This document shows, piece by piece, positions 1 to 64,000 of a DNA stretch of 64,000 bases; the first letter of the stretch is position 1; every line of letters starts with the position of its first letter. Position numbers and translations under genes: made by a program. The notes below the pieces were generated by a model. It was not told the origin of the DNA. It saw nothing but the letters and a program-made list of their open reading frames with translations, and did no database searches. The stretch comes from Microbacterium hominis (GTDB lineage: Bacteria; Actinomycetota; Actinomycetes; Actinomycetales; Microbacteriaceae): positions 2,790,001 through 2,854,000 of the forward strand of contig NZ_CP054038.1 of assembly GCF_013282805.1 (NCBI RefSeq), in the 5' to 3' direction.

Positions 1-360
1 GTCGGCATCCTTCGCAGGATCGATCCGCTCGAGGATCGCATCGGTGTCGAGGTGCTTCGGCAGCGGCAGCTGCACGATGTAGCCGTGGCACGCCGGGTCG
101 GCGTTGAGCTCGTCGATCAGCGCCTCGACCTCGGCCTGCGTCGCGTCGGCGGGCAGTTCGCGCTGGATCGAGTTCATGCCCACCGCCTCGGACTGGCGGT
201 GCTTCATGCCGACGTACAGCTGCGACGCCGGGTCGGCGCCCACGAGCACCGTCGCGATGCCCGGCGTCACGCCGCGGTCCTTGAGCGCTGCCACGCGCTC
301 GCGCAGCTCGTCCTGGATGGCGGCCGCGGCCGCGCGGCCGTCGAGCTTGGTCGCAGTCAT
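1..360 (-). CDS. folD: Methylenetetrahydrofolate dehydrogenase/cyclohydrolase FolD, N-terminal part
   Basis: Bifunctional cytosolic enzyme that interconverts 5,10-methylene- and 10-formyl-tetrahydrofolate. Only the first 120 codons are in the window; the C-terminal NADP-binding half lies beyond base 1. The visible part shows family signatures: the [15 protein letters not shown] stretch with the catalytic lysine of the YxxxK motif, then [12 protein letters not shown], then the beginning of the DPAKDAD(G) loop. The ATG at 358-360 is preceded by the purine-rich sequence GGGAGGAACC. It lies 118 bp downstream of glyA on the same strand; GlyA makes the methylene-THF that FolD uses, so co-transcription is likely. 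Identification is firm; completeness cannot be judged. Confidence 0.95.
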
Positions 361-373
361 GGTTCCTCCCGAT

Positions 374-445
374 GCCGAGACCCGACTCCGCGGGCGAGAC
401 CCGCCGGCGGCGGCGTGGGTCTCACCCGGGAATCCGGGTCTCGGC
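374..445. repeat. Nested palindromic element between glyA and folD
   Basis: Outer arms GCCGAGACCCG (374-384) and CGGGTCTCGGC (435-445) pair perfectly over 11 bp. Inside them GAGACCC (396-402) pairs with GGGTCTC (417-423). The four half-sites could form a two-tier hairpin or cruciform. It may act as an intra-operonic processing or attenuation structure, or belong to the palindromic intergenic elements seen elsewhere in this window. No T-tract follows. Confidence 0.5.
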
Positions 446-478
446 GTAAGTGATGACAGATGGATGCCGCGCGCGGCG

Positions 479-1753
479 TTACTGCTGCAGGCCGGGGTAG
501 AGCGGGAAGGCGGCGGCGAGCGCGTCGACGCGGGCGCGCAGCGCGTCGAGGTCGGCGCCGGGCTGCAGCGCGAGGGCGATCACGTCGGCGACCTCGGCGA
601 ACTCGGCGTCGCCGAATCCGCGCGTCGCGAGCGCGGGCGTGCCGATGCGCAGGCCCGAGGTGACCATCGGCGGGCGCGGGTCGTTCGGCACGGCGTTGCG
701 GTTGACGGTGATGTGGATCTCGTGCAGGAGGTCCTCGGCCTGCTTGCCGTCGATGGCGGCCTCGCGCAGGTCGACGAGCACGAGGTGCACGTCGGTGCCG
801 CCCGAGCGCACCGCGACGCCGGCATCCTTCACGTCCTGCTGCGAGAGGCGATCGGCCAGCAGCGCGGCGCCGCGCACCACGCGCTCCTGGCGCTCCCGGA
901 ACTCGGGGGTGCCGGCGAGCTTGAACGCGGTCGCCTTCGCGGCGATGACGTGCATGAGCGGGCCGCCCTGCTGCCCGGGGAAGACGGCGGAGTTGATCTT
1001 CTTGGCGATGTCGGCGTCGTTGGTGAGGATGAAGCCCGAACGCGGTCCGCCGATGGTCTTGTGCACGGTCGACGACACGACGTCGGCGTACGGCACGGGC
1101 GAGGGGTGCAGGCCCGCCGCCACGAGACCGGCGAAGTGCGCCATGTCGACCCACAGCAGGGCGCCGACCTCGTCGGCGATCGCGCGGAACGCGGCGAAGT
1201 CGAGCTGGCGCGGGTAGGCCGACCAGCCCGCGATGATGACCTTCGGCTGGTGCTCGAGGGCCAGGCGCCGCACCTCGTCCATGTCGATGATGCTGGTCTC
1301 GGGGTTCACGCCGTACGCAACGATGTTGTAGAGGCGCCCGGAGAAGTTGATCTTCATGCCGTGCGTGAGGTGGCCGCCCTGATCCAGCGACAGACCCAGC
1401 AGCGTGTCGCCGGGGCGCGCGATCGCGTGCAGCACGGCGGCGTTGGCGGAGGCGCCGGAGTGGGGCTGCACGTTGGCGTACTCGGCGCCGAACAGCTCCT
1501 TGGCGCGGGCGATCGCGAGCTCCTCGGCGACGTCGACCTCCTCGCAGCCGCCGTAGTAGCGGCGGCCGGGGTAGCCCTCCGCGTACTTGTTGGTGAGCAC
1601 CGAACCCTGCGACTGCAGCACCGAGACCGGAACGAAGTTCTCGGACGCGATCATCTCGAGGAAGCCGCGCTGGCGGTTCAGCTCGCGCTCGAGCACCTCC
1701 GCGATCTCGGGGTCGACCTCGGCGAGCGGGGCGTTGAAGTACGGATCTGTCAT
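479..1753 (-). CDS. glyA: Serine hydroxymethyltransferase
   Basis: PLP enzyme converting serine plus THF to glycine plus 5,10-methylene-THF in the cytosol; the main source of one-carbon units. The 424-residue protein has the normal family length. Visible signatures: [37 protein letters not shown] near the N-terminus, the [12 protein letters not shown] stretch, and the PLP-lysine region [14 protein letters not shown]. The ATG at 1751-1753 is preceded by AGGAGAT, a good ribosome site. It is the first gene of a probable glyA-folD unit, divergent from the hexosaminidase gene across a 228-bp spacer. Start and product are secure. Confidence 0.98.
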
Positions 1754-1952
1754 GACGATCTCCTGACGACGGCTGGATTCGGACGCCCGCAGCGCGGGAG
1801 CGGGTGAACATCGGCCCAGGCGTGCGGTCGAATGCCGTTGTCGGTCGCTCCCCGGTGGTTCCCCACCTCAACGCCAGTCGCGACCCTGCGAGCATACCGG
1901 ATCCGCACCCTCGCGCCGCGGGCGATCGGCGCGATAGGCTGGCCGGACGCAT

Positions 1953-1977
1953 TTTGTTAGGACTCTTTACTAGGAGG
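1953..1977 (+). promoter_or_regulatory. Candidate ROK-repressor operator before the hexosaminidase gene
   Basis: TTTGTTAGGACTCTTTAC followed by TAGGAGG matches 16 of 25 positions of the palindrome in front of the ROK repressor gene at 15187-15211, including the left half TTTGTTAG and the TTAC core of the right half. A TAGGCT hexamer at 1935-1940 could be the -10 element, placing the site at or just after the transcription start. Its end overlaps the AGGAGG ribosome site (1972-1977). It links the hexosaminidase-nagA unit to the distant transporter operon. Confidence 0.5.
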
Positions 1978-1981
1978 ATCC

Positions 1982-3505
1982 GTGCCGCACCTTCCGGTCG
2001 TCCCCGCTCCCGCGTCGCTGGCCGTCGCGGACGGCGCCCCGTTCGCCCTCACCGGTGCCGTCGCGGTCATCGGCGACGCGGCGGCCGGGGCTCAGCTGGC
2101 GGACCTGGTCGCCGCGCGCACCGGTCTCGAGCTCACCGCCACCGCGGGCTCCTCCGACACCGGCGCGATCGCCCTCCGCGTCGAGCCCGGGGGCCCCGCC
2201 GAGTCGTACCGGCTCTCGGTGAGCGCCGGAACGGTGACCGTGGTCGGCGCCGACGCAGCCGGCCTCTTCTACGGCGTGCACACTCTGGCGCAGCTGATCG
2301 CCCGCTCCGGCGACGCCTGGACCGTTCCCCCCGTCGAGATCGACGATGCCCCGCGCTTCGCCTACCGCGGCGTCATGCTCGACGTCGCGCGCCACTTCCA
2401 CGCCGTCGAGACGGTCACCGACTACATCGACCGCGCCGCGAGCCTGAAGTTCAACGCGCTGCACCTGCACCTCACCGACGACCAGGGCTGGCGCATCCAC
2501 CTCGACTCCCGTCCGGCGCTCACCGAGAAGGCGACGAGCACGTCGGTCGGCGGCGACCCCGGCGGCTTCTTCACGAAGGACGACTACCGCCGGATCGTCG
2601 CGCACGCGGCATCCCGCCACATGATCGTCGTGCCCGAGATCGACATGCCCGGGCACACCCACGCCGTCGGACTCGCGTACCCCGAGCTGGTCGAGAAGCC
2701 GGTGCTGAGCGAGCACATCCACGAGATCTTGCAGCAGTACGGCGGTCAGCTGCCGACGCCGGGCGTGCCCTACGACGGCATGGCCGTCGGCTTCTCGTCG
2801 CTGCGCATCCACGACGAGGCCACGTACGACTTCGTCGCCGACGTGTTCGGCGAGCTCACCGCCCTGACCCCGGGGCCCTATCTGCATCTGGGCGGCGACG
2901 AGGCGCTGGGCACCGACCCCGACGATTTCGCGACCTTCGTCTCGCGCGCCAGCGAGATCATCGCCGACCTCGGCAAGACGCCGATCGCGTGGCACGAGGC
3001 CGGGGCGGCGGCGGGCCTGCACCCCGACACGGTCGGCCAGTACTGGGGCTTCGTCACTCCCACCGACGGCATGGATGAGAAGGCGCGCGCCTTCGTGCGC
3101 GCGGGCGCGGGCCTCATCCTCTCGCCCGCCGACGCGATCTACCTCGACATGAAGCACTCCGCCGACTCGCCGCTCGGGCTGGTGTGGGCCCACGGCGTGA
3201 CGAGCGTGCGCCGCTCGTACGAGTGGGAGCCCGCCGCGATCATCGAGGGCGTCGGCGACGACGACATCCTCGGTGTCGAGGCGCCCCTGTGGACCGAGAC
3301 GGTCCGCACCGCCGCCGACATCGACGAACTCGCCTTCCCCCGTATCGCCTCGGCCGCCGAGGCGGCCTGGTCGCCCGCGACCGGTGCGAGCGAGCTGCGC
3401 ACGTGGGAGTCCTTCCGCGCACGCGTCGGCGGCCTCGCTCCCCTGTGGCGGGCGCTCGGCATCGGCTTCCACCCCTCCGACGAGATCGACTGGGCGGCCG
3501 AGTGA
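1982..3505 (+). CDS. Beta-N-acetylhexosaminidase, GH20 family
   Basis: Releases terminal N-acetylglucosamine from chitobiose and other beta-linked GlcNAc oligosaccharides. The 507-residue protein has an N-terminal GH20b-like domain (about 1-120) and the catalytic barrel beginning at FAYRGVMLDVARHFH. Barrel signatures include LHLHLTDDQGWRI and LGGDEALG, where Asp306-Glu307 is the substrate-polarising/acid pair of the family. There is no signal peptide, so it should act in the cytoplasm on imported oligosaccharides. The GTG start follows AGGAGG by four bases. It overlaps nagA by four bases (GTGA), so translation is probably coupled. It is presumably repressed through the ROK-like operator just upstream. 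Confidence 0.93.
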   Translation: MPHLPVVPAPASLAVADGAPFALTGAVAVIGDAAAGAQLADLVAARTGLELTATAGSSDTGAIALRVEPGGPAESYRLSVSAGTVTVVGADAAGLFYGVHTLAQLIARSGDAWTVPPVEIDDAPRFAYRGVMLDVARHFHAVETVTDYIDRAASLKFNALHLHLTDDQGWRIHLDSRPALTEKATSTSVGGDPGGFFTKDDYRRIVAHAASRHMIVVPEIDMPGHTHAVGLAYPELVEKPVLSEHIHEILQQYGGQLPTPGVPYDGMAVGFSSLRIHDEATYDFVADVFGELTALTPGPYLHLGGDEALGTDPDDFATFVSRASEIIADLGKTPIAWHEAGAAAGLHPDTVGQYWGFVTPTDGMDEKARAFVRAGAGLILSPADAIYLDMKHSADSPLGLVWAHGVTSVRRSYEWEPAAIIEGVGDDDILGVEAPLWTETVRTAADIDELAFPRIASAAEAAWSPATGASELRTWESFRARVGGLAPLWRALGIGFHPSDEIDWAAE

Positions 3506-4659
3506 GCGCCACCCTCATCCACTCGGCGCGACTCGTCGACGACGGGCGGGTGACCGACGACGGGTGGGTGCTGTTCGCCGACGGCCGGGTCGCCGCCGTC
3601 GGCGACGGCGAGAGCGGGAGGGATGCCGCGCCCGCCGCGACAACGGTGATCGACGCCCGCGCGCTCGCCGGCCCCGGGGCGATCCTCACGCCCGGCTTCA
3701 TCGACCTGCACGGCCACGGCGGCGCCGGCGCGTCGTACGACGAGGGCGCCGACGCGATCCGCGCCGCCCGGGCGCTGCACCGTGCGCACGGCACGACCCG
3801 TGCGGTGGTCTCGCTGGTGACCGCCTCGGTCGACGACCTCGTCGAGCGGGTGGGCGTGGTGGCCGGGCTCGCCGCCCACGACCCCCAGATCCTCGGCTCG
3901 CACCTCGAGGGGCCCTTCCTCGACCCGGGCCACAAAGGCGCGCACACCGAGGGGCTGCTCGTCGATCCGACCCCCGTCGCCATCGACCGACTCGTGGATG
4001 CCGCGCGCGGCACCCTCGTGCAGGTCACGCTCGCCCCCGAGCGTCCGGGTGCCGGGGCGGGGCTGGAGCGCCTGCGCGCGGCGGGCGTGGTGGTGGCCGT
4101 CGGCCACACCGACGCCGACGCCGACACGGCGCGGGCCGCCTTCGACGCCGGGGCGAGCCTGCTCACGCATGCGTTCAACGCGATGCCCGGCATCCACCAC
4201 CGCGCTCCCGGCCCGGTGGTCGCGGCGCTGCGCGACCCGCGTGTGGTGCTGGAGATCATCGCCGACGGCGTGCACGTCGATCCCGCCCTCATCGCGGTCG
4301 CCTTCGACGCGGCGCCGGGCCGGATCGCGCTCGTGACCGACGCCATGGCCGCCGCCGGCGCCGACGACGGGCGCTACCTGCTGGGCGGCCTGGAGGTGAG
4401 CGTGGACGACGGCGTGGCGCGCCTGGTCGAGGGCGGCGCGATCGCGGGGTCCACGCTGACGCAGGACGCCGCGCTGCGGGTCGTCGTGGCGGCGGGCGTC
4501 GCCCTGCCGGCGGCCGTCGCGGCGCTCACCCGCACCCCGGCGCGCGCGATCGGTCGCGACGACATCGGTCGGCTCTCCCCGGGCGCCCGCGCCGACGCGG
4601 TGCTGCTGGACGCGGGACTCGGCGTGCGGGGCGTGTGGGCCGACGGCGACGCGGTCTGA
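3502..4659 (+). CDS. nagA: N-acetylglucosamine-6-phosphate deacetylase
   Basis: Amidohydrolase removing acetate from GlcNAc-6-phosphate to give glucosamine-6-phosphate, the substrate of NagB. The 385-residue protein shows metal and substrate motifs in order: GFIDLHGHGG, GSHLEGPFL (metal-binding Glu), VGHTDADADTARAAFDAG, THAFNAMPG and LVTDAMAAAG (catalytic Asp). The GTG start overlaps the stop of the GH20 gene in a GTGA junction, the arrangement used repeatedly in this genome. Longer in-frame extensions upstream would run through the GH20 gene and are rejected. It completes the order: hexosaminidase, kinase (9506-10444), NagA, NagB. Confidence 0.95.
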   Translation: MSATLIHSARLVDDGRVTDDGWVLFADGRVAAVGDGESGRDAAPAATTVIDARALAGPGAILTPGFIDLHGHGGAGASYDEGADAIRAARALHRAHGTTRAVVSLVTASVDDLVERVGVVAGLAAHDPQILGSHLEGPFLDPGHKGAHTEGLLVDPTPVAIDRLVDAARGTLVQVTLAPERPGAGAGLERLRAAGVVVAVGHTDADADTARAAFDAGASLLTHAFNAMPGIHHRAPGPVVAALRDPRVVLEIIADGVHVDPALIAVAFDAAPGRIALVTDAMAAAGADDGRYLLGGLEVSVDDGVARLVEGGAIAGSTLTQDAALRVVVAAGVALPAAVAALTRTPARAIGRDDIGRLSPGARADAVLLDAGLGVRGVWADGDAV

Positions 4660-5061
4660 ACCGCCCCATCCGGGGGGGCGGCGGCCGCTGCATCCCCCAC
4701 CATGCAGCGGCCGCATCCCCTGAGAGGTTCGCGGGCCGGAGATCCCTCCCCCGAGACATCCCCGGACCCGCTGGGCGACCGACGTCGGCTGCCCACCCGG
4801 CTCCCGTCCCCCCGACGGGGCGGCGGGCCTGTGATCCTCTGATCATGAGATGCGGTGGCAGCCGATCCATTACGCGAGTTCGCAGAATTCCTGCGAGAAA
4901 GTTCCGGATCGGTCTCGATGCGACGGCACACGGTCGCACGGGTGGTGAAACCGGGTGCGAACCGTGAGAATGGACCGATCGCGTGATGACCCCCGGCTTT
5001 GCGCGTCTCATGGGCAGGACCGGCGTGCGCCGGCCGAAACCGTCCACGTCCGGAGACATCG
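4660..5061. other. Intergenic region before the ECF sigma gene
   Basis: Holds the hairpin at 4681-4714 and no convincing gene. A short inverted repeat TCGCAG-aattc-CTGCGA lies at 4880-4896 and a smaller one, TGATC-CTCT-GATCA, about 50 bp before it; either could be an operator. A GAAC motif near 4957 with a CGT about 17-19 bases further on is a possible ECF-type (self-regulated) promoter for the sigma gene, but this is only a guess from spacing. Confidence 0.35.
4681..4714 (+). terminator. Hairpin terminator after nagA
   Basis: GCGGCCGCTGCAT (4681-4693) and ATGCAGCGGCCGC (4702-4714) form a perfect 13-bp stem with an 8-base loop, 22 bases after the nagA stop. It lacks a U-tract, as is common for actinobacterial terminators. 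Confidence 0.75.
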
Positions 5062-6861
5062 ATGACGCAGGAACTCCCGCGCGAGAGCGTCGCGCCCGCC
5101 GACCTCGGCGACGCCGATCTCGTCCTTCGCACGCGTTCGGGCGACAGCGACGCGTTCGGCGAGCTGTGGCGCCGCCACTACCGCTCCGGCATCACCGTTG
5201 CCCGCTCGGTGACCTCGACCCTCGACGCCGACGACCTCGTGCAGGAGGCGTACACGCGCATCTACCAGTCGATCCAGCGCGGGGGCGGGCCGACGGGGTC
5301 GTTCCGCGCCTACCTGTTCACGAGCATCCGCAACACGGCCGCCTCGTGGGGGCGATCGAACCGCGAGACCACGATCGAGACGCTGGATGCCGTCGAAGAC
5401 CCGTCCACGACCGAGCAGGCGACCTCCGAGGCACTGGACCGCAGCCTCACCCACAGCGCCTTCCGCAGCCTCCCCTCGCGATGGCAGGAGGTGCTCTGGT
5501 ACACCGAGATCGAGCAGATGAAGCCGGCCGAGATCGCGCCGCTGCTCGGGATGAAGGCGAGCGCCGTCGCGCAGCTGGCGTTCCGCGCGCGGGAGGGCCT
5601 CCGCGAGGCGTGGATCCAGGCCCACCTGCGCAGCGTGGCGGACGGGTCGCAGTGCCAGTGGACCATCGAGCGGCTGGGCGCCTATGCGCGCGAGAACGTC
5701 GGCCGCCGCGACCGCCGTCGCCTCGATGAGCACCTCGCCGAATGCGCGCGCTGCGCGATCGTCGCCGGCGAGGCGAAGGAGGTCTCGCACCGTCTCGCCC
5801 TCGTGCTGCTCCCGCTGACGGTCGGCGTCGCCGGCACCGCCGGCTACCTCGCGTCGCTGCAGGGCGGGGGCGTGCCGCTGATCGCCCTGGCCGCGATGCC
5901 CGGGACCGTGATCGACGGCGCGGTCGGCGCGTCTCCCGGGGCCGCGTCGGGCTCGGGCGCCGCGGCGGGAGCCGGCTCGAGCTCGGCCGCCGCGGGGGCC
6001 ACCGCGACCGGCGGTGCGCTGTCGGGAGTGGCGGCCTCGGCAGGCCTGGTGGCCGCCGGCCTCGTGGTCGTGGGCACCGTTGTCGCCGGCGCTGTGATGC
6101 TGCCGGGGCTCCTGGCGCCGCCGACGTCATCCGACGCCGCGGGCGCCTCCGCCGCCGAGCGCGGCGCGCCGAACGCGGTGCTGGGCGATGCGCCCGTGTC
6201 GTCGGGCGCCGACGGCGTCCCCGTCGACGAACTGCCGACGCCCCCGATCACCGCTCCCGCTCCGCCCGTCACGACCCCCGCCCCGGGCGACGATCCCGTC
6301 GCCGACGCGGGGGCGCGCGCCGCCGATCCCCGCACCGACGAGCCGGTCGCCCCGCCGGCCGCGGAGGAGCCGTCGGCGCCGGTCGACCCCGCCGACCCCG
6401 ACCCGGTCGACCCCGCCGACCCCGACCCGGTCGACCCCGTCGACCCCGACCCGGTCGACCCGGGCGGTCCGGATGCGCCCGTCGATCCCGCACCGCCGAG
6501 CGACCCCGCCGCCCCGTCCGGAGGCCCCGAGGAGGATGCCGCGACGGGCCTGCCCGCCGGCGCCCCGCTGATCGGCGCGGCCACGACGTCGGTCGAGGAT
6601 TCGCAGCTGATCGTCGTGATCGAGGTGTCCGGCGAGCCCGGCGCCCTCGTACGGGTCAAGTTCGCGGGCTCGGAGCGCGATGTGCTCACGCTCGATGACG
6701 CCGGCACGGGCGTGGTCGTGCTGCGGCCGACGACGGCGCAGCTGCTCACCGACAGCGCGCTGGAGCTGCGGTACACGACCGGCACCCGCGTCGGCGCGGC
6801 CGCCCGGGCGAACCTGAGCGACCTGGTCGATCTGCGCGAGATCATCGACGCCCTCCCCTGA
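5062..6861 (+). CDS. ECF sigma factor fused to zinc-finger, membrane and Asp/Pro-repeat tail
   Basis: Large (599 residues) ECF-type RNA polymerase sigma factor. Residues about 17-100 form sigma region 2 (DADDLVQEAYTRIYQ); 130-190 form region 4 with a helix-turn-helix (MKPAEIAPLLGMKASAVAQLAF). A zinc-binding anti-sigma-like segment follows, with Cys198 and the H-x3-C-x2-C motif at His224, Cys228, Cys231. A hydrophobic segment at 245-266 and a second one (GLVAAGLVVVGTVVAGAVML) are probably membrane-embedded. Then comes an Ala/Pro-rich linker with four DPDPVDP-type repeats and a C-terminal beta-rich domain. Sigma and its own membrane anti-sigma are thus in one chain, as in the multidomain actinobacterial ECF groups. 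The start at MTQEL follows GGAG; an upstream in-frame start lacks a ribosome site. Function beyond envelope or stress signalling is unknown. Confidence 0.85.
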   Translation: MTQELPRESVAPADLGDADLVLRTRSGDSDAFGELWRRHYRSGITVARSVTSTLDADDLVQEAYTRIYQSIQRGGGPTGSFRAYLFTSIRNTAASWGRSNRETTIETLDAVEDPSTTEQATSEALDRSLTHSAFRSLPSRWQEVLWYTEIEQMKPAEIAPLLGMKASAVAQLAFRAREGLREAWIQAHLRSVADGSQCQWTIERLGAYARENVGRRDRRRLDEHLAECARCAIVAGEAKEVSHRLALVLLPLTVGVAGTAGYLASLQGGGVPLIALAAMPGTVIDGAVGASPGAASGSGAAAGAGSSSAAAGATATGGALSGVAASAGLVAAGLVVVGTVVAGAVMLPGLLAPPTSSDAAGASAAERGAPNAVLGDAPVSSGADGVPVDELPTPPITAPAPPVTTPAPGDDPVADAGARAADPRTDEPVAPPAAEEPSAPVDPADPDPVDPADPDPVDPVDPDPVDPGGPDAPVDPAPPSDPAAPSGGPEEDAATGLPAGAPLIGAATTSVEDSQLIVVIEVSGEPGALVRVKFAGSERDVLTLDDAGTGVVVLRPTTAQLLTDSALELRYTTGTRVGAAARANLSDLVDLREIIDALP

Positions 6862-6867
6862 GCGAAG

Positions 6868-6904
6868 GATGCGCCCGGCGCCGGGCGCCGACGTCGGGGC
6901 ATCC
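6868..6904 (+). terminator. Hairpin after the sigma factor gene
   Basis: A perfect palindrome GCGCCCGGCGCCGGGCGC (6871-6888) sits inside a wider pair GGATGC (6868-6873) and GCATCC (6899-6904), directly after the sigma gene stop. Probably terminates or stabilises that transcript. Confidence 0.5.
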
Positions 6905-6929
6905 GGCCGCCCGACGTAGACTGGAGGCC

Positions 6930-7313
6930 ATGCCCGAGACCCCCTCCGCCGCCTCCGCATCGCCCGCCCCGGGCATGCGCGCCCCGCTGTCGGCGATCGA
7001 TGTGCTGGCCTTCGTGTGCGAGCTCTTCGCGTTCGGCACCCTGGCCTTCTGGGGCTTCGTGGCGTGGCCGTTCCCGTGGAACATCGTGGTCGGCATCGCC
7101 GCCCCCGTCGTGGCGATCCTCGTGTGGGCGCTGTTCGTCTCCCCGCGCGCGGTCTTCGCCGTGCACCCGTTCGTGCGCGCGTTCGTCGAACTCCTCGTCT
7201 ACGCGTCGGCGACGATGGCGTGGTGGAGCCTCGGCCAGGCGTGGATCGGCTTGGTCTTCGCCGTCATCGCCGTGACGGTCGGCGTCATCGCGGGCCGGCG
7301 CCGCTTCGCGTGA
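6930..7313 (+). CDS. YrdB-like DUF2568 membrane protein
   Basis: 127-residue integral membrane protein with four predicted hydrophobic helices and a basic C-terminal GRRRFA. The pattern FVCELFAFGTLAFWGF ... PRAVFAVHPFVRAFVELLVYASA is characteristic of the YrdB/DUF2568 family, whose function is unknown. A TAGACT hexamer at 6917-6922 lies seven bases before the ATG, and GGAGG lies between, so either leaderless or short-leader initiation is possible. It overlaps the next gene by a GTGA junction, which suggests coupled translation with the FAD dehydrogenase. Confidence 0.8.
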   Translation: MPETPSAASASPAPGMRAPLSAIDVLAFVCELFAFGTLAFWGFVAWPFPWNIVVGIAAPVVAILVWALFVSPRAVFAVHPFVRAFVELLVYASATMAWWSLGQAWIGLVFAVIAVTVGVIAGRRRFA

Positions 7314-8710
7314 CCGCAGCCGCCGCCGACGTCGTCGCCCTCCTGCGGGCCGATCTCGGCGAGCGCGTCGACACGACCCTCGCGGAACGCGAGCGAGCGC
7401 GCGCCGACAAGTCCGGCCACGCCGCCGCCGGCATCCCCCTCGCCGTCGTGCACGCCGAGTCGGTCGCTGACGTGCAGACCGTGCTGCGGATCGCCTCGGC
7501 CACCCGCACCCCGGTGGTCACCCGCGGTGCGGGAACGGGTCTGGCCGGCGGCGCGAACGCGGGCGAGGGGGAGATCGCCCTGTCGCTTCGACGCATGGAT
7601 CGCCTCCTCGAGGTGCGGCCCGACGATCTCCTCGCGGTCGTCGAGCCGGGCATCCTCAACGGCGACCTCAACGCCGCCCTCGCCGTGCACGACCTGTGGT
7701 GGGCTCCCGATCCCGCCAGCCGCGCGATCTCCACGGTCGGCGGAAACATCGCCACCGGCGCCGGCGGCCTCCTGTGCGCCAAGTACGGCGTCGTGCGCGA
7801 CGCGGTGCTCGGCGTCGACCTCGTGCTGGCCGACGGTCGCCTGCTGCACCTCGGCCACCGCACGGTGAAGGGCGTGACCGGGCTCGATCTCACCTCGCTC
7901 GTGATCGGCTCCGAGGGCGTGCTGGGGGTCGTCGTGGGCGCGACCCTGAAGCTGCGCCGCCTCGTCGCCGGCGAGGTCTGCACGCTCACCGCCGTCTTCC
8001 CCGATGTCCGCACCGCGGCACGCGCCTCCGCCGCGGTCACCGCGTCCGGCGCCCAGCCGGCGATCATGGAGCTGATGGATGCCGCGGCCCTCGCCGCCGT
8101 GCACGACCTGCTCTCCCTCGCCCGGCCCGCCCCCGGCGCCGCCCAGCTCACCCTGCAGACCGATGGTCCAGCCGCCGTGGCGGAGGCCGCCGCGATCGCC
8201 GAGGTGCTGCGGACGGCCGGCGGCACCGTGGCCATCTCGCACGATCGCGAGGAGGGCGAGCGTCTGCTCGCGATCCGCCGCGCGATGCATCCCGCCATGG
8301 AGCGCCTGGGCACCACCCTCATCGAGGACGTGTCGGTGCCCCGCAGCGCCCTGCCGGCCATGTTCGACGAGATCGCGCGCGTCGAGCGCGAGCACGGGCT
8401 CACCATCCCCACCGTCGCCCACGCCGGCGACGGCAACCTCCACCCCAACTTCATCTTCGACGCCGCGCCCGGAGCCGCCGGCGCGGTGGAGGTGCCGCCG
8501 CACATCTGGGAGGCCGCCGACGACCTCTTCCGCGCCGCGCTGCGGCTGGGCGGAACCCTCACCGGCGAGCACGGCGTCGGCGTGCTCAAGCGCCGGTGGC
8601 TGGTCGACGAGCTCGGCGACGATCAGTGGGAGCTGCAGCGTCAGGTCGCGCGGGTGTTCGACCCGCTCGGCATCCTGAACCCCGGCAAGGTGTTCGCGGC
8701 GCCGCGCTGA
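7310..8710 (+). CDS. FAD-linked 2-hydroxyacid dehydrogenase (GlcD/D-lactate dehydrogenase type)
   Basis: 466-residue flavoprotein of the glycolate oxidase GlcD / D-lactate dehydrogenase family. The N-terminal FAD-binding half shows VVTRGAGTGLAGGANA and STVGGNIATGAGGLLCAKYGVVRDAVLGVD; the C-terminal cap shows VAHAGDGNLHPNFIF and TGEHGVGVLKR, the histidine-containing signatures of this family. It probably oxidises D-lactate, glycolate or another 2-hydroxyacid, passing electrons to the quinone pool or another acceptor. No iron-sulfur partner (GlcF) is adjacent. The GTG start overlaps the DUF2568 stop by four bases. It is convergent with nagB across 23 bp of GCGGGGGC repeats. Confidence 0.88.
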   Translation: MTAAAADVVALLRADLGERVDTTLAERERARADKSGHAAAGIPLAVVHAESVADVQTVLRIASATRTPVVTRGAGTGLAGGANAGEGEIALSLRRMDRLLEVRPDDLLAVVEPGILNGDLNAALAVHDLWWAPDPASRAISTVGGNIATGAGGLLCAKYGVVRDAVLGVDLVLADGRLLHLGHRTVKGVTGLDLTSLVIGSEGVLGVVVGATLKLRRLVAGEVCTLTAVFPDVRTAARASAAVTASGAQPAIMELMDAAALAAVHDLLSLARPAPGAAQLTLQTDGPAAVAEAAAIAEVLRTAGGTVAISHDREEGERLLAIRRAMHPAMERLGTTLIEDVSVPRSALPAMFDEIARVEREHGLTIPTVAHAGDGNLHPNFIFDAAPGAAGAVEVPPHIWEAADDLFRAALRLGGTLTGEHGVGVLKRRWLVDELGDDQWELQRQVARVFDPLGILNPGKVFAAPR

Positions 8711-8733
8711 GCGCGGGGGCGCGGGGGCGCGGG

Positions 8734-9513
8734 CTACAGCCCCTGCCACTCCGGCTTGTTCTCGAAGGTGTAGCGGTAGTAGTCGGCGTGCTCCAGCCGT
8801 GACGCGGCCGCCTCGTCGACGACGACGGTCGCGTGCGGGTGCAGCTGGATCGCGGACCCCGGCAGCGACGCGCTCAGCGGTCCCTCCACGGCGCCGGCGA
8901 CCGCGTCGGCCTTGCCCTCGCCGAAGGCGAGCAGCACGAGGTGGCGCGCACGCAGGATCGTGCCGAGGCCCTGCGTGATGCAGTGCCGGGGCACGTCGTC
9001 GATGGCGTCGAAGAACCGGGCGTTGTCCAGGCGGGTCCGCTCGGTCAGCGTCTTCACGCGCGTGAGCGAGGCGAACGACGACCCCGGTTCGTTGAAGCCG
9101 ATGTGCCCGTCGGTGCCGATCCCCAGGATCTGCAGGTGGATGCCGCCCGCCGCCCGGATCGCCGCCTCGTAGTCGTCGCCGTGGTGCTCGATGCCGTCGG
9201 GAGACCCGTCGGGCGTGCGGATGCGCGCCGGGTCGAGCCCGAGCGGCTCCACGACCTCACGGGTGATCACCGAGCGGTAGCTCTCCGGGTGCGCGGGATC
9301 GATGCCCACGTACTCGTCGAGCGCGAAGCCGCGCACGCGCGACACGTCGACGCCGTCGAGGCGGGGGCGCAGGGCCTCGTACACCGGCAGGGGCGTCGAA
9401 CCCGTCGCGAGACCGAGGACGACCTCCGGATCCGCGCGCACGAGGCGAACGATCTCCTCGGCGACCAGCGCGCCGGCCGCCGCGGCATCCTTCACGATCA
9501 CGACTTCAGCCAT
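8734..9513 (-). CDS. nagB: Glucosamine-6-phosphate deaminase
   Basis: Converts glucosamine-6-phosphate to fructose-6-phosphate and ammonia, delivering amino sugar to glycolysis. The 259-residue protein has the expected length. Signatures: LGLATGSTPLPVYEAL (phosphate-binding), FALDEYVGIDPAHPESYRSVI (catalytic Asp region), ILGIGTDGHIGFNEPGSSF and RVKTLTERT. It is the last gene of the minus-strand operon and overlaps the ROK kinase gene by eight bases, so it is translationally coupled to it. Confidence 0.96.
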   Translation of the reverse strand: MAEVVIVKDAAAAGALVAEEIVRLVRADPEVVLGLATGSTPLPVYEALRPRLDGVDVSRVRGFALDEYVGIDPAHPESYRSVITREVVEPLGLDPARIRTPDGSPDGIEHHGDDYEAAIRAAGGIHLQILGIGTDGHIGFNEPGSSFASLTRVKTLTERTRLDNARFFDAIDDVPRHCITQGLGTILRARHLVLLAFGEGKADAVAGAVEGPLSASLPGSAIQLHPHATVVVDEAAASRLEHADYYRYTFENKPEWQGL

Positions 9514-10444
9514 GGGCGAGCACCTCCTCGGTCTCCCGCGCGGCGCCGACCAGCGCCGCGCCGATCGCCGCCGCGGCCGAGCCGGTCGGCAGGATCTCGA
9601 CGCGCTCAGTCAAGCGCAGGGAGCGCATGAACGGCGAGGCCGCGGCGCTTTCGGCGAGCTCCGCCCGCACCGGCGCCATGAGCCGGTCGCCGAGCGCGGT
9701 CAGCCCTCCGCCGAGGACGACGGTGTCGACATCGGCCGTGAGCACGAGCACCCGCACCGCGGCGGCGACACCGCGGGCGAGCCCGGCGCGCAGCTCCCGG
9801 GCGAGCGGGTCGCCGGCGTCGGCCGCATCGAACACGGCGAGCACCGGATAGTCGGCGCTCTGGGCCCAGCGCTGCGCGAGGGCACCGCCACCCGCGAAGG
9901 CCTCGATGCACCCGCGCTGCCCGCACCGGCACAGGGGCCCGGCCGGATCGACCGATATGTGGCCGACCTCGCCGGCGGTGCCGCGCGAGCCGCGCCACAG
10001 GATGCCGTCGGTGACGATGCCGGCGGCGACCCCCGTGCCGAGGTTGAGATACGCCATGGATGCCACTTCGCGGCCGGCCGCGCGGTGCAGCGCGTCGGCG
10101 CCGAGGGCGGCGGCCTTCACGTCGTTCTCGACCGAGACCGGCAGCGCCAGGCGCTCCCCCACCGCTGCTTCCAGATCGAGCTCCTCGACGCCGAGGTTCA
10201 CCGCGTGCACGACGCGCGCGGTGCCCGGCTCCACCTGGCCCGGGATGCCGATCCCGACCGAGCGGAGGGCTGCGGCATCCACTCCCGGCTCGCGGCGCAG
10301 CGCGTCGACAGCGGTCGCGACCGTGTCGGCGACGGCTGCAGGTCCCCAGCCGGTCGGCAGTCGCAGCCGCGCCGCGATGGTGCCGGCATCGTCGACGACG
10401 ACCGCGTCGGTCTTGGTGCCGCCGACGTCCAAGCCCACCCTCAT
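9506..10444 (-). CDS. ROK-family sugar kinase, probably N-acetylglucosamine kinase
   Basis: 312-residue ROK-fold kinase. The N-terminus VGLDVGGTKTDAVVVDDAG is the ATP phosphate-binding loop; SVGIGIPGQV, VENDVKAAALG and NLGTGVAAGIV follow. The zinc site CRCGQRGCIEAFAGGGAL marks the ROK family. No N-terminal helix-turn-helix is present, so it is an enzyme and not a regulator. Being between transporter genes and nagB, and with NagA encoded nearby, its likely substrate is GlcNAc from cytoplasmic hexosaminidase action; glucose cannot be excluded. It overlaps nagB. Confidence 0.85.
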   Translation of the reverse strand: MRVGLDVGGTKTDAVVVDDAGTIAARLRLPTGWGPAAVADTVATAVDALRREPGVDAAALRSVGIGIPGQVEPGTARVVHAVNLGVEELDLEAAVGERLALPVSVENDVKAAALGADALHRAAGREVASMAYLNLGTGVAAGIVTDGILWRGSRGTAGEVGHISVDPAGPLCRCGQRGCIEAFAGGGALAQRWAQSADYPVLAVFDAADAGDPLARELRAGLARGVAAAVRVLVLTADVDTVVLGGGLTALGDRLMAPVRAELAESAAASPFMRSLRLTERVEILPTGSAAAAIGAALVGAARETEEVLAHG

Positions 10445-10487
10445 GAGCCGCCCTCCCCACGGGAGGCGGCGATGTCCAGCCCGCGCA

Positions 10488-11459
10488 TCAGCCCTTGACC
10501 GCCCCGGAGACGAGTCCGCCGGTCATGCGGCCCTGGACGATCAGGAAGAAGATGATCACCGGGATCGAGATCATCGTGGCGCCGGCCATGACCGCGCCCC
10601 AGTTGACCGAGCCCGATGCCGACGACGAGGTGAAGGCCATGAGCCAGGGCATGAGGGTCAGGTTGTAGCCGCGCATGAGCAGCAGCGCCATCGTGAACTC
10701 GTTCCACGCCTGGATGAAGGCGAAGATGCCGGTCGAGACCAGGCCCGGGGCCAGGAGCGGGAAGGTCACCTTCCAGAACGCCTGCGACTTGGTGCAGCCA
10801 TCGATCATCGCGGCCTCTTCGAGGTCGGCGGGGACGCCGGCGACGAATCCGCGGAGCGTCCAGATCGTGAAGGGGATGACGGATGCCACGTACACGATGC
10901 CCAGACCCAGCATGGTGTTCACCAGTCGCCAGTCGTCGAGCATGCCGTAGATCGTGAACATCATCGCTTCGCCGGGGATCATCTGCACGACGAGGACCGC
11001 GATGATGAAGGTCTTGCGACCCTTGAACGCGAAGCGGGCGACCGCGATGGATGCCAGGAACGCGAACAGCAGGGTGGCGATCAGCACGCCCGCGGTGATC
11101 GTCACCGTCGTCGCCAGCGCGTGGGTGAAGTCGGTCTGGCCCGGCGCCGCCTCACGGCTCCACGCCGTGACGTAGTTGTTGAGCGTGAACTCGAACGGGA
11201 GCAGATCGGGGTCGCGGCTGATGATCTGGTCGTTGCGGGTGAACGACAGGTTGACCATCCAGTAGACCGGGAAGATCGAGCAGGCGAAGACGATCGCGGC
11301 CGCGATGTTCAGGAGCGTGCGGATGACGACGCGCCGCGACGACGGGCGGCGCGCGTCGATCGATCCGCGCTTGGGGGTCTTGACCTGGCCGACCTCGCCG
11401 ATGATCTCATCGACGCCGACGGTGCCGAGCTGCGTGCCGGCGGAAACCTGAGTGCTCAC
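10488..11459 (-). CDS. Sugar ABC transporter permease, MalG type
   Basis: 323-residue inner-membrane permease of the carbohydrate-uptake CUT1 class. About 55 N-terminal cytoplasmic residues precede the first helix (VIRTLLNIAAAIVFACSIFPVYWMV). The MalG-type EAA loop appears as EEAAMIDGCTKSQAFWKVTFPLLAPG and contacts the ATPase. The GTG start at 11457-11459 overlaps the stop of the partner permease by four bases; an upstream in-frame extension would run through that gene. The substrate is inferred to be a GlcNAc oligosaccharide or GlcNAc. No ATPase gene is in the operon, so a shared MsiK-like ATPase elsewhere is expected. Confidence 0.92.
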   Translation of the reverse strand: MSTQVSAGTQLGTVGVDEIIGEVGQVKTPKRGSIDARRPSSRRVVIRTLLNIAAAIVFACSIFPVYWMVNLSFTRNDQIISRDPDLLPFEFTLNNYVTAWSREAAPGQTDFTHALATTVTITAGVLIATLLFAFLASIAVARFAFKGRKTFIIAVLVVQMIPGEAMMFTIYGMLDDWRLVNTMLGLGIVYVASVIPFTIWTLRGFVAGVPADLEEAAMIDGCTKSQAFWKVTFPLLAPGLVSTGIFAFIQAWNEFTMALLLMRGYNLTLMPWLMAFTSSSASGSVNWGAVMAGATMISIPVIIFFLIVQGRMTGGLVSGAVKG

Positions 11460-12430
11460 AGCTCCTCCTCCTTGAGCGTGGTGCGGACATAGCCCATCGA
11501 CAGGACGAGCAGCAGGATGACCATGAAGACACCGATCGCCGCGGTCGCGCCGAACTCGCCGATGCCCTGGCGGAACAGGTACGTGCCGAGCACGTTCGTC
11601 TCGGATGCCACGCCGCCGCGCTCCTGCAGCGCGTACACCTGCGTGAAGATGCGGAGGTTCCAGATAATCTGGAGCACCAGCACGACGGTGAGGATGTTGC
11701 GCAGGTACGGGAAGACCACCAGGCGGAACCGCTGGATGCCGGTGGCGCCGTCGAGCGACGATGCCTCGAGCACCTCGGCGGGCACCTGGCCGAGGCCGGC
11801 GTAGGTGGTGAAGGCCACGAACGGCACGCCCTGCCACACGATGATGATCGTGAGCACGAAGAAGAACGACAGCGGAATCTCGAGCCAGCTGTGGTTGGTC
11901 CAGTCGTTGGTGCCGGTGATCGCGTTCAGGGCCCAGTTCACGACGCCGTACTGGGTGTCGAAGATCCAGCCCCACACGACCGTGGCGGCCAGCGGCGGCA
12001 TCGCCCAGGCCAGCAGCAGGCCGATCGAGACGGTGATGCGCCACGCGCGGCTGAGGCGCATCATGAGCACCGCGACGAGCACGCCGAAGAAGATGATCAG
12101 CACCGTGAGCACGACCATGAGCCCGAGGCTGCGCATGAGCACGGCCGGGAAGTCCGACTGCGTGAACAGGTCGATGTAGTTCTCGAAGCCGATGAAGTCG
12201 GGCGCGACGCCGAGCACGTCGTCCTTCACCGTGAAGTCGGTGAAGGACTGCCAGACCATCGTGAAGGCCGGGTAGCCGACCATGACGGCGAGGACGATCA
12301 GGGACGGGCCGAGGAGTGCCCAGGCGGTGCGGGCGTCACGTCGGGCACGCGCCTTCTCACGGGTGGTGGGGGCTTCCTTCTTGGAGCTCCGGGAGCCCGT
12401 CGCACGGATCGCGGTGGCTGTCTCGCTCAT
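11456..12430 (-). CDS. Sugar ABC transporter permease, MalF type
   Basis: 324-residue CUT1 permease with about six membrane helices, beginning at AWALLGPSLIVLAVMVGYPAFTMVWQSF. The EAA loop reads LEASSLDGATGIQRFRLVVFPYLRN, close to the MalF consensus. The ATG at 12428-12430 follows AGGAGGCGAC, a strong ribosome site, so the longer reading from 12475 is rejected. It forms a heterodimer with the next gene product. The 190-bp gap before it, with two hairpins, separates it from the abundant binding protein. Confidence 0.92.
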   Translation of the reverse strand: MSETATAIRATGSRSSKKEAPTTREKARARRDARTAWALLGPSLIVLAVMVGYPAFTMVWQSFTDFTVKDDVLGVAPDFIGFENYIDLFTQSDFPAVLMRSLGLMVVLTVLIIFFGVLVAVLMMRLSRAWRITVSIGLLLAWAMPPLAATVVWGWIFDTQYGVVNWALNAITGTNDWTNHSWLEIPLSFFFVLTIIIVWQGVPFVAFTTYAGLGQVPAEVLEASSLDGATGIQRFRLVVFPYLRNILTVVLVLQIIWNLRIFTQVYALQERGGVASETNVLGTYLFRQGIGEFGATAAIGVFMVILLLVLSMGYVRTTLKEEEL

Positions 12431-12525
12431 GTCGCCTCCTCTCTGATGGGGGGGATTCGTCGGGTGTGCGGGCACGTCGAACGTGCCATGCGATGTAGGG
12501 GGTGTGGGAGAAGACCGGTCTCCTG

Positions 12526-12558
12526 GTGCCCGCCAGCCGGCTGCCGCCTGGCGGGCAC
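12526..12558 (-). promoter_or_regulatory. Intra-operon hairpin between binding protein and permease genes (distal)
   Basis: GTGCCCGCCAG (12526-12536) pairs perfectly with CTGGCGGGCAC (12548-12558), an 11-bp stem with an 11-base loop. With the neighbouring 14-bp hairpin it probably limits read-through or protects the 3' end of the binding-protein mRNA, giving more binding protein than permease. Confidence 0.6.
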
Positions 12559-12574
12559 GAGAGGAACGGTCTCG

Positions 12575-12612
12575 GCGAGGGCTCCGGGCCGGGGGGATCC
12601 CGGAGCCCTCGC
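12575..12612 (-). promoter_or_regulatory. Intra-operon hairpin directly after the binding-protein gene
   Basis: GCGAGGGCTCCGGG (12575-12588) and CCCGGAGCCCTCGC (12599-12612) form a perfect 14-bp stem with a 10-base loop, nine bases after the binding-protein stop. A partial terminator or mRNA-stabilising structure is the usual reading at this operon position. Confidence 0.65.
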
Positions 12613-12620
12613 ACGAGAGA

Positions 12621-13901
12621 TCAGTCGTTGAGGATGGCTTCGATCGCCTCGTCGAGCTCGGCCGCGATCGCCGCGACGTCGCCGCCCTGCGCGATCTTCA
12701 CGAGCGCGTCGGGGATGAGCTGCGCAGCCTCGACCTCGGACCACTTCGGGCTGGCCGGGGTGCCCTTCGAGTTGGCGAGCGCCTCACCCTGAGCCTTGGC
12801 CGACGGTGTGTCGGGCAGAGCCGAGGCGGCCTCGACCAGACCCGGGACCAGACCCTGGGCCGCGAGCAGCTCCTGGTAGCCGGCCGAGAGCATGATCTTG
12901 AGGGCCGACTTGGCCTTCTCGGGGGCGTCGCTCTTCGTGGTGACGGCGATGTTCGAGCCACCGGCGAAGATCGGGGCGGTGGTGCCCTCCTCCATGCCCG
13001 GGAGCGCGAACGCGTTCAGGTCGCTCGCGTAGGTGTCGGGGCAGCCCTGCGAGACCTCTTCGCCCTTAGCCTTGTCACCCCACGGCCAGGCGCCGGTGAG
13101 GTTGCCCTCGGCCCACGCCGGGGTCGAGAGGAAGCCGACCTCGCCCGCGCAGAACGCGATGTTGCCGAGACGCTCGTTGCCGTCGGTCGGAGCAGCCGAG
13201 GCGTTCAGGTAGACGTCCTGCAGCATCTCGAGTCCCTCGAGGCTCTCGTCGCTGGAGAACTGGGCGTCCCAGGTGTCGCCGTCCTGGACCGCGATCTCGC
13301 CGCCGTGCGCCCACACGTAGGGAAGCGCGTTGTACCAGTCCTTGCCGGGGGCGAAGATGCCCGAGACCGTGTCGGTCTTGAGCTCCTTGCCCTTGGCGAC
13401 GTACTCCTCGAGGGTCGCCGGCAGGGTGTCGCCGACGATCTGCGGGGTGTAGAAGACGATGCGGCCACCGGCGTAGTACGGCGCGGCGTACAGCTCGCCG
13501 TCGTAGGTGCCGGCGTCGACCAGACCGCCGACGAGCTCGCCGAGGTCACCCTCGATGTCGCTCAGCGAGGCGAACAGGCCCGCGTCGGCGAAGCCGAGCG
13601 CCTGGGTGTTGCCGACCTCGACCACGTCGGGCGCGTCGTTGGAGGCGAGCGCCGCGGTGTACGTGTTCGACACGTCGTCCCAGGTCTTCTCCTCGATGTT
13701 GAGGGTCCAGCCCTCGTTCTCGTCGGCGAAGGTCTCGACGAGGTAGTCGCGCGCCGTCTGCGGCGTGTCGGTGCCGACCAGCCACACCGTCAGCTCGCCG
13801 GTCTCCGGCTCTTCGGGGGCGGCCGCAGTGCCGCCGGCGCAACCGGCGAGGACAACAGCCGAAGCGCCGACGAGCGCGAGGGCTCCGAGCTTCTTGTTCA
13901 T
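12621..13901 (-). CDS. Extracellular sugar-binding lipoprotein of the ABC transporter
   Basis: 426-residue CUT1 solute-binding protein. The N-terminus MNKKLGALALVGASAVVLAGCAGG is a lipoprotein signal peptide with lipobox LAGC, so the mature protein is anchored by a diacylated cysteine outside the membrane. The body has MalE-like segments: TGELTVWLVGTDTP, DAPDVVEVGNTQALGFADAGLFASL, LPYVWAHGGEI and GGSNIAVTTKSDAPEKAKSALKIML. The start at 13901 has GGAAGAC upstream; an in-frame extension to 13952 lacks a site and would disrupt the signal peptide. By context it binds GlcNAc or chito-oligosaccharides. Two hairpins after the gene suggest excess expression over the permeases. Confidence 0.93.
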   Translation of the reverse strand: MNKKLGALALVGASAVVLAGCAGGTAAAPEEPETGELTVWLVGTDTPQTARDYLVETFADENEGWTLNIEEKTWDDVSNTYTAALASNDAPDVVEVGNTQALGFADAGLFASLSDIEGDLGELVGGLVDAGTYDGELYAAPYYAGGRIVFYTPQIVGDTLPATLEEYVAKGKELKTDTVSGIFAPGKDWYNALPYVWAHGGEIAVQDGDTWDAQFSSDESLEGLEMLQDVYLNASAAPTDGNERLGNIAFCAGEVGFLSTPAWAEGNLTGAWPWGDKAKGEEVSQGCPDTYASDLNAFALPGMEEGTTAPIFAGGSNIAVTTKSDAPEKAKSALKIMLSAGYQELLAAQGLVPGLVEAASALPDTPSAKAQGEALANSKGTPASPKWSEVEAAQLIPDALVKIAQGGDVAAIAAELDEAIEAILND

Positions 13902-13982
13902 GGGTGTCTTCCTTCGTGTTTCTCTTGGTGTCGGAAGGGCCGGGCGGCCCATCCGGGGGGAATTGCGGGTGCCGCGTCGTTG

Positions 13983-15185
13983 CTACGACACCCCGAGTTG
14001 TCCAGACAGGACCATGACGGCGGCGCCGCGCAGGACGATGTCCTGGCCTTGCGCCGTCATCCGCACGCGTACGCCGTCGTGGAACTGCGCGAGAGTGCGG
14101 GAGCGGAGGGTCTCGACCGCGGCCGCCGCGAGCGGTCCGTCGAGAAGTTCGATGGGGCCGGAGAGCACGATCTCCGACAGATCGAGGGCGCCCACGACCG
14201 GCGCCAGGGCGATGCCGAGACGCTCGCCGGCGTCGCGGAGCACGCTCTCGCGACCGGCCGCGTCGGGCGCGGCATCCATCCGCTCGGTCAGCGATGGCAC
14301 CGACAGCCAGGCCTCGAGGCACCCGACCTTGCCGCAGACGCACTGCGGGCCGCCGTCGGTGCCGACGGTGACGTGGCCGATCTCGCCGGCGGCGAAGCGG
14401 CTGCCGCGCATGGGCTGGCCGCCCGAGAGCAGGCCGGAGCCCACACCGCGGCCGACCTTGACCAGGAGCACGTCGTCGCCGGCGCCGCCCCACGTGTATT
14501 CGGCGAGCACGGCGGCGTTCGCGTCATTGGCCACGAGCACGGGAAGCTGCAGGGCGCCCTCGAGGGCGGATTCGAGGTCGAACCCCGCCCAGCCGAAGTT
14601 CGGGGCGGTGAGGATGATGCCGCGGTCGTCGACGACACCGGGGGTGCCGACGCCGATGCCGAGCACCGGGGCGTGGGATTCGGCGACGAGCTCGCGGGCG
14701 AGTTCCACCACCGTGGCGACCACGTCGCCGGCGCTGGCCGGCACGGGGGCCTCGCGGCGCACGACGATCTCGCCGTCGAGGGTGAGCACGGCGCCGATGA
14801 AGGTGTCGGTGCCCGAGAGGTCGAGGCCGACGATGCGGTGGCCGGCGCGGTCGAGATCGACGAGGATCGCCGGCTTTCCGGGGCGCGAGGACTCGCGCAC
14901 GCCGAGTTCGGCGACGAAGCCGTCGGCGATCAGCTCGCCCACGAGGTCGGAGATGGTGACTCGGGTGAGCCCGGTCTCGCGAGAGAGGTCGGCGCGGCTC
15001 ATGGCACCCTGGTGGAAGAGCGTCTGCAGCACGAGCGAGCGGTTGTGGCCGCGGGCGTGCTCGGGAAGCACCTTGGCGCCGGGCCGCAGCGCACGGCCCG
15101 CCCCGAAGGAGCGGCCGCCCGTGGCGGTGAGGGTGTGCGGCGGCTCGAGTGTGGAAGAGCCGCGGTGCACTTCCGATGCAGACAT
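13983..15185 (-). CDS. ROK-family transcriptional repressor of the amino-sugar operon
   Basis: 400-residue regulator: N-terminal winged helix-turn-helix (NRSLVLQTLFHQGAMSRADLSRETGLTRVTISDLVGELIADGFV) followed by a ROK sugar-sensing domain with VGLDLSGTDTFIGAVL, VANDANAAVLAEY and the zinc motif CVCGKVGCLEAWLS. It is NagC/Mlc/XylR-like: DNA binding relieved by a sugar or sugar phosphate. It is the first gene of the transporter operon and its own start abuts the palindrome at 15187-15211, so it is probably autoregulated. No ribosome site precedes the ATG; a TACTAA hexamer five bases upstream suggests a leaderless message. Confidence 0.9.
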   Translation of the reverse strand: MSASEVHRGSSTLEPPHTLTATGGRSFGAGRALRPGAKVLPEHARGHNRSLVLQTLFHQGAMSRADLSRETGLTRVTISDLVGELIADGFVAELGVRESSRPGKPAILVDLDRAGHRIVGLDLSGTDTFIGAVLTLDGEIVVRREAPVPASAGDVVATVVELARELVAESHAPVLGIGVGTPGVVDDRGIILTAPNFGWAGFDLESALEGALQLPVLVANDANAAVLAEYTWGGAGDDVLLVKVGRGVGSGLLSGGQPMRGSRFAAGEIGHVTVGTDGGPQCVCGKVGCLEAWLSVPSLTERMDAAPDAAGRESVLRDAGERLGIALAPVVGALDLSEIVLSGPIELLDGPLAAAAVETLRSRTLAQFHDGVRVRMTAQGQDIVLRGAAVMVLSGQLGVS

Positions 15186-15186
15186 G

Positions 15187-15211
15187 TTTGTTAGTAGACC
15201 TTACGAACAAA
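15187..15211 (-). promoter_or_regulatory. ROK-type palindromic operator at the repressor operon promoter
   Basis: The 25-bp sequence starts TTTGTTAGTA and ends TACGAACAAA, an inverted repeat TTTGTTnGTA-n5-TACnAACAAA with A/T-rich outer arms. It touches the repressor start codon on the minus strand and overlaps the presumed -10 (TACTAA), a position suited to repression. AT-rich sites of this shape are typical for NagC/XylR-type ROK regulators. Confidence 0.75.
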
Positions 15212-15350
15212 CGTCGCGCAACCCCTGGGAGGAATTTGGGTGGCGTGTTTACAAAACCGTTACATTGCATCCCCCACGGCCGCATTCCCTGGCGCGCACA
15301 CGCGTCCCTTACCATAGGGAGGACGTAGATCGCGATCGGGGGGTGATGGC

Positions 15351-16841
15351 GTGACGGATCTGGCGACCAAGCCGGGCGCCGACGGGGCGCAGCCGAACGA
15401 TGCCGTGTCGTCGAACGACGCTGCGGAGACGGCCGTCATCGACGGACCGCCGCCGCTTCCCGGCGAGCCGACGTACGAATGGGCGCCTGCGGAGCCGGCG
15501 CCCAAGAAGAAGCGCACCGGACTGTGGATCGGCCTCGGCGCCGGCGCCATGGCGGTCGCGCTGGTCGTCGCGTCGCTGTTCCTCATCGCCCCCGGAACCT
15601 CGATCGCCGGCGTCCCCGTCGGCGGCATGACCGTCGGCGGCGCCACCGACGCCGTGCAGCAGCGGCTCGCCCAGACCACCATCGTCCTGACCGGCGCGGG
15701 CGACGACGTCACCGTCACCGGGGCCGACCTCGGCGCCTCGGTCGACGCGAGCGCCCTCGCCGACGACGCCTTCGCGGCGCACCCCATGTGGAACCCCACC
15801 ACGTGGAACGGCGAACCCTCCCCCGCCACTGTCACGATCGACCACGTCGCCGCCACCGAGGCCCTCGTCGCCGCGGTGCCCGACCTGTACGTCGAGCCGG
15901 TGGATGCCACCCTCGCGTACGACGCCGACGCCGCGCGCTACGTGACGACCCCCTCCACCGCGGGCTCGGGCATCGACCTCGCCGTGATCGAGGAGGCCCT
16001 GCAGAGCGCCTTCGACAGCGGGAAGACCAGCATCGACCTCGAGCCCGCGCAGGTGCCGATCGAGGCCGTCACCACCTCCGCCATCGCCGATGAGACGGCC
16101 GCCCGGCTCAACGGCATCCTCGAGAGCGCCGGCTTCTACGTGGGCGACGATCGCGCCGTCGCCGTGGAGCCCGCGGTCGCGGCATCCTGGCTCACCGTCA
16201 CCCGCAACACCGACGGCACCTACGCGATCTCGGCCGACGCCGGCGCGATCCAGTCCGTCGTCGACACCCTTCCGGCCGCCATCGACCGCGCCGCCGTCGA
16301 TGCCACCGTCATCACCAACTCCAGCGGCGGGGTGCTTCGCACGGTCACGGAGGGAGTGACCGGACGCACGCTCGGCGCCACCGACGGCATCGCCGACGAC
16401 TACGCCGCACAGCTCGCGGGCGGCGAGGGCGCGTTCGCCCTTCCCGTCACCGAGCAGGAGTTCACCACCACGGCCCTGGAGCGCACCATCGAGGTCGACC
16501 TCGGCGCGCAGCGTGCATACCTCTACGAGAACGACGAGATGGTCGCGAACATCATCGTCTCCTCAGGGCTCTCCGGCTCGCCGACTCCGCAGGGCCGGTT
16601 CACGGTGAACGGCTACTCGCGCATCCAGAGCATGGGATGCTTCGACGGCGCGCCGTACTGCGTGGAGGACGTGCCGTACGTCACCTGGTTCGCACCGGAC
16701 ATCGGCTTCCACGGGGCGAGCAACCTCCGCTCGAGCCTCGGCTTCCCTCAGAGCCACGGCTGCGTGAACATGTGGGACAACGACGCGAAGTTCGTCTACG
16801 ACTGGACCGTCCCGGGAACCGAGGTCTGGGTCCACGCGTGA
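15351..16841 (+). CDS. L,D-transpeptidase with peptidoglycan-binding region (YkuD family)
   Basis: 496-residue envelope enzyme forming 3-3 cross-links or anchoring proteins in peptidoglycan. Residues 1-55 are a Pro/Ala-rich cytoplasmic tail ending in PKKKR; 57-80 are a single membrane anchor. A repeated mid-region (about 85-360) resembles the peptidoglycan-binding domain found upstream of actinobacterial YkuD domains. The C-terminal YkuD domain begins near TIEVDLGAQRAYLYENDEMV and carries the catalytic motif SHGCVNM, with Cys at about 471 and an upstream conserved His in GFHGASN. The GTG start has GGGGGG just upstream. Stands alone, divergent from the ROK repressor. Confidence 0.92.
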   Translation: MTDLATKPGADGAQPNDAVSSNDAAETAVIDGPPPLPGEPTYEWAPAEPAPKKKRTGLWIGLGAGAMAVALVVASLFLIAPGTSIAGVPVGGMTVGGATDAVQQRLAQTTIVLTGAGDDVTVTGADLGASVDASALADDAFAAHPMWNPTTWNGEPSPATVTIDHVAATEALVAAVPDLYVEPVDATLAYDADAARYVTTPSTAGSGIDLAVIEEALQSAFDSGKTSIDLEPAQVPIEAVTTSAIADETAARLNGILESAGFYVGDDRAVAVEPAVAASWLTVTRNTDGTYAISADAGAIQSVVDTLPAAIDRAAVDATVITNSSGGVLRTVTEGVTGRTLGATDGIADDYAAQLAGGEGAFALPVTEQEFTTTALERTIEVDLGAQRAYLYENDEMVANIIVSSGLSGSPTPQGRFTVNGYSRIQSMGCFDGAPYCVEDVPYVTWFAPDIGFHGASNLRSSLGFPQSHGCVNMWDNDAKFVYDWTVPGTEVWVHA

Positions 16842-16878
16842 CGCGACCCGGAGCAATGCCGCGCACTAATCTGACGGG

Positions 16879-17847
16879 GTGCCCCGCTTCGATCTGAGCC
16901 TGCCCGAACTGCGCAGCTATGCGCCCGAGATCCGCGAGCCCGAGGACTTCGACGCCTTCTGGGCCGACACCATCGGCATGGCCCGCGAGGCCGGAGGCGA
17001 GGTGGTGCTCGAGCCGGTCGACACGGCGCTGCGCACCGTCGACGTGTTCGACGTCACCTTCCCCGGCTTCTCCGGCGAGCCGGTCAAGGCCTGGCTGTGG
17101 ATGCCGCGCGGCATCGAGGGGCCACTGCCCGCGATCGTCGAGTACAACGGCTACGGCGGCGGCCGCGGCCTCCCCCACGAGCGGCTCGCCTGGGCGAGCG
17201 CCGGATACGCGCACCTGTTCATGGACACGCGCGGGCAGGGCTCCGCCTGGGGCGGCGGCGGGGCGACCGCCGACCCGCACGGAACCGGCCCGTCGTCGCC
17301 GGGCTTCATGACGAGGGGAATCGACTCCCCCACCACGTATTACTACCGCCGCGTGTTCACCGACGCCGTCCGCGCCGTCGACGCCGTGCGCGGCATCCCG
17401 GACATCGACGCGGCCCGTGTGGCGGTCGCCGGCGGCAGCCAGGGCGGCGGCATCGCCCTCGCCGCAGCCGGCCTCGTGCCGGGACTTCGCGCGGTGCTCC
17501 CCGATGTGCCGTTCCTGTGCCACTTCGAGCGCGCCGTCGGCCTCACCGACCGAGACCCGTACCAGGAGGTCGCACGCTACCTCTCGGTGCACCGCGGCGC
17601 CACCGAGCGCGTGTTCGACACCCTGTCGTACTTCGACGGCGCGAACTTCGCCGCGCGCGTCTCGGCTCCCTCGCTGTTCTCGGTCGCGCTGCAGGATCTC
17701 ACCTGCCCGCCCTCGACCGTGTTCGCCGCGTACAACCGGGTGCCGGTGGCCGACAAGGCGATCGAGGTGTACGACTTCAACGACCACGAGGGCGGCGGGC
17801 CGTACCAGTGGGCCGCCCAGGCCGCCTTCGCGGCATCCCGGGTCTGA
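16879..17847 (+). CDS. Acetyl xylan esterase / cephalosporin-C deacetylase family hydrolase
   Basis: 322-residue alpha/beta hydrolase of the AXE1 carbohydrate-esterase (CE7) family, which deacetylates xylo-oligosaccharides and similar acetyl esters. Signatures: [41 protein letters not shown], the nucleophile elbow GGSQGGG with Ser187, [12 protein letters not shown], and the catalytic His in DFNDHEGGG. No signal peptide, so it acts inside the cell on imported sugars. A TAATCT hexamer (16867-16872) sits six bases before the GTG start, so the transcript is probably leaderless. Natural substrate unknown. Confidence 0.9.
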
Positions 17848-17858
17848 GGGCGACACGG

Positions 17859-17893
17859 CGAAGGCCCGGCCGCACGCAGCGACCGGGCCTTCG
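17859..17893. terminator. Bidirectional hairpin terminator between esterase and icd genes
   Basis: CGAAGGCCCGG (17859-17869) and CCGGGCCTTCG (17883-17893) form a perfect 11-bp stem with a 13-base loop between two convergent genes. Confidence 0.8.
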
Positions 17894-17905
17894 TGGTTGC
17901 CGCGA

Positions 17906-20125
<2,220 letters not shown>

Positions 20126-20179
20126 CTGTGTCGTCTTTCGTTGTCGGGGCCCGCACAGCCTATCGCACGGAACCGAAAG

Positions 20180-20197
20180 TATCTTGACGTCAAGATA
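20180..20197 (-). promoter_or_regulatory. Palindromic operator upstream of icd
   Basis: TATCTTGACGTCAAGATA is a perfect 18-bp palindrome 55 bp before the icd start, in the spacer shared with the GNAT gene. Its core reappears as TCTCGACGTCGAGA at 40776-40789 before sucC. The shape resembles sites of MarR-family regulators such as Streptomyces TamR, known to act on central-metabolism genes; the regulator here is not identified. Confidence 0.6.
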
Positions 20198-20273
20198 AAT
20201 CCCGAGGATCTTGCGACACGGTCGCATATCGTTCACGTGACCCGGGCCGTGGATTGCGGCTAGCCTGTCGCCT

Positions 20274-20726
20274 ATGGCTGAACTGCGACTGGTCGAACTG
20301 TCCGCCGCCACCATCGTGGCGGTCAACAACATGTCGCTCAAGCCCGGTCAAGCCGAATACCTCGCTCCCGTCAGCTACGGCATCGCCGCGACGGTCGTGA
20401 ATCCGCAGACGTCGTGGCAGCGGGTCGTCGTCGACGGCGACGAGGTCGTCGGGTTCGTCAGCGCGAACTTCGACGATGAGGCGCCCGACGAGCACTTCCG
20501 CTCCGTGCTGTGGCGCATCAACGTCGACGCCGACGACCAGGGCCGCGGCGTGGGCCGCTTCGCCGTCGAGCACCTGCTGGCCGAGGCGCGCGAGCGCGGC
20601 GTCGACCACGTCAACGTCATCTACGAGGCGGGCGAGGACGGCCCCGAGGCGTTCTTCACCCGTGTGGGCTTCACGCCGGTCGCCGAGACCGAGTACGGTG
20701 AGGTCATCGCGGAGATCCGCCTGTAA
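20274..20726 (+). CDS. GNAT-family N-acetyltransferase
   Basis: 150-residue acetyl-CoA-dependent acetyltransferase. Motif A, the CoA pyrophosphate-binding loop, reads [21 protein letters not shown]; motif B reads [36 protein letters not shown]. This arrangement resembles diamine or spermidine acetyltransferases, but the substrate cannot be told from sequence. A TAGCCT hexamer at 20261-20266, seven bases before the ATG, indicates a leaderless transcript. Divergent from icd, sharing a 148-bp spacer. Confidence 0.85.
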
Positions 20727-20878
20727 GCACAGTCGCCTCTCAGAGCGAGCGCGGCGAACGGGTATCGACACCCGCCCAGATCCGGCGGCGGGGTCCCGGC
20801 CACCCCTCCCCCGCCGAGACCCCGTCGCCCTTGGCGTGCTCCGCGGCGCCCGGTGCGCGCGCTCGTCGGCCCCCGCGC

Positions 20879-20993
20879 CCTGCGCGAATGCGCGGCGCTG
20901 CACTCCCTGCGCGAGTGCGCGGCGCTGCGCCCCTGCGCGAGTGCGCGGCGCTGCACCCCTGCGCGAGTGCGCGGCGCTGCACCCCTGCGCGAG
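20879..20993. repeat. 26-bp tandem repeat, about 4.4 units
   Basis: Units begin at 20879, 20906, 20932, 20958 and 20984 (partial). The unit begins CCTGCGCGAGTGCGCGGCGC and ends TGCACC; the first unit is 27 bp with a few changes, units 3 and 4 are identical. It abuts the palindromic element that follows. Confidence 0.9.
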
Positions 20994-20994
20994 A

Positions 20995-21075
20995 TCCGGA
21001 AACCGGATGACGGCAGGTTTGCCGGACTCGATCCGCACGCGGGCCCGGAAAGCGCACTGACCTCCGGTTTCCGGA
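20995..21075. repeat. 81-bp palindromic element, copy 1
   Basis: Begins TCCGGAAACCGGA (20995-21007) and ends with its exact complement TCCGGTTTCCGGA (21063-21075). Internal half-sites GGTTTGCCGG and CCCGGAAAG echo the arms. Aligns without gaps, at about three quarters identity, to the 81-bp copy at 22144-22224. Confidence 0.8.
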
Positions 21076-21183
21076 CCGTTCGGCGCGCGGCCCCGCTCCT
21101 CCCCAGCGGCCGCAAACGCGCCACCGCGTGATTCTTCTGTGGAGAGCGCCTGGACGGAACCCGTCGTCGGCCACGATCGCCGT

Positions 21184-22074
21184 ATGAGTCCTCGCACCCT
21201 CAGCCCCCGCCGCTTCGCCTCGATCGCCGAGGGGGTGCCCGCACTCGCGGCCTGGGCCGCCGCCTCCGGCGGGATCGTCCACCGGGCTGCGGCCGAGCGT
21301 GCCGGCTTCCCGATCTCCGTACGCCGGGCGGCGGTGCGCACCGGTGCGGTGCGCAAGCTCCGGCGCGATTGGCTGGCGACCGACGACGCTCCACCCGACC
21401 TGGTCACCGCCGCGATCAACGGCGGCACGCTCACCTGTGTATCGGCGGCACGGCGACGAGGCTGGTGGATGCCGGAAGGCGCGCCCACCGGCATCCACCT
21501 CCGGGTCGATCCGCACGCGTCATCGCCCGTCGATCCCGACGTCGCCGTGCATTGGTCGCAGCGGATCGCACCCGCCCGACCGGACAGCCTCCTCGAGTCG
21601 GTGGAGGACACTCTCGCCCACATCGCGGTGTGCCTCGATGCGGAGAGCGCGCAGGTGGTGTGGAACTCCGCCGTCAAGCTGGAATCGCGATCGCCCGCAG
21701 CGCTCCAGCGGGTGCGGTGGCGAACGCAGGCTGCACGGGACTGTGCGGACCGCGCGTCCGAGCAGTCGGACTCGGGGCTCGAGACGATCGCCGTCGTGCG
21801 GCTGACCCCGTGGGGGATCCCCATCCAGCAGCAGGTCGTGCTGCTCGGGCGCCCCGTGGACATCCTCATGGGCGAACGGCTCGTGATCCAGATCGACGGG
21901 TACGCCCACCACGCGTCATCGGCGCAGCGGAGCCGAGACGTGGCGTTCGACGCGGAGCTGGCGCTGCTCGGCTACACCGTGCTGCGCTTCACGTACGTGC
22001 AGATCGTGCACGATTGGGAGGGCGTCGAACGCACCATCGCCCGCGCGATCGCCGCCGGGCTGCACCTCGCATGA
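21184..22074 (+). CDS. DUF559-like endonuclease-fold protein with AbiEi-type N-terminus
   Basis: 296-residue protein, function not established. The N-terminal half (GGIVHRAAAERAGFPISVRRAAVRTGAVRKLRRDWLA) resembles the winged-helix domain of AbiEi-type antitoxins. The C-terminal part (GRPVDILMGERLVIQIDGYAHHASSAQRSRDVAFDAELALLGYTVLRFTYVQI) matches the DUF559/Vsr-like restriction-endonuclease fold, with the Asp and following IQIDG that usually bind the metal. Such proteins are frequent, multi-copy and often variable in Microbacteriaceae. No AbiEii-type toxin gene is adjacent, so a toxin-antitoxin role is not supported. The start MSPRTL lacks a clear ribosome site. It is bracketed by two related 81-bp palindromic elements, which hints at mobility. 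Confidence 0.7.
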   Translation: MSPRTLSPRRFASIAEGVPALAAWAAASGGIVHRAAAERAGFPISVRRAAVRTGAVRKLRRDWLATDDAPPDLVTAAINGGTLTCVSAARRRGWWMPEGAPTGIHLRVDPHASSPVDPDVAVHWSQRIAPARPDSLLESVEDTLAHIAVCLDAESAQVVWNSAVKLESRSPAALQRVRWRTQAARDCADRASEQSDSGLETIAVVRLTPWGIPIQQQVVLLGRPVDILMGERLVIQIDGYAHHASSAQRSRDVAFDAELALLGYTVLRFTYVQIVHDWEGVERTIARAIAAGLHLA

Positions 22075-22105
22075 CGCGCCGCGCGCTGTCGCTCGGCTCG
22101 CGCCC

Positions 22106-22142
22106 CGCGCCGCGCGCGCGCCGCGCGCGCCGCGCGCGCGTG
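22106..22142. repeat. Alternating CG tract
   Basis: Thirty-seven bases of almost pure CG alternation, in about three 10-bp steps interrupted by single CC dinucleotides, ending one base before the second palindromic element. Sequences like this can adopt left-handed Z-DNA under supercoiling. Confidence 0.75.
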
Positions 22143-22143
22143 C

Positions 22144-22224
22144 TCCGGAAACCGGATCCACGTACGTTCTCCGGACGCGATCGCCGCTTCGGTCCGGAAA
22201 CTGCGCGGGCCTCCGGTTTCCGGA
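22144..22224. repeat. 81-bp palindromic element, copy 2
   Basis: Begins TCCGGAAACCGGA (22144-22156), ends TCCGGTTTCCGGA (22212-22224), with an internal GTCCGGAAACTG. Same length and layout as copy 1 at 20995-21075; the two flank the DUF559-like gene in direct orientation. Confidence 0.8.
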
Positions 22225-22260
22225 TCGCGCTGCGGAAGACGACGCGAACGCCGCACGCCG

Positions 22261-22306
22261 GAGTGGATGCCGCGCCCGGCGCGAGCGCGGGGCGCGGCAT
22301 CCACTC
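22261..22306. terminator. Bidirectional hairpin terminator
   Basis: GAGTGGATGCCGCGCCC (22261-22277) pairs perfectly with GGGCGCGGCATCCACTC (22290-22306): 17-bp stem, 12-base loop. It lies between the DUF559-like gene (plus) and the end of the ABC exporter operon (minus). Confidence 0.85.
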
Positions 22307-22312
22307 GCGGCG

Positions 22313-24127
22313 TCAGACGAGCGATTCCCGCCAGGCGGCGTGGAGCTTGGCGAAGCGCCCGTCGCCGCCGATGAGGTTCTCGGGGGCGTCGTCCTCGATG
22401 ATGCGGCCGTGCTCCATGACCAGCACCCGGTCGGCGATCGCGACCGTCGACAGGCGGTGGGCGATGATGATCGCGGTGCGGTCGGCGAGCAGGGTCTGCA
22501 GCGCGTCCTGGATCTGCCGCTCCGACGGGATGTCCAGCGACGCGGTCGCCTCGTCGAGGATCAGCACCGAGGGGTCGGCCAGGAACGCGCGCGCGAACGA
22601 GATGAGCTGGCGCTGACCGGCCGACACGCGTCCGCCGCGCTTGTTGACGTCGGTCCCGTAGCCATCGGGCAGCGCCTCGATGAACTCGTGCGCTCCGACG
22701 GCGCGCGCCGCCGCCTGGATCTCCTCGAGCGTCGCGTCGGGCTTTCCGAGCGCGATGTTGTCGGCGACCGTGCCGCTGAACAGGTACGCCTCCTGCGTGA
22801 CCATGACGATCGCGCGGCGGAGGTCCTTGGGGTGCAGCGAGCGCAGGTCGACGCCGTCGAGAGTCACGCTGCCGTAGGTCGGGTCGTAGAACCGCGACAC
22901 GAGCTTGGCGAGCGTCGACTTTCCGGCACCGGTGGTGCCGACGAGGGCGATCGTCTGCCCGGCGGGGATGTCGAGCGAGAAATCGGGCAGGATCACCCGG
23001 TCGTCGGAGTACCCGAACATCACGTCGTCGAAGCGGATCGCGCCGCGTGCGCTCCACAGGTCGACCGGACGCACCGGGTCGGGAACCGTGGGCTCCTCCT
23101 CCAGCACGCCCGACACCTTCTCGAGCGCCGCGGTGGCGGACTGGTACGAGTTCAGGAAGAACGCGACCTCCTGCAGCGGCGAGAAGAAGTTGCGCACGTA
23201 CAGCACCGCGGCCAGCAGCACGCCGACTTCGATCGCGCCGTCGACCACCCGGATGCCGCCCCACAGCAGCACCAGGGCGACCGAGGTGGATGCCACGGCC
23301 ATCAGCCCGGGCTCGAACGTGCCGAACAGCTGGATCGAGCGCATGTTCACGTCTCGGTAGTTGCTGGCGAGCCCGCCGAACTCCTCGTCGTTGCGCTTCT
23401 CCTTGCGGAACGCCTTGACCGCGCGAACGCCCGTCATCGTCTCGACGAACTTGACGATCACCTGGGCGCTGACCACGCGGGACTCGCGGTACACGACCTG
23501 CGAGCGCGTGTAGAACCAGCGCATCAGCAGCATGAGCGGGATGCCCATCACCGCGAGGATCACGCCCGACTCCCAGTCGAGCAGGAGGAGGGCGATGAGG
23601 GTGAACCCGCCGTACAGCAGGCCGGAGACGAGCTCGTTCAGGCCGCCGTCGAGCAGCTCGCGGATCGAGTCCAGGTCGCTGGTCTGGCGCGAGATGATGC
23701 GACCCGACGTGTACGACTCGTGGAACTCCAGGCTGAGCCGCTGCGTGTGCAGGAAGATGCGCTTGCGCAGGTCGAGCATGATCGCCTGCGTGAGGCGCGC
23801 GGCGACCACGACGTACCAGCCGATGAGCCCGGCACCGCCGATCGCGGTGACGAGGTAGACGGCGACGACGCCGATGGTCGGCATCCAATCCATCTCGTCC
23901 ACGACGGCGGGCAGCGCGTTGTCGATGCCGAACGCGATCAGGGCGGGTCCGGCGACGCGGAACGCCGTCGAGACGACGAGCACGATGCCGGCCAGCCACA
24001 GCTGACCGCGCACCGGCGTCACGAGCGAGCCGAGCAGGCGCAGCGAGCGCCGCCGGATCGCGCGGCTCTCGTCGCGGGTGTAGTCGGAGCGGTCTTCGCC
24101 GCTGGTTCCGGTGACCGTGGTGCTCAC
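22313..24127 (-). CDS. ABC exporter half-transporter, catalytically complete subunit
   Basis: 604-residue type IV (MDR-type) ABC exporter subunit: six membrane helices (about 35-330) and a C-terminal ATPase. Walker A is [14 protein letters not shown]; the signature reads VSAGQRQ; Walker B with catalytic Glu is [12 protein letters not shown]; the switch His is in IIAHRLST. It forms a heterodimer with the upstream subunit, whose Walker B is degenerate. The GTG start at 24125-24127 overlaps the partner's stop by four bases. Likely exports drugs, lipids or peptides; substrate unknown. It is the second structural gene after the leader peptide. Confidence 0.92.
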
Positions 24128-25947
24128 AGGTTCACCTCCCTCTCCCGCAGGCGGGCTTGCTCGACCTCGAGGCTCGAGATCACGTGGCGGTAGTGCGCGC
24201 TCTCGCGCAGCAGCTCGGAGTGGGTGCCGACGGCGGTGATGTGACCGGCTTCGAGCAGGGCGACGCGGTCGGCGAGGGTCACCGTCGAGGGGCGGTGGGC
24301 GACCACGAGGGCCGTGGTCTCGTGCAGCACCTCGCGCAGCGCGTCTTCGACGAGCGCCTCGGTGTCGACGTCGAGGGCCGACAGCGGATCGTCGAGCACG
24401 AGTACGGCGGGCCGGGCGGCGACGGCGCGGGCGAGGGCCAGGCGCTGGCGCTGGCCGCCGGAGAGCGAGAGGCCCTCCTCGCCGATGATCGTGTCGACGC
24501 CCTGGGGCAGGTCGTCGACGAACCCCGCCTGGGCGACCCCGAGCGCCTCGCGCAGCACCCGCTCGGCCTCCGGCGACCCGGGCACGAGGTCTTCGCGGCC
24601 GAGCAGCACGTTGTCGCGCACGCTCTGCGAGAACAGCGTCGCATCTTCGAAGGCCATGCCCACATGGGTGCGCAGCTCGTGCAGGGTCAGGTCGCGCACG
24701 TCGATGCCGTCGAGCGTGACGCGACCGCCGGTCACGTCGTACAGCCGGCCCGGGAGCGTCGTGAGGGTCGTCTTGCCCGAACCGGTCAGCCCGACCAGCG
24801 CCATGGTCTCGCCGGGGCGCAGCACGAGGTCGATGCCGTCGAGCAGGTCGCGTTCGGTGGGCGCGGCATCCTGGTAGCGGAAGTGCACGCCCTCGAAAGC
24901 GAGCTCGCCGCGCGCGCGGCCGAGCTCGCGGGGCTCCGCCGGATCCTCGATCGTGTTGACCTCGTCGAACACCTCGAAGATGCGGTCGGTCGCGGTGCGC
25001 GCGTCGAGCAGGAACGAGAACAGGAAGCCGATCGACTCCATCGGCCATCGCAGCACGGTCGCCATCGCGAAGAAGGCGATGAGCTCGGATGCCTGCAGCT
25101 GGCCGACCGCAGTCAGGGCGATGCCCGCACCGAGGCACAGCGCGAACGCGATGTCGGGCAGCAGCACCAGCCAGAACCAGATCCAGCCGATGGCCCGGGC
25201 CTTGCTCAGCTCGGTCTCGCGGAGGGTCTCGGCCTGGCGGGTGAACTTCAGGAGCGCGTGCTTGCCGCGTCCGAAGGCCTTGAGCACGCGGATGCCGTGC
25301 ACGCTCTCCTCGACCGACGTCGCGAGGTCGCCGGCCTGGTCCTGCGACTGGCGGGCCAGGGTGCCGTAGGTCTTCTCGAACCGGTAGCCGGCGTACCACA
25401 GCGGAGCGTTGACCAGGAGGAAGATCCCGCCCAGCGCCCAGTGCCACCGGAACAGCAGCCCCATGCCCACGAGGATCGTGAGCACGTTGACGACCAGGAG
25501 CACGATGCCGAAGGCCATCCAGCGGCGCAGCATCGAGATGTCCTGCATCATGCGGCTGAGGAGCTGCCCCGACTGCCACCGGTCGTGGAACGCGACCGGG
25601 AGGCGCTGCAGGCGCGAGTAGAAGGTCTGACGGATCTCGTACTCGACACCGGTGGCGGGGCCGAGCACGAACCAGCGGCGCAGCCACACCATGAGCGCCT
25701 CGGCGAGGCCGAGGGCGAGGATGGCGGCCGCGCCCCAGCCCATGAGCACGAGATCGCCCGAGGCGATCGGCCCGCGAACGATGACTTCGAGCACGAGCGG
25801 GATGGACAGGGCGAGCAGGCTCGCCGCCAGGGCGCTGGCGGCGCCGAGGGCGAGGCGGGGCAGGACCGGGCGGGCGAACGGCAGCAGCCGGGCGAGCGCT
25901 CGGAAGGTGGACAGTTCGGACCGTGGCGATTCAGCGGTGGTGGTCAT
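24124..25947 (-). CDS. ABC exporter half-transporter, degenerate-site subunit
   Basis: 607-residue membrane-plus-ATPase subunit. Walker [14 protein letters not shown], signature [17 protein letters not shown], and H-loop VVAHRPST are normal, but Walker B is [12 protein letters not shown], with Asp in place of the catalytic Glu. This is the mark of the non-hydrolysing subunit in heterodimeric exporters such as BmrC/BmrD or TM287/288. The ATG at 25945-25947 has AAGGATC upstream; longer in-frame readings run through the leader region. Translation is coupled to the next gene by a GTGA overlap. Expression is probably controlled by the leader peptide at 26103-26183. Confidence 0.92.
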
Positions 25948-26042
25948 GATCCTTGATGGGTCCTCGTGGGGAGGGGTGGTGCGGGCCTGGTGGGCCGGAG
26001 AGAACGCGCGCGGCGGCGCGGCGGAGGCTCCGATGGGAGGAA

Positions 26043-26099
26043 CGCTCCGAGTGGCGGCGATATGCCGGGTCGGCCGTGGCCGAGAGCAGAAACGGAGCG
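26043..26099 (-). promoter_or_regulatory. Candidate attenuator structure after the leader peptide
   Basis: In the minus-strand transcript CGCTCCG (plus 26093-26099) lies three bases after the leader stop codon and can pair with CGGAGCG (plus 26043-26049). Within them TCGGCC (26070-26075) pairs with GGCCGA (26078-26083). A second CGGAG copy (plus 26028-26032) competes for the first arm. A ribosome stalled at the leader stop would cover the first arm and change the fold. RNA probing has not been done; this is a reading of the sequence. Confidence 0.45.
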
Positions 26100-26102
26100 G
26101 AC

Positions 26103-26183
26103 TTACCCCTGGAAGCGAAGACGCGGCCGCCCGACGGCAGGGAGGACGACCGGGGTCTTCGCGATGTGAGCGACCTGGTACAT
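26103..26183 (-). CDS. 26-residue leader peptide upstream of the ABC exporter
   Basis: Small reading frame starting [15 protein letters not shown] and ending RPRLRFQG before TAA. Its ATG (26181-26183) is preceded by AGGAGGAAGCC, the best ribosome site in the neighbourhood and much better than that of the exporter gene. A promoter-like pair (TTGCAT, TATGCT, 18-bp spacing) lies about 50 bp upstream. The stop codon is 155 bp before the exporter start, and complementary segments follow at once. This is the layout of ribosome-mediated attenuators such as bmrB before bmrCD in Bacillus: a drug-stalled ribosome on the leader would turn on the exporter. Evidence is positional; translation is unproven. 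Confidence 0.6.
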
Positions 26184-26233
26184 GGCTTCCTCCTGTGGGC
26201 GGCGTGGGGACTGCGCGAGCGCGGCAGCCCTCC

Positions 26234-26263
26234 AGCATATGCCTGGGATTTGGCTGAATGCAA
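26234..26263 (-). promoter_or_regulatory. Candidate promoter of the leader peptide/exporter operon
   Basis: Minus-strand TTGCAT (plus 26258-26263) and TATGCT (plus 26234-26239) are separated by 18 bp, close to the sigma-70-type consensus and unusually AT-rich for this region. They would start transcription about 45 bases before the leader ATG. Confidence 0.55.
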
Positions 26264-26346
26264 CAGCAAAGGCTTTCCGAGCGGTGTGGGACGCCCGCGC
26301 GCGGCGCCGGGACGCGGCGCGGCGCCCGCGCGTGGCGCGGCGCGGG

Positions 26347-26853
26347 TCAGACGAGCGCCGGCACGCCCGCCTCGCGCGCGAGCAGCCGCTCCTTCACGGC
26401 GAGTCCCCACGCGAAGCCGCCCAGGCCACCGCCGGTGCGCAGCACCCGGTGGCACGGCACGAACAGGGCCGGGGCGTTGCGGGCGCAGATGGATGCCGCG
26501 GCCCGCACGGCCGACGGAGAGCCGAGCTGCACCGCGAACTCCGCATAGGTCAGCGGATGTCCGGGCTCGATGCGCCGCAGCGCCGCCCAGCCGGCCCGCT
26601 GCATCTCGGTGCCGCGCTGCAGAACCGGAACCTCGTCGATCGCGGTGAGATCGCCCTCGTAGTAGGCGGCGACGGCGGGCGCGGCATCCACACTCCCCGG
26701 CCGCACGTCGGCGGGACGGTCGGCGGGTCGGAGGCGCGCGAGGATGGCGTCGGGATCGGCGGTCCAGCCTGAGGCGAGCACACGGCGGGCGTCGTCTTCG
26801 AGCACGGTGAAGGGTCCGTCGGGGGTGTCGAGGGTCTGGATGGTCGCGATCAT
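26347..26853 (-). CDS. ogt: Methylated-DNA--protein-cysteine methyltransferase
   Basis: 168-residue suicide repair protein that moves the methyl group from O6-methylguanine to its own cysteine. The active-site motif is [19 protein letters not shown]; the DNA-binding helix region is [29 protein letters not shown]. The ATG at 26851-26853 follows GAAGGAGACC and overlaps the stop of the Ada-AlkA gene by four bases (ATGA), so the two are co-translated. No Ada sensor domain is attached here; that domain is on the upstream gene. GC-rich inverted repeats follow the stop and may terminate the operon. Confidence 0.95.
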
Positions 26854-28481
26854 GATCGGTCTCCTTCGGGGGGTGTGCAAAACTCCGGTGATCCGGCGGC
26901 GGCGCCCGCGGCGGGCCCCGGAACTCCGCGGGTCTTCGCCGCGGCGGCCGCAGGACTTCCGGAGTTCTGCAGGCGGGTCGCCGACGCCGGCCGGGAGGGC
27001 GGCGAGGCGTGCCACAGGTGGGCGGTGAGGTAGCTGCGCCACGGGGCCGTCCGCTCGGCCCACGTCGCCAGTCCTTTCGGGTCGGACGGGATGCCGAGCA
27101 CGGCCGCGCCGGAGCGCACCGCGACATCGCCGGGCAGGGTCACGTCGGGGTCGCCGATCACGCGCATGCGCACGTAGTCGGCCGTCCACGGGCCGATGCC
27201 CGGCCGCGCCAGCAGCGCCGCGCGCTGCTCGGCGCCGTCATCGCCGGTGGTGAGCACGAGCGACCCGTCGGCGAGGGCTTCGGCCGCGCCGACGATCGCG
27301 GCGATGCGCGCCGCGGGGCCGCGCAGCACCTCGCGCCCGCGCTCGGCGATCGCCGTCATCGTCGGGAAGAGGCGCTCGGCGTCGGGGAACCCCGTCACCG
27401 GTTCGCCGAGGGCCGCGGTGAGGGCGGTCAGCGCGGTGCGTGCCGCGGCGACGGTGATCTGCTGGCCGACCATTGCGCGGATGAGCATCTCGTGCGGGTC
27501 GGCGGCCCCGGGCACGCGCATCCCCGGCGTGCCCGCGACGGCGCGGGCGAGTTCGGGGTGGGCGGCCAGCGCATCGTCGACGGCGATCGGGTCGGCGTCG
27601 AGGTCGAAGAGGCGCCGCACGCGGGTGACGAGCGTCGAGAGGTCGGCCAGCTGGGTCAGCGCGGCCCGCAGGCGCACGCGGCCCTGCGCGTCGAGGCGCA
27701 CCTCGAACCAGGCGGGGCCGCCGGGCAGGCGCAGCACGCGCGCGAAGGTGGTGCCGGTCGCGACCTCGACGCCGGTGACGGCGCGGGCGCCCATCCAGTC
27801 GAACAGGCCGTCGGCGTACAGCGGCCCCCGGTGCGGCAGCACCAGATCGATCGCGCCGGGGCCGGCGGCGTGCCCGCCCGAGAGCGGCCGACGCGCGCGC
27901 AGCTCGAGCGGCGTCATGCCGAACACCTCGCGGATCGTGTCGTTGAACTGCCGCACGCTCGCGAACCCCGCCGAGAAGGCGACGTCGGCGGCGGGCAGGT
28001 CGGTGCCGACCAGCAGCATGCGCGCGGTCTGGGCGCGGTGCGCGCGGCTGAGCGCCAGCGGTCCCGCGCCGAGCTCGGCGGTGAGGAGGCGGGTGAGGTG
28101 GCGCGGCGAGTAGCCGAGACGCCGGGCCAGGCCCGGCACTCCCTCCCGCTCGATCACGCCGTCGGCGATGAGGCGCATCGCGCGACCCGCGGTGTCGCCG
28201 CGGAGGTTCCATTGCGGCGAGCCGGGCGCGGCCTCGGGCAGGCACCGCTTGCACGCGCGGTACCCCGCCTCGTGCGCGGCGGCGCTGGTCGGATAGAAGG
28301 TGACGTTCGCGGGCTTGGGGGTGCGCGCCGGGCAGCTGGGCCGGCAGTAGATGCCCGTCGAGCGCACGGCGGTCACGAACTGCCCGTCGAACCGGGTGTC
28401 GCGCGAGTCGATCGCGCGGTAGCGCTCGTCGAACGACAGCGACGCCACGGACGCGGCGGGCGGTGTCGTCGTCAGGCTCAT
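26850..28481 (-). CDS. Ada sensor - AraC activator - AlkA glycosylase fusion
   Basis: 543-residue three-part protein for the adaptive response to alkylation. Residues about 15-85: Ada zinc domain with the four cysteines Cys46, Cys50, Cys77 and Cys80 ([10 protein letters not shown] ... ACKRCLPE), one of which accepts methyl groups from phosphotriesters. About 95-195: AraC-type DNA-binding domain. About 200-490: 3-methyladenine glycosylase with the helix-hairpin-helix [28 protein letters not shown] containing the catalytic Asp. The last 35-45 residues are Ala/Gly/Pro-rich and come from a palindromic DNA element (26876-26971), so they are probably not part of the ancestral fold. It likely activates its own operon with ogt. 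Confidence 0.93.
26876..26971. repeat. Palindromic element inside the 3' end of the ada-alkA gene
   Basis: TGCAAAACTCCGG (26876-26888) and CCGGAGTTCTGCA (26959-26971) form a 13-bp inverted repeat with one mismatch. An internal CCCCGGAACTCCG repeats the arm. About 96 bp long, it resembles in layout the 81-bp elements around the DUF559-like gene. It encodes the low-complexity C-terminus of the glycosylase. Confidence 0.6.
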
Positions 28482-28562
28482 GCCCCCTAGCCTGTCACGC
28501 CGGGGAGGCACCGGCTGGCGGAAATCGGACACCGCCGTGCGCGGCATCCTCCCCTCGCGTCG

Positions 28563-29246
28563 TCAGGCGACGCCCACGCCGGCGGCCTCGTCGCCAGCCG
28601 CCGCCTCGAGGCCGTCGAGCACGAGGTCGAGACCGTACGCGAAGGAATCGCCGAAGCGGTAGTCGGGCCTCATCGCGTGCTCGGTGGTGAAGCGCACGAG
28701 ATGGGGGTGGCTCTCGGGTGAGAAGCCCTCTGACACCTCGGCCGCCGTCTCGGCCGACCCCTCTCCGCCCTGCACGAGAAGGCTCGCCTCCTGGATCGCG
28801 AACCCGTACACGTAGGCGTCGAGCACCGCATAGGCGTGCGCGGTCAACGGCATCGACAGCCCGGCCTCGAGGAAGCACGCGAGCATCGCCTCGTGGTGGC
28901 GCAGGGTCGCGGGCCCGGGCGACCGCCGCGATTCGAGCAGGGGCACCGACCAGGGATGCCGCACCAGCACCTCTCGCGCCGACGCGCAGCGGGCGCGCAC
29001 CGCGTCGCGCCAGGGCCGCGCCGGATCGGGAAGGGCGATCTTCTCGAACACGACATCGACCATGCCGTCGAGCACCTGCTCCTTTCCCTCGACGTAGTGG
29101 TACAGCGTCATCGGGCCGACCCCCATCTCCTTGGCGAGGGCGCGGATGGTGAGGGCGTCGATGCCGTCGCGATCGGCGAGGTCGACGGCGGCCGCCATGA
29201 TGCGCTCGCGGGTGGGCCGGGTGCGCGGCGAGGGAGGTGTCGGCAC
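28563..29246 (-). CDS. TetR-family regulator
   Basis: 227-residue repressor. The helix-turn-helix is in RERIMAAAVDLADRDGIDALTIRALAKEMGVGPMTLYHYVEGKEQVLDGMVD; the C-terminal domain is of the TetR_C (tetracycline repressor-like) type. The GTG start (29244-29246) is chosen because AAGGAG lies five bases upstream; an ATG eight codons earlier has no ribosome site. It is divergent from an NADPH-type oxidoreductase gene; two 15-bp palindromes in the spacer fit binding by this protein, repressing itself and the divergent pair. Ligand unknown, presumably a small lipophilic or quinone-like compound. Confidence 0.88.
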   Translation of the reverse strand: MPTPPSPRTRPTRERIMAAAVDLADRDGIDALTIRALAKEMGVGPMTLYHYVEGKEQVLDGMVDVVFEKIALPDPARPWRDAVRARCASAREVLVRHPWSVPLLESRRSPGPATLRHHEAMLACFLEAGLSMPLTAHAYAVLDAYVYGFAIQEASLLVQGGEGSAETAAEVSEGFSPESHPHLVRFTTEHAMRPDYRFGDSFAYGLDLVLDGLEAAAGDEAAGVGVA

Positions 29247-29298
29247 GGGGTCTCCTTTCGGATCGTCCATCGGGTCTCGACCATCGGGTCTTGACCCA

Positions 29299-29313
29299 TC
29301 GTACTAAGTACGA
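29299..29313. promoter_or_regulatory. TetR operator 1
   Basis: TCGTACTAAGTACGA, a perfect 7-1-7 palindrome in the divergent spacer. Its centre is 34 bp from that of operator 2, about three helical turns, so two dimers could bind on one DNA face. Confidence 0.8.
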
Positions 29314-29332
29314 GTACCGTGATGCCAACAGT

Positions 29333-29347
29333 TCGTACTTAGTACGA
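29333..29347. promoter_or_regulatory. TetR operator 2
   Basis: TCGTACTTAGTACGA differs from operator 1 only in the central base. It lies 22 bp before the ATG of the oxidoreductase gene, upstream of its GGGAGG ribosome site. Confidence 0.8.
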
Positions 29348-29369
29348 GAAACATCCACGGGAGGATGAC

Positions 29370-30383
29370 ATGGCCACCACGACCACCACGAAAGGCACCA
29401 TGCGGGCTCTCGCCCAGCACCGCTACGGCTCCACCGACGCGCTCGCCGTCGAATCCCGGCCGACTCCCGCGCCCGCCGCAGGCCAGGTTCTGCTGCGCGT
29501 GCGCGCCGCGGGGGTCGACCGCGGGGTCTGGCACCTCATGACCGGCAGGCCCTACCTCGTGCGTCTGCTCGGCTTCGGGCTGCGCCGCCCGGCCCAGCCC
29601 GTGCGCGGGGCCGATGTCGCCGGCACCGTCGTCGCCACCGGCGAGGGCGTCGCGCGCCTCTCCCCCGGCGACGAGGTCTTCGGCATCGCCGACGGCTCGT
29701 TCGCGGAGTTCGCGCTCGCCGACGCCGACCGGCTCGCCCTGGCCCCGGATTCACTGGATGCCGCTGAGGCGGCCGTGCTCGCCGTGTCGGGCGTCACCGC
29801 CCTGACCGCCGTCGAAGAAGTCGCCGATGTGCAGGCGGGCCAGCGCGTGCTCGTGCTCGGCGGCTCCGGCGGCGTCGGATCGTACGCGGTGCAGTTCGCC
29901 GCCGCACGCGGCGCCCACGTCACGGCCGTCGCCAGCGGCGCGAAGGCGGCGTTCGTGCGGAGCCTCGGCGCCGAGCGGGTCATCGACTACCAGGCCGAGG
30001 ACGTCACGGCGTCGGGCGAGGTGTTCGACGCGATCATCGACACGGGCGGGCGCACGCCGCTGCGGCGCCTGCGCCGCATCCTGGCGCCGACCGGCACGCT
30101 CGCGATCGTCGGTGGCGAGGGCGGAGACCCGCTCACGGGCGGGATGCTGCGCCAGATCGGCGCGGCGGTGCTGTCGCTGGTCACCCGCCAGCGTCTCCGC
30201 TTCTTCATCGCCCCCGAGCACCACGCGCCGATGGCGCGCGTGGCCGCTCTGGTCGCGGCGGGCCGGGTGCGCCCCACCCTGACCCGGACCTACCCCCTCG
30301 ACCGCGCGGCCGAGGCGATCGACGACCTCGTGGCGGGCCGCATCTGCGGAAAGGCCGCCGTCGTCATCGAGGAGGAATCGTGA
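29370..30383 (+). CDS. Zinc-independent medium-chain NAD(P)H oxidoreductase (quinone reductase-like)
   Basis: 337-residue MDR-superfamily enzyme. N-terminal GroES-like domain (MRALAQHRYGSTDALAVESRPTPAPAAGQVLLRVRAAGVDRGVWHLMTGRP) lacks the Cys/His ligands of catalytic zinc; the Rossmann domain has LVLGGSGGVGSYAVQFAAARGAHVTAV. Such proteins reduce quinones or alkenals with NADPH. The ATG follows GGGAGGATGAC. Translationally coupled to the DUF4386 gene by a GTGA overlap and probably repressed by the divergent TetR protein. Confidence 0.9.
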   Translation: MATTTTTKGTMRALAQHRYGSTDALAVESRPTPAPAAGQVLLRVRAAGVDRGVWHLMTGRPYLVRLLGFGLRRPAQPVRGADVAGTVVATGEGVARLSPGDEVFGIADGSFAEFALADADRLALAPDSLDAAEAAVLAVSGVTALTAVEEVADVQAGQRVLVLGGSGGVGSYAVQFAAARGAHVTAVASGAKAAFVRSLGAERVIDYQAEDVTASGEVFDAIIDTGGRTPLRRLRRILAPTGTLAIVGGEGGDPLTGGMLRQIGAAVLSLVTRQRLRFFIAPEHHAPMARVAALVAAGRVRPTLTRTYPLDRAAEAIDDLVAGRICGKAAVVIEEES

Positions 30384-31150
30384 ACACGCGTCTGACTGCG
30401 CTCGCCGCCGCCGCGGCATCCACTCCCGACGACACCCGGCCCGCGCGCGCGGCCCTGTGGGCGGGAGGCGGGTACGCAGCGATCTTTGTGTGCGCGATGT
30501 TCGGCAACTTCGCCGTCGTGCAGCCGGTGCTCGGTGCCGGCGACGCCGACGCCATGGTCACCGCGATCGCCGGGGATCCCGGCCTGTACCGACTGGCCGT
30601 GCTCGCGTTCGCCCTGATCTTCGTCGTCGACGTGATCGTCGCGTGGGCGCTCCACGTCGTACTGAGCGGCACCGGCCGGATGCGATCGCTCCTGGCCGCC
30701 TGGCTGCGCCTCACCTACACGGTGCTGCTGGGTGCCGGGGTCGCGTTCCTGCACCTGGCCGGACAGCTCGCGACCGGAGGCACCGCGGTCGACGCCGCCG
30801 CGGCTGCACCCCTCGTGGTGGTGCTGCTCGAGGCCTTCGACATCACCTGGATCATCGGCCTCCTCGCCTTCGGCGGGCACCTCATGGTCGTCGGCACGAT
30901 CCTGCTGCGCTCGCGCATCGCGGCGCGCCCCCTCGGAATCGGGCTGATCGTGGCCGGAGCCGCCTACGCGGTCGACACGGTCGCGCACCTGATCGCCTCC
31001 GATTACGCCGGCATCGCCGACGTGATGCTGCTGATCGTGGCGATCCCCTCCATCGCGTCCGAACTCGGACTCACCGTGTGGCTGTTCGTCGCGGCGCGGC
31101 GGCTGCGTGTCGCCGCGCACGCGTCCGAGCAGGTCGCAACGCGGGTCTGA
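30380..31150 (+). CDS. DUF4386 family membrane protein
   Basis: 256-residue integral membrane protein with about six hydrophobic helices, starting with AALWAGGGYAAIFVCAMFGNFAVV. The pattern of YRLAVLAFALIFVVDVIVAWALHVVL and ending SIASELGLTVWLFVAARRLR matches the DUF4386 family, of unknown function. The GTG start overlaps the oxidoreductase stop by four bases, so the pair is co-regulated by the TetR protein. A strong hairpin follows the gene. Confidence 0.85.
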   Translation: MNTRLTALAAAAASTPDDTRPARAALWAGGGYAAIFVCAMFGNFAVVQPVLGAGDADAMVTAIAGDPGLYRLAVLAFALIFVVDVIVAWALHVVLSGTGRMRSLLAAWLRLTYTVLLGAGVAFLHLAGQLATGGTAVDAAAAAPLVVVLLEAFDITWIIGLLAFGGHLMVVGTILLRSRIAARPLGIGLIVAGAAYAVDTVAHLIASDYAGIADVMLLIVAIPSIASELGLTVWLFVAARRLRVAAHASEQVATRV

Positions 31151-31164
31151 CCCGCGCCTCCCGT

Positions 31165-31193
31165 GGCCCCGCCGGCGCGCCGCCGGCGGGGCC
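31165..31193 (+). terminator. Hairpin terminator after the DUF4386 gene
   Basis: GGCCCCGCCGGCG (31165-31177) and CGCCGGCGGGGCC (31181-31193) form a 13-bp perfect stem with a 3-base loop, 14 bases after the stop codon. Confidence 0.85.
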
Positions 31194-31268
31194 GTCGGGC
31201 GCGCGCACCTCTCCCGCCCGCGCGCAACCCCTGGCCGCGCGCACGCACGCCGCGCTAGCGTGCACCGC

Positions 31269-32690
31269 ATGGGTGCGCAGGAGTACGACGTGATCGTGAT
31301 CGGGGCCGGTGCGGTGGGCGAGAACGTCGCCGACCGCACGGCGCAGGCGGGACTGTCGACGGTGATCGTCGAGGCGGAGCTCGTCGGCGGCGAGTGCTCG
31401 TACTGGGCGTGCATGCCGTCGAAGGCGCTGCTGCGACCGGCATCCGCCCTCCGCGCCGCACGAGCGGTCGACGGCGCCGCCGCGGCGGTGACCGGGGATC
31501 TCGACGTGGCGGGCGTGTTCGGCCGGCGCGACGCGATCGTGCACGGATGGGACGACGGCTCCCAGGTGCGCTGGCTCGAGAAGACGGGCATCGATCTGGT
31601 GCGCGGCCACGCGCGCTTCACCGGGCCGAAGGCGATCGCGGTGTCCACGGACACGGGCGTGACGCTGCTGCGCGCCCGCCACGCGGTGGCGGTGTGCACC
31701 GGGTCGGCGGCGCTGCTGCCCGACATCCCAGGGCTCGCCGGGATCGAGCCGTGGACGAGCCGCGACGCGACCAGCGCGAAGTCCGCCCCCGCCAGCCTCG
31801 CCGTGCTGGGCGGGGGCGTGGTGGGCACGGAGCTCGCCACCGCCTACGCCGGGTTCGGCACGAAGGTCACGGTGATCGCGCGGTCGGGACTCCTCCGCGG
31901 CCTCGAGCCGTTCGCCGGCGAGATGGTGGATGCCTCGCTGCGCGCCCTCGGGGTGACGGTGCGCGCCGGGGTGGAGGTGTCCGAGGCGCACCGCACCGAG
32001 AAGAACGCGGTGCTCGCCCTGAGCGACGGCGGCCGCGTCGTGGCGGAGCAGGTTCTCGTGGCGACCGGGCGCGTGCCCCGCACGATGGACCTCGCTCTGG
32101 AGGCGATCTCGCAGCCCCCCGGGGAGTGGCTCGAGGTCGACGACACGCTGCGGGTCGCCGGCACGGACTGGCTGTACGCAGTGGGCGATGTGAACCACCG
32201 CGCCCTGTTCACGCATCAGGGCAAGTACCAGGCCCGCGCAGCCGGCGACGCGATCGCCGCGCGTGCCCGCGGGAGCCGGGTCGACGACCGCCCCTGGGGC
32301 GCGCACGTCGCCACGGCCGACCACGACGCGGTGCCGCAGGTCGTCTTCACCGAACCGGAGATCGCGTCTGTCGGCTTCACTGCGGACTCCGCGCAGAAGG
32401 CGGGCAGGCGTGTGCGCGTGCTCGACTACGACCTGGCATGGCTCGCCGGCGCGACGACGCACGCCGACCGGTACGAGGGGCGGGCGCGGGCGATCGTCGA
32501 CGAGGACCGCGGCACGCTCATCGGCGCGACCTTCGCCGGACCCGACGTCGCCGAGCTCCTGCACGCCGCGACCGTGGCGATCGTCGGCGAGGTGCCGATC
32601 GACCGCCTCTGGCACGCGGTGCCGCCCTACCCCACCGTCAGCGAGGTGTGGTTGCGCTGGCTGGAGGAGTACGGTCGTCCGGCGGCCTGA
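31269..32690 (+). CDS. FAD-dependent pyridine nucleotide-disulfide oxidoreductase
   Basis: 473-residue class I flavoprotein disulfide reductase. FAD site DVIVIGAGAVGENVADRTAQAG; redox-active pair in GGECSYWACMPSKALLRP (C-x4-C); NAD(P) site LAVLGGGVVGTELATAYAGFG; second FAD motif DWLYAVGDVNHRALFTHQGKYQ; C-terminal dimer domain with HAVPPYPTVSEVWLRWLEE carrying the catalytic His-Glu. It lacks the lipoyl-dehydrogenase gene context and the extra cysteines of mercuric reductase, so the disulfide substrate is unknown. A TAGCGT hexamer (31255-31260) eight bases before the ATG suggests a leaderless transcript. Convergent with purH. Confidence 0.88.
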   Translation: MGAQEYDVIVIGAGAVGENVADRTAQAGLSTVIVEAELVGGECSYWACMPSKALLRPASALRAARAVDGAAAAVTGDLDVAGVFGRRDAIVHGWDDGSQVRWLEKTGIDLVRGHARFTGPKAIAVSTDTGVTLLRARHAVAVCTGSAALLPDIPGLAGIEPWTSRDATSAKSAPASLAVLGGGVVGTELATAYAGFGTKVTVIARSGLLRGLEPFAGEMVDASLRALGVTVRAGVEVSEAHRTEKNAVLALSDGGRVVAEQVLVATGRVPRTMDLALEAISQPPGEWLEVDDTLRVAGTDWLYAVGDVNHRALFTHQGKYQARAAGDAIAARARGSRVDDRPWGAHVATADHDAVPQVVFTEPEIASVGFTADSAQKAGRRVRVLDYDLAWLAGATTHADRYEGRARAIVDEDRGTLIGATFAGPDVAELLHAATVAIVGEVPIDRLWHAVPPYPTVSEVWLRWLEEYGRPAA

Positions 32691-32714
32691 CCGTGGACAC
32701 CGCCCGTCCCGCGC

Positions 32715-34322
32715 TCAGTGGAAGAAGTGGCGCTCGCCGGTGAAGAACATCGTCACGCCGGCTTCGCGGGCGGCATCCACGACCTCCTGGTCGCGCACCG
32801 ACCCGCCCGGCTGCACGATCGTCTTGATGCCGGCGTCGATGAGCACCTGGGGACCGTCGGCGAAGGGGAAGAAGGCGTCGGATGCCGCGACCGAGCCGGC
32901 CGCGCGGTCGCCTGCGCGCTCGACCGCCAGGCGGCACGAGTCGACCCGGTTGACCTGGCCCATGCCGATGCCGACCGTCGCCGAGCCCTTGGCGAGCACG
33001 ATGGCGTTCGACTTCACGGCGCGGCACGACTTCCACGCGAAGATGAGGTTCGTCATCTCCTCGTCGGTCGGACGCTCGCCCGAGACCAGCTCCCAGTTCT
33101 TCGCGACGGACTCGATGTCGTCGGGGAAGCGGTCGGCATCCTGCAGGAGCAGACCGCCCGAGACGAGGCGCACGTCCATGCGCTCCTGCTTCCAGTCCTC
33201 GGGCAGGCGCAGCACGCGCAGGTTCTTCTTGAGCTTGAAGACCTCGAGCGCCTCGGGCTCGAAGTCGGGCGCGACGATGACCTCGGTGAAGATGTCGCGC
33301 AGGTTCTCGGCCATCTTGAGGGTGACCGTGCGGTTGGCGGCGATCACCCCGCCGAACGCCGACACCGGGTCGCACTCGTGCGCGCGCAGGTGGGCGCTGG
33401 CGATCGGGTCGAGCGCCTGCGGAGCGGTGACCGCGATGCCGCACGGGTTCGCGTGCTTGATGATCGCGACGGCCGGCTTGACCATGTCGAATGCGGCGCG
33501 CAGGGCGGCGTCGGCGTCGACGTAGTTGTTGTACGACATCTCCTTGCCCTGCAGCTGCGTGGCCTGGGCGATGCCGTGGCCGCCGATGCGCGAGTAGATC
33601 GCGGCGCGCTGGTGCGAGTTCTCGCCGTAGCGCAGGGTCTCGAGGCGCTCGGCCTTGATCGTGAGGTGCTGGGGCAGGTCGCCCTCGTCGACGAGGGTCT
33701 CCTCGGCGAACCACGTGGCGACCGCCCGGTCGTACTCGGCGGTGTGCGCGAACGCGCGTGCGGCGAGGTCGCGGCGCTGGGCGAGGGAGGTGCCGCCCTG
33801 GCGGACCGACTCGATGATGGCAGGGTACGACTCGGGCGAGACGACGATCGCCACGTTCGCGAAGTTCTTCGCCGAGGCGCGCACCATCGCCGGACCGCCG
33901 ATGTCGATCTGCTCGACCACGGCGTCGCCGGTCGCCCCCGAGCGGACGGTCTCCACGAACGGGTAGAGGTTGACCACGACGAGCTCGAAGGGCTGGATGC
34001 CCAGCTCCGCCAGCTGCGACTCGTGGTCCTCCAGGCGCAGGTCGGCGAGCAGGCCGGCGTGCACACCGGGGTGGAGGGTCTTCACGCGACCGCCCAGCGA
34101 CTCGGGGAATCCGGTCACCGAGGCCACGTCGGTCACCGTGTGCCCGGCGTCGCGGATGGTGGCCGCCGTCGAGCCGGTCGAGACGATCTCGACGCCTGCC
34201 TCCGCGAGCGCGCCCGCCAGCGCCAGCAGGCCGGTCTTGTCGCTCACCGACACGAGAGCGCGGCGCACGGGTACCACGTCGCGGTCACGGTAGAGGGCGG
34301 GGTCGATGCGGGGTCCGGCCAT
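32715..34322 (-). CDS. purH: Bifunctional AICAR transformylase / IMP cyclohydrolase
   Basis: Catalyses the last two steps of IMP synthesis. The 535-residue protein has the N-terminal cyclohydrolase domain ([46 protein letters not shown]) and the transformylase domain ([57 protein letters not shown]). The ATG is preceded by GAGGAG. It uses 10-formyl-THF, tying it to folD/glyA. It follows purN by 40 bp on the same strand, an operon common in actinobacteria. Confidence 0.98.
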
Positions 34323-34362
34323 GCGGTTCTCCTCAGAGGTTCGGGATGCCGTTCGGGCGGCG

Positions 34363-34965
34363 TCAGGAAGCGGGGGCGGCCGCCGCGGCGGCCAGGTCGA
34401 GTTCGCCGTCGGCGATGCGGCGCACCACGTCGATGAGCAGTCTGCGCTCGACGGGCTTGATGCGCTCGTGGAGGGTGTGCTGGTCGTCGCCGGGCAGCAC
34501 CGGCACGCGCTCCTGCGCGAGGATCGGGCCGGTGTCCACGCCGTTGTCGACCACGATGACGCTCGCCCCGGTCTGGGCGACTCCGGCGATCAGCGCGTCG
34601 CGCACGCCGTGGGCGCCGGGGAACTCCGGCAGGTACGCCGGGTGCGTGTTGATGATGCGCGGCGCCCACTCCTCGACGAGCGCGCTCGGCAGCAGGCGCA
34701 TGAGTCCGCTCAGCACGACGAGGTCGGGCTTCCAGATCGCCAGCTGCGCCGAGACCTCCGCACCCCACGCCTCGCGCGAGTCGAACTGGCCGAACGGCAC
34801 GAGGAAGGTCGGGATGCCGAAATCCTCGGCGTGCGCGACGCCGTCGGCTTCACGATCGGCGCCGACGACGACGATGCGGGCGGGGAAGGCGGGGTCAGCC
34901 GCAGCCTCGAGGAGCGCGCGCATGTTGGAGCCCGCGCCGGAGATGAGGACGGCGACCGTGAGCAC
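34363..34965 (-). CDS. purN: Phosphoribosylglycinamide formyltransferase
   Basis: Transfers formyl from 10-formyl-THF to GAR in purine synthesis. The 200-residue protein shows [43 protein letters not shown] (catalytic Asn/His) and [18 protein letters not shown] (catalytic Asp). The GTG start is preceded at six bases by TAGACT, a -10-like hexamer, so a leaderless promoter inside or after DUF6350 is possible besides read-through. Gap to the DUF6350 stop is nine bases. Confidence 0.97.
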
Positions 34966-34974
34966 CCGGCAAGT

Positions 34975-36470
34975 CTACCCGCGGCCTCCGGCGCTGTTGT
35001 CCGGTTCTCCGGCGGAGGTTCCGGGGCCGCGCAGGAGGTCGAGATCGTCGTCGAGAGGCACGGTGTCGTCATCGCCGGACGGACCGGCCGGCACGGGCAC
35101 GGGCGCGGGAACGGGGTCCGCGGCCGGCACGGGCACGGGCGCGGCATCCCGGGGGGACGCATCGTCGGCGCGGGCCGCGTCCGCACGCGCGGCGTCGATC
35201 CAGGAGGCCGCTCCCGTCTCGGGCCCCGGCTCCGGATCCCCCGTCGCCCGGCCGCGCGGCGACAGCAGCAGGATCGCCGCCCCCAGCCCCACCTCGAGGC
35301 CGACCGCGAGGCCCACCGGTCCCGGCTCGGGACCCACCGTCGCGAGGCTCCCGGGGCCGGCCGACCCCGAGGCGACGACGGCCAGCAGCGCGGCCGCGGC
35401 CGCGGAGAGCACCGCGATGCCCCCGACGATCGCGAGGCGTGCGCCCATCGGCTCGTGCTCGGGGCGACGGCCCGCGGCATCCACTTCATGGGCGAGCACC
35501 CGCGAGCGGGTGATCCAGCCGGCCAGCACGCCCGCCGCCACCGGGGCCAGCGCGAGCAGCAGCAGCCACGGGCTGCTCGTCTCGGGCACGGCTCCGAGGA
35601 TCGGGATGCCGGGCACCACGCCCACCTGGGTGCCGGCGCCCGACACCGCGGCACCCTCGCCGAGCGCGAAGCCGGGCCCGGCGATGTAGGCCACACCCCA
35701 GATCACGAGCGTCGGAAGGTAGGCGAACTGGGCGAGGGTGATCACCGTCGCGCCGAGCGCGTCGACGTGACCGGCCTGGAACAGCGCGATGATCTCCCCC
35801 GCGCCGGCGGCGACGGCCACCGTCAGCGCGAGCGCGCCGGCGGCGACGAGGCCCGCCACGGCCGCCGCGGAGCCCCGCGCGATGAGCGCCGGCACGTGCC
35901 CCCACCCGAGCGGATGGCGCTCGACCCGGTCGCGCAGACGAGCGACGGCCCCCGCGCCCGCTTCGGCCCACTCGGTGGCGACCGCCGCGGCGACCGCCGG
36001 CACGGCGTAGACGATCGTGGGGAACAGCACCGCCTGCCACAGCGCAACAGCTGCGGCGTCTGCGGCCGTCGTCAGGGCGATCCCGGTCGACAGCGCGGCC
36101 ACGACGATCGTGCCGGTGACGACGCCGGTGACCCACGCCTCCGCGCGCGAGGCGCGCACGCCCGAGCGGGCGGCGAACACCGCCGTGAAGGCGGCGAAGG
36201 CGAGCGGGGCGAGCGAGAGGGTGAACGAGGCTGCCTGGGGATCGACCCCCGACACGGCGAGGTAGTCGCCGGTGAGGGTCACCGCCACCGGCGCGAGATG
36301 GCCGAACTGCCAGATGACGCCGGTCGCCGGCCACAGCGCCGCCCAGTCGGCGGTGCCGCCGAAGCCGACCACCCACAGCAGCGTCAGGGGGCGAGGATGG
36401 CCGCGACACCGACGGCCACCGCGATGGCGGCGTCGATGAGCGACAGGAGTGCGACAGTCAGGCGATGCAT
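34975..36470 (-). pseudogene. DUF6350 membrane protein gene with a one-base frameshift
   Basis: Multi-helix membrane protein of unknown function normally encoded beside purN/purH in actinobacteria. The ATG at 36468-36470 opens MHRLTVALLSLIDAAIAVAV... but the frame ends in TGA at 36384-36386 after 28 codons. The rest (LTLLWVVGFGGTADWAALWP through the Pro-rich C-terminus, about 470 residues) is open in the next frame, starting right at the stop. The junction is a run of five C (minus strand, 36387-36391); one extra C would restore one protein of about 499 residues. This could be a sequencing error in a homopolymer, a real recent lesion, or -1 slippage on the C run. The downstream part has intact coding character. 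Confidence 0.8.
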
Positions 36471-36570
36471 GCGCCATCGACCCTACCCGCGAGCGGGCGG
36501 CTCGCCCGGGTGGAACGCGCGATGGCTCCCGGTTCGGCGCGGGCGCTACCTTCTTCTGTGGGAGGTCCGC

Positions 36571-38031
36571 ATGACCAGCACACCGTCGACCACGTCGACC
36601 GACGCCCCACCCCCTGCGCCGCGCAACGGGTTCGACCGGTTCTTCGAGATCACCGCGCGCGGCTCGAACCCGACCACCGAGGTGCGCGGGGGCATCGTCA
36701 CGTTCGTGACGATGGCCTACATCGTGATCCTGAACCCGATCATCCTCTCGGGCGGGGTCGACATCGACGGCAACACCCTCCCGTTCACGCAGGTCGCCGC
36801 CGCGACCGCGCTGACGGCCGGTGTGATGACGGTGCTGTTCGGCCTGGTCACGCGCCTGCCGTTCGCGTTCGCCGCAGGCCTGGGCATCAACTCGTTCCTC
36901 GCCGTCGCCGTGGTCGGCCAGGTCACCTGGCCCGAGGCCATGGGGCTGGTGGTGGTGAACGGCGTGATCATCGTGGTGCTCGCCGCCACCGGCATCCGTC
37001 GCATGATCTTCGACGCGGTGCCGATCCAGCTGAAGATCGCGATCACCGTGGGCATCGGCCTGTTCATCGCGTTCATCGGCTTCGTCGATGCCGGCTTCGT
37101 CACCGCGACCGGGTTCGCCTCTCCCCCGGTGCAGCTGGGCGTCGACGGCTCGATCGCGACGATCCCCTCGCTCATCTTCGTCGTGACCCTCCTGCTGACG
37201 GGCGTGCTCGTGGCCCGGCGGGTCAAGGGCGGCATCCTCATCGGGCTGGTCGGCGGCGCCGTGATCGCCGTGATCGTCGAGGCGCTCCTCGATCTCGGTG
37301 CGGCGGCCGACGGCAATCCGGGCGGGTGGGGCCTGTCGGTTCCCGAGATCCCCACCACGCTCGTGAGCCTGCCCGACCTCTCGCTCGTGGGTCAGATCTC
37401 GTTCGGATCGTTCGAGCGCATCGGGGTCGTCGCGGCCCTGGGCCTGGTGTTCACCCTGGTGTTCACGAACTTCTTCGACGCCATGGGCACCATGACGGGG
37501 CTCTCGGAGGAGGCGGGCCTGGCCGACAGGAAGGGCGATTTCCCCCGCATCCGCTCGGCGCTCATCGTCGAGGGCGTCGGCGCGATCGCCGGCGGACTCA
37601 CCTCGAGCTCGTCCAACACCGTCTTCGTCGAGTCCGGCTCCGGCATCGGCGAGGGGGCTCGCACCGGCTTTGCGAACGTGGTCACCGGCGCGCTGTTCCT
37701 GCTGGCGATGTTCTTCACGCCGCTCGTCTCGATCGTGCCCACCGAGGTCGCCGGGGCGGCGCTGGTGATCGTCGGCGCGCTCATGATGTCGCAGATCAAG
37801 AACATCGACCTGTCCGACTTCTCGGTGCTGCTGCCGGTCTTCCTCACCGTCACGGTGATGCCGCTGACCTACTCGATCGCCAACGGCATCGGCGCGGGCT
37901 TCATCGCGTGGGTCATCGTGCGGGCCCTGTCGGGCAAGGCGCGCGAGATCAGCCCCCTGCTGTGGATCGTCGCGGGCGGCTTCGTGCTGTTCTTCGCCCG
38001 CGGCCCCATCGACGCCGCGCTCGGGATCTGA
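36571..38031 (+). CDS. NCS2-family purine permease (AzgA/PbuG type)
   Basis: 486-residue membrane transporter for adenine, guanine or hypoxanthine, driven by proton symport. The start ARGSNPTTEVRGGIVTFVTMAYIVILNP is the AzgA-group signature; GLVTRLPFAFAAGLGINSFLAV and TNFFDAMGTMTGLSEEAGL (the NFFD-type motif in the core helices) follow; about 12-14 hydrophobic segments. The ATG follows GGGAGGTCCGC. It is divergent from the purN-purH cluster, consistent with a purine-salvage role. Exact base preference cannot be read from sequence. Confidence 0.92.
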   Translation: MTSTPSTTSTDAPPPAPRNGFDRFFEITARGSNPTTEVRGGIVTFVTMAYIVILNPIILSGGVDIDGNTLPFTQVAAATALTAGVMTVLFGLVTRLPFAFAAGLGINSFLAVAVVGQVTWPEAMGLVVVNGVIIVVLAATGIRRMIFDAVPIQLKIAITVGIGLFIAFIGFVDAGFVTATGFASPPVQLGVDGSIATIPSLIFVVTLLLTGVLVARRVKGGILIGLVGGAVIAVIVEALLDLGAAADGNPGGWGLSVPEIPTTLVSLPDLSLVGQISFGSFERIGVVAALGLVFTLVFTNFFDAMGTMTGLSEEAGLADRKGDFPRIRSALIVEGVGAIAGGLTSSSSNTVFVESGSGIGEGARTGFANVVTGALFLLAMFFTPLVSIVPTEVAGAALVIVGALMMSQIKNIDLSDFSVLLPVFLTVTVMPLTYSIANGIGAGFIAWVIVRALSGKAREISPLLWIVAGGFVLFFARGPIDAALGI

Positions 38032-38057
38032 GCCCCACCCGTCTCGGGGCCGGCCCG

Positions 38058-38498
38058 CTACTCGGTGGGCTCTTCGAGCACGAACAGCGCGATCTGGCGG
38101 TCGGTCTTCTCCTGGTACGCGTTGTAGTCGGGCCACACCGCGGCGGCGCGCTCCCACCACGGGGCGCGCTCGGCACCCGAGAGCTCGCGCGCGATGTAGC
38201 CGCGCTTGACCGATCCGTCCTGCAGCTCCACCTCGGGGTGACGGCGCATGTTCTCGGCCCACCGCGGCTCGTCGGGCGCGCCGCCCTTGGAGGCGACGAC
38301 GACGTAGCTGCCCTCGTGCTCGACGCGCATGAGCGCGGTCTTGCGCAGGGCTCCGGTGTGCGAGCCGACGGTGGTCAGCACGATGATCGGCACCCCGCGC
38401 AGGGTGTTGGCCTCGGTCCCTCCCGACGCCTCGAACTTCTCGGCCTGGGTGCGGGCCCACTCGGACGTGGACGGCTTGTACTCTCCGGTCAGCGGCAT
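38058..38498 (-). CDS. Deazaflavin (F420)-dependent nitroreductase-family protein
   Basis: 146-residue split-barrel protein of the Ddn family, which uses cofactor F420 to reduce quinones or nitro compounds. Signatures: [61 protein letters not shown] and [34 protein letters not shown] ending. The start [10 protein letters not shown] is chosen because a TAGGCT hexamer lies seven bases upstream (leaderless pattern) and homologues start here. Single gene, convergent with the purine permease. Confidence 0.88.
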
Positions 38499-38570
38499 GC
38501 GCTCCAGCCTACGGCCGCCCGGACGCCCCGGCTCCGCCGCCGCACCGTGCCCCCGCGCCGCGCGCGGAAC

Positions 38571-38615
38571 GACAGAGGGGTGGATGCCGCGACCCGCGGC
38601 ATCCACCCCTCTGTC
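38571..38615 (-). terminator. Strong hairpin terminator after sucD
   Basis: Positions 38571-38591 pair perfectly with 38595-38615, a 21-bp stem with a 3-base loop. The stem contains GGATGCCGCG/CGCGGCATCC. It lies 12 bases after the sucD stop on the minus strand. Confidence 0.9.
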
Positions 38616-38626
38616 AGGGCGTCGCG

Positions 38627-39529
38627 TCAGAGCGACTGAAGCAGCTCGCGCATGAGCGCAGCGGTCTCGGAAGGCGTCTTGCCGACCTTGACGCCGGCGG
38701 CCTCGAGGGCCTCCTTCTTGGCTTGGGCGGTGCCCGCCGAGCCCGACACGATGGCGCCGGCGTGGCCCATCGTCTTGCCCTCGGGGGCGGTGAAGCCGGC
38801 GACGTAGCCGACGACCGGCTTGGTCACGTTGGCCTTGATGAAGTCGGCCGCGCGCTCCTCGGCGTCGCCGCCGATCTCGCCGATCATCACGATCGCCTTG
38901 GTCTCGGGGTCGGCCTCGAACGCGGCGAGCGCGTCGATGTGCGTGGTGCCGATGATCGGGTCGCCGCCGATGCCGATGGCGGTGGAGAAGCCGAAGTCGC
39001 GCAGCTCGTACATCATCTGGTAGGTCAGGGTGCCCGACTTCGACACGAGGCCGATCGGGCCCTTGCCGGTGATGTTGGCCGGCGTGATGCCGACGAGCGC
39101 CTCACCGGGGCTGATGATGCCGGGGCAGTTCGGGCCGATGATGCGGGTCTTGCCGCCCTTGTCCTTGGCGTGGGCCCAGAACTCGGCCGAGTCCTGCACG
39201 GGCACGCCCTCGGTGATGATGACCAGCAGCGGGATCTCGGCGTCGATGGCCTCGATCACGGCGTCCTTGGTGAACGCCGGCGGCACGAACGCGATCGAGA
39301 CGTCGGCGCCGGTGGCGGCCATCGCCTCGCTCACGGAGGCGAAGACGGGCAGCTCGATGTCGGCGCCCGAGGCGTCCTTGTGCAGCACCGTGGTGCCGGC
39401 CTTGCGGGCGTTCACGCCGCCCACGACCTGGGTGCCCGCCGCGAGCATGCGCGCGGTGTGCTTGGTGCCCTCGCCGCCGGTGATGCCCTGGACGATGACC
39501 TTGGAGTCCTTGTTGAGGAAGATTGTCAT
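38627..39529 (-). CDS. sucD: Succinyl-CoA synthetase alpha subunit
   Basis: TCA-cycle enzyme subunit carrying the CoA-binding Rossmann domain and the phosphohistidine. The 300-residue protein has [35 protein letters not shown] (CoA site), [31 protein letters not shown], and the active His in [11 protein letters not shown]. It follows sucC after 33 bp and is presumably in one operon with it, ended by the 21-bp hairpin. Confidence 0.98.
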
Positions 39530-39562
39530 TGTTTTTCTTTCGGTCCCTGAGGCTGTCGCGGG

Positions 39563-40726
39563 TCAGGCGTTCGCGAGCTCGGCGGCCTTGTCGGCGCCCT
39601 GGTCCATGTTCTCGGCGAGGGTGACGAGCGGGTGCGCCGCCTCCTCGAGGATGCGGCGGCCTTCGGCCACGTTGTTGCCGTCCAGGCGCACGACCAGCGG
39701 CTTGTCGGCCGACTTGCCGAGCTCGGCGAGCGCGCCGACGATGCCCTTCGCGACCTGGTCGCACGCGGTGATGCCGCCGAAGACGTTCACGAACACCGAC
39801 TTGACCTGCGGGTCGCCGAGGATGATGCCCAGGCCGTTGGCCATGACCTCGGCCGAGGCGCCTCCGCCGATGTCGAGGAAGTTGGCGGGCTTGACGCCGC
39901 CGTGGTTCTCGCCGGCGTAGGCGACGACGTCGAGGGTCGACATGACCAGGCCCGCGCCATTGCCGATGATGCCGACTTCGCCGTCGAGCTTGACGTAGTT
40001 GAGGTCGAGCTCCTTGGCCTTCGACTCGAGCGGGTCGGCCGCGGCCTTGTCCTCGAGCAGCGCGTGGCCGGCGTGGCGGAACTCGGCGTTCTCGTCGAGC
40101 GAGACCTTGCCGTCGAGGGCGATGACGTCGCCCTCCTCGGTGAGCACGAGCGGGTTCACCTCGACCAGCGTGGCGTCCTCGCGCTTGTAGACGTCGTACA
40201 GCTTCACGAAGACGTCGGCGACCTTCTCGACGAGCTCCTCGGGGAAGTTCGCGGCCTTCGCGATCTCGACGGCCTTCGCCTGGTCGATGCCGGCGGCGGG
40301 GTCCACCTCGATGCGGGCGAGGGCCTCGGGCTTCTCGACGGCGAGCTGCTCGATCTCCATGCCGCCCTCGACGCTGGTCAGCGACAGGTAGGAGCGGTTG
40401 GCGCGGTCCAGCAGCACCGAGAAGTAGAACTCCTGGGCGATGCGGGCGCCCTGGGCGACCATCACGCGCTTGACGACGTGACCCTTGATGTCCAGGCCCA
40501 GGATGGCCTGCGCGGCCTCGTAGGCTTCATCGGGGTTCTTGGCGACCTTCACACCGCCGGCCTTGCCGCGACCGCCGGTCTTGACCTGGGCCTTGACGAC
40601 GACGACTCCGCCGATCTTCTCGGCAGCGGCACGCACCTCCTCCGCGGTGTCGGCGACGATGCCGGCGAGAACCGGCACCTCGTACTTCTCGAAAAGGTCT
40701 CGTGCCTGGTACTCGTACAGATCCAC
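39563..40726 (-). CDS. sucC: Succinyl-CoA synthetase beta subunit
   Basis: ATP-grasp subunit that binds nucleotide and succinate; with SucD makes succinate and ATP/GTP from succinyl-CoA. The 387-residue protein begins [22 protein letters not shown], and shows [52 protein letters not shown] and [21 protein letters not shown]. The GTG at 40724-40726 follows GAAGGAATGCACT and matches the family start. A palindrome like the one before icd lies 50 bp upstream. Confidence 0.98.
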
Positions 40727-40775
40727 AGTGCATTCCTTCGCAGGTGGCGAATGGGGTGGGATGACGCGAAAAGCG

Positions 40776-40789
40776 TCTCGACGTCGAGA
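40776..40789 (-). promoter_or_regulatory. Palindromic operator upstream of sucC
   Basis: TCTCGACGTCGAGA, perfect 14-bp palindrome 50 bp before the sucC start, extended on one side to GAGATA. Differs from the icd palindrome only by a T-to-C pair in each arm, suggesting that one regulator controls both TCA-cycle steps. Confidence 0.6.
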
Positions 40790-40892
40790 TATCGACCGAG
40801 TCCCCAGCCTACTACCGCACCGAGGGCGGCTCTGACCGCATTGCACCGGCACGGCACGCCGCGGCATCCCTCGGACTAGGCTCTGTCGTGAG

Positions 40893-41573
40893 ATGAGCGA
40901 CGCCGCCCCCACCGTTCCCGCCGCCCGCCACGCCGTCGTCGCGGCGGCCCTCGATCTGTTCGCCGCCCAGGGCTTCGACCAGACCTCCGTCGACCAGATC
41001 GCGCAGGCCGCCGGTGTCTCGCGCTCGACCTTCTTCCGCCAGTTCGGCGGCAAGGACGACGTGGTCTTCACCGACCACGAGCTGCTGCTCGACGAGCTGC
41101 GCGGCTTCCTCGCCCAGCCGCACCCCGACCCGTGGGAGGCGGTGTGCCAGGCCTCGGTGCGGGTGTTCACGCACTTCGCGGCCGACCCGGAGCTGGCCCG
41201 GCGCCGCTACGCGGTCGTGCGGGAGGTGCCCGCCCTGCGCGAGCGCGAGATCGTCACCGTGTTCCGGTACGAGCGGCTGTTCGACGAGTACCTGCGCGAG
41301 GCGCTGCCGGGGATCGACCCGGTGGATGCGGTGGGCTTCGCCGCCCTCGTGACCGCCGTGCACAACCACGTGCTGCGCCAGCTGCTGCGCGGCCCCAAGC
41401 GCGTGCCGGCCACGGTGCTGCGCCGAGCCCTCGACGACGTGCTGCGCCGGTTCGGCGTCGGGCCGGCGGCCGAGCGCGAGCCCGCCGACGACGACGTCGT
41501 GGTGGCGGTCTTCCCGCGCTCGATGCCGACAGCCGAGATGGCTCGCCGCGTGCGCGAGCGTCTCGACGGCTGA
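40893..41573 (+). CDS. TetR-family regulator
   Basis: 226-residue regulator with helix-turn-helix in [49 protein letters not shown]-terminal ligand domain not recognised beyond TetR family. A TAGGCT hexamer at 40877-40882 lies ten bases before the ATG, so a very short or absent leader is likely. It is divergent from sucCD and followed after 80 bp by the P-type ATPase gene on the same strand; either could be its target. Confidence 0.88.
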
Positions 41574-41653
41574 GCCCGCCCGGCCCGGGCCCCGCTCGGC
41601 CCGCGCGGGGCGTGCCCTTGTGGCGACCCGCGCGTGGGGCCACGATGCTGAGC

Positions 41654-44356
41654 ATGACGCCCGTGGACACCTCCGCCCGCCCCTGGTTCACCGAGGATCC
41701 CGATGCGGTGGTCGCCGCGCTCGGCGGCGACCGCGAGCGCGGACTCTCCGCGGATGCCGCCGCGCGCCGCCTGGCCGAGCACGGCCCGAACGCGATCGCC
41801 GCCGAGCCCGCGCCGTCGGTCTGGCAGGTGACGCTGCGCCAGCTCGCCGATCCGATGAACATCATGCTCGTCGCCGTCGCCATCATCAGCCTGCTCATCG
41901 GGCAGGTGAGCGTGGGCATCCTCGTCGGCGCGCTCGTGGTGCTGAACCTCGTGCTCGGCACACGCCAGGAGCTGAAGGCCAAAGCGTCGGTCGACGCGCT
42001 CTCGAAGATGCAGATCCCGCAGGCGAAGGTGGTGCGCGACGGCACGCTCCAGCAGGTGGATGCCACCTCGCTGGTGCCCGGCGACCTGCTGGCGCTGGAG
42101 GCGGGCGACATCGTGCCCGCCGACGGCCGCATCCTGCGCGCGGCGACGCTCGAGACGCAGGAGGCCGCGCTCACCGGGGAGAGCGCCCCGATCGCCAAGG
42201 GCGCCGGCACGCTGGATGATCCCGACACGACCCTCGGCGACCGCGCGAACATGGTGTTCCAGAACACGCAGGTCACGCGCGGCACAGCGTCGGTGGTCGT
42301 CACCGACACCGGGATGACGACCCAGATGGGGCGCATCGCCTCGATGCTCTCGGCGGTGAAGCCCGCGAAGTCGCCGCTGCAGCGGGAGCTCGACTCGCTC
42401 ACCGGCGTGCTCGGGTGGATCGCGTGGGGCGCGGTGGCGATCATCGTCGTCACGGGCCTGCTGCGCGGCCAGGAGGTCGCATCGGTCGTGCTGCTGGGCA
42501 TCTCCATGGCGATCTCCGCGATCCCCACCGGCATGCCCTCCTTCGTGCAGGCGATGCTCTCCTACGGGGCGCGGCAGCTCGCCGACCACAAGGCTGTCGT
42601 GAAGAACCTCACCGACGTCGAGACCCTCGGGGCGACCAGCGCGATCAACTCCGACAAGACCGGCACGCTCACGATGAACGAGATGACGGTCGAGTCGCTG
42701 TACCACCTCGGCCGGTGGTACTCCGTGTCGGGCACCGGCTACGAGAAGGTCGGCGACATCCGGGGCGTGGCCGGCCACGCCGCCCCGGACTTCTCGACGC
42801 TGTCGATCGGGCTGGCCCTGTGCTCTGACGCCACGGTCTCCGACGACGGCGCCGTGGTCGGAGACCCCACCGAGGCCGCGCTCGTCGTGCTCGCGGCGAA
42901 GATGGGGGCCGATGCCGAACTCACCCGCGCGACCTATCCGCGACTGGCAGAGGTGCCCTTCGACTCGGCGTACAAGTTCATGGCGACGTTCCACGAGATT
43001 CCCGCCGGGCGCTCCACCGCCACGGTGGGCTTCGTCAAGGGCGGCCCCGATGTCGTGCTCGACCGCTGCGCGAGCGCGGCGACGCCCGGCGGCACCGTGC
43101 CGATCGACGGGCAGCGCGAGGCGATCCTCGCCGCCAACCGCAAGCTGTCCGAACAGGGACTGCGCGTGCTCGCCTTCGCCTACCGGCGTTTCGAGGGACC
43201 CGATGCGCTTCCCGCCGACCCGATGACGGCGGTCGCCGATCTCGTGTTCGTCGGGCTGGTGGGCATCATCGACCCGCTGCGCCCGTCGTCGGCCGAGGCG
43301 GTGCGCATCGCCCGCCAGGCGGGCATCGAGGTGCGCATGATCACGGGCGACCATGCCATCACGGCGGCCGCGATCGGCGCGAAGCTCGGCCTGGGCGCCG
43401 GTGCCGCCAGCGGCGCCCAGCTCCAGGCGATGAGCGACGACGAGATCAAGAAGGAGCTGCCGGGCCTCCACGTGTTCGGCCGCGTCACGCCCGAGGACAA
43501 GCTGCGCCTGGCCCGCCTCATGCAGGAGGAGGGCGCGGTCGTCGCGATGACCGGAGACGCCGTCAACGACGCCGCCGCCCTCAAGCAGGCCGACATCGGC
43601 GTGGCCATGGGGTCGGGCAGCGACGTCACCAAGCAGGCCGGCAAGATGATCCTCGTCGACGACAACTTCGGCACCCTCGTCACGGCGGTGCGCCTCGGCC
43701 GCGCGATCTACGACAAGATCGTCAGCTACGTGCGGTTCCAGATGTCGCAGCTGTTCTCGCTCGTGCTGCTGTTCCTTGTCGCGAGCATCTTCGACATCAA
43801 CAACGGCGTGCCGCTCACGCCGATCATGGTGCTGTTCCTCAACTTCTTCATCGTGATCTTCCCGGTGATCGTGATCCTGCTCGACCCCGTGCCCGACGGC
43901 ATCATGAACAAGCCGCCACGGGATCCGAAGAAGACCATCGCCAACCGCGGGGCGGTGACGCTCTGGTTCCTCTATGGCGGACTCCTCTTCGTCGCGACCC
44001 TCATCCCCCTCCTGCTCTATCCGGACCAGCTCAGCTCCACCGCCCCGAACGCGCCCGTCACGATGACCTTCGTCGTCGCCGCGTTCGGCGCGATCATCAG
44101 CGGCCTCGTCATGCGTCGCGACCCCGAGCCGGGCCTGGCCCCGCCGATCATCGCCGCGGTGAAATGGCTCTCGATCCCCGTCGTGCTCACGGTGGCCGCG
44201 GTCGAACTCGACTTCCTGCAGCGGCTGGTGGGCACGACCTCGCTCACCGGCACGCAGTGGCTGGTGTGCCTGGCCCTGTCGCTGATCGTCCCGGTCTTCG
44301 TGGAGCTCGAGAAGTGGGTGCGGCGTGGACGCATCCACCGGCACGCGGCGAACTGA
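41654..44356 (+). CDS. P2-like cation-transporting P-type ATPase with atypical transport motifs
   Basis: 900-residue P-type ATPase with cytosolic N-terminal domain, actuator motif ALTGESAP, phosphorylation motif NSDKTGTLT with Asp334, and hinge DAVNDAAALKQADIGVAMG. Overall it resembles the Ca2+/Na+ P2 group. Transport residues differ: the M4 motif is IPTGMP where PEAL/PEGL with a Glu is usual; M6 reads LNFFIVIFP where SERCA has VNLVTDGLP, so the Asp is missing; the hinge has DAVNDAA in place of DGVNDAP. The ion is therefore not predictable. The ATG at 41654 is preferred: a CACGAT hexamer lies seven bases upstream, as at other leaderless starts here; an ATG nine bases earlier is possible. Confidence 0.87.
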   Translation: MTPVDTSARPWFTEDPDAVVAALGGDRERGLSADAAARRLAEHGPNAIAAEPAPSVWQVTLRQLADPMNIMLVAVAIISLLIGQVSVGILVGALVVLNLVLGTRQELKAKASVDALSKMQIPQAKVVRDGTLQQVDATSLVPGDLLALEAGDIVPADGRILRAATLETQEAALTGESAPIAKGAGTLDDPDTTLGDRANMVFQNTQVTRGTASVVVTDTGMTTQMGRIASMLSAVKPAKSPLQRELDSLTGVLGWIAWGAVAIIVVTGLLRGQEVASVVLLGISMAISAIPTGMPSFVQAMLSYGARQLADHKAVVKNLTDVETLGATSAINSDKTGTLTMNEMTVESLYHLGRWYSVSGTGYEKVGDIRGVAGHAAPDFSTLSIGLALCSDATVSDDGAVVGDPTEAALVVLAAKMGADAELTRATYPRLAEVPFDSAYKFMATFHEIPAGRSTATVGFVKGGPDVVLDRCASAATPGGTVPIDGQREAILAANRKLSEQGLRVLAFAYRRFEGPDALPADPMTAVADLVFVGLVGIIDPLRPSSAEAVRIARQAGIEVRMITGDHAITAAAIGAKLGLGAGAASGAQLQAMSDDEIKKELPGLHVFGRVTPEDKLRLARLMQEEGAVVAMTGDAVNDAAALKQADIGVAMGSGSDVTKQAGKMILVDDNFGTLVTAVRLGRAIYDKIVSYVRFQMSQLFSLVLLFLVASIFDINNGVPLTPIMVLFLNFFIVIFPVIVILLDPVPDGIMNKPPRDPKKTIANRGAVTLWFLYGGLLFVATLIPLLLYPDQLSSTAPNAPVTMTFVVAAFGAIISGLVMRRDPEPGLAPPIIAAVKWLSIPVVLTVAAVELDFLQRLVGTTSLTGTQWLVCLALSLIVPVFVELEKWVRRGRIHRHAAN

Positions 44357-44394
44357 GCGCCCACTTCCGCGCTGCGCCCGATACTGTCGCCCCC

Positions 44395-45561
44395 ATGGGA
44401 TTGTTCCGACGCACCCCCGACCGCCCGGCCGCGCCGGGCGCGGCATCCACCGCCGCCGCCTCCGACGAGTCGCAGTCGCCCTGGAGACTCTGGGCGGACG
44501 GGTTCGGGCGCCTGGCGACCCGCGCCGTCCAGATCATCGTCGTCGTGGCGGTCGCCGCCGGCGTGATCTGGGTGATCCAGACGCTCACGATCGTGACGAT
44601 CCCGCTCGCGGTCGCCCTGATCCTCGCGTGCGCGTTCGCGCCGGCCATGGGATGGATGCGACGCCACCGCGTCCCGCCGCTGTTGGCGACGATCCTCGCG
44701 CTGCTGGCGGCGGTGCTGGTGCTCACCGGCATCGGCTGGCTGATCACGGTCGCCGTGCGCGACCAGTGGGACGAGCTGGCAGCGCAGGCGGTCAACGGCT
44801 TCCAGGACCTGCTGACCTGGGTGAACACGCTCCCCTTCGTCTCCGACGCGCAGCTCCAGGAGTGGGGCGACGCGCTGGTCGACTTCGTCACGAGCGCGCA
44901 GTTCGGCTCGGGCGCCCTGGCGGGCGTCGGGGCGGTGGCCAACTTCGTCACCGGCTTCGTCCTGATGGTCGTGATCCTGTTCTTCTTCCTCAAGGACGGC
45001 CCGCAGATGTGGGAGTTCCTGCTGCGCCCGTTCCGGGGAAGCCACTACGCCCGCGCCGAGCGCATCGGCGACAAGTCGGTGACCACGCTCGGCTCGTACA
45101 TCCGCGGCACGGCCACGATCGCGCTGGTCGATGCGGTCGGCATCCTCATCGGCCTGCTCATCCTGCAGGTGCCGCTGGCGCTGCCGCTGGCGGTCATCGT
45201 GTTCCTGGGAGCCTTCGTCCCGATCGTCGGCGCGACGCTGGCCGGAACGCTCGCGGCCCTCGTCGCCCTCGTGACCAATGGCTGGCTCAATGCGCTCCTG
45301 GTCGTCGGCGTGATCGTGCTCGTGCAGCAGCTGGAGGGCAACTTCCTGCAGCCGGTGGTCATGGCCCGGTCGATGAAGCTGCACGCGTTCGTCGTGCTCA
45401 TCGCCCTGGCCGCCGGCACCGCGATCGGCGGCATCGTCGGCGCGGTGCTGGCCGTGCCGATCACGGCCGTCGCCTGGGGCATCGTGCAGGTGTGGGACGG
45501 ACCGCACACCCCCGCCCGCTGGGCCCGGCCCAAGCAGGGCGCGCTCGACCAGGTGACCTGA
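44395..45561 (+). CDS. AI-2E family transporter (PerM/YdiK-like)
   Basis: 388-residue membrane protein with about eight hydrophobic helices. Family signatures: LILACAFAPAMGWMRRHRVPPLLATILALL near the start and LGAFVPIVGATLAGTLAALVAL plus QQLEGNFLQPVVMARSMKLHAFVVLIALAAGTAIGGIVGAVLAVPITAV at the end. Members export varied solutes; the name from autoinducer-2 export does not fix its role. A TACTGT hexamer (44382-44387) seven bases before the ATG fits a leaderless transcript. Dispersed repeat copy A follows the gene. Confidence 0.88.
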   Translation: MGLFRRTPDRPAAPGAASTAAASDESQSPWRLWADGFGRLATRAVQIIVVVAVAAGVIWVIQTLTIVTIPLAVALILACAFAPAMGWMRRHRVPPLLATILALLAAVLVLTGIGWLITVAVRDQWDELAAQAVNGFQDLLTWVNTLPFVSDAQLQEWGDALVDFVTSAQFGSGALAGVGAVANFVTGFVLMVVILFFFLKDGPQMWEFLLRPFRGSHYARAERIGDKSVTTLGSYIRGTATIALVDAVGILIGLLILQVPLALPLAVIVFLGAFVPIVGATLAGTLAALVALVTNGWLNALLVVGVIVLVQQLEGNFLQPVVMARSMKLHAFVVLIALAAGTAIGGIVGAVLAVPITAVAWGIVQVWDGPHTPARWARPKQGALDQVT

Positions 45562-45615
45562 GCCGCGCCGCCTCTGCGCCGCCGCTGCTCGTCGCCCACT
45601 CAACCGTCGTCCACC

Positions 45616-45665
45616 GCTCCGCTGTCGCAATCCGCTCGCGCAGGCGCCAACTGCGACAGCGGAGC
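45616..45665. repeat. CCGCTGTCGCAAT-type palindromic repeat, copy A
   Basis: GCTCCGCTGTCGCA (45616-45629) and TGCGACAGCGGAGC (45652-45665) form a perfect 14-bp stem, 22-base loop; a GGAGCAGC repeat tail follows. Related copies at 49462, 61050 and 61152. Confidence 0.85.
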
Positions 45666-45730
45666 AGCGGAGCAGCGGAGCAGCGGAGGGTGCGAGTGCG
45701 GGCCCTCCCCGGGCTCGGGCGAGAGAGTGT

Positions 45731-45762
45731 GGACACCATACCGCCTGGTCGGTATGGTGTCC
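45731..45762 (+). promoter_or_regulatory. Promoter with TetR-type operator, site 1 of 3
   Basis: The 18-bp core ATACCGCCTGGTCGGTAT (45738-45755) lies inside a wider palindrome with 13-bp arms GGACACCATACCG (45731-45743) and CGGTATGGTGTCC (45750-45762). TGGACA (45730-45735) and TATGGT (45753-45758), 17 bp apart, look like -35 and -10, so a bound repressor would cover the promoter of the alcohol dehydrogenase operon. The core read on the other strand matches sites 2 and 3. Confidence 0.75.
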
Positions 45763-45803
45763 GGAGAGCCGCCGATGCGGCCCGTCCACGACGAGGAGGT
45801 CGT

Positions 45804-46952
45804 ATGCGCATCACCGGAGCGGTGCTCGAGCGGTCGGGTGCGGCGGCGCCGTTCGCCGATTCCCCGCCGTTCACCGTCGGCGAGGTGGATCTCGATCCGC
45901 CCGGCCCGGGCGAACTGCTCGTGCGCATCGAGGCGGCCGGGGTGTGCCACTCCGACCTGAGCGTCGTCGACGGCAGCCGCGTGCGGCCGACGCCGATGCT
46001 GCTCGGCCACGAGGCCGCCGGCATCGTGGAGCGCCTCGGCACCGACGTGGGCGATCTGGTCGTGGGAGACCGGGTCGTGATGACCTTCCTCCCGCGGTGC
46101 GGGAACTGCGAGGGATGCCGCGCCGACGGCCGACTGCCGTGCGAACCCGGCTCCGCGGCCAACGGCGCGGGCACGCTCGTGGGCGGCGGCATCCGCCTGC
46201 ACCGCACCCGCGCCGACGGCGAGCGCGAGGCCGTGCACCACCACCTCGGCGTGTCCGCCTTCGCCACCCACGCGGTGGTCAGCCGCACCTCGGTCGTGCG
46301 GGTCGATCCCGACGTGCCGCCCGAGATCGCCGCCCTGCTCGGCTGCGCCGTGCTCACCGGCGGCGGCGCGGTGCTCAACGCGGCGCGCCCCGCGCCCGGC
46401 GCGCCCGTGGTCGTCGTCGGCCTCGGCGGCGTCGGCATGGCGGCGCTGCTGGTCGCGAGGGCGCTCGGGCACCCCGTGATCGGCGTGGATGCCGTGCCGG
46501 CCAAGCTGGCGCTCGCGCGGGACCTCGGCGCGGAGGAGGCATGGGAGCCCGCGGAGGCGATGGCCCGCGGCATCCACTCGCCCTCCGTCATCGAGGCCGC
46601 CGGGTCGGCTCGGGCCTTCGAGACCGCCCTGGCTCTCACCGCGCCGGGCGGCACGACCGTGACGGTGGGCCTGCCGGCCCCCGACGCGCGCGCGAGCGTC
46701 TCGCCGCTCACCCTCACGGCCGAGGCCCGCACGATCATCGGCAGCTACCTGGGCTCCGCCGTTCCCGAGCGCGACATCCCGCGCTACGTGGAGCTGTGGC
46801 GCGCCGGCCGCCTGCCACTGGAGCGCCTGGTGTCCTCGCACATCACGCTGGGCGGGATCGCCGCCGCGATGGACCGACTCGCCGCAGGTGGCGAGCTGCG
46901 CCAGCTCATCGTCTTCGACACCCCCACCCCCGACCCCACCCGGAAGGACTGA
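45804..46952 (+). CDS. Zinc-dependent alcohol dehydrogenase
   Basis: 382-residue medium-chain dehydrogenase. Catalytic zinc ligands in GVCHSDLS and LLGHEAAG; structural zinc in PRCGNCEGCRADGRLPC (four Cys); NAD site VVVGLGGVGMAALLVARALG. It would oxidise an alcohol or reduce an aldehyde. Strong ribosome site GAGGAGGTCGT before the ATG. First gene of a three-gene unit with a FabG-type reductase (1-bp gap) and a MaoC hydratase, driven by the operator-bearing promoter. By context it handles an alcohol intermediate or the substrate of the acyl-CoA pathway. Confidence 0.92.
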   Translation: MRITGAVLERSGAAAPFADSPPFTVGEVDLDPPGPGELLVRIEAAGVCHSDLSVVDGSRVRPTPMLLGHEAAGIVERLGTDVGDLVVGDRVVMTFLPRCGNCEGCRADGRLPCEPGSAANGAGTLVGGGIRLHRTRADGEREAVHHHLGVSAFATHAVVSRTSVVRVDPDVPPEIAALLGCAVLTGGGAVLNAARPAPGAPVVVVGLGGVGMAALLVARALGHPVIGVDAVPAKLALARDLGAEEAWEPAEAMARGIHSPSVIEAAGSARAFETALALTAPGGTTVTVGLPAPDARASVSPLTLTAEARTIIGSYLGSAVPERDIPRYVELWRAGRLPLERLVSSHITLGGIAAAMDRLAAGGELRQLIVFDTPTPDPTRKD

Positions 46953-46953
46953 C

Positions 46954-47703
46954 ATGACCCGCACCGCCATCGTCACCGGCGCCGCGCGCGGCATCGGCGC
47001 CGCCGTCGCCCAGCGCCTGGCCGCCGACGGCCACGCCGTCGGCGTGATCGACCTCGATGAAGCCGCCTGCGCCGACACGGTCGCCGCCATCGCCGACGCC
47101 GGCGGGCGCGCCCTCGCGGTCGGAGCCGACGTCGCCGACAGCGCCGCGGTCGCCGGCGCCGTGAGCCGTGTCGCCGACGAGCTGGGCGCCCCGACCATCC
47201 TGGTGAACAACGCGGGCATCATCCGCGACAACCTGCTGTTCAAGATGACCGAGGACGACTGGGATGCCGTGCTCAGCGTGCACCTGCGCGGCGCGTTCCT
47301 GATGAGCCGGGAGGTGCAGAAGCATCAGGTCGAGGCCGGGTGGGGGCGCATCGTGAACCTGTCGTCGACCTCCGCCCTCGGCAACCGCGGGCAGGCGAAC
47401 TACGCCGCCGCCAAGGCCGGCATGCAGGGGTTCACGAAGACCCTGGCGATCGAGCTCGGACGATACGGCGTGACCGCGAACGCCATCGCGCCGGGGTTCA
47501 TCGTCACCGACATGACGCGTGCCACCGCCGCGCGCATCGGCGTCGAGTTCGAGCAGTTCGTCGAGTTCAACGCCAAGGAGATCCCGGTCGGCCGCCCCGG
47601 TCACCCGGGCGACATCGCGGCGGCGGCCGCGTTCTTCTGCTCCGCGGAGGCCGGGTTCGTCTCGGGCCAGGTGCTCTACGTCGCCGGCGGGCCGCGCGCA
47701 TGA
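46954..47703 (+). CDS. FabG-like 3-oxoacyl reductase / short-chain dehydrogenase
   Basis: 249-residue SDR. Cofactor loop TGAARGIGAAVA, NNAG motif (LVNNAGIIRDNLLFKMTEDDWD), catalytic Ser138-140 region with Tyr150 and Lys154 (YAAAK). Closest to FabG/PhaB-type reductases acting on 3-ketoacyl thioesters, here probably in acyl-CoA oxidation or 4-ketoacyl reduction. The ATG follows GGAAGGACTGAC. It overlaps the MaoC gene by an ATGA junction. Confidence 0.9.
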   Translation: MTRTAIVTGAARGIGAAVAQRLAADGHAVGVIDLDEAACADTVAAIADAGGRALAVGADVADSAAVAGAVSRVADELGAPTILVNNAGIIRDNLLFKMTEDDWDAVLSVHLRGAFLMSREVQKHQVEAGWGRIVNLSSTSALGNRGQANYAAAKAGMQGFTKTLAIELGRYGVTANAIAPGFIVTDMTRATAARIGVEFEQFVEFNAKEIPVGRPGHPGDIAAAAAFFCSAEAGFVSGQVLYVAGGPRA

Positions 47704-48155
47704 CGATCACCGTGACCAGCCCCGCGGCGCTGCCCGACGTGGTGGGGCGCACCGCCGTCGGCGAATGGTTCGAGGTCTCGCAGGAGCGCATCGGCCAGTT
47801 CGCCGACGCCACCGAGGACTGGCAGTGGATCCATCTGGATGCCGCGCGCGCGGCATCCGGTCCCTTCGGCGGCACCATCGCGCACGGCTACCTCACGCTG
47901 TCACTGCTCCCCCGGCTCGTGCAGGGTCTGCTCGACGTCGACGGCGCCGCCATGGTCGTCAACTACGGCCTGGACAAGGTGCGCTTCCTGCAGCCGGTGC
48001 CCAGCGGCGCGCGGGTGCGGGCGGTGACGGAGATCGCCGCCGTCGATCCCGGCCCCCAGGGCTATCGCGTGAGCTCGCGCACGTCGGTGGAGATCGAGGG
48101 CTCGGAGCGCCCCGCCCTCGTCGCCGAGACGATCGCGCTGTTCGTGCCCGCCTGA
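47700..48155 (+). CDS. MaoC-family (R)-specific enoyl-CoA hydratase
   Basis: 151-residue single hot-dog protein. The hydratase motif ATEDWQWIHLDAARAASGPFGGTIAHGYLTLSL carries the catalytic Asp and His of (R)-hydratases. It hydrates a trans-enoyl-CoA to the (R)-3-hydroxyacyl-CoA, which the upstream FabG-like enzyme could oxidise. Start overlaps the preceding stop (ATGA). Confidence 0.92.
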   Translation: MTITVTSPAALPDVVGRTAVGEWFEVSQERIGQFADATEDWQWIHLDAARAASGPFGGTIAHGYLTLSLLPRLVQGLLDVDGAAMVVNYGLDKVRFLQPVPSGARVRAVTEIAAVDPGPQGYRVSSRTSVEIEGSERPALVAETIALFVPA

Positions 48156-48162
48156 GCGCACG

Positions 48163-48212
48163 CATCCCCGGTTCCGCCCGTCCTGGAGAAGGTGAGGGCA
48201 GAACCGGGGATG
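48163..48212. terminator. Hairpin terminator between convergent MaoC and thiolase genes
   Basis: CATCCCCGGTTC (48163-48174) and GAACCGGGGATG (48201-48212) form a 12-bp stem; GCCC/GGGC inside the 26-base loop extends it. Confidence 0.75.
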
Positions 48213-48224
48213 GATGCCGCGCGC

Positions 48225-49439
48225 TCAGACCCGCTCGAGCACCAGCGCCATGCCCTGGCCGCCGCCCACGCACATCGTCTCCAGGCCGTAGCGACCGCCG
48301 GTGGCGGTGAGCCCGTTGATGAGCGTCGAGGTGATGCGCGCCCCGGTCATGCCGAAGGGGTGGCCGACCGCGATGGCCCCGCCGTGCACGTTGAGTCGCT
48401 CCTCGTCGATGCCGAGTGCGCGCGCCGAGGGGATGACCTGCGCGGCGAACGCCTCGTTGATCTCGACGAGGTCGATGTCGTCGATCGACAGCCCGGCCCG
48501 TGCGAGCGCGCGCCGGGAGGCCTCGACGGGGCCCAGCCCCATGATCTCGGGCGACAGGCCGCTCACCCCGGTCGACACGATCCGGGCGAGGGGCTCGAGG
48601 CCGAGTTCGTCGACGACGCGGTCCGAGACGACCACGACGGCGGCGGCCCCGTCGTTGAGCGGGCACGCGTTGCCGGCGGTCACGGTGCCGTCGGGGCGGA
48701 AGACGGGCTCCAGTCCCGCGAGCGCATCCACCGTGGTGCCCGGCCGCGGGCCGTCGTCGGCGGCGACCCGCGTGCCGTCGTCGAGGACCACCGGGGTGAT
48801 GTCGGCCGCCCAGAACCCGGAGGCGATGGCCGCCTCGGCGCGCTGCTGCGAGCGCGCCGCGAAGGCGTCCTGCTCGGCACGGGTCACGCCGTGCCGCTGC
48901 GCGACGTTCTCGGCCGTCTGGCCCATCGCGATGTATGGGTCGGGCAGGGCTCCGCTCTCGCGCGGATCCGTCCACCCCGGCGCGCCCGCGGCGGAGCGTT
49001 CCTGCGATCGGGCGAGCGCCTCTCCGAAGAGCGGGTTCACGGCCGACGGCAGATCCGAGGCTCCCGCGGCGTAGCGGCTCACCGATTCCACGCCCGCCGA
49101 GACGAACACGTCGCCCTCGCCGGCGGCGATCGCGTGGAACGCCATGCGCGTGGTCTGCAGCGACGAGGAGCAGTACCGGTTCACGGTGACGCCGGGCACG
49201 GCATCCCATCCGAGCTGCACGGCGACGATCCGCGCGAGGTTGAACCCCTGCTCGCCGGCGGGCTGACCGCACCCCAGCATGAGGTCGTCGATGCGCGCCG
49301 GATCCAGCCCCGGCACCTTCTCGACGGCGGCGGCGACCATGCGGGCGGCGAGGTCGTCGGGGCGGATGCCGACGAGAGAGCCCTTGCGGGCGCGGCCGAT
49401 CGGCGAGCGGGCGGTGGCGACGATGTACGCCTCGGGCAT
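48225..49439 (-). CDS. Acetyl-CoA C-acyltransferase (thiolase)
   Basis: 404-residue thiolase. Nucleophilic Cys90 in VNRYCSSSLQTTRMAF; GNACPLNDGAAAVVV; NEAFAAQVIPSARALG; HGGAIAVGHPFGMTGAR (catalytic His); CVGGGQGMALVLERV with the second Cys. Cleaves 3-ketoacyl-CoA in beta-oxidation. It follows the acyl-CoA dehydrogenase gene by 162 bp, which hold a dispersed repeat and a G-rich tract, so expression may be partly separate from it. Confidence 0.95.
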   Translation of the reverse strand: MPEAYIVATARSPIGRARKGSLVGIRPDDLAARMVAAAVEKVPGLDPARIDDLMLGCGQPAGEQGFNLARIVAVQLGWDAVPGVTVNRYCSSSLQTTRMAFHAIAAGEGDVFVSAGVESVSRYAAGASDLPSAVNPLFGEALARSQERSAAGAPGWTDPRESGALPDPYIAMGQTAENVAQRHGVTRAEQDAFAARSQQRAEAAIASGFWAADITPVVLDDGTRVAADDGPRPGTTVDALAGLEPVFRPDGTVTAGNACPLNDGAAAVVVVSDRVVDELGLEPLARIVSTGVSGLSPEIMGLGPVEASRRALARAGLSIDDIDLVEINEAFAAQVIPSARALGIDEERLNVHGGAIAVGHPFGMTGARITSTLINGLTATGGRYGLETMCVGGGQGMALVLERV

Positions 49440-49461
49440 GACGTCCTCCTTGACGTGGTCT

Positions 49462-49517
49462 GCTGCTCCGCTGTCGCGTTCGGCGCGACAGGCGACCGAT
49501 TGCGACAGCGGAGCAGC
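49462..49517. repeat. CCGCTGTCGCAAT-type palindromic repeat, copy B
   Basis: GCTGCTCCGCTGTCGC (49462-49477) pairs perfectly with GCGACAGCGGAGCAGC (49502-49517): 16-bp stem, 24-base loop, including ATTGCGACAGCGG as in copy D. Confidence 0.85.
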
Positions 49518-49519
49518 GA

Positions 49520-49590
49520 GGGATGGGTGCGGGGCGGGGGCGGTGGGGGGTGGGGGCGGGTGGGATGGGTGCGGGGCGGGTGGGGTGGGT
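49520..49590 (+). repeat. G-run tract with quadruplex potential
   Basis: About 70 bases with at least a dozen runs of three to six G separated by one to three bases on the plus strand, in the spacer of a minus-strand operon. Satisfies the G3+N1-7 quadruplex rule many times over. The transcript would carry the C-rich strand. Confidence 0.75.
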
Positions 49591-49601
49591 GGAGTCGCGG
49601 G

Positions 49602-50870
49602 TCAGACGAACGCGGCGATGCCGGTGATCGCGCGGCCGACGATGAGGGAGTTCATCTCGAATGTGCCCTCGAAGGTGTAGACGGCCTCGGCGTCGGCGAA
49701 GTAGCGCGCGACGCTGGAGCCGGCGGGGAGGTCGGCGTCGAGCTGGTCCTGACTGCCGAGCTGGATGCCGTTGCCTCCCGTGATCTCGCGGCAGAGTGCG
49801 ACGGTCTCGCGCATGCGAGCGCTGACGAAGGCCTTCGCCATCGCCGAGTGGTGGTCGCGCTGGATCCCCTCGTCCTGCATCTGCGAGACGCGCACGCACA
49901 GGGCGATGGATGCGGTGATGTTCGAGAGGGCGGTCGCGAGCTTCTGCTGCACGAGCTGATACGCCGCGATCGGCTTGCCGAACTGCACGCGCGCTTTCGC
50001 GTAGGCCAGCGCCGCGTCGTACGCGCCGACGGCCACCCCGAGCGCCTGCCAGGCGACGTCGGCGCGCGTGAGGCGCAGCACGACGGCGACGTCGCGGAAG
50101 CCGTCGATGTGCGGCAGCCGATCGCTCTCGGGCACCACGAGCCCGTCCATCACGATGTCGGCGTTCTCGACGGCCCGCAGCGATTGCTTGCGCTCGATCT
50201 TCGTGGCCGAGAACCCGACCGCGGGCGTGCGCACGAGGAAGCCTTTGACCTGGTCATCGGCGACGTCGCGCGCCCAGATCACCACGAGGTCGGCGAACGC
50301 CCCGTTCCCGATCCACCGCTTGGCGCCGTTGAGCACCCACTCGTGGGTGCCGTCGGCGCGGGTGCGGCGCTCGGCGGTGGTCTCGAGGCCGCGGGCGGTG
50401 TCGGAGCCGTGGCCGGGCTCGGTGAGCCCGAACGCGGCGACCAGCTCGCCGCGGGCGAGGCGCGGCAGCCAGTGCGCCTTCTGCTCGGCCGATCCGCCGA
50501 CGGCGATCGAGGTCATCGCGAGGCCCGAGTGCACGCCGATGAAGGTGGCCGTCGAGGGGTCGCAGCGCGAGATCTCGAGGGCCACCCAGCCGCGGAACAC
50601 GTTCGAGTTCTCGAACTGCCGGGTCTCCGGGAACGCGTTGCCGTAGAGACCCAGCTCCGCGATGCGGGGAACGAGGTGCCGCGGGCTCTCGGCGCGCTCC
50701 CAGTGGTCGTCGGCGAACGGCCGCACCTCGGTGTCGAGGAAGTGCCGGATCTCGCGCAGCGCGCACTGCTCGCGCTCGGTGAGCAGGCTCTGGAACGCGT
50801 AGAAGTCGGCCTCCAGGAGGTCCGCGGGCAGAGTGCTCGGCGCGGGGGCGGTGGGGAGGGTGAACGTCAT
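49602..50870 (-). CDS. Acyl-CoA dehydrogenase, glutaryl-CoA dehydrogenase-like
   Basis: 422-residue flavoprotein. FAD/substrate motifs GELVAAFGLTEPGHGSDTARG, WVLNGAKRWIGNGAFADLVVIWAR, and the C-terminal YTFEGTFEMNSLIVGRAITGIAAFV, where EGT holds the catalytic Glu position of the glutaryl-CoA dehydrogenase group. It oxidises an acyl-CoA to the enoyl-CoA, passing electrons to ETF. Divergent from a QsdR-like regulator gene whose spacer carries inverted repeats; likely controlled by that regulator. Confidence 0.92.
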   Translation of the reverse strand: MTFTLPTAPAPSTLPADLLEADFYAFQSLLTEREQCALREIRHFLDTEVRPFADDHWERAESPRHLVPRIAELGLYGNAFPETRQFENSNVFRGWVALEISRCDPSTATFIGVHSGLAMTSIAVGGSAEQKAHWLPRLARGELVAAFGLTEPGHGSDTARGLETTAERRTRADGTHEWVLNGAKRWIGNGAFADLVVIWARDVADDQVKGFLVRTPAVGFSATKIERKQSLRAVENADIVMDGLVVPESDRLPHIDGFRDVAVVLRLTRADVAWQALGVAVGAYDAALAYAKARVQFGKPIAAYQLVQQKLATALSNITASIALCVRVSQMQDEGIQRDHHSAMAKAFVSARMRETVALCREITGGNGIQLGSQDQLDADLPAGSSVARYFADAEAVYTFEGTFEMNSLIVGRAITGIAAFV

Positions 50871-50904
50871 CGTCTTCTCCGATCATCGGTTCGGTCAGGT
50901 CAGT

Positions 50905-50952
50905 ATGCAACACTTTCCCACATGTTGCACAACGTTTCCGGATTCGTTGCAT
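50905..50952. promoter_or_regulatory. Operator cluster between acyl-CoA dehydrogenase and TetR genes
   Basis: TGCAACA (50906-50912) and TGTTGCA (50923-50929) form one inverted repeat; CAACG (50930-50934) and CGTTG (50945-50949) a second; ATGCAAC at 50905 and GTTGCAT at 50946-50952 bracket both. A TAGAGT hexamer at 50972-50977 six bases before the regulator ATG and a TTGCAT at 50947-50952 could be its promoter. Likely site of autoregulation. Confidence 0.6.
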
Positions 50953-50983
50953 GGTCAGGCACCCCGAAGGGTAGAGTCAGGCC

Positions 50984-51628
50984 ATGAGCACGCTCACCGC
51001 CGCTGCCACCATCGCCTCCGTCGGGGTGGAGGCCGCGCCGTCGTGGCTCTCGGCGCGGCTCGCCGACGGCACCCACGCCGACGCGCAGCGCGCGTTCGAC
51101 GCCGCGCGCGCGCTGTTCATCGACGGCCGCCGCATCGACATGAGCGCCCTCGCCGCCTCCCTCGGCGTCGACCGCACGTCGCTGTTCCGCTGGGTCGGCA
51201 ATCGCGACGCCCTCCTCAGCGAGGTGCTGTGGTCGCTGGCCATCCCCACCCTCGTGAGCGCCGAGCACGCGTGCGACGGCCGTGCCGGCGGCGAGCGCAT
51301 CGCCGGGATCCTCACCCACTTCGTCGACGACCTGAACACGGCGGAGTACTTCCGCTCATTCCTGCGCCGGGAGCCCGCCCGCGCGCTGCGCCTGCTCACC
51401 ACGAAGGAGAGCCCGATCCAGCGTCGCTACGTCGCCACGGCCGACTGGCTCGTGCGCCGCGATCTCGGCGCCGAACCCCTGGGCGGGGCCATCGACCCGG
51501 CCGGCCTCGCGTATCTGCTCGTGCGGGTGTCGGAATCGTTCACCTACGCCGACCTCATCTCGGGCGACACGCCGAGCGCGGCACGGGCCCGCACCGCGTT
51601 CCGCCTGCTGCTGCGGGTGGACGGCTGA
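50984..51628 (+). CDS. TetR-superfamily regulator, QsdR-like
   Basis: 214-residue regulator. The DNA-binding part (FDAARALFIDGRRIDMSALAASLGVDRTSLFRWVGNRDALLSEVLWSL) and the C-terminal YVATADWLVRRDLGAEPLGGAIDPAGLAYLLVRVSESFTYADLISGD segment resemble QsdR-type regulators. Probably represses itself and the divergent acyl-CoA dehydrogenase-thiolase operon until an acyl-CoA binds. The message looks leaderless. Its stop overlaps the thioesterase start (TGATG). Confidence 0.85.
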   Translation: MSTLTAAATIASVGVEAAPSWLSARLADGTHADAQRAFDAARALFIDGRRIDMSALAASLGVDRTSLFRWVGNRDALLSEVLWSLAIPTLVSAEHACDGRAGGERIAGILTHFVDDLNTAEYFRSFLRREPARALRLLTTKESPIQRRYVATADWLVRRDLGAEPLGGAIDPAGLAYLLVRVSESFTYADLISGDTPSAARARTAFRLLLRVDG

Positions 51629-52071
51629 TGGCCGCCCATCTCGCGCGCCGCCCCTTCGCGACGCGCTGGAACGACAACGACCAGTACGGGCACGTCAACA
51701 ACACGGTCTACTACGCCGCGATGGACACCGCGGTGAACGCCTTCATGATCGCCGAGGGCGGGCTCGACCCGCAGGGAGAGGCGATCGCCCTGTGCGCGGC
51801 GTCGTCGTGCGAGTTCCACGCGTCCGCGTCGTTCCCCGAGCCGCTCGAGGTCGGCATCGGCGTCGAGCGCGCAGGCCGCACCAGCATCACGTGGGCCCTC
51901 GAGATCCTGCGACCCGGCGACGACGCGCCGATCGCGACGGGCCGCTTCGTGCACGTCTTCGTGGATGCCGCAACCCGGCGCCCGACGCCGATTCCGGCAT
52001 CCATCCGCGCCGCCCTGGGGTCGGCCGCGGCGCCGGCCGAGCAGCCCGCCGCCCGACCCGCCGAGGACTGA
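51628..52071 (+). CDS. Acyl-CoA thioesterase, 4HBT hot-dog family
   Basis: 147-residue thioesterase; RRPFATRWNDNDQYGHVNNTVYYAAMDTAVNAFM is the 4-hydroxybenzoyl-CoA-thioesterase-type signature with the catalytic Asp in NDNDQYGHVNN. It hydrolyses an acyl-CoA, perhaps to recycle CoA. The last 20 residues are a Pro/Ala tail. Coupled to the QsdR-like regulator through a TGATG overlap. Confidence 0.9.
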   Translation: MAAHLARRPFATRWNDNDQYGHVNNTVYYAAMDTAVNAFMIAEGGLDPQGEAIALCAASSCEFHASASFPEPLEVGIGVERAGRTSITWALEILRPGDDAPIATGRFVHVFVDAATRRPTPIPASIRAALGSAAAPAEQPAARPAED

Positions 52072-52102
52072 ACCCCCGCCCCCGGAAAGAGCAGGCGCGG
52101 CC

Positions 52103-52130
52103 TTGCGACAAACCGACCAGGCGGTATGCT
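52103..52130 (+). promoter_or_regulatory. Promoter with TetR-type operator, site 2 of 3
   Basis: AAACCGACCAGGCGGTAT at 52110-52127 lies between TTGCGA (52103-52108) and TATGCT (52125-52130), a -35/-10 pair 16 bp apart. It precedes the kinase-dehydrogenase-ligase operon by about 45 bp. Differs from site 1 (other strand) in one base. Confidence 0.75.
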
Positions 52131-52171
52131 TGAGGGGCTGCCACCGGAGGCAGGGAGAAGGCGAGTCGCTG

Positions 52172-53206
52172 ATGACCGATGTTCCAGGCCTGGATGCCGC
52201 GGGGCTGACCGCGTGGCTGACGCGCGCACACCCCTCGCTCGCCGACCGGCCGCTCACGGCATCCGTCATCGCCGGTGGCCGCAGCAACCTCACGTACGCC
52301 GTCGACGGAGCCACGGTCCCCCTGGTCGTGCGGCGTCCGCCGCTCGGGCACGTTCTCTCCAGCGCCCACGACATGCGCCGCGAGCACCGCGTGATCTCCG
52401 CCCTCGCACCCACGCCCGTGCCGGTGCCGGTCGCGATCGACGTCGTCGACGACGAGGCCGCCGCCGAGGTCACCGGGACCGTGTTCTTCGTGATGGAGCG
52501 GGCGCCGGGCAGCGTGCTGGCCCACGCCTCCCAGAACGCCGCGTACTCCCCCGCAGCGCTGCGCCGGCTCAGCCTGCAGCTCGTCCGCCACCTGGCCGAC
52601 CTCCACGCGGTGGATCCGGATGCCGTGGGCCTGGCCGACTTCGGCCGTCCCGACGGCTACCTCACCCGGCAGCTGTCGACGTGGCGGCGGCAGCTCGACG
52701 CGTCGCGGTCCCGCGAGACGCCCACCCTCGACGCCCTCGCCGGCACGCTCGACGCCGACATCCCCGTCTCGGCCCGCACCGCGATCGTGCACGGCGACTA
52801 CCGTCTCGACAACGCGCTGGTCTCCGGCACCCCCGACGACCCGCTGATCTCCGCGATCCTCGACTGGGAGATGGCGACGCTCGGCGACCCGCTCGTGGAT
52901 CTCGGCATCTTCGCCCTGTACTGGGACATCGCCGCGCTCGGCGAGGCGGGCGGCGCCGTGCCGAGCGCGGTCGACCCGGATGCCGGCTACCCGTCGTTCG
53001 ACGAGCTCGTCGACGCCTACGCGCAGCGCGCCGGGATCTCGGTGCCCGACCTCCGCTGGTACCGCGCGTTCGCCGCGTTCAAGCTGGCCGTCATCCTCGA
53101 GGGCATCCACTACCGCTTCCGCGCCGGAGACACCGTCGGGGCGGGATTCGACCGGATGGGCGCCCTCGTCGAACCGCTCGCCCGACGAGGAATGGAGGTG
53201 CGCTGA
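52172..53206 (+). CDS. APH-fold kinase, candidate 4-hydroxyacyl-CoA kinase
   Basis: 344-residue aminoglycoside-phosphotransferase-fold protein. ATP-binding lobe: SVIAGGRSNLTYAVDGATVPLVVRRPPLGH; catalytic loop IVHGDYRLDNALV; metal-binding ILDWEMATLGDPLVDLG. It is not a resistance enzyme by context: its stop overlaps an acyl-CoA dehydrogenase start and a ligase follows. The same pairing occurs in animal ACAD10/ACAD11 and in the Pseudomonas levulinate genes lvaA/lvaC, where the kinase phosphorylates a 4-hydroxyacyl-CoA and the dehydrogenase-like partner removes the phosphate. That role is inferred. No LvaB-like small partner gene is seen nearby. Confidence 0.82.
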   Translation: MTDVPGLDAAGLTAWLTRAHPSLADRPLTASVIAGGRSNLTYAVDGATVPLVVRRPPLGHVLSSAHDMRREHRVISALAPTPVPVPVAIDVVDDEAAAEVTGTVFFVMERAPGSVLAHASQNAAYSPAALRRLSLQLVRHLADLHAVDPDAVGLADFGRPDGYLTRQLSTWRRQLDASRSRETPTLDALAGTLDADIPVSARTAIVHGDYRLDNALVSGTPDDPLISAILDWEMATLGDPLVDLGIFALYWDIAALGEAGGAVPSAVDPDAGYPSFDELVDAYAQRAGISVPDLRWYRAFAAFKLAVILEGIHYRFRAGDTVGAGFDRMGALVEPLARRGMEVR

Positions 53207-54420
53207 TGGACTTCGCACACGATGAGACCACGCGCGAGCTGAGCGAGCGTCTGCGCGCCTTCGTGCACGAGCACGCGATCCCCGCCGAGCAGGTGCTCGA
53301 CGCACAGCTGGCCGCCGAGCCCGACCGGTGGGGCGGGTTCCCCGTGGTCGCCGAGCTGCAGCAGCGCGCCCGCGCCGAGGGACTGTGGAACCTGTTCCTT
53401 CCCGGCGACCCCGCCGAGACGGGCGCGGCGGGGCTCACCAATCTGCAGTACGCGCCGCTGGCCGAGATCACCGGCTGGAGCCCGCGCCTGGCGCCGCCCG
53501 CCGTCAACTGCGCCGCCCCCGACACCGGGAACATGGAGGTGCTGAACGAGTTCGGCACCCCTGCCCAGAAGGAACGCTGGCTCGAGCCGCTGCTGCGGGC
53601 CGAGATCCGCTCGTCGTTCTGCATGACCGAGCCCGACGTCGCATCCTCAGATGCCACCAACATCGGCACCCGCATCCGCCGCGAGGGCGACGAGTACGTC
53701 ATCACCGGACGCAAGTGGTGGTCCACCGGCGCGATGAACCCCGACGCCGCGATCTTCATCGTGATGGGCAAGACCGACCCCGATGCCGAGCGCCACCGCC
53801 AGCAGTCGATGATCCTCGTGCCGCGCGACGCTCCGGGCGTCCGCGTGATCCGGCCGCTGACGGTCTTCGGCTACGACGACCGCGACCACGGCGGCCACGC
53901 CGAGATCGCCTTCGACGACGTGCGGGTGCCGGCGTCGCACCTGATCGCCGGCGAGGGCGACGGCTTCGCGATCGCGCAGGCGCGCCTCGGCCCCGGCCGC
54001 ATCCACCACTGCATGCGCGCCCTCGGCATGGGCGAGCGCGCGCTGTCGCTCGTGCGGGAGCGCGCATCGGCGCGCCACGCCTTCGGGCGCACCCTGGCCG
54101 AGCAGGGCGTCGTGCGCGAATGGGCGGCCGAGGCCCGCATCCAGCTCGAAGCCCTGCGCCTGCTGGTGCTGAAGACGGCATGGCTCATGGACACCGTCGG
54201 CAACCGCCGCGCGATGACCGAGATCCAGGCGATCAAGATCGCCGTCCCGCGCGCGGTGCAGCAGATCATCGACCGCGCGATCCAGGTGCACGGCGGCGCC
54301 GGTGTCTCCGGTGATACGCCCCTGGCCGAGCTGTACGCCGGCATCCGGTCGCTGCGCATCGCCGACGGGCCCGACGAGGTCCACCTCTCCAGCCTCGGAC
54401 GCGCCGAACTGCGCGTCTGA
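53206..54420 (+). CDS. Acyl-CoA dehydrogenase paired with the APH-fold kinase
   Basis: 404-residue acyl-CoA dehydrogenase-fold protein. FAD motifs SSFCMTEPDVASSDATNIGTRI, YVITGRKWWSTGAMNPDAAIFIVMGKTD; C-terminal QIIDRAIQVHGGAGVSGDTPLAELYAGIRSLRIADGPDEVH. The RKWWSTGAM and pairing with the kinase are typical of the ACAD10/11 and LvaC group, which acts on 4-phospho-acyl-CoA to make an enoyl-CoA. Start overlaps the kinase stop (TGATG), so the two proteins are probably made in equal amounts. Confidence 0.9.
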   Translation: MDFAHDETTRELSERLRAFVHEHAIPAEQVLDAQLAAEPDRWGGFPVVAELQQRARAEGLWNLFLPGDPAETGAAGLTNLQYAPLAEITGWSPRLAPPAVNCAAPDTGNMEVLNEFGTPAQKERWLEPLLRAEIRSSFCMTEPDVASSDATNIGTRIRREGDEYVITGRKWWSTGAMNPDAAIFIVMGKTDPDAERHRQQSMILVPRDAPGVRVIRPLTVFGYDDRDHGGHAEIAFDDVRVPASHLIAGEGDGFAIAQARLGPGRIHHCMRALGMGERALSLVRERASARHAFGRTLAEQGVVREWAAEARIQLEALRLLVLKTAWLMDTVGNRRAMTEIQAIKIAVPRAVQQIIDRAIQVHGGAGVSGDTPLAELYAGIRSLRIADGPDEVHLSSLGRAELRV

Positions 54421-54483
54421 CCCGCGCCGCGTCCCGCGGCCTCCCCGCGCCGCATCCCGCGGCATCCCGAGTCGAAGGAGACC

Positions 54484-56067
54484 ATGATGCCCCACCCGCA
54501 CGACCCCGCCATCGACGGCGGCGGCTTCGCGACGCTGTCGGTCGCGAGCATCCTCGCCGAATCCGCCCGCCGACACGGCGACCGCCCCGCGCTGCACTTC
54601 GCCGGCACGACGACCACGTACCGCGAACTGTGGGACCAGGCCCGCGCCTACGCGGGCGCGCTCGCGGCGCGCGGCATCGGGCGCGGCGACCGCGTGGCGA
54701 TGCTGGTGCCGAACGTCCCCGACTTCGCCCGCGTCTACTACGCGGCCCTCGCTCTCGGCGCCGTCGTCGTGCCCGTGCACCTGCTGCTGAAGTCCGACGA
54801 GATCGCCTACGTGCTGCGCGACAGCGGCGCCGACCTCGTCGTCGTGGCCGCTCCCCTGCTGGCCGAGGCCGCCCCCGCCGCCGCGGAGGCCGGCGTGGCG
54901 CTCGTGACCGTGCTCGTGCCCGCCGACGCGGGCGCCGGCCTGCCGCGCCTGGAGGCCGAGGCGGCGGACGCGGTGCCGATCGCGCGCCATGCGCCGACCC
55001 ACCCGATCGATCCGGCGACGATCCTCTACACCAGCGGCACGACCGGCACCCCCAAGGGCGCCGTCGGCACGCACCTGTCGATCGTCGAGCAGGTGCACTG
55101 CAACCTCATCGACGGGTTCGACCTGCGCGCCGACGACGTCGTGTTCGGCGGACTGCCGCTGTTCCACACGTTCGGCCAGACCGCCGTCATGAACATCGCG
55201 TTCCGGGTCGGCGCCGCCGTGATCCTCCTGCCGCGGTTCGACGCCGATGACGCGCTCGCGCTCATGGTGGCCCACCGGGCGACCGTGTTCACCGCCGTGC
55301 CCACCATGTACGTGGGCATGCTCGAGGCCGCGCGCCGCAGCGCCGACCGTCCGCCGCTGCGCTACGCGGTCTCGGGCGGCGCGGCGCTGCCGGTGGCCGT
55401 GCTCGAGGCGTTCCGCGACGCGTTCGGCGCCGATGTGCACGAGGGCTACGGTCTCACCGAGACCGCCCCCACCGTCTCATCCAACCCCCTGTTCGAGCCG
55501 ATCCGGCCCGGCACCGTCGGGCGCCCGCTGTGGGGCGTCGAGGTGGCGATCGCCGACCCCGAGATCGACGACCGGGTCGTGCTGCTCGAGGACGCGCACG
55601 CGCTCGGCGAGATCGTCGTGCGCGGCCACAACCTCTTCAAGGGGTACCTCGGGCGTCCCGAGGCATCGGCCGATGCCGTGGTCGACGAGTGGTTCCGCAC
55701 CGGCGACCTCGGCACCTTCGCCGACGGCATCCTCTCCATCGTCGACCGCAAGAAGGACATGATCGTCCGGGCGGGCTACAACGTGTACCCCACCGAAGTC
55801 GAGGCGACGATGGCGCGCCACCCCGGCATCGCCGTCGCGGCCGTGTTCGGCGTCGACGACCCGGTGAAGGGGCAGGAGGTGCACGCCGCCGTCGTCGCGC
55901 ACGAGGGCGTCTCGCTCGACCCCGACGAGGTGATCGCCTTCACCCGCGACCGCATCGCGGCCTACAAATACCCGCGGGTCGTGCACGTCATGCCCGCTCT
56001 GCCCCTGGGCCCGAGCGGCAAGGTGCTCAAGCGCGCCCTGGTCGCGCAGCACACGCCGGTCGGCTGA
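54484..56067 (+). CDS. Acyl-CoA ligase (AMP-forming)
   Basis: 527-residue ANL-family ligase that activates a carboxylic acid with ATP and CoA. Motifs: ILYTSGTTGTPKGAVG (P-loop), GYGLTETAP, EWFRTGDLGTFADG, IVDRKKDMIVRAGYNVYPTEVE (hinge), and GPSGKVLKRAL with the catalytic Lys. Probably the entry step for the acid handled by the kinase-dehydrogenase pair, corresponding to LvaE in the levulinate route. AAGGAG lies upstream; the second ATG (54487) has better spacing and may be the true start. A UUCG-capped terminator follows. Confidence 0.92.
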   Translation: MMPHPHDPAIDGGGFATLSVASILAESARRHGDRPALHFAGTTTTYRELWDQARAYAGALAARGIGRGDRVAMLVPNVPDFARVYYAALALGAVVVPVHLLLKSDEIAYVLRDSGADLVVVAAPLLAEAAPAAAEAGVALVTVLVPADAGAGLPRLEAEAADAVPIARHAPTHPIDPATILYTSGTTGTPKGAVGTHLSIVEQVHCNLIDGFDLRADDVVFGGLPLFHTFGQTAVMNIAFRVGAAVILLPRFDADDALALMVAHRATVFTAVPTMYVGMLEAARRSADRPPLRYAVSGGAALPVAVLEAFRDAFGADVHEGYGLTETAPTVSSNPLFEPIRPGTVGRPLWGVEVAIADPEIDDRVVLLEDAHALGEIVVRGHNLFKGYLGRPEASADAVVDEWFRTGDLGTFADGILSIVDRKKDMIVRAGYNVYPTEVEATMARHPGIAVAAVFGVDDPVKGQEVHAAVVAHEGVSLDPDEVIAFTRDRIAAYKYPRVVHVMPALPLGPSGKVLKRALVAQHTPVG

Positions 56068-56113
56068 CCGACGGCCGCCGCGGTCCCGGGCATCCGGCAT
56101 CCCGCGCCAACGA

Positions 56114-56147
56114 CATCGGCCCGGCCCCTTCGGGGGCCGGGCCGATG
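56114..56147. terminator. UUCG-capped bidirectional terminator
   Basis: CATCGGCCCGGCCCC (56114-56128), TTCG loop, GGGGCCGGGCCGATG (56133-56147): a perfect 15-bp stem with the stable UUCG tetraloop between convergent ligase and transporter operons. Confidence 0.92.
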
Positions 56148-56159
56148 CGTCGGGGGGAC

Positions 56160-57437
56160 TCAGGACGCGGGGACCGCCTCGTTCTCGAGGGCGACCGGCT
56201 CGGCATCCACGGCCACGACCTCGCCGCCCTCCACCGCGTAGGTGGGTCCGACGTAGTCCTGCACGCCGCCGTCGACCGCGGTGATCCCCACCCCGGTGTA
56301 GGCGGCGTGACTGTCGGTCGAGAACGACAGGGGCAGGATGCCGCTGCCGGCCAGATCACCGCCGGTGACGGCATCCATCAGCGACTGCCGCGTCGGGTTC
56401 TCGCCGGCCGCCTCGAGCGCCTCGGCGAACAGGTACGCGACGCTCATGCCGTAGATGGTGTTGCCGTCGAAGGGCGCGCCGTCGTTGTACTCGTCGTTGA
56501 TCTGCTGGAACAGGCTCACCCAGTCGCTGTCGCCGCCCAGCGCCGGCAGGTAGTTGGTGCCGACCAGCCCCTGCAGCAGCGCCGGCCCGACCTCCTCGCC
56601 GAGGAAGCCCACCAGCGTCGGGTAGTCGGCGCCCGACGACGACGAGAACCACATCGGGAACCAGCCGAGCTGCGCCGCGGTGCCGAGCGCCAGCGCGGTG
56701 AATCCGTTGATGGTCGCGAGGAGCGTGATCTCGCACCCGGCCGCCTGCAACGCGCCGATCTGGGCGGTGACGTCCTGGTTGGAGACCGAGTAGCGCTCGA
56801 CGTGGGTGAGACCACCGGCGCCGAGGGCGAGCTCGGCGCCCTCGATCATCTCGTCGCCGAAGTCGTCGTCCTGCCCGAGGAGGCAGACGGCCTTGCCGGG
56901 ATGCTCATCGGCCGCGTACTGGGCGAGGGCCGCGCCCTCCACGACATAGTCGGCATTGAACCCGAAGGTGAACGGGTACTTCTCTGGCTCGTTCCAGTTC
57001 GTCGACCCCGATGCCACGAACAGGTCGGGGACCTCGTTCTGGTTGAGGTAGTCGAGCACGGCGGTGTGGGTGGGCGTGCCCAGGCCGTTGAGCACGGCGA
57101 AGACCTCGTCCTCCTGCACGAGCTCGCGCACGACGGTCTGGGTCGTCGCAGGGTTGTAGCCGTCGTCTTTGACGATGTACTCGATCGTGCGGCCGTGCAC
57201 GCCGCCCTGGTCGTTCAGGTACGCGAAGTACGCCGTCGCCGCCGCGGAGATCGACGAGTAGCCGGCGGCGGCCGGACCGGTCAGCGGAGTGTGCGTGCCG
57301 ATCGTCACGGTGTCGTCGGTGACACCGGGCGCGTCGGCGACCTCTCCTGTCGGGGTGCTGCACGCGGCGAGCGAGACGAGCAGGGCGGATGCGCCGAGCA
57401 TCGCCGCGGCGCGACGTGCGGGGGTGTGCTGTGACAT
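56160..57437 (-). CDS. Branched-chain amino acid-type substrate-binding lipoprotein (LivK family)
   Basis: 425-residue binding protein. The N-terminus MSQHTPARRAAAMLGASALL ends in lipobox LAAC, so the protein is membrane-anchored outside the cell. Body signatures: VTIGTHTPLTGPAAAGYSSISAAATAYFAYLNDQGGVHGRTIEYIVKDDGYNPATTQTVVRELV, and ALLGQDDDFGDEM-type motif. LivK-family proteins also bind aliphatic and aromatic acids; here the regulon suggests a carboxylate. The start at 57437 has AGAGGTGACC; an upstream MKEVT start is less well spaced. Last gene of the transporter operon. Confidence 0.9.
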   Translation of the reverse strand: MSQHTPARRAAAMLGASALLVSLAACSTPTGEVADAPGVTDDTVTIGTHTPLTGPAAAGYSSISAAATAYFAYLNDQGGVHGRTIEYIVKDDGYNPATTQTVVRELVQEDEVFAVLNGLGTPTHTAVLDYLNQNEVPDLFVASGSTNWNEPEKYPFTFGFNADYVVEGAALAQYAADEHPGKAVCLLGQDDDFGDEMIEGAELALGAGGLTHVERYSVSNQDVTAQIGALQAAGCEITLLATINGFTALALGTAAQLGWFPMWFSSSSGADYPTLVGFLGEEVGPALLQGLVGTNYLPALGGDSDWVSLFQQINDEYNDGAPFDGNTIYGMSVAYLFAEALEAAGENPTRQSLMDAVTGGDLAGSGILPLSFSTDSHAAYTGVGITAVDGGVQDYVGPTYAVEGGEVVAVDAEPVALENEAVPAS

Positions 57438-57448
57438 GGTCACCTCTT

Positions 57449-58576
57449 TCATGGGTGGGTGTGTTGCAGGACCGGTGGGCTCGAGGCAGGGGTTCCGGAT
57501 CTGCCGCCCGGCGGCTCCGGCTCGGACGCCGGGGGGAGGGATGCCGGGGCGGCAGGCGTGCGCCGTCGCCGGCGGATGCTCGCGAGGCCCCCCGGCCACG
57601 CGAGCATCACGGCGATGAGCAGCGCGCCGAACACGAGCACCGGCACGTTGCCGGAGAGGCGCTGCTCGACCTCGGCGGGCAGGCCGAGCGCGTCGATCGC
57701 CGTGGTGATCGCCCAGGGCAGCAGCACGATGAGGGCGGATCCGACGGCGGCTCCGCCGATGCTGCCGAGTCCGCCGACGACGACCGCGACCACCAGCAGG
57801 AGCGAGAACGCGAGGGTGTAGGCGCCGGGGCTCACCGACTGGGTCACGAAGCACAGCACCGCGCCGCCGGCGCCGGCCGCGGCCGAACTCGCCGTGAACG
57901 CGGTGACCTTGACGCGGCCGGCCCGCACACCCGACAGGCGCGCGGCGGTCTCGTCGTCGCGCACCGCCCGCATGCGCAGCCCGAGCGGACCGCGGGCGAG
58001 CACGCAGAGCGTCGTGACCGTGACGCCGGCGACCGCCACGGCCACCCACGCCTGCCACTGCTCGAGCGCGATGAGGGTGCGCAGCGCCCCGGGCACGCCG
58101 TCGAACGGGATCTGCAGCCCCTGATCGCCGCGGAAGACGCCCGAGAAGACGGCGGTCACGGCGGGGACCGCGATGACGAGGGCCAGCGTCACGCCGGCCA
58201 GGTACGGCCCGCGCAGGCGCGCGGCGGCCAGGCCCAGCATCCATCCCATGGCGCCGGCGACGGCGACCGCGACCGCGAGCCCGATGGCGAAGCGCGGCAC
58301 GCCCTCGACCCCCGCGGCGGTGAGGGCGTTGGCGGCGAGCGCGTAGCCGTAGCCGCCGGTCGCCATGAGTGCCGCGTGCCCGAGCGAGAGCTGCCCGGAG
58401 TGGCCGATCAGCAGCGTGAGCCCGGCCGCGGCGCAGAAGGTGGCCGCGATGGTGGCGAGCTGGAAGTTGCGGAACGGATCGAGGAGGAACGTGCCGCCGA
58501 CGGCGAGCACGGTGAGCACGGCGCCGAGCACGATCGTGCGCGGGGCGCCGGTGAGCGAGGGCAGGATCCGGGTCAT
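57449..58576 (-). CDS. ABC transporter permease, LivM family
   Basis: 375-residue permease, about nine helices. Family signature TLLIGHSGQLSLGHAALMATGGYGYAL and the cytoplasmic loop LGLRMRAVRDDETAARLSGVRAGRVKVTAFTASSAAAGAGGAV; C-terminal basic/Pro-rich tail (IRRRRRTPAAPASLPPASEP) unusually long. Overlaps the LivH gene by an ATGA junction. Confidence 0.92.
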   Translation of the reverse strand: MTRILPSLTGAPRTIVLGAVLTVLAVGGTFLLDPFRNFQLATIAATFCAAAGLTLLIGHSGQLSLGHAALMATGGYGYALAANALTAAGVEGVPRFAIGLAVAVAVAGAMGWMLGLAAARLRGPYLAGVTLALVIAVPAVTAVFSGVFRGDQGLQIPFDGVPGALRTLIALEQWQAWVAVAVAGVTVTTLCVLARGPLGLRMRAVRDDETAARLSGVRAGRVKVTAFTASSAAAGAGGAVLCFVTQSVSPGAYTLAFSLLLVVAVVVGGLGSIGGAAVGSALIVLLPWAITTAIDALGLPAEVEQRLSGNVPVLVFGALLIAVMLAWPGGLASIRRRRRTPAAPASLPPASEPEPPGGRSGTPASSPPVLQHTHP

Positions 58577-59451
58577 GCGCTGCGCGCCTCCCTCATCGAG
58601 AAGATGCCGTTCGGGCGCACGAGCAGCACCGCCACCAGCAGCACGAGCACGGCGATCGGCGCCACCGTGGCCCCCAGGTATCCCGTGACGAGCGTCATCG
58701 CGACGCCAACGATCAGCCCGCCGAGCATCGCCCCGGCCGGGGAGTCGAGTCCTCCCACGACGGCGACCGTGAACGCGTAGACGAACAGCACGTCGGTCGA
58801 GTGGGGATTGAGCCCCAGCTCGGTCGGCACCAGGAGGATCGCCGCCAGCGCCGCGACGGCTGCGGAGAGCATCCACCCGATCGTGACCATGCGGGGCACC
58901 CGCACGCCGAGCAGGCGTGACACCTCGGGCGCGAACGCCGCCGCCCGCAGCTGCAGCCCCAGCGAGGTGCGCGTGAACAGCAGGGCCAGCCCGCCCATGA
59001 CCGCGAGCGCGATGACGAGCACGAAGAGGTCGTACGGGCTCAGCAGCGGCACCCCGCCGCCCACGATCGGACTGTCGTCGAACGGGGTCGACATCGGGCG
59101 GAACTGCGCGCCGAACAGGATGCCGAGGAGGGACTGCAGCACCATCACGAGCCCGATCGCCACGATCACCCCGGCCAGCGGTTGGGAATGCGGGGCGAAG
59201 CGCATGATGCCGCGCTCGATTCCCGCCCCGATCGCGGCGCCCGCGAGGATGCCGGCCGCGAGGCCCGCCACGTACGACCCCGTGAGGCCCGACACCGCGA
59301 AGGCGACGTAGGTGGCGACGAGGGCCATCGCCCCCTGGGCGAAGTTGATGATGCGGGCGGCGCGCCAGATGAGCACGAGCGAGAGCGCGAACAGCGCGAA
59401 GATCGCGCCGCGGGCGAGTCCCGTCGCGAGGAGGAAGAGCAGTCGATCCAT
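58573..59451 (-). CDS. ABC transporter permease, LivH family
   Basis: 292-residue permease. GLARGAIFALFALSLVLIWRAARIINFAQGAMALVATYVAFAV is the LivH start signature (GALYALVALGLTLIYGVLRxINFAHG pattern). The cytoplasmic loop RTSLGLQLRAAAFAPEVSRLLGVRVPRMVTIGWMLSAAVAALA contacts the ATPases. Start overlaps the LivF stop by TGATG. Confidence 0.92.
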   Translation of the reverse strand: MDRLLFLLATGLARGAIFALFALSLVLIWRAARIINFAQGAMALVATYVAFAVSGLTGSYVAGLAAGILAGAAIGAGIERGIMRFAPHSQPLAGVIVAIGLVMVLQSLLGILFGAQFRPMSTPFDDSPIVGGGVPLLSPYDLFVLVIALAVMGGLALLFTRTSLGLQLRAAAFAPEVSRLLGVRVPRMVTIGWMLSAAVAALAAILLVPTELGLNPHSTDVLFVYAFTVAVVGGLDSPAGAMLGGLIVGVAMTLVTGYLGATVAPIAVLVLLVAVLLVRPNGIFSMREARSA

Positions 59452-60191
59452 CAGAACCCCAGGTAGGCGTGGCGGAGGGCGTCGTCGGTGGCCAGCTGCG
59501 CGGCCGGTGCGACCGCGACGACCCGGCCGAGGTCGAGCACGACGCCGCGATCGGCGATGGAGAGGGCGCTGGTGACGTTCTGCTCGGCCAGCAGCACCGT
59601 CACGCCGCGCGCCGCGGCGACATCGCGGAGCGTTCCCATCAGCTGGCCGACGACGATCGGCGCGAGGCCGAGAGAGGGCTCGTCGAGCGCGAGCACGCGC
59701 GGGCGGGCGATGAGCGCGCGGCCGAGGGCGAGCATCTGCCGCTCGCCCCCCGACAGCTGGTGGCCGGCGGCCCCCCGGCGACGGGCGAGGGGCTCGAACA
59801 TCTCGTAGACCTCGCCGATCGCCCGGTCGCGCGCGGCGCCGCGGTGGCTCCACAGCGCGCCGAGGCGCAGGTTCTCCTCGACCGTCAGCTCGGCGACCAC
59901 GCTGCGCCCGTCGGGCACGAGCGCGATGCCCTGCCGCGCCCGCGCCTCGGTCGGCACGCCCGCGAGGTCGGCGCCGTCGAGGAGGATCGACCCGGATGCC
60001 GCGGGCACGAGCCCCGCGAGGGTGCGCAGCAAGGTGGTCTTGCCGGCCCCGTTCGCCCCGAGCAGGGCGACGATCTCCCCGGGCTCGAGGGCGAAGTCGA
60101 CCTCGTGGAGCACCGGCGCGCCGCCGTAGCCGACGGTCACCGCGGTGAACGCGAGCGCGGCGCCGGTGGCCGTCGCCGGCCGCGCGCTCAT
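59451..60191 (-). CDS. ABC transporter ATP-binding protein, LivF family
   Basis: 246-residue ATPase. Walker A ALLGANGAGKTTLLRTLAG; signature QLSGGERQMLALGRALI; Walker B VLALDEPSLGLAP; H-loop region VLLAEQNVTSALSIADRG. Fully canonical, in contrast to its LivG partner. Overlaps LivG by ATGA. Confidence 0.94.
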   Translation of the reverse strand: MSARPATATGAALAFTAVTVGYGGAPVLHEVDFALEPGEIVALLGANGAGKTTLLRTLAGLVPAASGSILLDGADLAGVPTEARARQGIALVPDGRSVVAELTVEENLRLGALWSHRGAARDRAIGEVYEMFEPLARRRGAAGHQLSGGERQMLALGRALIARPRVLALDEPSLGLAPIVVGQLMGTLRDVAAARGVTVLLAEQNVTSALSIADRGVVLDLGRVVAVAPAAQLATDDALRHAYLGF

Positions 60192-60937
60192 GAGGCGGCC
60201 TTCACGCCGAGGTAGGCCTCCTCGACGCGCGGGTCGACGCGCACCTCGTCGGGGGTGCCCCGCGCGATCACGCGGCCGAAGTCGAGCACGACGATGCGGT
60301 CGGCAAGACCCATCACGAAATCGACGTGGTGCTCCACGAGCAGCACCGCGCACCCCTCGGCGGCGACGGCGCGGATGAGCCGCCCGAGCGCCGCGATGTC
60401 GTCGTGGCCGAGCCCGCCGGCGGGCTCGTCGAGCAGGAGCAGCGTCGGACGGATCACGAGCGCCCGCGCCAGCGCGACGCGCTTGCGGTCGGGGTAGGGC
60501 AGCGCCGCCGCCGGCGCGTCGGCGAACGCGGCGAGATCGAGTTCGGCGAGCTGGCGCGCCACTCGGGCGTCGGCATCGCCGTCGCCCGCGACCGGCACCC
60601 GCACGTTCTCGCGCACCGTCATGCCGGCGAAGAGCCCGAGCCCCTGCAGCGTGCGGGCGACGCCGCGGGAGGTGAGCCCGGCGGCCCGCCGCGGCGCGGG
60701 CATCCCGTCGATCTCGACGGCCCCCCGGCGGCGGACGAGACCGCAGATCGCGTTGAAGACGCTCGTCTTGCCGGCGCCGTTCGGGCCGATCAGCGCGACG
60801 ACCTCGCCGGGCGCGACGGCGAAGCTGACGTCGTCGACGGCCGTCAGGCCGCCGAAGGTCACAGTCAGCCCGCGGCAGGCGAGCCGCGGCGGCGTGGCTG
60901 CTTCGGCCCTCTCGGCCGGATCTGTCGTCTCGTTCAT
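60188..60937 (-). CDS. ABC transporter ATP-binding protein, LivG family
   Basis: 249-residue ATPase with Walker A ALIGPNGAGKTSVFNAICG, Walker B LLLLDEPAGGLGHDD and H-loop LLVEHHVDFVM. The signature reads LPYPDRKRVALARAL where LivG proteins usually have LxYGxQRRLEIARAL, so the glycine-containing core is changed. The ATG at 60937 is preferred to a GTG six bases before it because AGAGGT lies at proper spacing. First gene of a five-gene operon (livGFHMK order); TetR-type operator site 3 lies 40 bp upstream. Confidence 0.9.
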   Translation of the reverse strand: MNETTDPAERAEAATPPRLACRGLTVTFGGLTAVDDVSFAVAPGEVVALIGPNGAGKTSVFNAICGLVRRRGAVEIDGMPAPRRAAGLTSRGVARTLQGLGLFAGMTVRENVRVPVAGDGDADARVARQLAELDLAAFADAPAAALPYPDRKRVALARALVIRPTLLLLDEPAGGLGHDDIAALGRLIRAVAAEGCAVLLVEHHVDFVMGLADRIVVLDFGRVIARGTPDEVRVDPRVEEAYLGVKAAS

Positions 60938-60976
60938 CGGCACCTCTTCGTGTCGGGTGGCCCCACCGTAGCACGA

Positions 60977-60994
60977 AAACCGACCAGCCGGTAT
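60977..60994 (-). promoter_or_regulatory. TetR-type operator, site 3 of 3
   Basis: AAACCGACCAGCCGGTAT, one base different from site 2, 40 bp before the start of the transporter operon. Links the transporter to the alcohol dehydrogenase and kinase operons. Confidence 0.75.
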
Positions 60995-61049
60995 GTCTCT
61001 GTTGCAGGAGTCTCAGCGCCGCCCGTCCTCCCCCCGTTCCGCTGCCGTT

Positions 61050-61093
61050 CCGCTGTCGCAATGCGCACGTCTGGGCGCCGATTGCGACCGCGG
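61050..61093. repeat. CCGCTGTCGCAAT-type palindromic repeat, copy C
   Basis: CCGCTGTCGCAAT (61050-61062) and ATTGCGACCGCGG (61081-61093): 13-bp stem with one mismatch; the loop GCGCACGTCTGGGCGCCG is nearly identical to that of copy D. Confidence 0.85.
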
Positions 61094-61151
61094 AGCAGCG
61101 GACCTCCCCGTTCCGGGGCGGACTACCCCGATCCGCAGTGGTCCTCTCCGT

Positions 61152-61197
61152 TCCGCTGTCGCAATGCGCGCGTCTGGGCGCCGATTGCGACAGCGGA
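61152..61197. repeat. CCGCTGTCGCAAT-type palindromic repeat, copy D
   Basis: TCCGCTGTCGCAAT (61152-61165) and ATTGCGACAGCGGA (61184-61197): perfect 14-bp stem, 18-base loop conserved with copy C 100 bp away. Confidence 0.88.
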
Positions 61198-61224
61198 GCG
61201 GCGGAGGCAGGGCCGCGCAGCGAC

Positions 61225-61300
61225 AGGGCCGAGGGGCGCCCGCAGGGCCAAGGGGCGCCCGCAGGGCCAAGGGGCGCCCGCAGGGCCGAGGGGCGCGGGC
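61225..61300. repeat. 19-bp tandem repeat, four units
   Basis: Four consecutive units AGGGCCRAGGGGCGCCCGC at 61225, 61244, 61263 and 61282, the last ending GCGGGC. They fill the space between repeat copy D and the end of the SDR gene; no spacers, so not a CRISPR array. Confidence 0.92.
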
Positions 61301-61313
61301 CCCCGGCGCCGCG

Positions 61314-62090
61314 TCAGCGGTGCGGGATGCCGGCGATCATGCCGCCGTCGACGACGAACTCGGCACCGGTGGTGAAGCGCGAGGCGTCGGAGGCGAGGAA
61401 GACGATCGTGCCGGCCACATCCCCGGGCTCGCCCGGCCTGCCGAGCGGGATGTCGAGGTGCGCCGGGTCGATGCGATCGGTCATGGCCGTGCGGATGAAT
61501 CCCGGGTGCACCGAGTTCACGCGGATCCCGAACGGCCCGAGCTCGACGGCGAGCGACTGCGAGAGCCCCCGCACGCCGAACTTGGATGCGGTGTAGGCGT
61601 GCACGCCACGGCTTCCGCGCATCCCCTCGACAGAGGAGATGTTGATGATCGAGCCGCCGGTCCCGGTGGCGGTGAACTGCGCCTTCATGGCGGGCACGAC
61701 GGCGCGGCAGCCGAAGAACGTGCCGGTGAGGTTGACCGCGATCGCGGCGTTCCACTTCTCGGTGGTCAGGTGCTCGATCGGGGCCGCGTTGGCGATGCCC
61801 GCGTTGTTGACGAGCACGTCGACAGACCCGAACGAGTCGAGGGATGCCGCCACCGCGGCATCCCACTGATTCTCGTCCGTCACATCGAGGTGCACGCAGC
61901 GCACCCGGTCGCCGAGCTCGGCGGCGAGCGCGGCGCCCTCCGCATCGAGGATGTCGGCGATCACGACCCGCGAGCCGGCGGTGTGCAGCGCGCGCACGTA
62001 CGCCTCGCCGATCCCCCGCGCCCCGCCGGTGACCAGGGCGACCCGGCCGGCGAGGTCGAGGCCGCCGCGCGCGGGCTCAGGCGCCGACAT
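61314..62090 (-). CDS. SDR-family oxidoreductase (3-alpha/20-beta-hydroxysteroid dehydrogenase-like)
   Basis: 258-residue short-chain dehydrogenase: cofactor loop TGGARGIGEAYVRAL, LVNNAGIANAAPIEHL, catalytic ISSVEGMRGSRGVHAYTASKFGVRG (Ser, Tyr, Lys), C-terminal FVVDGGMIAGIPHR. Resembles hydroxysteroid or 3-hydroxyacyl dehydrogenases. It overlaps the quinone reductase gene by 14 bp. Its substrate is presumably an alcohol/ketone intermediate of the same regulon; could be the 4-ketoacyl reductase (LvaD role), unproven. Confidence 0.9.
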   Translation of the reverse strand: MSAPEPARGGLDLAGRVALVTGGARGIGEAYVRALHTAGSRVVIADILDAEGAALAAELGDRVRCVHLDVTDENQWDAAVAASLDSFGSVDVLVNNAGIANAAPIEHLTTEKWNAAIAVNLTGTFFGCRAVVPAMKAQFTATGTGGSIINISSVEGMRGSRGVHAYTASKFGVRGLSQSLAVELGPFGIRVNSVHPGFIRTAMTDRIDPAHLDIPLGRPGEPGDVAGTIVFLASDASRFTTGAEFVVDGGMIAGIPHR

Positions 62091-63090
62091 GCACCACCAC
62101 GCGCCCGACCGTGCCGCCGTCGGCGAGCGCCGTGAGAGCGGCCGGTGCCTCCTCGAAGGTCACGGCGTGGTCGACGACCGGTGCGATGGTGCCCGTTTCG
62201 GCCAGGCGCGCGAGCTCGGCGCGGGCCCGCTCGATGAGGTCGGGCCGAACGCGCGGATAGAGGCCCCAGTGCAGGCCCAGCACGGAGTAGTTCTTGACGA
62301 GCACGTGTCCCGCCGGCAGCGTCTGGATGTCGCCCCCGGCGAAGCCGACGACGATGATGCGCCCCTCGAATGCGATGCATTTGGTGGATGCCTCGAACGC
62401 GGCCCCGCCGACCGGGTCGAACACCACGTCGGCGCCGTGACCGCCCGTCGCCTCCTTGACGGCGGAGGCGATGTCGGTCTCGCCGCGCACGATCACGACC
62501 TCGGCTCCGGCGTCGCGCACGACCTGTGCCTTCGACGCGGAGCCGACGACGCCGATCACGCGGGCGCCCGCAGCCGCCCCGAGCTGCACGGCCGCAAGGC
62601 CCACGCCTCCCGCTGCGGCGTGCACCAGCATCCACTCCCCCGCCTCGAGCGCCGCGCGCCGATGCAGGCCGAACCACGCCGTCTGGTAGGCGACCGTGAG
62701 GCCCGACGCGGCGGCGTCGTCGAGGGCGGCGGGGGCCTCCCACACGTCGGAGGCGAGGACGGCTGCGTACTCCGACAGCACGCCGATCTTCGATCCCACG
62801 ACCCGGGTGCCGATCGCCGGGCCCGCGACGCCCTCGCCTAGGGCGACGACATCGCCGACGAACTCGATGCCGGGGACGAAGGGCAGTTCGGGCCGCACCT
62901 GGTACTGGCCGCGGCACAGCAGCACGTCGGGGAAGTTCGCCGCGACGGCCCGCACGCGCACGAGCACCTCGCCGGGCGCCGACGACGGCACGGCGATCTC
63001 GTCGAGGCGGAGCGCGTCGGCGGGTTCGCCGAGCGCCGTCACGCGCCACGCGCGCATCGTCTCGGGCAGGGAGTCGCTGGTGGTCGTCAT
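62077..63090 (-). CDS. NADPH:quinone oxidoreductase-like MDR protein
   Basis: 337-residue zinc-free medium-chain reductase. GroES-like part with VRAVAANFPDVLLCRGQYQVRPELPFVPGIEFVGDVVALGEGV; Rossmann motif VHAAAGGVGLAAVQLGAAAGARVIGVVGS; VDHAVTFEEAPAALTAL at the end. May reduce enoyl compounds or quinones. Overlaps the regulator gene by ATGA and the SDR gene by 14 bp, so it is firmly in that operon. Confidence 0.92.
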   Translation of the reverse strand: MTTTSDSLPETMRAWRVTALGEPADALRLDEIAVPSSAPGEVLVRVRAVAANFPDVLLCRGQYQVRPELPFVPGIEFVGDVVALGEGVAGPAIGTRVVGSKIGVLSEYAAVLASDVWEAPAALDDAAASGLTVAYQTAWFGLHRRAALEAGEWMLVHAAAGGVGLAAVQLGAAAGARVIGVVGSASKAQVVRDAGAEVVIVRGETDIASAVKEATGGHGADVVFDPVGGAAFEASTKCIAFEGRIIVVGFAGGDIQTLPAGHVLVKNYSVLGLHWGLYPRVRPDLIERARAELARLAETGTIAPVVDHAVTFEEAPAALTALADGGTVGRVVVHVGA

Positions 63091-63668
63091 GTGGGCTTCC
63101 GGAGGCTCGAAAGGAACAGGTCGGTGAGCTGGCGGGCGACGAGCGAGCGGTCTTCGGGCCCCTCGGGTGAGTACCAGTGCGAGAGGTAGTGCACGTCGCT
63201 GAAGAAGTGGGCCACGAGCATCGCGAGCGGGATGTCCTCGCGCCAGATGCCGTCGCGCTGCCCCGTCGCGATGAGCTCGGCGAACTCGTCGTGGTACTCG
63301 CGGCGTCGCCGGGTGACCTCCTGGCGGCGCGGCGCCGACAGCATGTGCATGCTGCGGAAGAACACCGTGCCCTCGGGCAGGAACTCGATGGAGGTCTCGA
63401 TCACGTCGATGCACACGGCGCGCAGCACGTCTTCGACGGCACCGCCGGCCGCCGTGATCTCGTCGAGGCGCGCCTTCTGCAGCGACAGCAGCTTGTCGTA
63501 GATGCCGAACAGCAGGTCGTCCTTGGACTCGAAGTAGTGGTACATCGCGCCCTTGGTGACGCCGGCGGCCTCGACGATCTGCTGCACGCTCGTGGTGGCG
63601 TAGCCCTGAGTGGCGAACAGCTCGACGGCCGCGCGCGTGACGTCGTCGGCGACGTGGGAATCCTTCAT
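63087..63668 (-). CDS. TetR-family regulator, candidate controller of the acyl-CoA regulon
   Basis: 193-residue regulator; helix-turn-helix in TRAAVELFATQGYATTSVQQIVEAAGVTKGAMYHYFESKDDLLFGIYDKLL, C-terminal domain of the type seen in acyl-CoA-sensing TetR proteins. It is the only TetR gene inside the operon cluster served by the three identical palindromes, so it is the best candidate to bind them; the QsdR-like protein has its own different operators. Coupled to the quinone reductase gene. Confidence 0.88.
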   Translation of the reverse strand: MKDSHVADDVTRAAVELFATQGYATTSVQQIVEAAGVTKGAMYHYFESKDDLLFGIYDKLLSLQKARLDEITAAGGAVEDVLRAVCIDVIETSIEFLPEGTVFFRSMHMLSAPRRQEVTRRRREYHDEFAELIATGQRDGIWREDIPLAMLVAHFFSDVHYLSHWYSPEGPEDRSLVARQLTDLFLSSLRKPT

Positions 63669-63719
63669 GTGCTCAATCCTTCACCCGATCGCCCGTTCCT
63701 CCGTGCGGCTGCGCCCATG

Positions 63720-64000
63720 TCAGAGGAAGGGACGGATGCCGGCCCCGCCGTCGATCGGGAGGGTCTGGCCGGTGATCCAGGCGGCGTCGTCGGAGAGCAG
63801 GAACGCGACCGGGCCGGCGACGTCGTCGATCTCGCCGAGGCGCTGCAGCGGGTAGGCGGCCGACGCCTCGGCCTCGTGCCCCTCGTACAGCGCGCGGGCG
63901 AAGGCGGTCTTCACGACCGCGGGCGCGACGGCGTTGACGCGGATCGCGGGCGCCAGCTCGTAGGCGAGCTGCATCGTGAGGTTGATGAGGGCGGCCTTGG
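63720..64000 (-). CDS. SDR-family oxidoreductase, C-terminal part
   Basis: The gene runs off the right edge; the last 93 codons are visible. They begin just at the catalytic Lys (KAALINLTMQLAYELAPAIRVNAVAPAVVKTAF) and end DDVAGPVAFLLSDDAAWITGQTLPIDGGAGIRPFL, both standard SDR C-terminal signatures. It precedes the TetR gene by about 50 bp on the same strand and probably starts the same operon. Confidence 0.9.
   Translation of the reverse strand, partial: KAALINLTMQLAYELAPAIRVNAVAPAVVKTAFARALYEGHEAEASAAYPLQRLGEIDDVAGPVAFLLSDDAAWITGQTLPIDGGAGIRPFL

Follow-up and report, generated by a model that had tools for sequence, protein, structure and literature searches.

The window analyzed here, a 64,000-nucleotide stretch of Microbacterium hominis DNA, contains three adjacent forward-strand genes. 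The first (52172..53206; 344 aa; Pfam APH, 156 bits) encodes an APH-fold protein predicted to be a 4-hydroxyacyl-CoA kinase of the ACAD10/11 type. The second (53206..54420; 404 aa; three Pfam acyl-CoA dehydrogenase domains) encodes an ACAD10/11-type acyl-CoA dehydrogenase, predicted to eliminate phosphate and referred to here as ACAD. The third (54487..56067; 526 aa; Pfam AMP-binding, 315 bits, plus the C-terminal domain) encodes a FadD-like AMP-binding acyl-CoA ligase whose top NCBIfam match, PRK06187, scores 428 bits, under the cut-off of 476. As reported in the initial annotation, the kinase and ACAD genes meet at a TGATG junction with one base in common: the kinase stop codon TGA occupies 53204-53206 and the ACAD start codon ATG occupies 53206-53208. 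The start codon of the ligase gene is at 54484 or 54487, 63-66 bases downstream of the ACAD stop codon.

The hydratase, thiolase, short-chain dehydrogenases (SDRs) and LIV-type transporter that had been described as surrounding these genes are all present. On the forward strand are a zinc alcohol dehydrogenase, ADH1 (45804..46952), a FabG-like SDR1 that is likely a 3-hydroxyacyl-CoA dehydrogenase (46954..47703), and a MaoC-type enoyl-CoA hydratase (47700..48155; Pfam MaoC). They are followed on the reverse strand by a thiolase (acetyl-CoA C-acetyltransferase; 48225..49439; NF005890, 714 bits against a cut-off of 580) and a conventional acyl-CoA dehydrogenase, ACADb (49602..50870), and then on the forward strand by TetR-type regulator 1 (50984..51628; Pfam TetR_C_36, 133 bits) and a small gene 5' of the kinase, which encodes a 147-aa hotdog-fold 4HBT_2 thioesterase (51628..52071; 71.7 bits, cut-off 25.5). 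Beyond the ligase, all on the reverse strand, lie genes for a LIV-type solute-binding protein (56160..57437; Pfam Peripla_BP_6), LivM-type (57449..58576) and LivH-type (58573..59451) permeases, and LivF-type (59451..60191) and LivG-type (60188..60937) ATPases, the last being encoded by the first gene of the transporter operon. Further along the same strand are SDR2 (61314..62090), ADH2, which resembles quinone oxidoreductases and enoyl reductases (62077..63090), and TetR-type regulator 2, TETR2 (63087..63668; Pfam TetR_N and TetR_C_24). The closest solved relative of the binding protein by sequence is PDB 4n03, titled as a fatty acid ABC transporter binding protein. However, 4n03 ranks only fourth by Foldseek alone, and LIV-type binding proteins with near-equal fold scores have amino acids or aromatic acids as ligands; hence, a fatty ligand is a mere hint.

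How far do these genes travel together? Conservation was assessed in 80 loci. They rank highest among 590 confirmed matches to this ACAD and are not a random sample. In 73 of them the start of a kinase homologue lies no more than 1.6 kb from ACAD. In the other seven, no kinase was found beside ACAD within the sequence available around each, so ACAD may sometimes act apart. Within the genus, ACAD occurs in 30 of 198 genomes and the kinase in 29 of those 30 (E cut-offs of 1e-100 for ACAD and 1e-60 for the kinase); the sole exception carries merely an ACAD fragment. The adjacency of kinase and ACAD exceeds chance. Conservation also extends well past the pair. Seventeen genes of the window were scored, including the dehydrogenases, MaoC, thiolase, second ACAD, TetR, thioesterase, kinase, ACAD, ligase and LIV-type transporter, and at least 12 of them are found in 30 of the 80 loci, from 11 genera, with all 17 present in 12 loci. 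The thioesterase is found in 33 of the 80. The binding protein occurs in 19 of the 198 genus genomes, and in 17 of these ACAD is also present, 1.7-4.1 kb away on one contig (Fisher p ~1e-14 for co-occurrence). The transporter is not obligatory, since 13 of the 30 genomes with ACAD have no binding protein at the cut-off used and two have a binding protein without ACAD. The trio proposed originally is too small a unit: the kinase/ACAD pair is part of a larger conserved block, or island, of about 19 import and breakdown genes that is apparently co-regulated. The block as a whole seems undescribed, while its chemistry is known from relatives.

Evidence for co-regulation comes from a TetR-type palindrome. 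Exact matches precede ADH1-SDR1-MaoC (ATACCGCCTGGTCGGT; 45738..45753, forward strand), kinase-ACAD-ligase (a second copy; 52112..52127, reverse strand) and the transporter operon (ATACCGGCTGGTCGGT; 60979..60994, reverse strand). The exact 14-base core has five copies in the 3.9 Mb genome; three are those before the three operons of the island, and the remaining two lie inside reading frames. With up to one mismatch, the core has 45 genome sites versus 17 for the pattern read backwards, and is not specific in the genome at that level. In all 30 block loci the palindrome (up to one mismatch) precedes the first gene of the transporter operon, against an average of 0.04 for 200 shuffled motifs, which never exceeded 2. 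Conservation upstream of the kinase is weaker, at 12 of 30 loci with up to one mismatch and 24 of 30 with up to two. TETR2 is found in 22 of the 30 block loci, and in the other eight the available sequence ends before or about its place. TETR2 probably recognizes the palindrome.

Which enzymes are the kinase and ACAD? The top solved relative of ACAD is ACAD11 (458 bits, 54.6% identity). According to the excerpt of PMC12440821, ACAD11 needs R626, H634, R637 and D753. In an alignment of 81 sequences, the equivalents of ACAD11 R626, R631, the HCMR motif and D753 (R260, R265, H268-C269-M270-R271 and D387 of ACAD) are kept in 81/81, with D387 replacing the usual catalytic glutamate throughout. The conventional ACADb, by contrast, has glutamate at that position, lacks the HCMR motif and upstream arginine, and has other residues at the R626, H634, R637 and D753 columns. 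Two trees group ACAD with ACAD11 and split it from LvaC-like proteins (98/96 and 100/100), subject to a long-branch warning. Judged by its sequence, ACAD is of the ACAD10/11 type. For the kinase, sequence matches in the structure database are PDB 9o56, 3dxp and the ACAD11 kinase domain. The equivalents of the catalytic residues D220 and N225 and of the CoA-contact arginines R86 and R176 are D209, N214, R70 and R166; D209, N214 and R166 are kept in 74/74 sequences and R70 in 73/74 (one gap), whereas in LvaA the two arginine columns hold Gln and Leu. The phylogenetic check proposed in the initial annotation places both proteins on the ACAD10/11 side, with the kinase split from LvaA at 100/98. 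The Lva references used for trees and identities (LvaA, LvaC, LvaD and LvaE) are the proteins of plasmid pPA272, not those of KT2440.

The earlier remark that no LvaB-like partner is visible holds genome-wide. DUF6285 is the family of LvaB from the pPA272 lva operon (85 bits); a whole-genome profile search of the window's genome gave no DUF6285 match, and within the order just 3 of 248 genomes have one. By analogy, an ACAD10/11-type kinase/ACAD pair would not need LvaB. PMC11342911, whose main text nowhere names LvaB, reports that the kinase part of ACAD10 works and that a Burkholderia kinase can replace it, and a levulinate cluster of P. citronellolis likewise appears without lvaB in the excerpt of PMC6692424. 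Both are consistent with the suggestion that the kinase is self-sufficient.

We favor a model, with a probability of about 0.7, in which the genes of the island form one co-regulated catabolic regulon: a 4-hydroxy or 4-oxo acid is taken up and then channeled into β-oxidation by way of a 4-phosphoacyl-CoA. The LIV-type ABC transporter would import a carboxylic acid with a hydroxyl (or keto) group on carbon 4, and the ligase would activate it as a CoA thioester, possibly after reduction of a 4-keto form by SDR2 or ADH1. Next, the kinase would phosphorylate the 4-hydroxyl without an LvaB subunit, and the ACAD10/11-type enzyme, using its FAD transiently, would eliminate the phosphate, leaving a 2-enoyl-CoA. 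The remaining steps of β-oxidation would fall to MaoC, SDR1 and the thiolase, while ACADb could serve further rounds on a saturated chain and the thioesterase could free CoA that has become trapped. Control of the three operons (kinase, hydratase and transporter) would lie with a TetR repressor, most likely TETR2, acting at the common palindrome.

An alternative, unlikely but the strongest of those considered, is that the imported acid is of another kind, for example cyclic, terpenoid or branched, and that 4-phosphorylation removes a hydroxyl exposed during its breakdown. ADH1, SDR2, ADH2, SDR3 and ACADb exceed the needs of a simple 4-hydroxy acid, the top NCBIfam match of SDR2 is trans-4-hydroxycyclohexanecarboxylate dehydrogenase, albeit below cut-off (252 of 400 bits), and aromatic acids are the ligands of several LIV-type binding proteins with a similar fold. 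However, no ring-cleaving enzyme, monooxygenase or lyase was recognized in the island, or by eye in the 13 intergenic gaps listed from 10 loci.

The initial annotation likened the genes to the levulinate/4-hydroxyacid pathway. The 4-hydroxyacyl-CoA part of that claim is supported by the catalytic and phosphate-binding residues, the ACAD11 match and the trees, but the specific tie to levulinate is weakened. In favor of the island being the organism's levulinate/4-hydroxyvalerate pathway, with ligase, SDR2, kinase and ACAD as LvaE, LvaD, LvaA and LvaC, are the shared reaction set, the identities of the ligase to LvaE (30.7%) and of SDR2 to LvaD (35.7%), and the P. citronellolis precedent without lvaB. 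Those two similarities are nevertheless at superfamily level, the transporter and regulators differ in kind from those of the pPA272 operon, and no propionyl-CoA genes were recognized in the island. Moreover, the same genome carries a second kinase/ACAD pair at 3.58 Mb, adjoining the methylcitrate-cycle genes prpD and prpC. The ACAD of this pair is LvaC-like (48.4% identity to LvaC; tree 99/89), and with its methylcitrate-cycle neighbors the second pair is the better candidate for levulinate, leaving that role for the island improbable. Finally, it is nearly excluded that the kinase acts on an unrelated substrate (an antibiotic or an amino alcohol, for example), with ACAD a chance neighbor: APH-fold enzymes are varied and there are weak NCBIfam matches to capreomycin and aminoglycoside phosphotransferases, but these fall far under their cut-offs (33.2 of 390 and 28.5 of 205 bits), the CoA-contact arginines are kept, and the kinase accompanies ACAD in 73/80 loci and 29/30 genomes.

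What are the implications of the favored model, import and 4-phosphoacyl-CoA breakdown of a 4-hydroxy or 4-oxo acid? More tentatively, at least 11 actinobacterial genera might share a TetR-controlled import-to-acetyl-CoA regulon for one class of 4-hydroxy/4-oxo fatty acids. This genome might then hold two parallel 4-phosphoacyl-CoA modules that differ in evolutionary type. The island, which is of ACAD10/11 type and has an ABC importer to itself, would handle longer or different 4-hydroxy acids, and five-carbon acids that yield propionyl-CoA, levulinate among them, would go to the LvaC-type pair next to the methylcitrate cycle. Two pairs of different type in one genome are a natural test of the distinction between LvaC and ACAD10/11 types. 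In the annotated plasmid records listed, bacterial ACAD10/11 counterparts are mostly just "phosphotransferase" and "acyl-CoA dehydrogenase family protein". The conserved island links such a pair to a transporter, ligase, regulator and full β-oxidation set, so that the substrate question can be addressed through induction of one operon. The island would offer a bacterial model of 4-hydroxy acid catabolism, an importer of the ABC type for these acids, and a sensor responding to them or to γ-lactones.

The island can be compared with several known systems. The qsd γ-lactone operon of Rhodococcus erythropolis also combines TetR-controlled lactone/acid catabolism with an acyl-CoA ligase, but neither a kinase nor an ACAD is named in the excerpts of PMC6262395 and PMC3689677, and a whole-genome search of the window's genome gave no phosphotriesterase-family match. 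The Pseudomonas lva operon (pPA272) shares a kinase, ACAD, SDR and acyl-CoA ligase with the island, and its LvaC also has the HCMR motif and catalytic aspartate. It differs in having LvaB, the LvaFG symporter and a PrpR/LvaR-type regulator, where the island has a LIV-type ABC transporter and TetR-type regulators, and identities are low (kinase 29.7%, ACAD 36.7%). The P. citronellolis LA18T cluster, found through levulinate-upregulated genes, resembles the island in pairing kinase and ACAD without lvaB, but has its own histidine phosphatase, symporter and LvaR-type regulator, as far as the excerpt of PMC6692424 extends. A plasmid cluster of Tsukamurella tyrosinosolvens differs in having a gene of the phosphotriesterase family and one for an MFS transporter close by, with no LIV transporter in the part of the plasmid examined. 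Like the island, this cluster groups FabG, MaoC, kinase, ACAD11-type ACAD (67% identical to the island ACAD), ligase, thiolase and TetR. Compared with mammalian ACAD10/ACAD11, the island has two separate proteins from overlapping genes, set in an import and β-oxidation block, and its kinase is only 31.1% identical to the ACAD11 kinase domain. Yet it shares with them, as described in the excerpts of PMC12440821 and PMC11342911, the kinase and ACAD pairing, the HCMR motif, the upstream arginine and the catalytic aspartate, and the island kinase keeps the Asp, the Asn and both CoA-contact arginines.

The kinase (52172–53206, plus strand), acyl-CoA dehydrogenase (ACAD; 53206–54420, plus) and acyl-CoA ligase (54487–56067, plus) lie where the initial annotation had placed them, with the kinase stop and the ACAD start sharing one base (53206) in a TGATG junction, and Pfam bears out all three: APH in the first, a complete ACAD in the second and an AMP-binding ligase in the third. 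The neighboring genes named in the annotation (hydratase, thiolase, SDRs and a LivK-type transporter) are also present. A small 4HBT_2 thioesterase gene (51628–52071), between the TetR gene and the kinase, is an addition to that list.

To what type do the kinase and ACAD belong? Judged by sequence, the predicted pair belongs to the ACAD10/11 type. First, the best PDB matches of the ACAD are ACAD11 (8v3u, 458 bits; 8v3v; 2wbi) and 4hr3 (411 bits), the remaining ACADs being far lower (142 bits); the top matches of the kinase are 9o56, 3dxp and the ACAD11 kinase domain. We take 8v3u and 8v3v to be the mouse ACAD11 described in PMC12440821; no organism is stated in the PDB listing. Second, that paper assigns 4-phosphate binding or catalysis in the ACAD to R626, H634, R637 (HCMR region) and D753, and in the kinase it names D220, N225, R86 and R176. 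The window ACAD has every named residue (R260, R265 [R631], H268-C269-M270-R271 and D387), as does the window kinase (D209, N214, R70 and R166). Third, the seven ACAD positions checked do not vary in 81/81 sequences (80 loci plus the window), and the kinase positions do not vary in 74/74 (73 loci plus the window), except for R70 (73/74, with one gap). As a control, ACADb, a conventional acyl-CoA dehydrogenase 2.3 kb away (49602–50870, minus strand), has V, V, Q and E at the columns of R260, H268, R271 and D387. Seven of the 80 loci (L059, L062, L067, L088, L093, L098 and L100) have an ACAD11-type ACAD and no kinase homologue in the stretch covered; in L088 (Aeromicrobium flavum), the ACAD is directly 3′ of a MaoC-like gene.

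The trio sits in an island of ~19 genes: ADH1, SDR1, MaoC, thiolase, ACADb, TetR 1, thioesterase, the trio itself, the LIV-type transporter, SDR2, ADH2 and TETR2. Genome contigs were searched with the window ACAD, giving 590 confirmed matches, and 17 window proteins were compared with each of the best 80 loci; a gene was counted if it reached 50% identity (45% for MaoC, 40% for the kinase) across 60% of its length. Thirty of these 80 loci, the best of the 590 matches, hold 12 or more of the 17 genes, and 12 hold all 17. These 30 block loci come from Microbacterium, Demequina, Agromyces, Isoptericola, Kineosporia, Krasilnikoviella, Cellulosimicrobium, Nesterenkonia, Cellulomonas, Promicromonospora and Glycomyces; in Promicromonospora and Glycomyces, sub-blocks are rearranged with gene content mostly retained. 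Among the 18 incomplete block loci, seven lack ADH2, whose place is at or past the end of the sequence covered, six lack ADH1, six lack TetR 1 (Promicromonospora, Glycomyces), and one each lacks the ligase, the thioesterase, a permease, or SDR1 plus MaoC. Insertions between sub-blocks (13 gaps in 10 loci, with translations judged by eye) look unrelated and vary by locus. The genus was surveyed in 198 genomes: 30 carry the ACAD, 29 the kinase and 19 the transporter binding protein. Of these 19, 17 carry the ACAD as well, on the same contig at a distance of 1.7 to 4.1 kb (Fisher p about 1e-14, with each genome counted as independent of kinship). The island is nowhere described in the literature searched, which is no proof of novelty since most subscription journals were outside the search; within that literature the island looks new as a unit, its parts being known. 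Smaller versions occur in L054, L065, L089 and other reduced loci, where the kinase-ACAD pair is accompanied only by FabG, MaoC or a ligase; such loci could reveal which island genes are dispensable.

Is there a shared regulatory signal? The palindrome ATACCGnCTGGTCGGT is found without mismatch at three sites in the window: at 45738 ahead of ADH1, at 52112 ahead of the kinase, and at 60979 ahead of the transporter operon (minus strand, first gene 60188–60937). With up to three mismatches, the window holds five matches to it, against a shuffle mean of 1.6, and 2 of 100 shuffles reach five. The 14-base core has five exact copies in the 3.9-Mb genome, three of them in the window and two within reading frames outside it. 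At ≤1 mismatch, the core occurs at 45 places genome-wide, versus 17 for the pattern read backwards, so single-mismatch sites alone mean little. For the block loci, ≤350 bases upstream of each gene were considered. All 30 have the palindrome (≤1 mismatch) upstream of the first transporter gene; in the same test, 200 shuffled motifs averaged 0.04 such loci and reached 2 at most. Upstream of the kinase it occurs in 12/30 loci at ≤1 mismatch and 24 at ≤2; upstream of ADH1, in 7/24 and 19, respectively. At ≤1 mismatch, it precedes SDR1 in 3/30, ACADb in 4/30 and TetR 1 in 1/24 block loci, the ligase in 0/29, and the binding protein, SDR2 and thiolase in 0/30 each. Beyond the window, a one-mismatch copy lies directly upstream of SDR3, assuming that SDR3 starts at an internal ATG, and heads SDR3-TETR2-ADH2-SDR2. 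TETR2 itself is found in 22/30 block loci; in the other eight, the sequence covered ends before or about its place. Outside the 30, six more loci carry TETR2, and each of them has the palindrome (≤2 mismatches) ≤300 bases before the kinase; of five further loci checked that lack TETR2, four have no palindrome there and one (L065) has it. This distribution makes TETR2 the likelier candidate regulator for the palindrome. An inverted sequence, about CCGCTGTCGCA ... TGCGACAGCGGAGCAGCGGA, is repeated in three intergenic stretches of the island (~45615–45700, 49455–49525 and 61030–61200), resembling an interspersed palindromic repeat.

What is the substrate of the island? By sequence, the solved structure closest to the binding protein (56160–57437) is 4n03, which scores 92.8 bits against the family profile (the runner-up scores 71) and which the PDB titles “Fatty acid ABC transporter substrate-binding protein.” For the predicted fold (pLDDT 78.6), VIA-align places 4n03 first, less than one Z unit from branched-chain amino acid-type proteins, with aromatic-acid binders next, and Foldseek ranks it fourth. 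The NCBIfam family nearest to SDR2 acts on a 4-hydroxy acid, with a score below the cut-off. The titles and abstracts of the fadE36/Rv3761c papers are silent on function.

Levulinate, the pathway to which the trio had been likened, is weakened as the sole explanation of the island by a second kinase/ACAD pair in the same genome, outside the window at about 3,579–3,581 kb (L141). The second ACAD groups in the tree with LvaC (99/89), shares 48.4% identity with LvaC of Pseudomonas plasmid pPA272 and 37.4% with the window ACAD, and retains the HCMR and Asp; the accompanying kinase shares 46% identity with the window kinase and 28% with LvaA, and retains the two arginines. Beyond the pair, the same strand carries an SDR, a GntR/FCD regulator, PrpD (864 bits against a cut-off of 950) and 2-methylcitrate synthase (595 bits against a cut-off of 479); pair and neighbors together occupy L141 6501–9476 and 2124–5753. 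Another genome of the genus, G045 (L145), likewise groups a kinase, an ACAD, PrpD and methylcitrate synthase. Two kinases at E 1e-60 occur in 3/198 genomes: that of the window, G045, and G100, where both adjoin ACADs of the window type. The established levulinate pathway yields propionyl-CoA; we therefore infer that the second-pair locus is a better levulinate candidate than the island. The genome has no PF06100 match for an oleate hydratase route, in which 10-hydroxystearate leads to 4-hydroxydodecanoyl-CoA, and no PF02126 match for a QsdA-kind lactonase (phosphotriesterase type), and inserted genes, such as the glycosidase, MFS transporter and alpha/beta hydrolase in L041, indicate no substrate.

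Two plasmids show other arrangements. In Streptomyces sp. NBC_00388 (L106, 8853–20039), a kinase/ACAD11-type pair adjoins AfsA-like, KAS III and CoA-transferase genes. This setting is that of butyrolactone-like signal clusters and may point to a tie with lactone turnover. Tsukamurella (L105, 8531–16045) has a FabG-MaoC-kinase-ACAD11-ACAD-ACAD-phosphotriesterase-ligase cluster, whose phosphotriesterase could be a lactonase supplying the kinase.

How does the island compare with known systems? The reference was the operon on pPA272 (L107), with genes in lva order and one annotated lvaB. Judged by gene content, the island is not an lva operon, because neither LvaB nor the symporter nor the regulator type was found. 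LvaB of pPA272 falls in the DUF6285 family (85 bits); the whole genome of the window has no DUF6285 match, and 3/248 genomes of the order have one. The absence of LvaB, remarked on in the initial annotation, is no obstacle, given that in PMC11342911, whose main text has no occurrence of LvaB, the kinase part of ACAD10 is active with substrate made by LvaE and can be replaced by a Burkholderia kinase, and that PMC6692424 reports a levulinate cluster without lvaB. A relative in the same order (L021, 1450–2865, minus strand) encodes an APH kinase with a C-terminal DUF6285 (110.7 and 49.9 bits), a putative natural LvaA-LvaB-like fusion.

Identities between pPA272 and the window are 29.7% for LvaA and the kinase, 36.7% for LvaC and the ACAD, 30.7% for LvaE and the ligase, and 35.7% for LvaD and SDR2. 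pPA272 LvaA has Gln and Leu at the columns of both CoA-contact arginines, which may explain the need for LvaB in that lineage. The window ACAD is 54.6% identical to ACAD11, versus 33.8% for pPA272 LvaC. For KT2440 LvaC, PMC11342911 prints 62% identity with ACAD10 and 56% with ACAD11, so pPA272 LvaC may not represent that of KT2440, and the distance of the window ACAD from “LvaC” is measured against pPA272 and its relatives. The kinase is 31.1% identical to that of ACAD11, versus 25.2% for pPA272 LvaA (the same paper prints 29% for LvaA), and the Azoarcus kinase is nearer to ACAD11 (43.9%) than the window kinase is. In the phylogeny that the initial annotation had proposed (38 kinases and 41 ACADs, with a long-branch warning from the tree tool), the window kinase is split from pPA272 LvaA at 100/98 and the window ACAD from pPA272 LvaC at 98/96, and in both trees ACAD11 and the Azoarcus pair stay on the side of the window.
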